Shown here piece by piece: positions 1 through 33,238 of a DNA stretch of 33,238 nt. How positions within the stretch are numbered: the first letter of the stretch is position 1; each line of letters opens with the position of its first letter. Below the pieces are notes generated by a model, which was not told where the DNA came from, ran no database searches, and worked only from the letters and a program-made list of their open reading frames with translations. Source of the stretch: Planctomycetota bacterium (GTDB taxonomy: Bacteria; Planctomycetota; Phycisphaerae; Phycisphaerales; Phycisphaeraceae); the NCBI GenBank assembly GCA_021784455.1, contig JAJXSS010000002.1, positions 1 to 33,238 on the forward strand, in the 5' to 3' direction. The position numbers and the translations under genes are program-made.

Positions 1-68
1 ACGGATACCGCGATGGTCAGCAGCACCAGCAGGATCACGGCCCGCCAGGAAGGGGATCGTGTGCTCAT
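1..68 (-). CDS. N-terminal fragment of a membrane-anchored or exported protein (MSTRSPSWRAVILLVLLTIAVSV...), truncated by the window edge
   Basis: ATG at 66-68 (minus) overlaps the TGA stop of the anti-sigma ORF; the translation begins with a short basic stretch followed by a hydrophobic segment. Confidence 0.55.
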   Translation of the reverse strand, partial: MSTRSPSWRAVILLVLLTIAVS

Positions 69-601
69 AGGGCGCCTTTCCGCGTATCCCCGTGCTCGGG
101 GGGGTCGCTCAGCAGGTGGGCCAGGGGCATGGCTTGACCACTGAACACATCCAAGTCGAGTTCATGCACGACAGCCGCCTGTTCCTGGCTCTGGGCCACG
201 GCATTCACAGGTCGGGGGGCCGGAGTCGGTAAGTGAGGCGATGGCAGAGGTATGAGCCAACCTGTCAACAGACCCACCCCGGCGGTCAGCAGCAGCAGTG
301 CGGCCAGACGCCACGGGCTTTCGGCAACCCGGACCCACCCCGGCCGGGGCAGGCCGTCCGCTGGCGACAGGCGGGGAGGCCGGTCAAATTCTTCGGCCGC
401 GGCCAGCACGCGGCGGGCTAAGTCCGTACCGGGCGTGACCGGCTGCCAGATGCCCAGTTGGCTCCACAACCCCTGAAGCTCGGCAACTTGGCGGGCACAA
501 TGCGGGCATGAACGGTAATGGTCTTGGACAGCCTTCTGCGTGGGGTCGTCCAGACGCTGTGCCGCGTAGTCCAGTAGCTCGGTGTAGGAAGGGCAGGGCA
601 T
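65..601 (-). CDS. Anti-sigma factor with N-terminal zinc-finger (zf-HC2-like) domain and one TM segment
   Basis: H-x3-C-x2-C motif (DHYRSCPHCARQVAELQ), later hydrophobic segment LAALLLLTAGVGLLTGWLI; directly downstream of the ECF sigma gene. Confidence 0.8.
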   Translation of the reverse strand: MPCPSYTELLDYAAQRLDDPTQKAVQDHYRSCPHCARQVAELQGLWSQLGIWQPVTPGTDLARRVLAAAEEFDRPPRLSPADGLPRPGWVRVAESPWRLAALLLLTAGVGLLTGWLIPLPSPHLPTPAPRPVNAVAQSQEQAAVVHELDLDVFSGQAMPLAHLLSDPPEHGDTRKGAL

Positions 602-670
602 GATGCGCTCCTCAAATTTTAACGGTCAAATAAGGCGCCTCCTGCGGGCCGATCGTGGCCTCGTCGGCGG

Positions 671-1267
671 CTAAGGAGGATTCCAGAGGGCCAGTTCCCG
701 ACGCAGTTGCTGATAGGCACGCACCAGCAGGGACTCGGTGGCCTTGCGGCTCCAGCCGGTGATCTGGCTGATCTGGCGGTGGTCCAGATCGTGGAAGCGG
801 TGCAGCACGAGGGCCAGACGCTGACGCTGAGGCAGGCGGGCCACGGCGGCCTGGACAGCCGCGGCTTGCTCGCGGGCCAGCAGCGCGTCCAGGGCCTGGG
901 GATCGCGGGCGGTAGAATTGTCTACCAGGCCGCTGCTGTCCTCGGGCAGGCTGAGCGGGTGGCGGCGTCGGGCGTGATCCAGGCACAGGTTGGCCACGAT
1001 GCGGTACAGCCAGGTGGTGAATTGGGCCGTGGGCTGGTAACGCGGGGCAGCGCGGTAGATACGCAGGAAGGCTTCCTGGGCCAGGTCGTCGGCGACATCC
1101 CAGCGGTTGGTCATGCGATAGGCCAGAAGTCGAACGGTCTGCTGGTGCCGCTGGACCAGTTCGCCCAGGGCGGTCATATCGCCGCCCGCCAGACGGCCCA
1201 TGAGCTGGGTATCCGGATCGGGCCCGGGTAGGGGGGTGGAGGTTGGCTCTGGAGAAGGGGCCGCCAT
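671..1267 (-). CDS. RNA polymerase sigma factor, ECF/sigma-70 family
   Basis: Region 2 (DVADDLAQEAFLRIYRAAPRYQPTAQFTTWLYRIVANLCLDHARRR) and region 4 (LPQRQRLALVLHRFHDLDHRQISQITGWSRKATESLLVRAYQQLRREL). Confidence 0.92.
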   Translation of the reverse strand: MAAPSPEPTSTPLPGPDPDTQLMGRLAGGDMTALGELVQRHQQTVRLLAYRMTNRWDVADDLAQEAFLRIYRAAPRYQPTAQFTTWLYRIVANLCLDHARRRHPLSLPEDSSGLVDNSTARDPQALDALLAREQAAAVQAAVARLPQRQRLALVLHRFHDLDHRQISQITGWSRKATESLLVRAYQQLRRELALWNPP

Positions 1268-1392
1268 TTTTTCCTCCCAACATTCCGCAGGATATCACAG
1301 GAGTCATCGTTCCTTAAATAGGGCCCGGCGGCCTTGTAGCCGACCGGTGCCGCATTTTGTCAAGCCGCCTGCGGGCGGGAAAGGAGCCGATC

Positions 1393-1818
1393 ATGCGTTA
1401 TTTGCTTGGAGTCTTGACGTTGGGACTGTTGCTGGCGACGCTGGTTTGGCCGCCAGATGCCCAGGCTGGGCAACACCAGCGTGATCGCACCCGTGGGCGC
1501 GATCGCCAGCGGAGTTGCTGGCTGGCTCAGGATCCCTGGGTGTGCCCGCAGGCCCGTCCGCTGGCCGACCGTCAGCGGGACCGGACGGGGAATCAACAGC
1601 AGGATCGGGACCGTTTGCAGGATCCGCAAGGCGACCCCAATCGCGGTGAAGTATGCCCCAATCCCGACTGTCCCAACCCCGACTGCCCCTGCGATGACTG
1701 CCCCAACCCCGACTGCCCACGTTCGCAGGGCGTTTACGCCGGTACCGCCGCCTGCCCCATGACCTGCACGCACGACCAGCGTCGGGATCGGCGGCGCGAT
1801 GGCAGTTGCCGCCAGTGA
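1393..1818 (+). CDS. Small exported Cys-rich protein with CPNPDC repeats
   Basis: ATG at 1393 preceded by AAAGGAG; signal-peptide-like MRYLLGVLTLGLLLATLVWPPDAQAG; repeat CPNPDCPNPDCPCDDCPNPDCP; followed by a strong hairpin + T-tract terminator. Confidence 0.7.
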   Translation: MRYLLGVLTLGLLLATLVWPPDAQAGQHQRDRTRGRDRQRSCWLAQDPWVCPQARPLADRQRDRTGNQQQDRDRLQDPQGDPNRGEVCPNPDCPNPDCPCDDCPNPDCPRSQGVYAGTAACPMTCTHDQRRDRRRDGSCRQ

Positions 1819-1839
1819 TCCCCGTCGACAGGTGGAGGC

Positions 1840-1875
1840 TTGAGCCGCCAATCCGTGTTGTTTTTGGCGGTTCAA
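1840..1875 (+). other. Stem-loop TTGAGCCGCCAA / TTGGCGGTTCAA (12 bp, one G-U equivalent mismatch) just downstream of the Cys-rich CDS
   Basis: Inverted repeat read directly: 1840-1851 and 1864-1875, 12-nt loop. Confidence 0.6.
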
Positions 1876-1883
1876 GTGTAGTC

Positions 1884-1929
1884 CAGCCCGGACCCGCCAA
1901 TCCCAGGCGGGTCCGGGCTGCTTCTTTTG
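1884..1929 (+). terminator. Intrinsic terminator
   Basis: Perfect 15-bp stem CAGCCCGGACCCGCC / GGCGGGTCCGGGCTG with 7-nt loop, followed by CTTCTTTT. Confidence 0.85.
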
Positions 1930-1993
1930 AAGTATTCCAACACCGGAAACGAGGTTCTGGCCGGTCGGCAATCGGTAGTGGTAGGATGCCCGT

Positions 1994-3112
1994 ATGAGCA
2001 GCAAGATGAGTTGGGCGCTGGTAGGGGGATTCGGGCATGCCGCGCTGGTTCTTCAGGAATTGGATGCGTGGGGTGGGGCGGAAGTGGTGGCTTTAGCGGC
2101 GGCCAGCCCCGACGATGATCAGGACAGCGCCGAGACGTTTCGGGCGGGTCACCGCTGTATCCGACCGGGAGCCCCGTTCTATAAGGATGTGGGGAAAATG
2201 CTGAACGATGTTCACCCTCAGGGGGTGATCATCAGTTGCCGGTTGGACCGTACAGCGGGGGTGATCAGGCTGGCGGCCAAGGCGGGTTGCCACATTATTA
2301 CGGAGAAGCCGCTGGCCTTGGATCGCTCGGTCCTCGCCGAACTGTATCAGGATGTCCGGCGGCAACAGGTGGCGTGCATCCCGATGATTGATTATCCCGC
2401 TCACCCGTGTATCCGGGCGGCCAAGCAGGTGGTGCAACGAGGGTGGTTGGGGGAAATCGTGCTGGCCAACGCGCGCAAAAGCTACCGCTGGGGCAGCCGG
2501 CCGGTGTGGTTTGGGGATCGGTCGATCTATGGGGGGACCCTGCCGTGGATTGGAATTCATGGGTTGGACTTCATTTACAGCACAACCGGCCTGACCTTTA
2601 CAGCGGCCATGGGCATGCACGGGAACCTGTCGAAAAAGGAGCGGCCGCAATGCGAGGACCATGCGGTGGTGCTGATGGAGTTGGTGAACGGCGCTCACAT
2701 GACCCTGAGTGTGGACTACCTGCGTCCAGCCAAGGCCCCTTCGCACGGGGATGACTGGTTCCGGCTGGTGGGCAGCAGGGGAGTGTTGGAAGCAAGCATG
2801 GAGGCCCGCACGTTGACACTGATCTCGGATGTCGAGGGGGGCACAAAGGATCTGGTCTCCGGGAGCACGAATCTACAAGAGAGTGATCGGTCGATATCGA
2901 GCTTGGCTGGCAAAGACTCTCTGCGGGTGGAATTGCCGGAGCGAGAGGCCTATTTCCCGCCGATATTGGAGGAACTAGGCCGCGGCGGTCGGCGTCCCTG
3001 GCAGGAGACGCAGCGGGGGTTCCTGTTGACGGAAGCCGCGTTGGCAGCGCGGGATGCGGCCGACAGCGGCCGGCGGGTGGAGGTGCAGGGTCCGGCGGCC
3101 TACACATTTTGA
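1994..3112 (+). CDS. Gfo/Idh/MocA family oxidoreductase
   Basis: N-terminal Rossmann-like segment, ITEKPLALDRSVLAEL (EKP motif), IGIHGLDFIYSTTG; typical length (372 aa). Confidence 0.85.
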   Translation: MSSKMSWALVGGFGHAALVLQELDAWGGAEVVALAAASPDDDQDSAETFRAGHRCIRPGAPFYKDVGKMLNDVHPQGVIISCRLDRTAGVIRLAAKAGCHIITEKPLALDRSVLAELYQDVRRQQVACIPMIDYPAHPCIRAAKQVVQRGWLGEIVLANARKSYRWGSRPVWFGDRSIYGGTLPWIGIHGLDFIYSTTGLTFTAAMGMHGNLSKKERPQCEDHAVVLMELVNGAHMTLSVDYLRPAKAPSHGDDWFRLVGSRGVLEASMEARTLTLISDVEGGTKDLVSGSTNLQESDRSISSLAGKDSLRVELPEREAYFPPILEELGRGGRRPWQETQRGFLLTEAALAARDAADSGRRVEVQGPAAYTF

Positions 3113-3260
3113 TTGCGCGGCGTGGCGACCCATCGGCCGCTAATTCGAGTATGAGTCACCAGATGGTATGCTTGCCGTAGGGATTGCCACCGAAAGCCGG
3201 ATGGGCGACAATTGCCGGGCGGTGCGGTTATTGGGGCGTCCCGGCACAAATCTGGTCAGG

Positions 3261-4181
3261 ATGCGACGGGCAATGAGAATCAGAGAAAGACTGTTTCTGG
3301 TCGCGGGCCTGGTCGTTGTGTGCCTCGTGCCGAACCGCCTGTGGGCGGATGCGGGGAAGGTGGCGACTTCCGCCCCGACGGTGACGCGCTATGAGGCCGT
3401 GGCCGAAGCGCGCGAAGACCGGCGTTTGGGCTTTACCGTACCGGGCAAGGTGGCTCACATCCCGGTCAAGGAAGGCCAGCATGTGAAGGCCGGACAGGTT
3501 CTGATGGAGCTGGATGACCGGCAGGGGGTTCTGGCGGTGCAACTGGCGCAACTGGTGGCCCAAAGCCATCTGGAGGTGGAAGCTCAGGAGCAGAGCCTGG
3601 CCATGGCGCAATTGGAGGAGAAACGGCTGGCGCAACTGCTCAAGCAGTCGGCCGCCGCCCCCATCGAAGTGGAGCGGGCCAAGATTCGGGCCAAGGTGGA
3701 GGCGATCCGACTGGCCAAGACGAAGGAAGACGAGCAGGAGGCCCAGATCAAGGCCGCCCAGGCCGAGGCCCTGCACGAGCAGTATGTGTGCAAGGCGCCG
3801 TGTGACGGGGTCGTGGAGTCCATCGTGGTCAGCGAAGGGGAACTGGTCGAGGCCCTTAAGCCGGTGCTGCGGCTGGTGGCCACCGATCCCCTGTTGATTC
3901 AGGTCTGGGTGCCCACGCCGGACACCATGCGGCTCAAGCCGGGGGACCCGGCCTGGATCATTCATCCGCTGCTGGGCGAAAACAAGCCCATGCTGGGCCA
4001 CATCACCGCCATTGCCCAGGTGGCCGACAGCCTGGGCAAGCGTCAGGTGCGCATCGAGGTTCCCAATCCGCAAGGCCTGCCGGCCGGGGGCAAGGTCAGC
4101 GTGCAGTTTGTGGCACCGGTTGCGGCCCTCGGCGCGGCGCCGAGGGCCGGGCGGTCCCGGGCCGGGGAGGCTCAGCCATGA
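3261..4181 (+). CDS. HlyD-like periplasmic adaptor (membrane fusion) protein
   Basis: Signal-like RERLFLVAGLVVVCLVPNRLWA; lipoyl-like half GFTVPGKVAHIPVKEGQHVKAGQVLMELDD, alpha-hairpin, then CKAPCDGVVESIVVSEGELV. Start chosen at 3261 (3273 also possible) instead of the ORF-track start 3168. Confidence 0.82.
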   Translation: MRRAMRIRERLFLVAGLVVVCLVPNRLWADAGKVATSAPTVTRYEAVAEAREDRRLGFTVPGKVAHIPVKEGQHVKAGQVLMELDDRQGVLAVQLAQLVAQSHLEVEAQEQSLAMAQLEEKRLAQLLKQSAAAPIEVERAKIRAKVEAIRLAKTKEDEQEAQIKAAQAEALHEQYVCKAPCDGVVESIVVSEGELVEALKPVLRLVATDPLLIQVWVPTPDTMRLKPGDPAWIIHPLLGENKPMLGHITAIAQVADSLGKRQVRIEVPNPQGLPAGGKVSVQFVAPVAALGAAPRAGRSRAGEAQP

Positions 4182-6082
4182 CTCGTTTGCGAGCTGCGCC
4201 CAGCCGCCAGCCCCGGGCCTGGGAGGAACTGATCACCCAAGTGACCGCGGCGCCCGACCGGCCCACGGCCCTGCGTGGCATTCTGGAACTGCAGTGCCGG
4301 ATTGTCGCGGCGCAGTATGGCCTGTTCTGGGAGCCCGGGCCGGAAGGGGCGCCGGTGGCGACGATTTCCTGGCCGATGGCCGACGGCAGCACGGCCCTGG
4401 CCGAGCCCGTGCTGAAGATGCTGCAGCAGGCGGCCCGGACCGCCCTGGAGCGCGGGACCAGCCAGGTGCTGCGGGTGGAGCCGGCCGAAGGCAGCGGCCC
4501 GATGTCCAGCGACACCTATGTGTTCGTTACGGCGCTGCGGGCCGAGGGCCAGTGCGCGGCGGTGGTGACGGTGGTGGCCGAGGTGCGTGACACGCAGGTG
4601 ATCACGATAACCACGCCGCAGCGGGAGATTGCGGCCAGCCTGTATGAGAACGTGCTGGCGCGGCAGCGGCAGCAGTCGGCCGAGCTGGAGGCCCAGCGTG
4701 TGCGCCAGGCCATGGCGCTCTTGGCGGTGGTGCAGGACGGGCGGGGCTTTTCGGGATCGTGTCTGAACCTGGTCAATGAACTGGCGCGGTCGCTTAAGGC
4801 CGAGCGGGTGAGCCTGGGGTGGATCCGCGGCCGGAATCTGAAACTCAAGGCGGTCAGTGACAGCGAAGAGGTCAAGCACAAGGGCGAGCAGGCAGCGCTC
4901 CTGGAAATGGCGATGGCTGAGTGCCTGGACCAGCAGCAGCCCATCATGTGCCCGCTGCCCGAAAGCGCGGAACCGGCCCTGGCCCATGCGGTGGTCTACG
5001 GGCACCGGCGGCTGATCGAGGGGCAGAGCCAGAAACAGGTGGTTTCGGTGCCTCTGCGGCACGGGGAAGAATGGGTGGGCGTGCTGACGATCGAGCGGTG
5101 CGGCGACGCTCTGGATGCCGGCGATGTGCAGCGCCTGCAACTGATCGCGGATGTGATTGCTCCGCAACTGGCCGACCGCCGGGCCAGCGACCGCTGGCTG
5201 GGGGCCCAGGCGTGGGAATCATGCAAATGGACGGCGGGCAAGCTGGTGGGCCCCAAGCACGTGGGGTGGAAGCTGGCCGGGGCGGCCGTCCTGGTGGCGG
5301 TGCTGTACGTGCTGCTGGCCACCTGGCCATTCCGGGTGACGGCCTCCTTCCGACTCGAGGCGATGCAGCGGCAGGTGGTGCCGGCGCCCTTCCGCAACAA
5401 GCTGGATGAATTGCTGGTTCATCCGGATGACGTGGTACACAAGGGCCAGGTGCTGGCCAGGCTGGACACGACGGATCTGGCCATCCAACTGGCCGGGGCC
5501 CAGAAGCAACTGGAAGTGGCCCGCATCCAGCGTGACCAGGCTCTGGGGGATCCGAGCAAGCATGCGGAGGCGGAACTGGCCCAGGCCCAGGCCGATGAGT
5601 ACCAGGCCCAGGTGGACCTGCTGCAATACCAGATCCGCCAGGCGACCATCCGCAGCCCGGTGGACGGCGTGGTGCTCAACAGCTACTGGGAGCACCGTGT
5701 GGGCAGTGTGGTGGATCAGGATCAGCCCATGTTTGAGGTGGCGCCGCAGGGGGACGTGACGGCGGTGCTACGCGTGAGCGAGGGCGATGTACGCTACCTT
5801 CTGGACCGCGAGGGCCGGATGCGCCGCGGGCTGGTGGGCGAGCTGGCTACGCGCAGCGAGCCGGAGCAGACCTTTCCCATTCACGTGGAGCGGATCGTGC
5901 CCCTGGCCCAGCCGGTGGACGGCAAGAACGTGTTTGAGGTCTGGTGCGGTCTGGATCGTTCGGCCCCTTGGTTCCGCCCGGGCATGGAAGGGATGGCCAA
6001 GGTGGATGTGGGGCGCGAGCCGCTGTCGTGGATCCTGACGCACAAGATCGTAGATGCCGTACGGCTGTGGATGTGGTGGTGA
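4178..6082 (+). CDS. GAF-domain / TM / HlyD-like membrane fusion protein
   Basis: ATGA overlap with upstream gene; GAF-like N-terminal half, single hydrophobic segment VLVAVLYVLLATWPF, then RNKLDELLVHPDDVVHKGQVLARLDTTDL ... TIRSPVDGVVLNSYWEHRVGSVVDQDQPMFEV. Confidence 0.85.
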   Translation: MTRLRAAPSRQPRAWEELITQVTAAPDRPTALRGILELQCRIVAAQYGLFWEPGPEGAPVATISWPMADGSTALAEPVLKMLQQAARTALERGTSQVLRVEPAEGSGPMSSDTYVFVTALRAEGQCAAVVTVVAEVRDTQVITITTPQREIAASLYENVLARQRQQSAELEAQRVRQAMALLAVVQDGRGFSGSCLNLVNELARSLKAERVSLGWIRGRNLKLKAVSDSEEVKHKGEQAALLEMAMAECLDQQQPIMCPLPESAEPALAHAVVYGHRRLIEGQSQKQVVSVPLRHGEEWVGVLTIERCGDALDAGDVQRLQLIADVIAPQLADRRASDRWLGAQAWESCKWTAGKLVGPKHVGWKLAGAAVLVAVLYVLLATWPFRVTASFRLEAMQRQVVPAPFRNKLDELLVHPDDVVHKGQVLARLDTTDLAIQLAGAQKQLEVARIQRDQALGDPSKHAEAELAQAQADEYQAQVDLLQYQIRQATIRSPVDGVVLNSYWEHRVGSVVDQDQPMFEVAPQGDVTAVLRVSEGDVRYLLDREGRMRRGLVGELATRSEPEQTFPIHVERIVPLAQPVDGKNVFEVWCGLDRSAPWFRPGMEGMAKVDVGREPLSWILTHKIVDAVRLWMWW

Positions 6083-6084
6083 GG

Positions 6085-6162
6085 ACGAGCCGCGACCATG
6101 AGGGAGGGCTCTGCACCGTAACGACAATCCGACAAGGCCGCTCCCTTACGGTCGCGGCTCGT
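6085..6162. repeat. REP/BIME-like palindromic repeat (ACGAGCCGCGACC...AGGGAG arms)
   Basis: 22-nt arms: 6085-6106 ACGAGCCGCGACCATGAGGGAG and 6141-6162, whose reverse complement is ACGAGCCGCGACCGTAAGGGAG (20/22 matches). Confidence 0.7.
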
Positions 6163-6179
6163 TGGGCGGGTGACAATCG

Positions 6180-8342
6180 ATGGATCGGCCGACATTCAGC
6201 GAATCCTGGAGCCGCGTCAGCCGCCTGACCCCCACCCTGCGCCCGCAGGTGCAGGTGCGGCGGCGGAGCTTGTGCAGGCAGCGCTGGTACGTGCTGCACG
6301 AACCAGTCAGCCAGCAGTTTTTCCGGCTCAATCCGGTGGCCTACCACTTGGTGGGGCTGCTGGACGGCCACCGCATCGTGGACGATGCCTGGCGTCTGAC
6401 CCTGGAACGCTACGGAGATGATGCCCCCACCCAGCCGGAGGTGGTGGGTTTGCTGGGGCAGCTCAACCAGGCCAATCTGCTGCGGGTAGACCTGCCGGTG
6501 GACGCCGAGCCCCTGTTGCGCCGCTCGGGGGAACAGCGGGCGCGGCGCTGGGCGGGGCAGGCGATGAGCATTCTGTTTCTACAGGTGCCGCTCCTGGATC
6601 CCGACCCATTTCTGAGCCGCCTGCTGCCGCTGATGCGGCCGCTGCTGTCGGTGGTGGGGCTGATCCTGTGGGCGGTCTGGGTCACGGTGTGCGCGGTCCT
6701 GTTCCTGCCCCACCTGGGCACGTTCATCCACGACAGCGGCAGCATTCTGGCCCCGGCCAACTGGGGCTGGGTGATGGTGTTCTTCATCCTCATCAAGCTG
6801 GTCCATGAGACGGGGCACGGGCTGGTGTGCAAGCGTCTGGGGGGCAACGTGCACGAGGCGGGCATCATGCTGCTGGTGCTGTTTCCGTGCCCGTACGTGG
6901 ATACGACCAGTGCCTGGGCCTTCGAAAGCCGCTTCCAGCGGGTGCTGGTGGGGGCGGCGGGCATGATGTTCGAGCTGACGATTGCCGGGGGGGCGGCCCT
7001 GGTATGGCTGCACGCCGATCCGGGTACCACGGTGCGGCAGGTGGCCCACAACATCGTGCTGGTGGCCTCGGTGGCGACGGTGATCTTCAACGCCAACCCG
7101 CTGATGCGCTTCGACGGATACTTCATCCTCAGCGACCTGCTGGAAGTCCCCAACCTTTACGACCGCTCGATGCAGCACCTCAAATGGCTGGGGCAGCGTT
7201 ACGCCTTTGGCATGACCGCGGCCCCGCCGGTGGCCACGGACCGCGGCGAACGGCGCATCCTGCTGGTCTATGGGGTTCTGGCCGCCATCTACCGCGTGGT
7301 GGTCATGGCGGGCATCGCCATGCTGATCGCCGTGCGGTTCTTCACCATCGGTCTGGCCCTGGCCATCTGGACGGTGGGGGCGTGGCTGTTGTTCCCGCTG
7401 GGGAAGTTCGTGCACTGGCTGGCCACCAGCCCGGCCCTGCACCGCCAGCGCAACCGGGCGGTGCTGGTCAGCGTGGCCACGGCGCTTGCGCTGCTGCTGG
7501 CCATCGGCCTGGTGCCGGCCCCGCAGTACCAGCGGACCGTGGGCGTGGTCGAGGCCCGGCAGCGGGCGGATGTGGCCATCCAGAGCGACGGTTTCGTGCA
7601 GGAGGTCAAGGCGGAGGTGGGCGACGAGGTTCGCCAGGGGCAGGTGCTGCTGGTATGCGATAACCCCATCCTGCGGGCCCAGCGGCGGCAACTGGTCGCC
7701 CAGATCAAGGGTCTGCAGTTGGAGGAGACCTACGCCCTGCGCAATCCGGCCGATCTGGCCGTGGCCCAGGCCAAACACCGGGCCTTGCAGCAGGCCCTGG
7801 ATGATGCCAACGAGCGTATTGCGGACCTGGTGGTGCGCAGCCCGCTGGCGGGCCGGCTGGCCGGGCCGCCCCTGGCCCCGCTGCTGGGCCGCTACGTCAA
7901 GCGCGGCCATGTGGTGGCCCAGGTGGAGGATCTGCGGTCGCTGCGCGTCACGGCCCTGGTGGATCAGGCCCAGAACGCGCTGGGTTTTTTCAACAGCATC
8001 CGGGCCGTGGAATTGCGGGCCCCGGGCGATGTGGGCGTGGACCTGCCCAGCCGGGTGCTGCAGACGTTTGATTCCGGGCGAACGCAACTGCCCCACCCGG
8101 CGCTGGGGGCTCTGGACGGCGGGCCCGTGGCCACGGACCCGCACGATCCCAAGGGCATGACGGCGCTGCGCCCCCAGTTCGAGATCTGGCTGGCCGTGCC
8201 GCCGCCCCGGACCGCCGCGGATCCCCCGTTTCTGCCGGGCGAGCGGGTGTACGTGCGTTTCACGCTGGCTCAGCGGCGTCCGCTGCTGTGGCAGTGGATT
8301 CATCGGTTCCGCCAGATCTTCCGCGAGCCGTGGGAGACGTGA
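6180..8342 (+). CDS. PqqD-like / M50 site-2-protease-like / HlyD-lipoyl fusion protein
   Basis: PqqD-like N-terminus; HETGH zinc motif (6804-6818) and NPLMRFDG second motif among TM segments; C-terminal GFVQEVKAEVGDEVRQGQVLLVCDNP ... VVRSPLAGRLAGPPLAPLLGRYVKRGHVVAQVED. Confidence 0.85.
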   Translation: MDRPTFSESWSRVSRLTPTLRPQVQVRRRSLCRQRWYVLHEPVSQQFFRLNPVAYHLVGLLDGHRIVDDAWRLTLERYGDDAPTQPEVVGLLGQLNQANLLRVDLPVDAEPLLRRSGEQRARRWAGQAMSILFLQVPLLDPDPFLSRLLPLMRPLLSVVGLILWAVWVTVCAVLFLPHLGTFIHDSGSILAPANWGWVMVFFILIKLVHETGHGLVCKRLGGNVHEAGIMLLVLFPCPYVDTTSAWAFESRFQRVLVGAAGMMFELTIAGGAALVWLHADPGTTVRQVAHNIVLVASVATVIFNANPLMRFDGYFILSDLLEVPNLYDRSMQHLKWLGQRYAFGMTAAPPVATDRGERRILLVYGVLAAIYRVVVMAGIAMLIAVRFFTIGLALAIWTVGAWLLFPLGKFVHWLATSPALHRQRNRAVLVSVATALALLLAIGLVPAPQYQRTVGVVEARQRADVAIQSDGFVQEVKAEVGDEVRQGQVLLVCDNPILRAQRRQLVAQIKGLQLEETYALRNPADLAVAQAKHRALQQALDDANERIADLVVRSPLAGRLAGPPLAPLLGRYVKRGHVVAQVEDLRSLRVTALVDQAQNALGFFNSIRAVELRAPGDVGVDLPSRVLQTFDSGRTQLPHPALGALDGGPVATDPHDPKGMTALRPQFEIWLAVPPPRTAADPPFLPGERVYVRFTLAQRRPLLWQWIHRFRQIFREPWET

Positions 8343-8347
8343 CACCC

Positions 8348-10417
8348 ATGGCCAGCGCCCCGATCCAGTCCGATCTGGCTCTTTACTCGATGCTGCGCAC
8401 CCGGCGGCGGCGGGTGGAGATGCCGCGTGGCCTGGATGCCATGGCCAACCGCTGGCTGGCGCGGCTCAAGCACATCCGTCTCAACGTCCGGCAACTGAAG
8501 GCCCAGGCCCAGGCCATTGTGGCCCTGGAATCCGCGTGGGCCGAGCGGACGGAAGCGCAGTTGGAGGAGCGTCTGGAGGAGATCCGCACCGTTTTCGCCC
8601 GGCGGCGCCAGACCCCCGAGCACGTGCGGCAGGGTTTTGCCGCGGTGCGCGAGGTTGCCTGGCGCACCACGGGGGAACGGCCGTTCCCGGTGCAGATCAT
8701 GGGGGCCCTGGGGCTGTATTACGGGCAGATCGTGGAGATGGCCACGGGCGAGGGCAAGACCCTGACCGGGGCGCTGGCGGCGACGGTGCTGGCCTGGCGG
8801 CGTCGGCCGGTACACGTGGTGACGGTGAACGACTACCTGGCTCAGCGCGATGCCGACAGCCGCAACGTCATTTACCGCCGCTGCGGGCTGGCCTGCGGGG
8901 CCATCGTGGCCGACGCCCCGCCGCCGGCCCGGGCGGCCGTGTACCGCCTGCCCGTGGTGTACGCCACGGCCAAGGAACTAATGGCCGACTGGCTGCGCGA
9001 CCAGTTGCGCCTGGGGCGGATCGCCGATCCGGTCTCGACGCGCTGGGGCGACCGGCAGATCTGGCGCGGCGGGCGGGACCAGGCCTCCCTCCTCGAGCAG
9101 GTGCTGGTGCCGGGCCTGGGGGCAGCCATCGTGGACGAGATCGATGCCATCCTGATTGACGAGGCGGTGACACCCCTGATCATCGCCCAGGAGCGCGGCG
9201 AAGACCCGCAGCGCGACATCTATCGCCGGGCCCAGGAACTGGCCCGGAAACTGCAGCCGTTCAAGCACTTCACGCTGCGCGGCGTGGAGCGCCAGGCGGA
9301 CCTGACCGACCCCGGCCGGGACATGCTGGCGGCCCTGATCAGCCGCGAGGACCACGCGGTCTGGCACGCGCCGCGGCGCGCCGAGGAACTGGTGTCGCAG
9401 GCCCTGGCGGCCCAGCACTGCTATCACCTGGGTGAGCACTACCAGATCCTGGACGGCAAGGTGGTCATCGTGGACGAATACACCGGCCGGTTCATGGCCG
9501 ACCGGCAGTGGCAGAACGGCCTGCATCAGGCGGTGGAGGCCAAGGAGGACCTGTCGGTGACGGCCGACCGCGACACAGTGGCCAGCATCAGCTTCCAGCG
9601 CTTCTTCCGCCAGTATCCGCACCTGACGGGCATGACCGGCACGGCGGCCGATGCCCGGGGGGAAATGGAGCGCACCTATGGCCTGCCGGTGCGGGTGATT
9701 CCGACCAACCGGCCGGTGCGGCGCATCTACCGCCCGGTGCGCCTGTTCGCCCGGCAGCCGGAGAAGTGGCAGGAGGTGGCCCGGCACATTGCCCAGGTAC
9801 ATGCGACCGGCCAGCCGATTCTCGTGGGCACCCGTTCGGTGGCGGCCTCGGAATTGATCAGCGGCCTGCTGAGTGAGCGCGGCCTGGCGTACCAGGTGCT
9901 CAATGCCGTCCACCACAAGGCCGAGGCCCAGATCATCAGCACGGCCGGACAGCGCGGCATGATCACGGTGGCCACCAACATGGCCGGCCGCGGCACAGAC
10001 ATCAAGCTGGCCCCGGGCATCGCCGAGCTGGGGGGGCTGCACGTGATCCTGACCGAGCGGCACACGGCCCACCGCATTGATCGCCAGCTCATCGGCCGCT
10101 GCGGCCGCCAGGGTGATCCGGGGCTGGTGCAGGTGTTCGCCAGTCTGGAAGATGACCTGGTGGTCAAGTACACGCCCCGGCTGGCGGCGATCTTGAGGCG
10201 CTGGCTGGCCTGGCGCCAGGGCTCGGCCCGCCCGCCGGCCGGCCCCGGCGAGGCGTCCGCCCCAGACCCCGCCGGGTCGCCCAAGCCCCCCCGATCCTCG
10301 ACCGCAATCCTGCGGCTGTTCGATCTGGCCCAGTGGCTGGCCACGCGGCGGGCGTTCCAAAGCCGCCTGCTGGTGATCCGGCACGATTACGAGCTGGATA
10401 AGTCGCTGCCCTCCTAG
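8348..10417 (+). CDS. SecA-like ATPase lacking the C-terminal helical scaffold/wing region
   Basis: SecA motifs: EMATGEGKTLTGAL, VHVVTVNDYLAQRDA, VDEIDAILIDEAVTPLII, VVIVDEYTGRFMADRQWQNGLHQAVEAKE, HLTGMTGTA, VIPTNRPVRR, TVATNMAGRGTDI, RIDRQLIGRCGRQGDPG. Ends about 100 residues after the last motif. Start 8348 preferred over 8288. Confidence 0.88.
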   Translation: MASAPIQSDLALYSMLRTRRRRVEMPRGLDAMANRWLARLKHIRLNVRQLKAQAQAIVALESAWAERTEAQLEERLEEIRTVFARRRQTPEHVRQGFAAVREVAWRTTGERPFPVQIMGALGLYYGQIVEMATGEGKTLTGALAATVLAWRRRPVHVVTVNDYLAQRDADSRNVIYRRCGLACGAIVADAPPPARAAVYRLPVVYATAKELMADWLRDQLRLGRIADPVSTRWGDRQIWRGGRDQASLLEQVLVPGLGAAIVDEIDAILIDEAVTPLIIAQERGEDPQRDIYRRAQELARKLQPFKHFTLRGVERQADLTDPGRDMLAALISREDHAVWHAPRRAEELVSQALAAQHCYHLGEHYQILDGKVVIVDEYTGRFMADRQWQNGLHQAVEAKEDLSVTADRDTVASISFQRFFRQYPHLTGMTGTAADARGEMERTYGLPVRVIPTNRPVRRIYRPVRLFARQPEKWQEVARHIAQVHATGQPILVGTRSVAASELISGLLSERGLAYQVLNAVHHKAEAQIISTAGQRGMITVATNMAGRGTDIKLAPGIAELGGLHVILTERHTAHRIDRQLIGRCGRQGDPGLVQVFASLEDDLVVKYTPRLAAILRRWLAWRQGSARPPAGPGEASAPDPAGSPKPPRSSTAILRLFDLAQWLATRRAFQSRLLVIRHDYELDKSLPS

Positions 10418-10484
10418 GCAACGATCGCGCTGCCGGCGACGGAACCATGCTTTGACACCCCTGTCTTGGAGAGATGGATTCACC

Positions 10485-10952
10485 ATGGACCAGAACGTAG
10501 AAGCGCGTCTGAAGGAACTGGGGTGGATGTTGCCGGCCAGCCCCAAACCCATTGCGGCCTATGTTCCGGCCGTGCGGACCGGCAATCTGCTGTGGATCAG
10601 CGGTCAACTGCCTCTGTGCGATGGCAAATTGCTGGCGACGGGGCCGGTGGGTTCGGCCGTGAGCCTGGAGCAGGCCCAGCGGGCGGCGGCGCAGTGCGCC
10701 GTCAACGCCCTGGCGATCGTCCACGCCGAGTGTGCCGGCGACTGGTCCCGGCTCCAGCGTATTGTGCGGCTGGGGGTGTTTGTGCAATGCGGGGCGGGGT
10801 ATGGCGAGCAGCCCAAGGTCGCCAACGGGGCCAGCGAGCTGCTGGTGCAGGTGCTGGGCGACGTTGGCCGGCACGCCCGGGCGGCGGTGGGGGTGAACGC
10901 CCTGCCGCTGAACGCCACGGTGGAACTGGAGATGGTGGTGGAACTGGCCTAG
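10485..10952 (+). CDS. RidA/YjgF-YER057c-UK114 family protein
   Basis: FVPAVRTGNLLWISGQLPL-type segment (YVPAVRTGNLLWISGQLPLCDG), C-terminal LPLNATVELEMVVELA; ATG at 10485 with GGAGAG upstream. Confidence 0.82.
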   Translation: MDQNVEARLKELGWMLPASPKPIAAYVPAVRTGNLLWISGQLPLCDGKLLATGPVGSAVSLEQAQRAAAQCAVNALAIVHAECAGDWSRLQRIVRLGVFVQCGAGYGEQPKVANGASELLVQVLGDVGRHARAAVGVNALPLNATVELEMVVELA

Positions 10953-10982
10953 GCTCGCTGCGGGGGGGGCGGGCCCCGATGT

Positions 10983-11903
10983 TCAGTGCCCGGCGGCGTG
11001 CAAGCGCTGGAACTGCCGGGGTGAGACGCCCATGACCCGGTGGAACACGCGTGAGAACTGGAAGGGATCCGGATAACCCAGACGCGCCGCTACCTGTTTG
11101 ACCAGGGCGGCGGGCTCCTGGAGTTGTTGGGCCGCCTCCAGCATTTTGAGCCGGGTCAAGTATTGATAGGGCGACTGGTGGTCGAAGCGGGCGAACAACC
11201 GGCAGAGATAGGCCCGGTCCATCCCGCAGGCGCTGGCCAGGTCGGCCAGGCTGTGCAGATTCAGGAAATGCTCTTCAGCATAGCGCCGACAGCGGCGATA
11301 GGTGGCAAAGGCCAGGCTGTCGATAGTGCCGGGGGCCACGGCTGTTTCGGCCACGCGTAAGAGCAGGTGCTCGGTGATGGCCGCGCACACCCGGTTCTGC
11401 AAGGGGGAAGGTCGCAGGCCGGCGGCGATGAGGTCTTCGAACAGGCGCAGGATTTCATCGGGGGCCGAACTCTGCACCAGCCGGCCCGGGGCCGGGGCGG
11501 AAAGCAGGCCGCGGGCTCGGCGGCCCGCGAAATCGAGGAAATACTTGATCAGGGGCCGGCCGGGGTCGCAGCGGATATCGTGGGCCACCGCGGGGGCATA
11601 GGCGAAAACGCTGCCGGGGGCGAGGGCCCAGGTGCGCCCGCCCAGGCGCAGCCAGCCCGCCCCGTGGGCCACGAACTCGATGGAGCAGTAGGGGAAAGTG
11701 GCGCGGTGCAGGTGATAGTCCGGCCGGCAGTGCTCGACGCCCGCGCAGACCACGGCCAGATGCTGGGCCGGCCGGGGATTGAGGTCCAGATAAAAGCGTC
11801 GGGCCCGGGAGATCTGGGCCGAAAAGAACTCCGGCTCCTGCGGAGCCTTCTGGAGCCGGGGTCGGGCCGTGGCGGGCACGGAAGCAGGCAGGCGGGGGGT
11901 CAT
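10983..11903 (-). CDS. AraC family transcriptional regulator
   Basis: N-terminal cupin-like half and C-terminal double HTH: LADLASACGMDRAYLCRLFARFDHQSPYQYLTRLKMLEAAQQL...VAARLGYPDPFQFSRVFHRVMGVSPRQFQ. Confidence 0.9.
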   Translation of the reverse strand: MTPRLPASVPATARPRLQKAPQEPEFFSAQISRARRFYLDLNPRPAQHLAVVCAGVEHCRPDYHLHRATFPYCSIEFVAHGAGWLRLGGRTWALAPGSVFAYAPAVAHDIRCDPGRPLIKYFLDFAGRRARGLLSAPAPGRLVQSSAPDEILRLFEDLIAAGLRPSPLQNRVCAAITEHLLLRVAETAVAPGTIDSLAFATYRRCRRYAEEHFLNLHSLADLASACGMDRAYLCRLFARFDHQSPYQYLTRLKMLEAAQQLQEPAALVKQVAARLGYPDPFQFSRVFHRVMGVSPRQFQRLHAAGH

Positions 11904-12055
11904 GGCAGGTCAATAATCGTCATGCTTTGTCAAGGTTAGCCATGGCCCCCAGGCCCGGCAAGTGCGATACTCTTACGGAAGCCGATGGGGCCGATGGAGC
12001 GCGGGCGGTTGCCTGGCCTGCTTTCGAGCCGCCACCCGGTCAGGAGTTGAGCACC

Positions 12056-13126
12056 ATGAGCCAGCAAGCCAAGACCGTTCAAAAGAACAGAACCGCCCGG
12101 ACCTCGGGCCTCAAGCCCGACGATCAGATCGTCATTACCGGCGCCGGCGGCTTCATCGGCGGGGCCCTGGCCCGCTACTTCCATGACCAGGGTTTTACCC
12201 GCATCCGGGCGGTGGACAAGAAACCGCTGCCGCGCTGGTACCAGCACGTCCCCGGGGTGGAGAGCCTGTGCCTGGATGTCAGCCAGGAGGACAACTGCCG
12301 GAGCGTCTGCGAGGGGGCTGTCGAAGTCTACAACCTGGCGGCGGACATGGGCGGTATGGGCTTCATTGAGCGATTCCGGATCGAATGCCTGCGCAGCATC
12401 CTGATCAACACCCACATGATCGAGGCCGCCTGGCGGGGCGGGGCCCAGCGTTACTTCTATTCCTCCTCGGCCTGTGCCTACAACACCGAACTGCAGAAGG
12501 ACCCGCACTGCCGGGCCCTGAAGGAATCGGATGCCTACCCCGCCATGGCCGAACGCGGCTACGGCTGGGAGAAACTGATGAGCGAGATGTTCTGCCAGGA
12601 ATACTGGGCCGAGCGCGGCATGAGGACCGCCATCGCGCGTTTCCACAATGTGTACGGGCCTTTTGGCACGTGGGATGGGGGGCGGGAAAAAGCCCCGGCC
12701 GCCATCTGCCGCAAGGTGATCGAGGCCAAGGACAGCGGCCGGCACACCATTGAGATCTGGGGCGACGGCACGCAGACGCGCAGCTTTATGTACATCGACG
12801 ACTGCACGCTGGGCATCGACCTGATCACGCACTGTGACGAGCTGATCGCCACGCCGATCAACCTGGGCTCCAACGAGCTAATCGCCATCAACGATCTGGT
12901 GAGCATTGCCGAGGAGATCGGCGGGATCAAGCTGAAACGCACCTACGACCCCACGGCTCCCAAGGGCGTGGCCGGGCGCAACAGCGACAACACGATGATC
13001 CAGCGCATCCTGGGCTGGCAGCCCTCGACCCCGTTCCGCGAGGGGCTGGCCAAGACTTATGCCTGGATCGCCCAGCAGTACGCCGACCGCAAGGCCGGCA
13101 AGCGCACGGTCAAGGATGAGGCGTGA
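12056..13126 (+). CDS. NAD-dependent epimerase/dehydratase, GDP-mannose 3,5-epimerase-like
   Basis: ITGAGGFIGGALARYF Rossmann motif; AADMGGMGFIE, YSSSACAYN, YGWEKLMSEMFCQEYW (YxxxK), RFHNVYGPFGTWDGGREKAPAAICRK. Confidence 0.85.
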   Translation: MSQQAKTVQKNRTARTSGLKPDDQIVITGAGGFIGGALARYFHDQGFTRIRAVDKKPLPRWYQHVPGVESLCLDVSQEDNCRSVCEGAVEVYNLAADMGGMGFIERFRIECLRSILINTHMIEAAWRGGAQRYFYSSSACAYNTELQKDPHCRALKESDAYPAMAERGYGWEKLMSEMFCQEYWAERGMRTAIARFHNVYGPFGTWDGGREKAPAAICRKVIEAKDSGRHTIEIWGDGTQTRSFMYIDDCTLGIDLITHCDELIATPINLGSNELIAINDLVSIAEEIGGIKLKRTYDPTAPKGVAGRNSDNTMIQRILGWQPSTPFREGLAKTYAWIAQQYADRKAGKRTVKDEA

Positions 13127-13199
13127 GGACGTTGGGCCGGGGCCGATCTTGGGTGGCGGAAGGACGTTCGGCCAGGGCGGAACCTACGTGGAGTTGCGC

Positions 13200-13979
13200 A
13201 TGGAATCGGTGATCGGAAAGATTCCGTATCGCATGGCCCTGGCCGGGGGCTGGATTGACCAGCCCTTCGTGTCGCGGCTGAATCCCCGGCCGCCGGGATC
13301 GATGGTGGTGGTGGGTCTCAAGCCCACCTTCTGGTGGATGGAGCGGGCGGGGATGGCAACGGGTACGCGCCGCGTGGCCGCCCGGCTCTGGCCTGAGGGG
13401 CTGCCGGCGGGGGACCCGGCAGAACTGGTGCGGAAACTTTATGCCGCCGAAAACGAGGGCCGGTCCGAGCCGTCGGGCTCGCAGGACATGATCGGCCTGA
13501 TCTATCCGGGGGTCTGCCGGCTGGATTACGATGCTGGCCATGAAGACGGTGTGTTTCCCTGTCATATCGAGTCGAACAACGATCCGGCCGTGGCTCGCTG
13601 GCTGGAATCGGTTATCCATGTGCTGGCCGTGGCGCCGCGACCCCTGGGGTACAACCCGCTGGGCCAGAAGCACCTGGATCCGCGATGGATCGAGCGCCTG
13701 GGTCAGACCGGCCGGGATTGCTACGCCGCCATCCTGGCCCGCGATGCGGCCGCTCTGGGGGCCGCGCTGAACGCCTGTATGCAGTGCTGGGCAACGCTGC
13801 TGCCCGAGACGGTGCGCCACCCCACGCTGACGGTGGATCTGGCCGGCCTGCTGGCCGAGTATCAGCACCGGTACGCCGGAGCCATGTATTCCGGTTGCGG
13901 CGGGGGCTATCTGTACATCGTGTCCGACCGGCCTGTGCCCGGCACGTTCCAGGTGCAGGTCCGCACGGCCCAGGAATGA
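13200..13979 (+). CDS. GHMP-kinase-like protein (divergent)
   Basis: PYRMALAGGWIDQPFVS resembles GHMP motif 1; SGSQDMIGLIYPGVCRLDYD resembles the conserved SGxQD segment; MYSGCGGGYLYIVSD resembles motif 3. No clear GLGSSA motif. Confidence 0.55.
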   Translation: MESVIGKIPYRMALAGGWIDQPFVSRLNPRPPGSMVVVGLKPTFWWMERAGMATGTRRVAARLWPEGLPAGDPAELVRKLYAAENEGRSEPSGSQDMIGLIYPGVCRLDYDAGHEDGVFPCHIESNNDPAVARWLESVIHVLAVAPRPLGYNPLGQKHLDPRWIERLGQTGRDCYAAILARDAAALGAALNACMQCWATLLPETVRHPTLTVDLAGLLAEYQHRYAGAMYSGCGGGYLYIVSDRPVPGTFQVQVRTAQE

Positions 13980-13983
13980 TTCC

Positions 13984-14799
13984 ATGCCCACGGTGGTCCT
14001 CTCAGCCGGTCTGGACGACTTTCGCTGCCGCGACATGCGCCTGCTGGAGGAGGCATCGCACCTGGGCGAGCTGCACGTGCTGTTGTGGTCGGATGACGCG
14101 GTGCGGCGGTTGACGGGGGCCGCGCCGCGGTTCCCGGCCGAAGAAAGGCTCTATTTCGCCCAGGCCGTGCGCTATGTTCATCAGGCGACCGTGGTGCAGG
14201 CGGCGGCGACGCCGGATGTCCTGCCGACGGTAGCGGGCCTGCGGCCGGACATCTGGGCGATCGATGGCCGTCACGATACCCCGGCCAAGCATGCCTACTG
14301 TGCGGCCCAGGGTTTGATCTGCCGCGTGCTGGGAGAGGATGCCCTGTGCGGATGCCCGGCGCAAACGCCCGCCGAGCCTGCTGCCGGCCGCAAGAAGGTT
14401 CTGGTGACCGGTTGCTACGACTGGCTGCACAGCGGCCACGTGCGCTTTTTTGAAGAGGTGTCCGAATATGGCGATGTCTATGCCGTGGTGGGGCACGATG
14501 CCAACATTGCTCTGCTCAAAGGCGCCGGGCACCCTCAGTTTCCCCAGGAGGTACGGCGCTATCTGGTCGGGTCCATCCGCCATGTGCACCAAGCCCTGAT
14601 TTCGACCGGCCAAGGCTGGCTGGATGCCCAGCCGGAAATCGAACGCCTGCGGCCGGATGTCTACGCCGTCAATGAGGATGGGGACAAGCCCGAAAAGGAG
14701 GCCTACTGCCGGGCGCACGGCATTGAGTACCTGGTTTTGAAACGATTGCCCAAGCCCGGCCTGCCACGGCGGCAGAGCACCGCCCTGCGCGGGTTCTGA
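13984..14799 (+). CDS. Tandem cytidylyltransferase-like (nucleotidyltransferase) protein with degenerate N-terminal copy
   Basis: C-half VTGCYDWLHSGHVRFFEEVSEYGDVYAVVGHD with HxGH (14428-14439); N-half aligns by eye along its length but lacks HxGH. Confidence 0.75.
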   Translation: MPTVVLSAGLDDFRCRDMRLLEEASHLGELHVLLWSDDAVRRLTGAAPRFPAEERLYFAQAVRYVHQATVVQAAATPDVLPTVAGLRPDIWAIDGRHDTPAKHAYCAAQGLICRVLGEDALCGCPAQTPAEPAAGRKKVLVTGCYDWLHSGHVRFFEEVSEYGDVYAVVGHDANIALLKGAGHPQFPQEVRRYLVGSIRHVHQALISTGQGWLDAQPEIERLRPDVYAVNEDGDKPEKEAYCRAHGIEYLVLKRLPKPGLPRRQSTALRGF

Positions 14800-14817
14800 G
14801 CCCGCCGCCGCGCCGCC

Positions 14818-16509
14818 TCATGCCGGGACATCCGGCGGGGGCGGCTCCTCCAGGTTGCTGGCCTCGGGGCCGAGGGTTTCGGTGGAGGCCGGGGCTTGGC
14901 CCGGATCGGTAGGCAGGTGCATGGTGAAGACGGTGCCTGCCTGCGGGGCGCTTTCCACGGTGATGCTGCCGCCGTGCTCTTCGACAATCTTTTTGGTGAC
15001 GGCCAGACCCAGGCCCGTGCCGCGCTGGCCCTTGGTGGAGTGGAAGGGCAGGAACAGGTACTGGCGGTGGGAGGGGTCGATGCCTTCGCCGTTGTCCGAC
15101 ACCGACAGATGCACCTGATGCGCCGGATCGTCCCAGAAGCAGCGCAGGGTGACGACGCCCGACTCGGGCTGCACCGCTTCCAAGGCGTTGGCCAGCAGGT
15201 TCAGCACGGCCTGATGCACGCCGCCGGCATCGGCCGGCACGGGCGGGAGGTTGGGATCCAGCTCGGTGATCAGGGCCACCTTTTTGGCGTCGAACTGGTG
15301 CTGTACCAGCTCGATCACTTCTTCCAGCAGGGCGTGCAGGTTGGTCATCTCCAGCTCCGGGCGGCGCTGCTTGGAGAAGGCCAGCATGTTCATGGTGAGC
15401 TGGGAGATGCGGTCCAGGTTGCGGGCCACGATATCCCAGCCGTTGTGCACAATGCTCATGTTCTGCTTGCGCAGGCCCAGCTCCACCACCTCGGCCCCGC
15501 CCTTGAGGCCCTGGATGATGTTCTTGACCGAGTGCGACAGCGAAGCCACCGTCTGGCCCACGGCCGCCAGGCGCTCGCGCTGGACGCGCTCGGCGTAGAG
15601 CTTTTCATTGTTCAAGGCCAGCCCGATCTGCACGCCCACGGCCGTCAGCAGCCGCAACTGGTCTTCGGTGTAGGTGTAGTTGGCGATCTGGCTGTCGAGG
15701 TACAGGACGCCGAAGGTGTTGTCCTTGAAGCGGATCGGGGCGCACAGGGCCGAGCGGATGCCATAGCGCTGCACGCTTTCCCCCGAGGCGAAGCGCTTGT
15801 CCGCCATGGCGTTGGAGGACAGCACGCCCTCTCCGCGTTTGAGCACGTGATTGACGATGGTGCGGCTGACGGTGATAGGGGCCGGGCTGGGTTGCTTAAG
15901 CGGCATGCGGTGGCGCACCGCCACCGGCTGCCAGCGCGGCTGGGCGCCTTCCATCAGCAGGATGAAGCCGCGGTCGGCCTGGAAATAATCGAACACCACG
16001 TCCAGCGTGCGTTCCAGGAGCTGCGAGCGATTGGTGACCGTGCCGATGAGCTGGGTCATCTCGTAGATGACCTTGAGCTGGAACACGGCCGCCTCGGTGG
16101 GCTCGGGCACGGCCATGATCATCGAGTCTTCGTTGCTGGCGGCGGTGGCCTCGACGTGGGAGTCGAGTTCGCCGGGCCGGGCCAGACGCACGCCCGGGTG
16201 GCTGCCCTCGCGGGGCAGCTCGCGGCCGAACACGAACACGGTGTTGCCGGTGCGGATCTGGTCGCCGGCCTGCAGAAGCCGCCGTTCCATGACCCGCTGC
16301 CCGTTAACGTACGAGCCGTTGGCGCTCTGCAGGTCGCTGATGAACCAGCGGCCCTCATCGGGGGTCAGCTCGGCGTGGCGGCGCGAGATGGTCTGATCGG
16401 TCAGCGGCAGCGATTCGCTGGAGCGCCCGATCATCTGCGGCTCATTGTCCGGCAGCACGAAGCGCTTGCCCTTATCCGGACCTTTCAGAACTGTGAGAAT
16501 CAAGGACAT
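14818..16509 (-). CDS. FHA-GAF sensor histidine kinase
   Basis: FHA: MIGRSSESLPLTDQTISRRHAEL...DLQSANGSYVNGQRV; GAF middle; H-box VASLSHSVKNIIQGL; HATPase DNGEGI, GTGLGLAVTKKIVEEHGG. Confidence 0.92.
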   Translation of the reverse strand: MSLILTVLKGPDKGKRFVLPDNEPQMIGRSSESLPLTDQTISRRHAELTPDEGRWFISDLQSANGSYVNGQRVMERRLLQAGDQIRTGNTVFVFGRELPREGSHPGVRLARPGELDSHVEATAASNEDSMIMAVPEPTEAAVFQLKVIYEMTQLIGTVTNRSQLLERTLDVVFDYFQADRGFILLMEGAQPRWQPVAVRHRMPLKQPSPAPITVSRTIVNHVLKRGEGVLSSNAMADKRFASGESVQRYGIRSALCAPIRFKDNTFGVLYLDSQIANYTYTEDQLRLLTAVGVQIGLALNNEKLYAERVQRERLAAVGQTVASLSHSVKNIIQGLKGGAEVVELGLRKQNMSIVHNGWDIVARNLDRISQLTMNMLAFSKQRRPELEMTNLHALLEEVIELVQHQFDAKKVALITELDPNLPPVPADAGGVHQAVLNLLANALEAVQPESGVVTLRCFWDDPAHQVHLSVSDNGEGIDPSHRQYLFLPFHSTKGQRGTGLGLAVTKKIVEEHGGSITVESAPQAGTVFTMHLPTDPGQAPASTETLGPEASNLEEPPPPDVPA

Positions 16510-16629
16510 AAGTCAGTCCGCACATCCATCGCCCGTGGCGGGGCTCCCGGAACAGACGAACAAGACGAATACCATGCCGGCGAATTTTCCCAGGCTTGCG
16601 CCCGAGGCTGAGTTTCCACGCCCCGCGGG

Positions 16630-18171
<1,542 letters not shown>

Positions 18172-18250
18172 GCCCGACAGTGTACCACCGTGCGCCGGAG
18201 ACCCTGCCGGGCTGCGAAAAAGATAATGCCTGCATTCTTATAGATATAAT

Positions 18251-18277
18251 ATCATATAAACAATGTGTTTATATGAT
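18251..18277. promoter_or_regulatory. Perfect AT-rich palindrome ATCATATAAACA-ATG-TGTTTATATGAT upstream of argH (candidate operator)
   Basis: 12-bp perfect arms read directly, in an isolated AT-rich patch between the downstream end of the 18284-19405 gene and the argH start. Confidence 0.5.
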
Positions 18278-18283
18278 TCAAGG

Positions 18284-19405
18284 TTAGGCCGCTTCCAAGC
18301 CGGGAGTGTCGCTTTCATCGGACTTCTCGGGCAGGTGCCGATGATGCACCCGGATTATCCGGGCCAGGCTGGTGCCGACGGTGTCCGCGATGGCTGACAG
18401 CGTCTCCAGCACTTCTTCATCAAAGGCCTGCGCGTGATTGCGGAACAGCACAATCACCGCCAGTGCTTCCTGCTCGTGCCGGCAGGTGATGGCGGCCAGG
18501 TGGCAGTCTTCCAAGGCATGCCAGCCCTCACCCACTAGGTCCACCAGGGCCTGGTTGTCCGTGAGGTGAACCACCCCCTCGCGCTCAGCCAGTTGCGGGG
18601 CCAGCACATCACCCAGGTGTTGCAGCAGAAAATCCGGCGAGTCCTGGCTGCAGTCGTAATTGATGTAGCCGCCCAGGGCGTATTCGTCGCCGCCGGAGGG
18701 CAGGAACACGGCGGCGTTGGTCGGTCCGGCCTTGTCCAGAACATATTCCAGCAGCTTGCGCACGAACTGCTCCAGATCCAGCTCGGACCGGACGGCGGCG
18801 TTGAACTCGCTGGACTGGATGGCCTGCTGCATCTGCTGGGCCAGTTCCTGGTAGGCGTTGACCAGGTCGTTGCACAGCGTGTCCACCTGCTGGGCGATCT
18901 CCTGCCGGGCCTGATCCAGGCTGCGGCAGAGCTTGCGCAGGTTGCGAACGCGGTTGTGTACGCGGCGATGGGCCCGGGCCCGTTCCATGGCCAGGTGCAG
19001 ACGTTCCTCCGTATCGCGCGGGTCCAGCGGCTTGGTCAGAAGATCGGTGATCCCGGCCCGCATGGCCTCGACCACCACCGGCGAAGTGGCATCTTGCACC
19101 AGCAGGATAACCTGGGCGCCGGACCGGTGGGCCAGGACTTCGCGGGCCAGCTTCATGGCCGCCCCATCCACCGTCTGCGGCTCAACCAGCATGATGTTAA
19201 TCGGCTGGGAGGTGAGGAATACCCGAGCCTGGGCCAGCGTGGAGGCAAAGTGCAGGTGCTGGCCGCGCACGCTGGGGCAAGTCTCGAGGGTCGGACGGAG
19301 GGATTCGTCGCGATCCACGATGAGCACATGCAGGGGCCGGCCCTGGGAGCCGGCGGGGGTCGCCACGGGAGTTCGTCGGGAAGCGGTGGAAGATTGCCGG
19401 GTCAC
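18284..19405 (-). CDS. Receiver-domain-like protein with C-terminal GAF-like domain
   Basis: HVLIVDRDESLR ... IMLVEPQTVDG ... TDLLTKPLD receiver layout; GAF-like C-terminus. GTG start at 19405 with AGGAG upstream preferred over 19480. Confidence 0.75.
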   Translation of the reverse strand: MTRQSSTASRRTPVATPAGSQGRPLHVLIVDRDESLRPTLETCPSVRGQHLHFASTLAQARVFLTSQPINIMLVEPQTVDGAAMKLAREVLAHRSGAQVILLVQDATSPVVVEAMRAGITDLLTKPLDPRDTEERLHLAMERARAHRRVHNRVRNLRKLCRSLDQARQEIAQQVDTLCNDLVNAYQELAQQMQQAIQSSEFNAAVRSELDLEQFVRKLLEYVLDKAGPTNAAVFLPSGGDEYALGGYINYDCSQDSPDFLLQHLGDVLAPQLAEREGVVHLTDNQALVDLVGEGWHALEDCHLAAITCRHEQEALAVIVLFRNHAQAFDEEVLETLSAIADTVGTSLARIIRVHHRHLPEKSDESDTPGLEAA

Positions 19406-19543
19406 TGCTTTCTCCTGCCTGCCGTTGCCAAAGTCATGCGTGTGATCGTTCCGCAATCCCCGGCCAGGCCCGTACCTCAATCTGTATCGGCCGTCCGCCC
19501 GAGCGGATCAAGTTCCGCCGGCTCCGGCCGGGCCGCCTGGCTT

Positions 19544-21877
19544 TCAGGCCGGATCCGAGTTCGGAGTCTCCAGGGGAATCAGCAGCACAGCCGTTGTGCC
19601 CTGGCCTACCTGGCTGCGCAACTCCACCCGTCCGCCGTGGGCGGCGGCCAGCAACTGGGCCTTGGGCAGCCCCATCCCCGGCTGGCGGCCAGCGGCCTTG
19701 CTGCTGAAAAACGGGTCCATGGCATGGGCCAGCGTATGGCTGTCCATCCCCTGGCCGTCGTCGCTGATTTCCAGTACCAGAATGGCCCCACCAGCCTCCA
19801 ACCGGGCGCTGAGGCGTACCGGATTATGCGGCTGGGATCCCAGGGCGTTGTGTACCAGTTCGGCCACGGCGGTCCGCAGTTGGCCGGCATCCACGGGCAC
19901 CGTCAGGGGTGCGGGCTGGACGCTCACCTGCACGGCCACGGGCACCGGCCCCGGCGTGAATCGCCCCTGGGCCTCTTTGACTGCTTCCTCCAGCAGCGGG
20001 CGGAGGTTCTGCGGCCGGCGCTGGGCCTGCGGGGTTTCGGCGCGCAGACGCATAAGCGAGATCATCTCGGACAGGCGGTGGGCCTGTTCGGTGATGGTGC
20101 GGGCCGCCTGCTGTTCCTTGCTGTCGCGCGGCAGGATCTGGGCCAGGAGCTGGGCCCGGCCGGAGATCACCGCCAGCGGATTGTTCATTTCGTGGGCGGC
20201 TCCGGCCGCCATCTCGCCCAGCCGGGCCAGGGATTCGGATTGCAGCAGGCGATCCTGAGCTTCCGCCAGGGCGCTGTTGGCCTGGGCCAGTTGTTCGCCC
20301 AGGCGCCGGGCCCCGTCGTATTGCCCGGCCGCGGCAATGGCTGCGCCCCAACTGTGGGTGAGGGCCTGCAACTGGGTCCAGGGAGGCAGATTCGGCCGGT
20401 CGTGGATGAGCAGGGCCGCCGTGCCCCAGCCCGAGCCCAAGGGCAGGATGCGCAACTGGCGCAGATCGGGCGCCTGGGGCAGGCAGTCGGCCAGGATGGG
20501 CATGATGCCCATGAGATTGAGCGAGGCGGGTTGGGCGGCGTCCAGACGCGACAGGTCGGGGCAGGTGCTGGGCGGCGGGATGAACTGGCTGTGGGTCGGC
20601 CGGCCCTCCGCGTTGTACTGGCAGACCAGCCACTGGTCCCGGGCGGAGGCCTGGTACACCATCGCGTAGTACCCCGGTCCCAGCACGGAGGTGGCGCTGA
20701 CCACGGCCTGGCTCAGCACATCTTCGACGCTGCGGCCCGGAAGAGCCGCGCCATGAAAGGCAACGATGGCATCCAGAAGCTGCGTCTGCCGCTGGCCCAG
20801 GCGGCCGCGCCGCTCCAGGGCCATGTTCAGCCGGCCCAGCATCTGGTTGGCCTGCTGGATGGACTGGAGGAACAGCTCGCGCGAGGGTTGCTCGTCCAGG
20901 CCCAGGGTTCGGCAGCGCGCTTCCAGCAGGGTGTGCAGGCCGTCGCCGATGCGGTTGGAGGCATCGGCCGGCAGCTCCAGCGCCCGGGCCAAGGCACCTT
21001 CCTCCTGCGGAAAGCTGAAATTGCCGCTGTAACCCAGATGCATGCGCCGGGCCACCAGATCGGCCAGGCTGATCAGACCCACCATGCGCCGGTGTTCGAG
21101 TTTGGGCAGAAGTTCGTAGGGGCAGCCGTGCAGCCAGATGCAGTCCTGGATCAGGTGGGGCAGGCACCACTGTTCGGCCAGGCGTTTGCCGGCCGTATGG
21201 TGGTCAATGCCGATGATGCGCCGCTCGAATTCGGCGATGTTGCCCTGGTTCAGGGCCACCAGTTCGACCACGCGGCCGAAGCTCTTGGGCAGCACGAAGT
21301 CCAGGGCCAGTTTGCCGATGTCGTGCAGCAGGCCACAAACGAATGCTTCGTCGGGATTGAGCTGGTGGCGCGGGTCCAGTTTGGCCAGTTGCTCGGCCGC
21401 CAGGGCCGTGGCCAGACAGTGCCGCCAGAACGCCGGGCGGTCCAGCTCCAGGTCCGTGCCGGGATGCCCCGGCGCGACGCCTGCGCCCGTGGCGTCCGGT
21501 TGCGGCTCGGTGCTTGCGACTTCCGGCCGGGGGTCGGACCGGAACATCTCGAACACCTTGATGGACAGCACCGCGTTGCGCACGGCGGTGAAGCCCAGCA
21601 GCACCACGGCCTTGTCCAGGGTGACGGCCTCCTCGCGCAGGCCCAGGTCGGCCCGCCGGCTGATGCTCAGGATGCGGCTGGTCAGGGCGGGGTCGCAGCG
21701 CAGGACCTCGACGACCTGGCTGGCTTCCGATTGTTCATCGCTGGTCAGGGCCAGCAGACGCATGGCCACGGCCGGCAGCGTCGGCAGACCGTCGATCTGG
21801 CGCAGGATCAGCTCGATGCGCCGCGTCTTGGCCGGATCGGCCGGGGCCAGCACGGGATTCATGGGCAGGGTCGTCAT
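19544..21877 (-). CDS. HDOD-domain sensor histidine kinase
   Basis: HDOD: LPTLPAVAMRLLALT...DPALTSRILSISR...LLHDIGKLALDF; kinase: LGEMAAGAAHEMNNPLAVISGRAQLL, ISDDGQGM, GMGLPKAQLLAAAHGGRVEL. Confidence 0.9.
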   Translation of the reverse strand: MTTLPMNPVLAPADPAKTRRIELILRQIDGLPTLPAVAMRLLALTSDEQSEASQVVEVLRCDPALTSRILSISRRADLGLREEAVTLDKAVVLLGFTAVRNAVLSIKVFEMFRSDPRPEVASTEPQPDATGAGVAPGHPGTDLELDRPAFWRHCLATALAAEQLAKLDPRHQLNPDEAFVCGLLHDIGKLALDFVLPKSFGRVVELVALNQGNIAEFERRIIGIDHHTAGKRLAEQWCLPHLIQDCIWLHGCPYELLPKLEHRRMVGLISLADLVARRMHLGYSGNFSFPQEEGALARALELPADASNRIGDGLHTLLEARCRTLGLDEQPSRELFLQSIQQANQMLGRLNMALERRGRLGQRQTQLLDAIVAFHGAALPGRSVEDVLSQAVVSATSVLGPGYYAMVYQASARDQWLVCQYNAEGRPTHSQFIPPPSTCPDLSRLDAAQPASLNLMGIMPILADCLPQAPDLRQLRILPLGSGWGTAALLIHDRPNLPPWTQLQALTHSWGAAIAAAGQYDGARRLGEQLAQANSALAEAQDRLLQSESLARLGEMAAGAAHEMNNPLAVISGRAQLLAQILPRDSKEQQAARTITEQAHRLSEMISLMRLRAETPQAQRRPQNLRPLLEEAVKEAQGRFTPGPVPVAVQVSVQPAPLTVPVDAGQLRTAVAELVHNALGSQPHNPVRLSARLEAGGAILVLEISDDGQGMDSHTLAHAMDPFFSSKAAGRQPGMGLPKAQLLAAAHGGRVELRSQVGQGTTAVLLIPLETPNSDPA

Positions 21878-21996
21878 GGAAGAACCGCCAAATCGTTTTA
21901 TTCCTCAGCTCGCTCATCCGCCCACTCGCCGGTTCGACCGACAGCCGTGCGTTTTCCGGCGAATGGACCAGTTGCCCAAGCAACGCGTGAACGTCT

Positions 21997-22608
21997 TCAC
22001 ACCGCCAGCAGCTCGCCGATGCGGGCCACCAGCCTCTCGATGTTGAACGGTTTCTTGACGAATTCATCGGCTCCGGCCTTCAGCAGGTCGTCGATCTCGT
22101 CCTGCTTGACCACGCCGGACACGATGATGATCTTCATGGCCGACAGCTCGGGATTCTGGCGGATGGTGCGGCAGACCACGTTGCCGTTGACGTCCGGCAG
22201 CATGTAATCCAGCAGCAGCAGATCGGGGCGGAACTGAGTAGTCATCAGCCCCGCGTCATAGCCGGTGGAAGCCGTCTTGATCTCGAAGCGGCCATCGCGG
22301 GAAAGCACATCCACGAACAACTCCACAATCTGGTCATCGTCATCCACCACCAGGATGCGCTTCTTGCCGCCTTCGAGTTCGTCGGTGGGGATGTTGTTTT
22401 CGCGCATGAAGCGGATGAGTTCATCGCGGGGGATGCGGCGGAAGCGGCTGCCGGGCACGCGGAAGCCTTTGAGCCGGCCGGCATCAAAGCAGCGGATGAT
22501 GGTCTGCTGAGACACCTTGCAGATTTCCGCGGCTTCCCCGGTGGTGAAAACCAGCTTGGCGTTGTTGTCGGTGGTACCCGGCCTGGGGGTGACGATGGTA
22601 CGGCTCAT
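21997..22608 (-). CDS. Excisionase-type HTH domain fused N-terminally to a response-regulator receiver domain
   Basis: HTH: FTTGEAAEICKVSQQTIIRCFDAGRLKGFRVPGSRFRRIPRDELIRFM; REC: RILVVDDDDQIVELF, LLLLDYMLPDVNG, IIIVSG, KKPF. Confidence 0.9.
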   Translation of the reverse strand: MSRTIVTPRPGTTDNNAKLVFTTGEAAEICKVSQQTIIRCFDAGRLKGFRVPGSRFRRIPRDELIRFMRENNIPTDELEGGKKRILVVDDDDQIVELFVDVLSRDGRFEIKTASTGYDAGLMTTQFRPDLLLLDYMLPDVNGNVVCRTIRQNPELSAMKIIIVSGVVKQDEIDDLLKAGADEFVKKPFNIERLVARIGELLAV

Positions 22609-23076
22609 GGTGAGGTCCTTGAATGGCGCTGCCCCGCCCGGGGCCGGCGCAGGCCGGGCGAACGGCGGATTCGCCCCAGCTTGCCCACCTTTACATCGGA
22701 TCGCGCGGGCTCTTGCTTAACGGGGGGAAGACGCCGCCCATCCTTAAATACACCGGCCCCGCGGGCTTCGAGGGGAGCCTGTAGCGTCTGGGCAAGAGCC
22801 GGGTCGGCCCGAGGCGACGAAATCTGCTGCGCGGGGTTGTTCCGGTCGGCGTTGAATCGTTTGGTAGGAGAGCATGGGTAAGCCCGGCTCCATGGGCGGA
22901 GCCGGCAAGAAAGGAAAGTGAGGAAATTGAGGCCGACAAGTTAAGCAGGGGCTGGCAACGGACGATGAGAGGAAGGAACGCCCCGGGCGAGGCCCGGGGA
23001 AATTGCAGGGAGTTCGGGTTCGTGTGAACCCGCCGCAGCACAACGGGTTTGGATGGTCACGCCTAACAGAGGAGAA

Positions 23077-23574
23077 ATGGCAATGAGCAAGGCACGCAAG
23101 GGTTTCACGCTGGTCGAAATTCTGATCGTGGTGGTGATTTTGGGCATTTTGGCGGCAATCGTGATTCCTCAGTTCACGAATGCCAGCGAAAGCGCCCGGG
23201 CTTCCAGCCTGATTTCACAGCTCCAGAGCATCCGCAGCCAGCTCGAGCTGTATCAGGTGCAGCACAACGGCACCTACCCTGACCTGAGCACCGACTGGAC
23301 GCCCATGACCGAATACACTGAAATCGACGGTACGGTGCATGCCACCAAGCCGGCCAACAACAGCCCGGTGGTGTACGGGCCCTACCTGCAACAGGCCCCG
23401 GTGAACCCCTTCGAGAACAGCTCGACGGTCAGCCAGGCCGACCCGTTGCCGGCGGGTGTGGCGGGTACGGGCTGGGTGTATGACAACACCAACGGCCAGG
23501 TCAAGGGAGTAATCGCGGCCACCAAGGCCACCGAAGTGAACCTGACGAACACCAACGACATCGCCACCTACTAA
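23077..23574 (+). CDS. Type II secretion / type IV pilus-like major pseudopilin (GspG-like)
   Basis: RKGFTLVEILIVVVILGILAAIVIPQFTNASESAR prepilin signature; GAGGAGA RBS before ATG 23077. Confidence 0.9.
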   Translation: MAMSKARKGFTLVEILIVVVILGILAAIVIPQFTNASESARASSLISQLQSIRSQLELYQVQHNGTYPDLSTDWTPMTEYTEIDGTVHATKPANNSPVVYGPYLQQAPVNPFENSSTVSQADPLPAGVAGTGWVYDNTNGQVKGVIAATKATEVNLTNTNDIATY

Positions 23575-23600
23575 GCGGCAAGCGTTGGTCAGCAACTTCA

Positions 23601-23635
23601 GGCCACTCCGCTCTAACGACCGGAGTGGCCTTTTT
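23601..23635 (+). terminator. Intrinsic terminator after the GspG-like gene
   Basis: GGCCACTCCG-CTCTAACGAC-CGGAGTGGCC followed by TTTTT. Confidence 0.85.
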
Positions 23636-23646
23636 CAAGCCCGCCG

Positions 23647-24366
23647 ATGACACAGTGCCGATGGCGGCGGGCCGAAGCGCCAGGCACGGAAAGGCTCACC
23701 CCGGTGCGGACGCCGCGCTCCATTTTGGACGCCGAAACGGGCGAGGGGGGCTCGCCGCCCTTGCTCTCGCCGGTGTCCGTTCAAGCCCCGTCCGCCGGGG
23801 CGATCCCCTCGGGCCGGCGGCCGGTGGGCCAGGCCCCGGTTGAAATCGAGGAGCCCGGGCCCGGACCGCGTCACCGCTCCGGCGTGCTGGAAATCCTGAC
23901 CGTCGTGGCGGTCATGGGCGCCCTGGCGGCCCTGGTGGTGCCGCGGGCCATCCTGGCCGCCGAAGCCCCCCACGACCGCGCCTTGAAACAGGATGTCACG
24001 CACCTGCGCGACCAGATTCTCATTTACCGCGCGGAACACCACGGCGTGGCCCCGGGCTACCTCAATGGCGACCCCACGCAACCGCTCTCCCTGGATGCCT
24101 TCACGGCCCAGATGACCCAGTACACCGACGATCTGGGGCGGGTCTCCCCGGTGAAAGATGCCGCCCACCACCTGGGGCCTTACCTGGCCCGCGTCCCCGT
24201 CAACAGCATCAACGGCAGCGGGGAAATCCGCTTCCTGGGCCGTTCCGCGACGTTTCCCGACCAGCCGGTCGGCGCGGAAGGCTGGTTGTACCAGCCCTCC
24301 ACGGGCATCCTTGCGGCCAACGTGACCGGCCACGATGCGGCCGGCACCGCGTACTTCGACTATTAG
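23647..24366 (+). CDS. Pseudopilin-like paralogue with N-terminal extension and degenerate prepilin site (start uncertain)
   Basis: RHRSGVLEILTVVAVMGALAALVVPRAILAAEAPHDRALKQDV hydrophobic pilin-like helix; C-terminal half parallels the upstream GspG-like protein (GPYLARVPVN / GPYLQQAPVN; AEGWLYQPSTG / GTGWVYDNTNG). Confidence 0.65.
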   Translation: MTQCRWRRAEAPGTERLTPVRTPRSILDAETGEGGSPPLLSPVSVQAPSAGAIPSGRRPVGQAPVEIEEPGPGPRHRSGVLEILTVVAVMGALAALVVPRAILAAEAPHDRALKQDVTHLRDQILIYRAEHHGVAPGYLNGDPTQPLSLDAFTAQMTQYTDDLGRVSPVKDAAHHLGPYLARVPVNSINGSGEIRFLGRSATFPDQPVGAEGWLYQPSTGILAANVTGHDAAGTAYFDY

Positions 24367-24479
24367 GCCGGCCGGGCCGGCCCCCGCGTCCGGGACCAGA
24401 GATGGTCCCAGCGGCGGGCCAGTCCCCCCGGCTACGCCAAATGTTCGGGCCCGCCCGAACCTACCTGATGGAGGTCCTT

Positions 24480-24749
24480 ATGCGAAGCCTTACCTACCTG
24501 AATGTGGTTCTGAGTCTCATTGCTGTTCTGTTGACGGCCGTGTTGTGGACGATGTGGTCCAACCCGGCGGTCGACCTGACGGCCTCGGCCCGGGCCCAAG
24601 GGCTGACCGACCCCGGCGCCCAGCGGGCGGCCCAGATCGACCAGCTTAAGAGCATCAATCAGAAGGTCGAAGAACTTACGAGACTGTTCAAGTCCGGCCA
24701 GGCACGGGTGCGGCTGGAAAACGCGCCGGGGGACGACAAAGGCCATTGA
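24480..24749 (+). CDS. Small single-TM protein of unknown function inside the pseudopilin operon
   Basis: GGAGG RBS before ATG 24480; MRSLTYLNVVLSLIAVLLTAVLWTMW, then a polar tail. Confidence 0.65.
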   Translation: MRSLTYLNVVLSLIAVLLTAVLWTMWSNPAVDLTASARAQGLTDPGAQRAAQIDQLKSINQKVEELTRLFKSGQARVRLENAPGDDKGH

Positions 24750-24772
24750 ATCGGGGCAAGGGACTTGAGGAT

Positions 24773-25282
24773 ATGAGCAAGCCACGTCGAATCCTGCACC
24801 GGGGTGCCTTCACCTTGGTGGAGGTGCTGATGGTAGTCGCCATCATGGGCATCGCCGCGGCGATGGTGGTGCCGGCCATGCTTCAGGGCAGCACCATGAG
24901 CCTGCAGGCGGCGGCCCGCATGATCGTTTCCGACATGTTGTATGCCCAGAATGATGCCATCGCCCGCCAAGCCAACCGCCGGGTGGTCTTCGACACAGCC
25001 CACAACAGCTACGAACTGACGGATGCCTCCGGCACGCTGCTGGACCCATCCGAGGCCGCCGGGCGGGGCAGCTTTTTGGTGGATTTCAGTACGGACAGCC
25101 GTTTTTCCGGTGTCACGCTCGTCTCGGCCGCCTTTGGCGGTCAGGCCACACTGGAATTCGACCCGCTGGGCACCCCTCTGGTGGGCGGGGCCGTGCAGAT
25201 CAGCGGGGGCGGGCATAAGTACGAGATCGACGTAACCGATATCACCGGCCGGGTCACCATCTGTGACCTGTCGGGGCAGTAA
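24773..25282 (+). CDS. GspH/FimT-like pseudopilin
   Basis: HRGAFTLVEVLMVVAIMGIAAAMVVPAMLQGS prepilin-type N-terminus; beta-rich C-terminus. Confidence 0.82.
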   Translation: MSKPRRILHRGAFTLVEVLMVVAIMGIAAAMVVPAMLQGSTMSLQAAARMIVSDMLYAQNDAIARQANRRVVFDTAHNSYELTDASGTLLDPSEAAGRGSFLVDFSTDSRFSGVTLVSAAFGGQATLEFDPLGTPLVGGAVQISGGGHKYEIDVTDITGRVTICDLSGQ

Positions 25283-25310
25283 ACGCGGACCGAGAAGGGA
25301 GATCCATTCG

Positions 25311-26489
25311 GTGTTTGGAGGCATACTGGCATCCTCACGCACCCCCCTGGGGCTGGACTTCGGGACGCGCAGCGTCCGTCTTCTGCAATTAGGGTGCGGC
25401 AAGCAGGAGTGGGCGGTGGCGGCCGCCGCGGAGGCGGCGCTTCCGGCCGATCTGCCGGCCCAGGGGCCCGATCGCCACACCGCGCTGGTGGAGCTGCTCA
25501 AGGGCCTGTTGGCGCAGGGCGGGTTCCGCGGTCGCAAGGTCGTCAGTTGCCTGCCCTCGGCCTGCGTGCAGTACAAGAGCGTGCGCCTGCCGCGTATGCC
25601 CGACGAAGAAATGCGCACGGCGGTGGAGTGGGAAGCCAAGGAACGCATGCGTCCGGCCCATGCCTCCGCCAATGCCGGGGAGCTGATCGTGCAGTTCTAT
25701 GATGCGGGGGAAGTCCGCCAGGGGGAGGAGGCGCGTCAGGAAATCATCGTAATGGCGGCTGAGGCCAGCGCCGTGACGGAGCATGTCGCGGCGTTGCGTG
25801 CCGCCGGCCTGGTGCCCCTGGCCATCGATGCCGCGCCCAGCGCCCTGGCCCGGGCTCTGGCTCGAACCGGTGCGGCTCTTCCGGGGGCGTCGACCGACAG
25901 CAGCGCCCCGGAAGAGGAGGCTCCCGCCCGCTTCATCCTGGATGTCGGTTTCGGGGTTTCCAAAGTCCTTATCGTGCGCCAGGGGCGCATTGTGTTCTAC
26001 AAGACCATCGAGATCGGTGGGGGCCGCTTCGACCAGACCGTGGCGACCAAGCTGAACCTGCCTCTGGCCGATGCGGCGCATATCCGCAGCAGCCTGCGCC
26101 GGGAAGAACCTGCGGCTGCAAGCCCGCCGCTCTTTGGTTCCGACCGCCGGGAAAGCGTGGAACGAGCCGTCTTCGAGGCCCTGCGCCCCCTGGTGGAAGA
26201 ACTGGTCCGCGAAGTGGGCCTGTGCCTGCGCTATTACGGGGTGACGTTTCGTGGGCGGCGTCCGGAACAGGTCCTGCTGGCGGGGGGCGAAGCCGGTGAA
26301 CCCAGTCTGATCAAAGCCCTGACCCAGGAGGCCAGCCTGCAGGTGGCGCCGGCCCAGCCGCTGGTGGCGATTGATCCGGCTCTGCTGCTGAACCAAGGCG
26401 TGCCGGCCCAGAGCTTGGCGGCCTGGTCGGTGGCCACCGGGCTCTGTCTGCGTCCGCCAGCCCGTCAGGCGCAACGGAGGGCCGCATGA
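25311..26489 (+). CDS. pilM: Type IV pilus assembly protein PilM-like (actin-like ATPase)
   Basis: PLGLDFGTRSVRLLQL, EEEMRTAVEWEAKE-like segment (DEEMRTAVEWEAKERM), FILDVGFGVSKVLIVRQGRIVFYKTIEIGG, VLLAGGEAG. Confidence 0.85.
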   Translation: MFGGILASSRTPLGLDFGTRSVRLLQLGCGKQEWAVAAAAEAALPADLPAQGPDRHTALVELLKGLLAQGGFRGRKVVSCLPSACVQYKSVRLPRMPDEEMRTAVEWEAKERMRPAHASANAGELIVQFYDAGEVRQGEEARQEIIVMAAEASAVTEHVAALRAAGLVPLAIDAAPSALARALARTGAALPGASTDSSAPEEEAPARFILDVGFGVSKVLIVRQGRIVFYKTIEIGGGRFDQTVATKLNLPLADAAHIRSSLRREEPAAASPPLFGSDRRESVERAVFEALRPLVEELVREVGLCLRYYGVTFRGRRPEQVLLAGGEAGEPSLIKALTQEASLQVAPAQPLVAIDPALLLNQGVPAQSLAAWSVATGLCLRPPARQAQRRAA

Positions 26490-27133
26490 GCGAGATTGAT
26501 TTTCTACCTCCGGAATTCCTGAAGCGCCAGGGTCACCGCCGACGCGTGGTCCGTCAGGGCGTGCTGCTGGGGGTGGCGTGGCTGCTGCTGGTGGGCTGGT
26601 TTGCGGCCCGCCAGGGCAACCTGATGCGCTTGAATCAGTACGCCCGGAGCCTGGAGGCCCAGGCCTCGGCTCTGCACCTGCAGGCTCAGCAGTTGGCCGA
26701 TCTACAGCGACAGAAAGCCCTTCTGCAGAACCGTCTGGCGGTGGATCGCGAACTGCGGCCGGCGGCGTCTTACACGCAGATCGTCAGCGCGCTGTCGCGC
26801 GTTATGCCACCCGCCCTGACCCTGCTGGAACTGAGGCTGACCGACAGCCATGGCCCGGCTCCGACCGCGGCCCACGGGGGCAGCGGCCCCCCGCGCCGGG
26901 GCCCGCCTCTGGTGCATCTGGCCCTGGATGGGGTGGCTCCCAACGATGGGGATGTTGCCGACTTGGTAGGTCGGGCCACGGATTTCCCGCTGTTTACCTC
27001 GGTCAAGCTCCTGTACTGCCGATCCCAGAAGATGGGCGATCTGACGGTGCGTAATTTCCGGATGGAGATGGATGTGCCGTTGGACTGCCGGTACCTGCCG
27101 CGCACGGCGGAGGGGGTGGCCCGTGCGCATTGA
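26486..27133 (+). CDS. PilN-like inner-membrane assembly protein
   Basis: IDFLPPEFLKRQGHRRR N-terminus, one TM, coiled-coil; ATGA overlap with pilM. Confidence 0.75.
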   Translation: MSEIDFLPPEFLKRQGHRRRVVRQGVLLGVAWLLLVGWFAARQGNLMRLNQYARSLEAQASALHLQAQQLADLQRQKALLQNRLAVDRELRPAASYTQIVSALSRVMPPALTLLELRLTDSHGPAPTAAHGGSGPPRRGPPLVHLALDGVAPNDGDVADLVGRATDFPLFTSVKLLYCRSQKMGDLTVRNFRMEMDVPLDCRYLPRTAEGVARAH

Positions 27134-27683
27134 ACGGGATCAGGCCCGTGTGGCGGTGTTGATCTGCGCAGGGGCCGTCGTGTTCGCCGTGGGGGCCTGG
27201 TGGCCCCAGTACCGCCGCGAGCAGGCCCTGGGCCGGCGCATTGCCCTCGCCCAGCAGGAGATTCAGAACGATGATGGGCCTAGCGCCGATCTGGCCGGGC
27301 TGGCCCGCCAGGTGGCCGATCTGCAGTCCACGCTGGATGCCTCGGCCCAGCACCTGTCCCAGCCCGATGAACTGGCCGAGGCCCTCAAGTACCTCAGCGC
27401 CCGCATGGAGGCCTTGCACCTGACCGATCAGCAGATTGTGACGGGGAGCCTGAGGTCCGAACCGCACTACGCGATTCTGCCGCTAACTCTGCAATTTCGC
27501 GCCAGCTTTCCCAGCGCGTTTGCGCTGGTCAAAGAGATCGAGTCCATGCCGCGTCTGGCCCGGGTGGTCCGTCTGAGCCTGGCCAACGATGCCTCGCGCA
27601 CGGATCGGCCGGTCGCGGTCTCGCTGGAAATGGAACTGTTTTTCACCCCGACCCCGACCGCCCGCCAGGAGGGCAAGCCATGA
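27123..27683 (+). CDS. PilO-like assembly protein
   Basis: GTG 27123 overlaps the PilN-like gene end; single N-terminal TM, coiled-coil, LTLQFRASFPSAFALVKEIESMPRLARV. Confidence 0.7.
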   Translation: MRIERDQARVAVLICAGAVVFAVGAWWPQYRREQALGRRIALAQQEIQNDDGPSADLAGLARQVADLQSTLDASAQHLSQPDELAEALKYLSARMEALHLTDQQIVTGSLRSEPHYAILPLTLQFRASFPSAFALVKEIESMPRLARVVRLSLANDASRTDRPVAVSLEMELFFTPTPTARQEGKP

Positions 27684-28216
27684 GTCCGACCATCCGCCGG
27701 GCCTGGGCCTCATTCAAGGCTGAACAGCGCAAGATGGCCATCGCGGCCGTGTTGGTGGTGGTAGCGGTCGTGTTGTGGGTGCACCTGTACTGGCACGCGA
27801 CGCCGGCGCCGGCCCAGGCTCAGACCCTCAGCCCGCCGCCGAGCGCCAGCGCCCAGGGCTCGGCCCGCTTATCGGACCGCCCGGTCGTCCGCGTCAATCT
27901 GACGCAGGATTTGGGGCGCGACCTCTTCGCCTTTGCCGATTCGCACTACGCCACGCAGAAACCGGGGGCACAATTGGCGGGGGCGGCAAAGTCACCCGCG
28001 TCGACGGTCGATAACTCCCAACAAGCCCAGATCGTGACGGAAGCCGCCCGCAGCCTGAAGCTTCAGACCACGATTGTGGGGGCCCACCCCCGGGCCGTGA
28101 TCAACGGCCAACTGGTGGGCCCGGGGGACAAGATCGCGGGCTTTACAGTTCGTCGGATTCTCGACCGCAAGGTCATTGTGGAAATGGATGGAGTCCAGGT
28201 TCGGTTGGAAATGTGA
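27680..28216 (+). CDS. PilP/GspC-like periplasmic linker protein
   Basis: N-terminal TM, Pro-rich linker, C-terminal small beta domain LQTTIVGAHPRAVINGQLVGPGDKIAGFTVRRILDRKVIVEMDGVQVRL. Confidence 0.65.
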   Translation: MSPTIRRAWASFKAEQRKMAIAAVLVVVAVVLWVHLYWHATPAPAQAQTLSPPPSASAQGSARLSDRPVVRVNLTQDLGRDLFAFADSHYATQKPGAQLAGAAKSPASTVDNSQQAQIVTEAARSLKLQTTIVGAHPRAVINGQLVGPGDKIAGFTVRRILDRKVIVEMDGVQVRLEM

Positions 28217-28262
28217 ACTTCAAGGAAAACCGGGAGGCACGCGCTCAGCGCAGGAGTCCGGT

Positions 28263-30416
28263 ATGAAAAGGTATGTGATCGGCATCGTTTTTTTTTGCAC
28301 CCTGGGGTGGGTTTATAGTGACCGGGCAATCGGGGCCGACGCCGCAATCCCGGCAAGCCCGGCGGTCCCGGTAACCCCGTCCAGTCCGCGGTCCATTTTT
28401 GGCGGCCAGGCGGGTACCCAGGGCCGGTCCCTGGATGCCACGGCGGTGAAGGTCGGCTCCTTCGGGCAGATTGATCTGCACGTCAAGGACCAGGATCTGA
28501 CGCGCATCCTGCAGCTTCTGTCCATCCAGGCTCAGCGCAACATCATTGTCAGCAAGAATGTCACGGGCACGGTGACCGCCGACCTGTACGGCGTTGACTT
28601 CTACCAGGCCCTGGATGCCCTGCTGCACGCCAACGGCTACGGCTACCTGGAGAAGGGCAATTTCATCTACGTCTATACCGCTGCGGAGCTGAAGCAGATT
28701 CAGGCCGCCGAACGGCACACCATCGCCAAGGTTGTGCGGCTGAACTACATCAGCGCCGCCGACGCCTCCACCTTCGTCACACCGCTCTTGTCCTCGGCCG
28801 GGGCCATCACCCTGTCGGGCGCCGTGGGTGCGGGCTTTTCGCCCAGCACCTCCGACGGCGGGGCCAACACTTATGCCCATGCCGACACCATGGTCATCCG
28901 CGATTATCCCGAGAACGTCGACCAGATCATGCAGGTGATCAAGCAGTTGGATGTGCGGCCCAAACAGGTGCTGATTGAGGCGACGGTTCTGGAATCCGAC
29001 CTGTCGGAGAACAATGCCTTCGGCGTCAACATGACGATCCTGGCCAGCTTCGGCCTCAGCGACTTCCCCAGCGCCGCTCTGGGCCCGGCCAACACCATCG
29101 CCAACATGGTCGGCGGCCAGATCACCGGCAATGCCCAGGCCGTGCAGTGGCAGAACATCGTGAACTCGACGGATCAGAGCTTCCGCGTGGGCATCCTCAA
29201 CAACAACATCGCGGCCTTCGTGGACGCCCTGGACAGCGTGACCGACACCACCACCCTGGCCAACCCCAAGCTGCTGGTCCTCAATCGCCAGAAGGCCAGC
29301 CTGCTGGTGGGCAACAAGGATGGTTACCTGTCCACCACCCAGACCCAGACTTCCACCACCCAGACCGTGGACTTCCTCGAGACCGGCACCAAGCTCACCG
29401 TGCGGCCGTTCATCAGCGATGACGGCATGATCCGCATGGAAGTTCAGCCCTCGATTTCCGACGGCAGTGTGACCCAGCTTGGTACCACCAACGTGGCCCT
29501 GCCCAATGAATCCACCGAGGAACTGACCACCAACGTGATGGTGCACTCAGGCCAGACCATCATTCTGGGCGGCCTGTTCAAGGAAAAGACCAACGTCCAG
29601 CGCAAGCAGGTGCCGGGCGTGGGCGATGTGCCCCTGCTGGGTGCGGCCTTCAAGGGCCAGAGCGACACGGTGGACCGCAACGAGTACATCTTCCTGATCA
29701 CCCCGACCATCGTGAAGGATGAGGCCCTGTATGCCGCCGGTGACCGCGCCCGTGATTCGGCGGATCTGGCCCGCATCGGCGCCCGCGAGGGCCTGCTGCC
29801 CTGGTCGCGCAGCAAGCTGGTTTCGGCCCACATGCGCGATGCCATGGATTACTACGAGAAGGGCGAGAAGAACAAGGCCCTGTGGGCGGCGGATATGGCC
29901 CTGACCCTGGACCCGACGCTGATCGAAGCCCGCCGCCTGAAGGACCAGATCACCGCCCGGCGCGAGACGCCGGCCTACACCGGCGTGCTCAAGGATGCCA
30001 TCGACGTCATGGTCAAGAAGCAGCTTGAGCTGGACAAGAAGAAGCCGGCCCCGGCTCCTTCCCCCGCGGCCCAGCCGCATGCCCAGGCCCCGGCTACCCA
30101 GCCGGCCCGGCTCGGGACCGCCAGTGCGCAACCGGCGCCGCTGAGCCAGGCTCCGGCCACCCAGCCGGCCGCGGTCAGCGTGGCCCCGCCGGCCACCCAG
30201 CCTGCTCCTGCGGCCCGCGTGAGCGTGATACCGACTCCGTCGGCTCCGCAGGCGGACTCGGCCTCTGCCGCCCCAGCCCCGGCGGCGGCTGCGGCGCCGC
30301 CGTCCATGCAGGAGGTCCTGGCCGCCGGACGGACCGCCGTGGGCCAGGATCCCCCGGCCACGCAGCCCGCCGCTTCAGAACAGACCGTCCCCATCACCCC
30401 GGTAGACGACCGTTGA
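28263..30416 (+). CDS. GspD/PilQ family secretin with TPR-like and Pro/Ala-rich C-terminal extension
   Basis: N-domain VKDQDLTRILQLLSIQAQRNIIVSKNVTGTVTADLYGVDFYQALDALL; secretin core TGTKLTVRPFISDDGMIRMEVQPSISDGS...VMVHSGQTIILGGLFKEKTNVQRKQVPGVGDVPLLGAAFK. Confidence 0.92.
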   Translation: MKRYVIGIVFFCTLGWVYSDRAIGADAAIPASPAVPVTPSSPRSIFGGQAGTQGRSLDATAVKVGSFGQIDLHVKDQDLTRILQLLSIQAQRNIIVSKNVTGTVTADLYGVDFYQALDALLHANGYGYLEKGNFIYVYTAAELKQIQAAERHTIAKVVRLNYISAADASTFVTPLLSSAGAITLSGAVGAGFSPSTSDGGANTYAHADTMVIRDYPENVDQIMQVIKQLDVRPKQVLIEATVLESDLSENNAFGVNMTILASFGLSDFPSAALGPANTIANMVGGQITGNAQAVQWQNIVNSTDQSFRVGILNNNIAAFVDALDSVTDTTTLANPKLLVLNRQKASLLVGNKDGYLSTTQTQTSTTQTVDFLETGTKLTVRPFISDDGMIRMEVQPSISDGSVTQLGTTNVALPNESTEELTTNVMVHSGQTIILGGLFKEKTNVQRKQVPGVGDVPLLGAAFKGQSDTVDRNEYIFLITPTIVKDEALYAAGDRARDSADLARIGAREGLLPWSRSKLVSAHMRDAMDYYEKGEKNKALWAADMALTLDPTLIEARRLKDQITARRETPAYTGVLKDAIDVMVKKQLELDKKKPAPAPSPAAQPHAQAPATQPARLGTASAQPAPLSQAPATQPAAVSVAPPATQPAPAARVSVIPTPSAPQADSASAAPAPAAAAAPPSMQEVLAAGRTAVGQDPPATQPAASEQTVPITPVDDR

Positions 30417-30498
30417 CCCTTGACCGGCGGCCCGATCTCCGGCGGGTCCGCCGGGCGGGAACTCCCAGGAGAGGGGAGTTGACCAAGGAGATGACGCT

Positions 30499-31722
30499 AT
30501 GAAGCATTCCCTGCGCACAATTGTGAGCGCCCTGATCGGAGCCCTCGCCCTGCTGGTGCTGGCCGGCTGCCAGCCCGGCACCGTGACCAGCGAGCACCAG
30601 AAGGAAGTCAAGGCTGCCAACCAGCGCTGGCACGAGATACGTTCGCGGCTGCTGCTGCAGATGGCCCAGCGCCAGTTCGACACGGGAGACCTGGATCAGG
30701 CCGACAAGAGTCTGGGCGATGCCCTGGCGGTGGATGACCAGAACCCGCGTCTTTTCCTGCTGGCGGGGCGGGTGGCTGTGGAACGCGGTGAGTTGGAGAA
30801 AGCCTACAAGCTCCTGACTCATGCCATCGACCTCGATCCGAGCTTCCCGGAACCGTATTACTACCGGGGCCTGGTGCTCCAGCGCTGGCAGCGCTATGAT
30901 CAGGCCCTGGCGGACTATCAGAAGGCCTACCAGTTCAAGTCGCAGGATCCGGCCTATCTGCTGGCTGTGGCCGAAACCCTGGCCACCCTCAACCGGACTG
31001 ACGAGGCCCTGAAACTGCTGCAGGAAAAGCTCAGCTATTTCGACCAGAACGCCGGGGTCCGCCTGGCCATGGCCCAGCTCTACATGATTAAACGGCAGTA
31101 TCCCCAGGCGGCCGAGGCCTTCCGCCAGGCGTCCCTGCTGAAGCCCGATGATCAGCACATCATCGAGAACATGGCCATCGTTCAGTACGAGGCGGGCCAG
31201 TACAACCAGTGCATCCAGAACCTGGAAGACCTGACCGCACGCCCGGAAAACAGCAAGCGCTGGGACCTGCAGAAGCTGCTGGGAGCCGCCTACGAGGCGG
31301 TTGGACGTCTGCCGGCCGCCCGCGGCATCTACATCGCCATCACCCAGGCCGATCCCGGGGATGCCGGGGCTTGGCTGAAGCTGGCGGCGGTGTCCTGGGC
31401 CATGCACGATGCGAGCGGCACGGAGGTGGCTGCCGGCCGCTGTATCGCCCTGGATCCGCGCCGGCCGGACGCCTACGTCCTGGCTGCTCTGGCCCAGGAG
31501 AAACAGAACAATCTCCCCGCCGCCCTGCACAACCTGGACAAGGCGGCCGAGCTGGCCCCGACGGATGCGGGGCCGGTGATTCTGCGTGGCTTGGCCCTGC
31601 AGGGGGCAGGCCGGCGCACGGAAGCCGCCCAGGCCTACACGGAGGCCCTGCGCCGCGACCCCAAGGATGTCCAGGCGCAGAAGCTGCTGGCGGCGCTGGG
31701 CCCCGAGGCCGGCCGGTCGTGA
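30499..31722 (+). CDS. TPR-repeat lipoprotein
   Basis: Lipobox LVLAGC; multiple TPR-like units (e.g. PEPYYYRGLVLQRWQRYDQALADYQKAYQF). Confidence 0.88.
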   Translation: MKHSLRTIVSALIGALALLVLAGCQPGTVTSEHQKEVKAANQRWHEIRSRLLLQMAQRQFDTGDLDQADKSLGDALAVDDQNPRLFLLAGRVAVERGELEKAYKLLTHAIDLDPSFPEPYYYRGLVLQRWQRYDQALADYQKAYQFKSQDPAYLLAVAETLATLNRTDEALKLLQEKLSYFDQNAGVRLAMAQLYMIKRQYPQAAEAFRQASLLKPDDQHIIENMAIVQYEAGQYNQCIQNLEDLTARPENSKRWDLQKLLGAAYEAVGRLPAARGIYIAITQADPGDAGAWLKLAAVSWAMHDASGTEVAAGRCIALDPRRPDAYVLAALAQEKQNNLPAALHNLDKAAELAPTDAGPVILRGLALQGAGRRTEAAQAYTEALRRDPKDVQAQKLLAALGPEAGRS

Positions 31723-31747
31723 TGCGGCCCGTGACAGGGAGGCTTAC

Positions 31748-33202
31748 GTGGGCATCGGCAAGTGGCTGAGCCTGGTGGTCGGTGTCCTGCTGGCCCTGCT
31801 TCTGGCAGGGCTGATGCTGCTGCTGCACCCCAGCCTCCATGCCGATGAGTACATCCTGGTGCTCATGGTCCTGGCCTGCCTGGCGGTCGGTCTGGTGGGG
31901 GGGCTGGCGCACCTGCTGGTTCTGGCCCGCTTTCAGGCCGCCGCCCGTCAACTGACGGCGGCGGTGGAAGCCGCCGCCCGCACGGAAAAACCAGCGGCCC
32001 TGCCGAATCCCGGCATGGGCTTGAATGATCTGGCCGGGGCGCTCAACCGGTACCTGGCCGCGCAGCACCAGCGCCAGGCCCAACTCGGCACGCACAAGCG
32101 GGAACTGGAGATTCAGCTCCGCATTTGCGATGCCGAGCGTCAGCACGCCCTGGCCATCCTCAACGCCATGTCGGATGCGGTTATCGTCACCGATGCTTTC
32201 AACGAAATGGCCCTGGCCAACGAGGCCGCCGCCCGCATCCTGCGATTCGGTCTGGAGGCCTCGCTGCACCGGCCCATCGACGATGTGCTGTCCGATTCCA
32301 TCCTGGTCAAGCTCATCAAGGATGCCCGTGAAGGGGCCGACCCCTCCCTGCGCCGGCACGTCGAGCATAAGGTGGGCAGCAACGGCCAGGCGGTGGTCTT
32401 CGATGTGGCCCTGGCCAGCGTAACTCAGCCCGGGCGCACGCCGCCCGAACCCTGCGGCGTGGTCACCATCCTGCGCGACGTCACCCGCGAGAAGGAAATC
32501 GCGGAGATGAAGAGCGATTTCGTCTCCTCGGTTTCCCACGAACTGCGCACCCCCTTGTCCTCCATCAAGGCCTATCTGGAAATGCTCATCGACGGCGAGG
32601 CCCACGACGAGCAGACGCGGGCCGAGTTCTACGGCATCATCCAGAGCGAGGCCACGCGCCTCAGCCGACTGATCGACAACATCCTCAACATCAGCCGCAT
32701 TGAGTCGGGGGTGGTCAAGGTGCAGCGCGAGCACGTGAGCATTCCGGCCCTGATCAAGGAAGCCATCGACGTCATGCAGCCGCAGGCCCGGGCCAAGGAG
32801 ATCGCCCTCCAGGAAGTCCCCACGCCGCTGTTCTTCCAGGTTTTCGCCGACAAAGACATGATCTACCAGGCCACCCTGAATCTGATCAGCAATGCCATCA
32901 AGTACACGCCCAACGGCGGCAAGGTCACGATTTCGGTGGACGTGGATGAGCATGACCGGCTGGTCAGCGTGGCCGTGCAGGATACGGGGGTCGGTATTTC
33001 ACCTGAGGCCCAGACCCACCTGTTCCAGAAGTTCTACCGGGTGGCGGAACACAAGAAGATGGCCAAGGGCACCGGTCTGGGACTGAACCTGGTGAAGCAG
33101 ATCGTGGAAACCGTCCACGGAGGCAAGGTAAGCGTCAAGAGTGAGGCTGGAAAGGGCAGTACGTTCACGTTCAGTCTGCCTTTGGCCGACAACGCTTATT
33201 AG
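31748..33202 (+). CDS. Membrane PAS-like sensor histidine kinase
   Basis: Two N-terminal TM segments; ILNAMSDAVIVTDAFNEMALANEAA (PAS); SDFVSSVSHELRTPLSSIKAYLEML (H-box); NLISNAIKYTPNGG, DTGVGI, GTGLGLNLVKQIVE. GTG start 31748 inferred. Confidence 0.9.
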   Translation: MGIGKWLSLVVGVLLALLLAGLMLLLHPSLHADEYILVLMVLACLAVGLVGGLAHLLVLARFQAAARQLTAAVEAAARTEKPAALPNPGMGLNDLAGALNRYLAAQHQRQAQLGTHKRELEIQLRICDAERQHALAILNAMSDAVIVTDAFNEMALANEAAARILRFGLEASLHRPIDDVLSDSILVKLIKDAREGADPSLRRHVEHKVGSNGQAVVFDVALASVTQPGRTPPEPCGVVTILRDVTREKEIAEMKSDFVSSVSHELRTPLSSIKAYLEMLIDGEAHDEQTRAEFYGIIQSEATRLSRLIDNILNISRIESGVVKVQREHVSIPALIKEAIDVMQPQARAKEIALQEVPTPLFFQVFADKDMIYQATLNLISNAIKYTPNGGKVTISVDVDEHDRLVSVAVQDTGVGISPEAQTHLFQKFYRVAEHKKMAKGTGLGLNLVKQIVETVHGGKVSVKSEAGKGSTFTFSLPLADNAY

Positions 33203-33238
33203 GGGGCGCGAGTTAACCGCGTGCCGTCCGATAATCTC

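Follow-up and report, generated by a model that had tools for sequence, protein, structure and literature searches.

The locus raises the question of what a SecA-type ATPase does in a tight gene cluster with membrane-fusion adaptors and a membrane protease. The window, i.e. the whole stretch of 33,238 nucleotides that was analysed, was taken from contig JAJXSS010000002.1 (assembly GCA_021784455.1) of a Planctomycetota bacterium of the order Phycisphaerales. The initial annotation had described four tightly spaced same-strand genes, made up of an adaptor, a GAF-HlyD protein, a PqqD/M50/HlyD protein and a SecA-like protein; the spacing was borne out by the ORF positions, and the make-up by profile searches. 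All four open reading frames were present as described:

3261..4181, + strand: P1, periplasmic HlyD/RND-type adaptor, with a match to the RND_mfp/HlyD profile
4178..6082, + strand: P2, GAF domain, single transmembrane helix and HlyD adaptor arm
6180..8342, + strand: P3, PqqD (RRE) domain, M50 site-2-type membrane protease and HlyD adaptor in a single chain
8348..10417, + strand: P4, short SecA paralogue of 689 aa

P1 and P2 overlap (4178/4181), and the gaps between P2 and P3 and between P3 and P4 are 97 bp and 5 bp, respectively. The open frame of P1 begins at 3168, and an in-frame ATG at 3261 immediately precedes a signal-peptide-like stretch; 3261 is the likelier start of the two. The open frame of P4 extends upstream to 8288. 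The window genes scanned included no ABC, RND, MFS, TolC or SecY gene, in agreement with the earlier statement that no ABC, RND, TolC or SecY gene lies adjacent. On the evidence given below, the cluster probably encodes a machine dedicated to exporting proteins that carry an N-terminal LEPR-XLL tag, namely surface proteins of giant size, adhesins and enzymes that act outside the cell.

The motor was analysed by domain profiles, by alignment with canonical SecAs and by structure prediction. P4 matched SecA_DEAD (E 1.5e-86), SecA_PP_bind and P-loop_SecA, and its features are as follows:

8744..8764, + strand: Walker A motif TGEGKTL of P4 (T133-L139), with TGEGK invariant in the alignment
9134..9145, + strand: DEAD-type motif DEID of P4 (residues 263-266), with D263, E264 and D266 invariant
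9212..9538, + strand: preprotein cross-linking domain of P4 (residues 289-397, PF01043, E 8.6e-24)
10301..10405, + strand: last helix of P4, a stub of the SecA helical scaffold by the model and by alignment with canonical SecAs; the gene ends here

Walker A, the DEAD-type motif, the preprotein clamp and NBD2 are retained in the alignment with canonical SecA, in which the sequence of P4 terminates at the 'EYDDV' position of the scaffold helix and is therefore without the wing domain, the two-helix finger and the zinc tail. SecA_SW (PF07516, wing and scaffold) gave no match in P4 and matched the canonical SecA in each of the 14 operon genomes tested. The structural model of P4 (pLDDT 87) was fitted best by SecA from substrate-engaged SecA-SecY complexes (6itc, TMq 0.77; 5eul, TMq 0.76), and truncated E. 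coli SecA (N68, 5k9t) was also among its structural matches. By alignment and model, P4 is a SecA paralogue with its motor motifs intact and its two-helix finger missing. The two-helix finger of canonical SecA reaches into SecY and contacts the chain, and its absence from P4 may hint at a partner other than SecY.

A separate canonical SecA is encoded by the window genome (70.8% complete), split over two contigs: the N-terminal half lies at the end of C224 and the C-terminal half at the start of C124, with an overlap of about 45 identical residues. In a tree of 87 SecAs, 21 canonical sequences from proteobacteria and planctomycetes formed one clade (SH-aLRT 100) with P4 outside it, and P4 grouped with short SecAs of other phyla, the inner order among the short forms being uncertain in this quick tree. 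A search with P4 of 296 Planctomycetota genomes returned short SecAs with open frames of about 560-740 aa, as against about 870-1,260 aa for the canonical ones. For the initial annotation, it would have counted against the proposal if the SecA-like protein were the genome's only SecA and clustered with canonical SecA; neither is the case, given the second, canonical SecA and the position of P4 outside its clade. Duplication of the housekeeping SecA was ruled out by the tree position and the domain loss of P4.

In the Planctomycetota genomes, most short-SecA loci of the window's order have P2, P3 and P4 in this sequence on the same strand, and so do loci in scattered other planctomycete families. 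For a wider view, a named genome collection was scanned with a P3 profile, and the 79 named P3 loci lay in Phycisphaerae, Verrucomicrobiota, Kiritimatiellae, Omnitrophota, Nitrospirota, Rokubacteria, Fibrobacter and the alpha-, beta-, gamma- and delta-proteobacteria. Where the contig left room, P2 stood upstream of P3 in 65 of 68 loci, P4 downstream of it in 61 of 66 and a P1 homologue near it in 43 of 51, so that the co-occurrence which the initial annotation had asked for in other genomes was observed. The median P2-P3 gap at P3 loci of many phyla was at most a few tens of bases. P4 was absent nearby in a few operons (L110, L115), and short SecAs lay away from P2/P3 in some Planctomycetota. 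The arrangement is far beyond chance because it recurs across phyla, and gene order marks the four genes as one conserved module.

The recurrence also bears on the reading of the locus as a second copy of the housekeeping SecA next to efflux genes that have nothing to do with it, with ordinary piecemeal annotation, to which we give next to no credence. Public records do name the parts separately and inconsistently, with 'preprotein translocase subunit SecA', 'DEAD/DEAH box helicase' and 'prepilin peptidase' all in use for the P4-type motor, but the conserved order over many phyla and the place of P4 outside the canonical SecA clade refute this reading. The inconsistent names of the motor may explain why the system was missed. 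The initial annotation had suggested that similar clusters may be annotated piecemeal in planctomycetes; the module is spread far beyond that group. The likely LEPR-XLL cargo, the TolC neighbours in relatives, the finger loss of P4 and the cross-phylum spread were not part of the initial annotation.

P3 combines protease and adaptor. Its features, and those of P2, are as follows:

4766..5161, + strand: GAF domain of P2 (residues 197-328, E 1.5e-9)
5261..5317, + strand: predicted transmembrane helix of P2 (residues 362-380, by hydropathy)
5336..6013, + strand: HlyD barrel/hairpin region of P2 (residues about 387-612, by profile matches)
6288..6482, + strand: PqqD/RRE-like domain of P3 (residues 37-101, E 3.7e-7), candidate leader-peptide reader
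6804..6818, + strand: HExxH zinc motif of P3 (H209-H213)
7089..7121, + strand: NANPLMRFDGY of P3 (residues 304-314), second M50 motif, with D312 as the presumed third zinc ligand
7524..7973, + strand: HlyD/membrane-fusion region of P3, with alpha-hairpin (residues 449-598, E 3.9e-14)

Besides its GAF match, P2 matched HlyD with E 4e-9, and P1 scored 126 bits against the RND_mfp/HlyD profile, above the RND_mfp cut-off. In P3 the M50 match was weak in Pfam; the HExxH and NxNPLxRxDGY motifs are complete and show little or no variation among relatives, with H209, E210 and H213 invariant in alignments of 20 and 41 homologues and N304, N306 and D312 invariant in the aligned homologues. The protease site of P3 is intact as judged from these residues. 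The confident AlphaFold model of P3 (pLDDT 88) matched MexA/MacA adaptor structures in its C-terminal part. RRE domains are readers of leader peptides. In daptides, the leader peptide is taken off by a site-2 protease with a fused RRE (PMC10036551). P3 matched that family (NF041824, daptide RRE-protease) over residues 19-401 with E 1.6e-50 and 172 bits, against a curated cut-off of 300, and is therefore a natural candidate for the recognition and removal of a tag.

The candidate cargo was identified from the neighbours of the cluster. In relatives these include long surface-type proteins with cadherin, Ig, cohesin, fn3 and RTX repeats and an N-terminal LExRxLL motif, which is the NCBIfam family LEPR-XLL (NF012209); Pfam PF07595 (Planctomycete extracellular domain) appears to describe the same motif. 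In the sample of 296 planctomycete genomes, NF012209 was found above its cut-off in 35 of the 67 genomes with full P3 and in 2 of the 229 without it (Fisher p 1.9e-24), counts that come from profile searches, in which variants such as LEDRTLLSG are missed, and from profiles (NF012209, 24 positions; PF07595, 20) too short for clean genome-wide counting, the PF07595 matches lying mostly below their cut-off. About half of the P3-positive planctomycetes gave no NF012209 match above cut-off, and in five genomes of this kind (G050, G071, G241, G122 and G207) LExRxLL variants were found beside the short SecA or elsewhere. Across several phyla, NF012209 was above cut-off in 19 of 22 operon genomes. 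A motif scan of the neighbouring ORFs gave 23 matches, as compared with a mean of 0.29 and a maximum of 3 for permuted motifs.

Physical linkage was observed as well: in many proteobacteria, genes for LEPR-XLL proteins of 8,000-14,000 residues lie directly upstream of P2. Judged from coordinates, at least eight operon genomes (Neptuniibacter, Pseudooceanicola, Aquabacter, Bradyrhizobium, Kistimonas, Comamonadaceae, Jannaschia and Sulfuritalea) have an ORF of about 8,000-14,400 residues whose end is no more than about 1 kb away from P2. Two complete plasmids, with the gene order taken from independent public annotation, carry the whole arrangement: LEPR-XLL (38.8 kb), HlyD, site-2 protease, SapC, 'prepilin peptidase' (at the P4 position) and adaptor in Pseudosulfitobacter, and LEPR-XLL (31.8 kb), DUF3467, P2, P3, 'DEAD/DEAH box helicase' (at the P4 position) and P1, with overlapping gene ends, in Pontibrevibacter. 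Named MAG loci may contain binning errors, so the adjacency rests largely on isolates and these plasmids. At the window locus P2, P3 and P4 are contiguous on one strand and LEPR-XLL proteins are encoded in the same genome, by four ORFs on contigs other than that of the operon. One of the four products has 2,201 aa with CARDB and FKBP domains, and another, a PA14 protein truncated by the end of its contig, has 1,046 aa; the operon itself has no LEPR-XLL or TolC gene next to it. LEPR-XLL genes, as detected by motif and profile, occur together with the module and in many cases lie right beside it, and their products are likely to be its cargo.

The leader ahead of the LEPR-XLL motif is mostly basic and 9-136 residues long, and no signal-peptide-like hydrophobic stretch was found in the leaders, the highest 15-residue Kyte-Doolittle mean being 1.04. 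The commonest proteobacterial form of the tag is [FILMV]E[PAS]LEPR[VLIY]LLSADP. Such a leader, basic and not hydrophobic, very probably serves together with LExLEPRxLLSA(D)P as the export tag.

Regulated proteolysis or the export of a RiPP or small molecule was also considered, with the LEPR-XLL adjacency as coincidence or the mark of a shared lifestyle. P3 does resemble the daptide RRE-proteases, and efflux is the usual role of HlyD proteins; against this, P3 stays below the daptide cut-off of 300 bits, and the LEPR link was found within and across phyla, as co-occurrence and as physical adjacency including overlapping genes. We regard this explanation as very improbable. Multidrug efflux was rejected in the survey of 120 loci, in which no pump gene was recurrent in the neighbourhood, and a role as a defence system was rejected since none of P1-P4 gave a PADLOC match.

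The pump survey also bears on the energy source. An ABC exporter-like cluster lay near the module in only 5 of the 120 loci, and TolC-family genes were found beside the cluster in a minority, 21 of 120 loci of relatives. P4 could be a cytosolic unfoldase or chaperone for giant chains, with transport by P3, P2 and P1 together with an unlinked pump, as a C-terminally truncated SecA retains the DEAD motor and the preprotein clamp and N68 (5k9t) is among the structural matches of P4; yet no ABC, RND or MFS pump recurs nearby and P4 is the only recurrent energy source, and we consider this role improbable. We infer instead that P4 drives export, and the findings support the earlier proposal that the SecA-like ATPase may energise a dedicated route across the envelope.

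In the dedicated export machine proposed here, P4 would quite likely take the tagged, unfolded chain, spend ATP on feeding it to the membrane and dock on the cytosolic side of P2 or P3, whose GAF side and PqqD side, respectively, are probably cytosolic. The PqqD/RRE domain of P3 may bind the tag and its M50 site may remove it, a step for which we see about as much for as against, and the HlyD arms of P1, P2 and P3 would, on balance, bridge the periplasm to a TolC-family pore. The inner membrane would be passed via SecYEG or via a path made by P3/P2. For the latter, the fingerless SecA could bypass SecYEG, and giant chains, read by the RRE and clipped by the protease, would thread through P3/P2 and the HlyD arms into TolC in one step, which would amount to a new type of secretion system for bacterial proteins; this one-step route is put forward tentatively, as conceivable rather than probable.

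The other route would make P4 a specialised SecA that delivers LEPR-XLL proteins to SecYEG, with P3 trimming the leader and P1, P2, P3 and TolC serving a second step only. A private SecY2 channel was rejected, as no second SecY was found in 13 of 14 operon genomes; the single SecY of these genomes leaves room for a SecYEG-dependent route, in keeping with which the model of P4 is closest to the SecA of SecA-SecY complexes (TMq as above). However, P4 is without the two-helix finger, the part of canonical SecA that inserts into SecY, the leader is without a hydrophobic segment for the SecY lateral gate, and the tight genetic linkage with inner-membrane HlyD fusions suggests a coupled machine, so that delivery to SecYEG is rather unlikely.

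The module was compared with known systems. Type I secretion shares the HlyD-type adaptors (P1, P2, P3), the TolC-family neighbours in relatives (21 of 120 loci, with none among the window genes scanned) and very large surface proteins as cargo, some with RTX repeats, whereas the module has a SecA-type motor and no ABC transporter (among the window genes scanned, and not recurrently in the 120 loci), its likely cargo bears a motif at the N-terminus, in place of or in addition to the classical signal at the C-terminus, and GAF and protease modules are joined to its adaptor arms. The accessory Sec system (SecA2/SecY2) likewise devotes a second SecA paralogue to large surface adhesins, but the module is without a second SecY (13 of 14 operon genomes), P4 is without wing and finger, the operon includes envelope-spanning adaptors and a protease, and P4 scored below the SecA2 family cut-offs (474 of 1085, 453 of 930, 418 of 725 and 381 of 1100 bits). 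With the daptide protease (DapP/MpaP, NF041824) P3 shares the N-terminal PqqD/RRE domain and the M50 domain with its zinc motifs and differs in the fused HlyD adaptor and the score of 172 bits; no daptide enzymes were found among the window genes scanned, and daptide cargo consists of peptides, whereas the candidate cargo of the module has hundreds to 14,000 residues. Adaptors of RND and MFS pumps (MexA, MacA, EmrA) resemble the HlyD part of P3 (MexA/MacA structures) and P1 (above the RND_mfp cut-off), but the module is without an RND or MFS pump gene. Canonical SecA shares with P4 the DEAD motor, the preprotein cross-linking domain and the NBD2 motifs, and differs in the wing/scaffold (PF07516) and two-helix finger that P4 lacks and in its separate clade. 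NF012209 and PF07595 hold the same short N-terminal motif as the likely cargo and have so far been a sequence label only.

No description of such a system, or of export machinery tied to LEPR-XLL, was found in the open-licence PMC literature, and the system appears to be undescribed; what the genomes show directly is its set of parts, their conservation and the link to the cargo, and the function is read from genomes alone. If the proposed export function is true, two orphan motif families (NF012209 and PF07595) would be unified, SecA would be at work outside its textbook partnership, and a RiPP leader-recognition protease would have been reused for protein export. The system is open to direct tests in isolates available in culture that have a single operon next to a single giant gene; Neptuniibacter caesariensis MED92 and Pseudosulfitobacter sp. 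DSM 107133 are examples of cultured, non-pathogenic strains in which the giant gene adjoins the operon. For the enormous surface proteins of Planctomycetes, Verrucomicrobia, Omnitrophota and many marine and soil proteobacteria, the module would supply both the machine and the tag.

Outside the operon, the following features were annotated in the window:

65-1267, minus strand, ECF sigma factor, with an anti-sigma-like gene downstream
14818-16509, minus strand, FHA-GAF-HATPase protein
25263-30416, plus strand, PilM-like protein and secretin (GspD/PilQ type) in a single stretch

The last of these is a cluster for either type II secretion or a type IV pilus, and the GAF domain of the FHA-GAF-HATPase protein has, as far as seen, no relation to the operon.

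Split or incomplete arrangements of the operon were recorded in the compared genomes. In some Planctomycetota (L054, L055, L060 and L068), giant proteins with LEDRTLLSG, a variant of the N-terminal LEPR-XLL motif of the proposed cargo, adjoin the short SecA (P4), and the GAF-TM-HlyD (P2) and PqqD-M50-HlyD (P3) genes are located elsewhere in the genome. At an Omnitrophota locus (L115), P2 and P3 are followed by a giant protein with MESRILLSA that is 3,150 aa or longer, and P4 was not found nearby. A further short-SecA copy (G241:C1:5587949-5589661) contains two in-frame stops and is apparently a pseudogene. Among the control genomes, only Deinobacterium chartae had an NF012209 (LEPR-XLL) match over the cut-off.

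The canonical SecA open frames of the Phycisphaerae relatives L192, L194, L195 and L196 were approximately 1,360-1,440 aa in length, and a large insertion divides their SecA_SW (wing and scaffold domain) into two pieces. Public records of two plasmids give the name 'prepilin peptidase' or 'DEAD/DEAH box helicase' to the gene that occupies the place of the short SecA:

L200 (Pseudosulfitobacter plasmid), 23074-25098, gene at the short-SecA position
L201 (Pontibrevibacter plasmid), 22139-24124, gene at the short-SecA position

Additional genes recurred near the operon in relatives. A protein of approximately 100-120 aa was encoded near it at 17 loci (e.g. L201 17863-18144, where it is a DUF3467 protein), and in Pontibrevibacter its gene has the LEPR-XLL gene on one side and P2 on the other. 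At 7 loci (e.g. L200 22260-23081), in alphaproteobacteria and others, a gene of the SapC family (S-layer related) was located within or adjoining the operon.

Follow-up and report, generated by a model that had tools for sequence, protein, structure and literature searches.

Short SecA-type ATPases encoded with PqqD-M50-HlyD proteins and their association with LEPR-XLL giant proteins

Introduction

The closest described relatives of the system studied here are the 'secondary SecA_DEAD domain proteins' of Kamneva, Poudel and Ward (2015, PMC4452313), whose genes accompany those of three HlyD-type proteins. In these proteins, the SecA_DEAD domain is accompanied by a fragmentary wing-scaffold or by none. 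Their genes occur in Planctomycetes and Proteobacteria, next to genes for HlyD, GAF-HlyD and M50-HlyD proteins and sometimes an OEP. The same study proposed that the SecA and M50 proteins act in secretion as ATPase and pore, respectively, reported no ABC transporter in the loci, named no substrate and described the biological role as unknown.

Two sequence models, LEPR-XLL (NCBIfam NF012209) and Planc_extracel (Pfam PF07595, 'Planctomycete extracellular'), describe an N-terminal motif that we also encountered in giant proteins encoded beside such loci. Planc_extracel is said to go back to Studholme 2004. In a literature search conducted mostly outside subscription journals, no source linked either model to SecA or HlyD, and no source found assigned an exporter to them.

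Here, we describe a 33,238-nucleotide stretch of DNA from a Planctomycetota bacterium (assembly GCA_021784455.1, contig JAJXSS010000002.1; hereafter, the window), which is contig C45 of a genome that is 70.8% complete.

Results

A four-gene module in the window

The window contains a complete and nearly gapless module encoding a membrane-fusion protein (MFP), GAF-HlyD, PqqD-M50-HlyD and a short SecA. The features are as follows:

3168..4181, + strand: module gene 1, periplasmic MFP of the HlyD/RND_mfp type with an apparent signal peptide (HlyD_3 1.8e-16; TIGR01730 1e-36)
4178..6082, + strand: GAF-HlyD, with an N-terminal GAF domain, one transmembrane segment and a C-terminal HlyD part (Pfam GAF 1.5e-9, HlyD_3 4e-9)
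6180..8342, + strand: PqqD-M50-HlyD membrane protein (Pfam PqqD 3.7e-7, HlyD_D23 2.9e-7; NF041824 1.6e-50)
6804..6818, + strand: HExxH motif (HETGH) of the M50 protease core, from motif comparison among relatives
8348..10417, + strand: short SecA-type ATPase of 689 aa, starting 6 bases past the end of the M50 gene
8744..8761, + strand: Walker A (TGEGKT), invariant in aligned homologues
9212..9538, + strand: preprotein cross-linking domain (PF01043), from Pfam
10301..10405, + strand: final element, a single long helix that spans residues 652-686, corresponds to where the SecA scaffold helix begins and forms the protein terminus, from the AF2 model and alignment

The GAF-HlyD gene overlaps the MFP gene by 4 bases. 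The PqqD-M50-HlyD protein consists of a PqqD-like N-domain, a transmembrane zinc-protease core (HETGH, NPLMRFDG) and a C-terminal HlyD part. Its AF2 model (pLDDT 84.8) matched MacA/MexA-type adaptors, and the score of its M50 core against the daptide protease model NF041824 fell under the cut-off of 300 bits. HExxH was present in 46/46 M50 relatives with a recognised active-site motif, and NPLxxxDG in most of them.

The shortened SecA

The longest frame of the short SecA gene opens at GTG 8288, and homologues favour ATG 8348, in agreement with the initial annotation. Translation confirmed every motor signature stretch quoted there, and the product ends in RAFQSRLLVIRHDYELDKSLPS followed by the stop. 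Pfam searches identified SecA_DEAD (E 1.6e-86), SecA_PP_bind (9e-24) and the SecA P-loop domain (6e-52), and matched no wing or scaffold model. The protein scored 529-547 bits, under the NCBIfam SecA cut-offs of 800-862, and it missed all of the SecA2 models, scoring 474, 453, 418 and 381 bits against cut-offs of 1085, 930, 725 and 1100, respectively. Walker A and the remaining core residues of the ATPase were invariant in all 19 of the aligned short SecAs. The gene encodes a bona fide ATPase of the SecA type, shortened but intact, with the DEAD motor motifs and the preprotein cross-linking domain.

We located the end of the protein by aligning it with 12 canonical SecA/SecA2 proteins. Its tail, FQSRLLVIRHDYELDKSL, lines up with canonical FEIRKHLLEYDEVMDEQRK, after which there is no further alignment. 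Missing are the helical wing, the rest of the scaffold, the two-helix finger, the C-terminal linker and the zinc tail. The alignment thereby bears out the initial annotation, which had put the stop roughly at the canonical RKxLLEYDDV segment and the finger and wing beyond it. The AF2 model (pLDDT 82) agreed, with the motor and preprotein domain followed by the terminal helix. Foldseek matches of this model were SecA throughout, the best being the SecY-bound SecA structures 6itc (TM 0.79) and 5eul (TM 0.78), so that superposition confirmed a SecA-like fold.

A frameshift that hides a normal C-terminus, which the initial annotation had raised, was rejected, as was an assembly error. All 18 aligned homologues stop at this point, as do all the module SecAs examined, and none of them carries a complete HSD/HWD. 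In addition, a tblastn search of the 2.4 kb around and after the gene end with a canonical SecA C-terminus returned only a 13-residue chance match (E 2.8), and the next gene downstream encodes a YjgF/Rid protein (Pfam). Based on the common end point, the lack of a downstream remnant and the identity of the next gene, a frameshift or sequencing error is excluded for practical purposes. An apparently longer module homologue in one genome (G004; 880-aa open frame) proved to be a 741-aa ORF with the same terminal helix. The truncation is not peculiar to this gene but defines the family published in 2015.

A tree of 59 SecA sequences, 26 of them short forms, was used to place the protein. A branch with SH-aLRT 100 divided the 26 short forms from the canonical SecAs, and the canonical side held both the C. 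difficile SecA2-like copy and the source genome's own canonical copy. The latter, a separate housekeeping SecA, lies on contig C224 (L171); this gene is cut by the contig end, and its C-terminus thus falls outside the comparison.

With respect to known proteins, the short SecA shares the motor domains, the preprotein cross-linking domain and the fold with canonical SecA (B. subtilis 1tf5, 6itc, 5eul; E. coli), but lacks the regions listed above and differs in gene neighbourhood and tree position. Like Gram-positive SecA2 (C. difficile 6sxh, M. tuberculosis 4uaq), it is a second SecA beside a housekeeping SecA and a candidate for accessory export. However, the aligned C. difficile sequence keeps the finger region and groups with canonical SecA, and SecA2 has no HlyD or M50 partners. 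By contrast, the short SecA agrees with the secondary SecA_DEAD proteins in every feature compared: SecA_DEAD is present with SecA_SW missing or fragmentary; it is encoded with M50-HlyD, HlyD and GAF-HlyD; and it is separate in the tree from canonical SecA, a canonical copy of which is encoded elsewhere in the genome. It belongs to that published family and four-gene export cluster; the link to LEPR-XLL giants described below is new here.

Conservation of the module

The module is conserved in Planctomycetota, Alpha-, Beta- and Gammaproteobacteria and one Myxococcota-assigned MAG; specifically, the four genes were present in Roseomonas, Rubrivivax, Achromobacter, Gammaproteobacteria, Azonexus and the Deltaproteobacteria/Myxococcota MAG. 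A contig scan with the short-SecA alignment gave at least about nine module loci among the matches listed, and wider sampling was by genome search. MFP orthologues lie beside the module in most loci, the GAF-HlyD gene is conserved next to the M50 gene, and OMF (OEP) genes adjoin the module in four related loci. In the window itself, we found neither an OMF gene nor a LEPR giant. Domain searches detected no ABC transporter among the window genes searched. Among the gene neighbours covered by such searches, neither a radical-SAM enzyme nor any other modifying enzyme was seen.

An M50-HlyD protein was encoded in 40/41 Planctomycetota genomes with a short SecA. The PqqD-M50-HlyD protein thus appears to be the most constant partner of the short SecA, an interaction suggested by gene neighbourhood. 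The initial annotation had reasoned that a motor without the finger would need a different partner, perhaps the adjacent MFPs. Because the motor has neither finger nor wing and is encoded next to conserved membrane-fusion (HlyD-type) proteins, a partner outside the usual SecY-finger arrangement is plausible and indeed likely; the most constant of these neighbours is PqqD-M50-HlyD.

LEPR-XLL giants beside the module

In several phyla, the immediate neighbour of the module is repeatedly a giant protein. These very large ORFs open with a basic stretch, which precedes a FESLEPRVLLSAD-type motif (consensus [LF]E-x-LE-P-R-x-LL-S-A/G); this motif is the NF012209 tag. The tag also has a weak likeness to PF07595, all matches to which were under the cut-off. 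No hydrophobic Sec-type signal core was found in the N-terminal regions of the giants. RTX repeats, considered as a mark of classical type I secretion, were absent or few in most of them and numbered 7-14 in three, a pattern that does not decide the matter.

In Rubrivivax, the sole LEPR protein of the genome (3623 aa) adjoins the module. In Achromobacter piechaudii, two LEPR ORFs pass the cut-off, and each adjoins an M50 module. The order at one locus is TolC, 10,915-aa giant, GAF-HlyD, M50, short SecA and MFP; the second module (L234, G299:C12) has no adjacent short SecA and has its own 4,321-aa LEPR giant. In the closest relative of the window (G077), a giant with the variant motif LETLEQRKMLT directly follows the short SecA. 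NF012209 gave no match in some short-SecA genomes, including this one. The motif was absent from ORFs of at least 300 aa across 59 canonical-SecA loci (1.06 Mb); as the pattern was drawn from the module loci, independent evidence comes only from its absence in these controls. The source genome encodes five LEPR-type ORFs on other contigs (LEGLEPRVMLSG, LEQLEARVLLSG, FEALEARVLLSA, LEQLEPRVLLSV and LENLEARKMLSA), and two of these carry the domains CARDB/FKBP and DUF4347-CHAP, respectively. LEPR-XLL open frames reached 13,848 (G357:C1:429854), 12,249 (G411:C1:2506229) and 10,951 codons (G220:C58:111104), which is very large for bacteria.

We evaluated co-occurrence using NF012209, a model built independently of the present work, against the M50-HlyD protein. 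Among 294 Planctomycetota genomes, LEPR proteins were found in 33/67 with M50-HlyD versus 3/227 without (p=1.3e-21), and the association held within families (Mantel-Haenszel (CMH) z=3.9). In the class of the Rubrivivax genome G298 (238 genomes, centre left out), the corresponding values were 18/25 versus 14/213 (p=3e-13), or 15/25 versus 2/213 at E<=0.002. In this class, LEPR and M50 genes were close together in 8 of the 18 genomes with both, where random placement would give 0.6. Similarly, in the class of the Roseomonas genome G297 (151 genomes, centre left out), the values were 4/7 versus 5/144 (p=2e-4). The counts carry shared descent among the sampled genomes, and the three separate samples agree. 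Five LEPR genomes had no M50 match.

A hand tally of the Planctomycetota separated the contribution of the short SecA. LEPR proteins were present in 26/40 genomes that encode both M50 and short SecA, in 7/27 that encode M50 only and in 3/226 that encode neither; they were commoner with the short SecA than in M50-only genomes (p=0.002). From this tally, M50-HlyD looks like the core of the system, and the short SecA like a motor that is common but may be replaceable.

Discussion

These data point to a specific candidate cargo for the module described in 2015. They also offer a candidate exporter for an orphan N-terminal tag that is found on very large surface proteins of bacteria. We consider it probable, on evidence from gene association, that the module exports the LEPR-XLL giants, with the short SecA acting as motor wherever it is present and intact. 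The machine would be a Gram-negative exporter assembled from SecA and type-I-secretion-like parts, the short SecA being its ATPase subunit. Its cargo would be very large proteins that bear a basic stretch and the LEPR-XLL motif in place of a Sec signal peptide. Recognition of the tag could take place in the cytoplasm, and the PqqD-like domain of M50-HlyD is a plausible candidate for it, since PqqD domains are leader-binding domains. The short SecA would then thread the chain by means of its DEAD motor and preprotein domain, with the M50-HlyD and GAF-HlyD membrane proteins replacing the finger-SecY arrangement as partner. The intact M50 active site may remove the tag, and the HlyD parts together with a TolC-type protein might guide the polypeptide through the periplasm and the outer membrane.

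We also lean, with slightly less assurance, towards a dedicated route separate from Sec, Tat and ABC-driven type I secretion. Along it, the LEPR-XLL tag would lead giant adhesin-like proteins through a PqqD-M50-HlyD complex, which a finger-less SecA would power in many lineages and which may cleave the tag through M50. Type I secretion (HlyB-HlyD-TolC) shares with the module the HlyD-type adaptors and a giant, adhesin-like candidate cargo; for a TolC-type outer membrane protein, the counterparts are the OEP genes at the four related loci, with none found in the window. It differs in its ATPase, which in the module is SecA-type; no ABC transporter is known in module loci, the neighbours at loci other than the window having been partly searched. 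In addition, the module's putative signal is N-terminal, not C-terminal, and its adaptor is fused to an M50 protease.

The simplest form of the motor role does not fit every locus. A short SecA is missing from several M50-HlyD modules that adjoin a LEPR giant (L227, L229, L230, L234, L138 and L178), so it cannot be the sole driver. In G030 (contig C12, L262:7157-9109), the module SecA occupies its usual place but its Walker A, Walker B/DExD and motif VI are unrecognisable. This SecA is likely a dead ATPase, and yet the genome encodes LEPR proteins with a strong LEPR-XLL match. Such loci, together with the loss of finger and wing, lend some credit to a different division of labour, in which M50-HlyD and GAF-HlyD export the giants, the short SecA is a targeting or unfolding chaperone that prevents long chains from folding, and energy comes from housekeeping SecA-SecYEG or the proton-motive force. 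We regard this as unlikely, given the invariance of the core ATPase residues in the aligned short SecAs and the higher frequency of LEPR proteins in short-SecA than in M50-only genomes.

The SecA fold, the preprotein domain and the SecY-bound structures among the best model matches would also suit an accessory motor of the SecA2 type, acting on normal Sec substrates together with ordinary SecYEG; the neighbouring HlyD proteins would then belong to a separate efflux system. This is less likely still: the two-helix finger and the wing, both of which meet SecY, are missing, M50-HlyD accompanies the short SecA in all but one of the 41 Planctomycetota genomes, and LEPR proteins lack a Sec signal core. 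Finally, PqqD domains bind RiPP leaders and the M50 core resembles the daptide protease model, albeit under its cut-off, but manufacture or export of a small RiPP-like peptide, with the link to giants arising from shared surface or contact lifestyles, is very improbable in view of the lack of modifying enzymes among the neighbours searched and of the giant LEPR protein that recurs next to the module in several phyla.

Export of the giants by the module, if true, would mean that a SecA motor has been cut back and rewired to HlyD-type adaptors. Achromobacter and Rubrivivax are culturable hosts for both ideas, the cargo and the exporter.

Other genes in the window are of different types. Type IV pilus-like genes, encoding an N-methylation prepilin-like protein, PilM and a secretin, occupy 23053-30416. 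On the minus strand, 14818-21877 encodes an FHA-GAF-histidine kinase, a response regulator-GAF protein and an HDOD-histidine kinase around argininosuccinate lyase.
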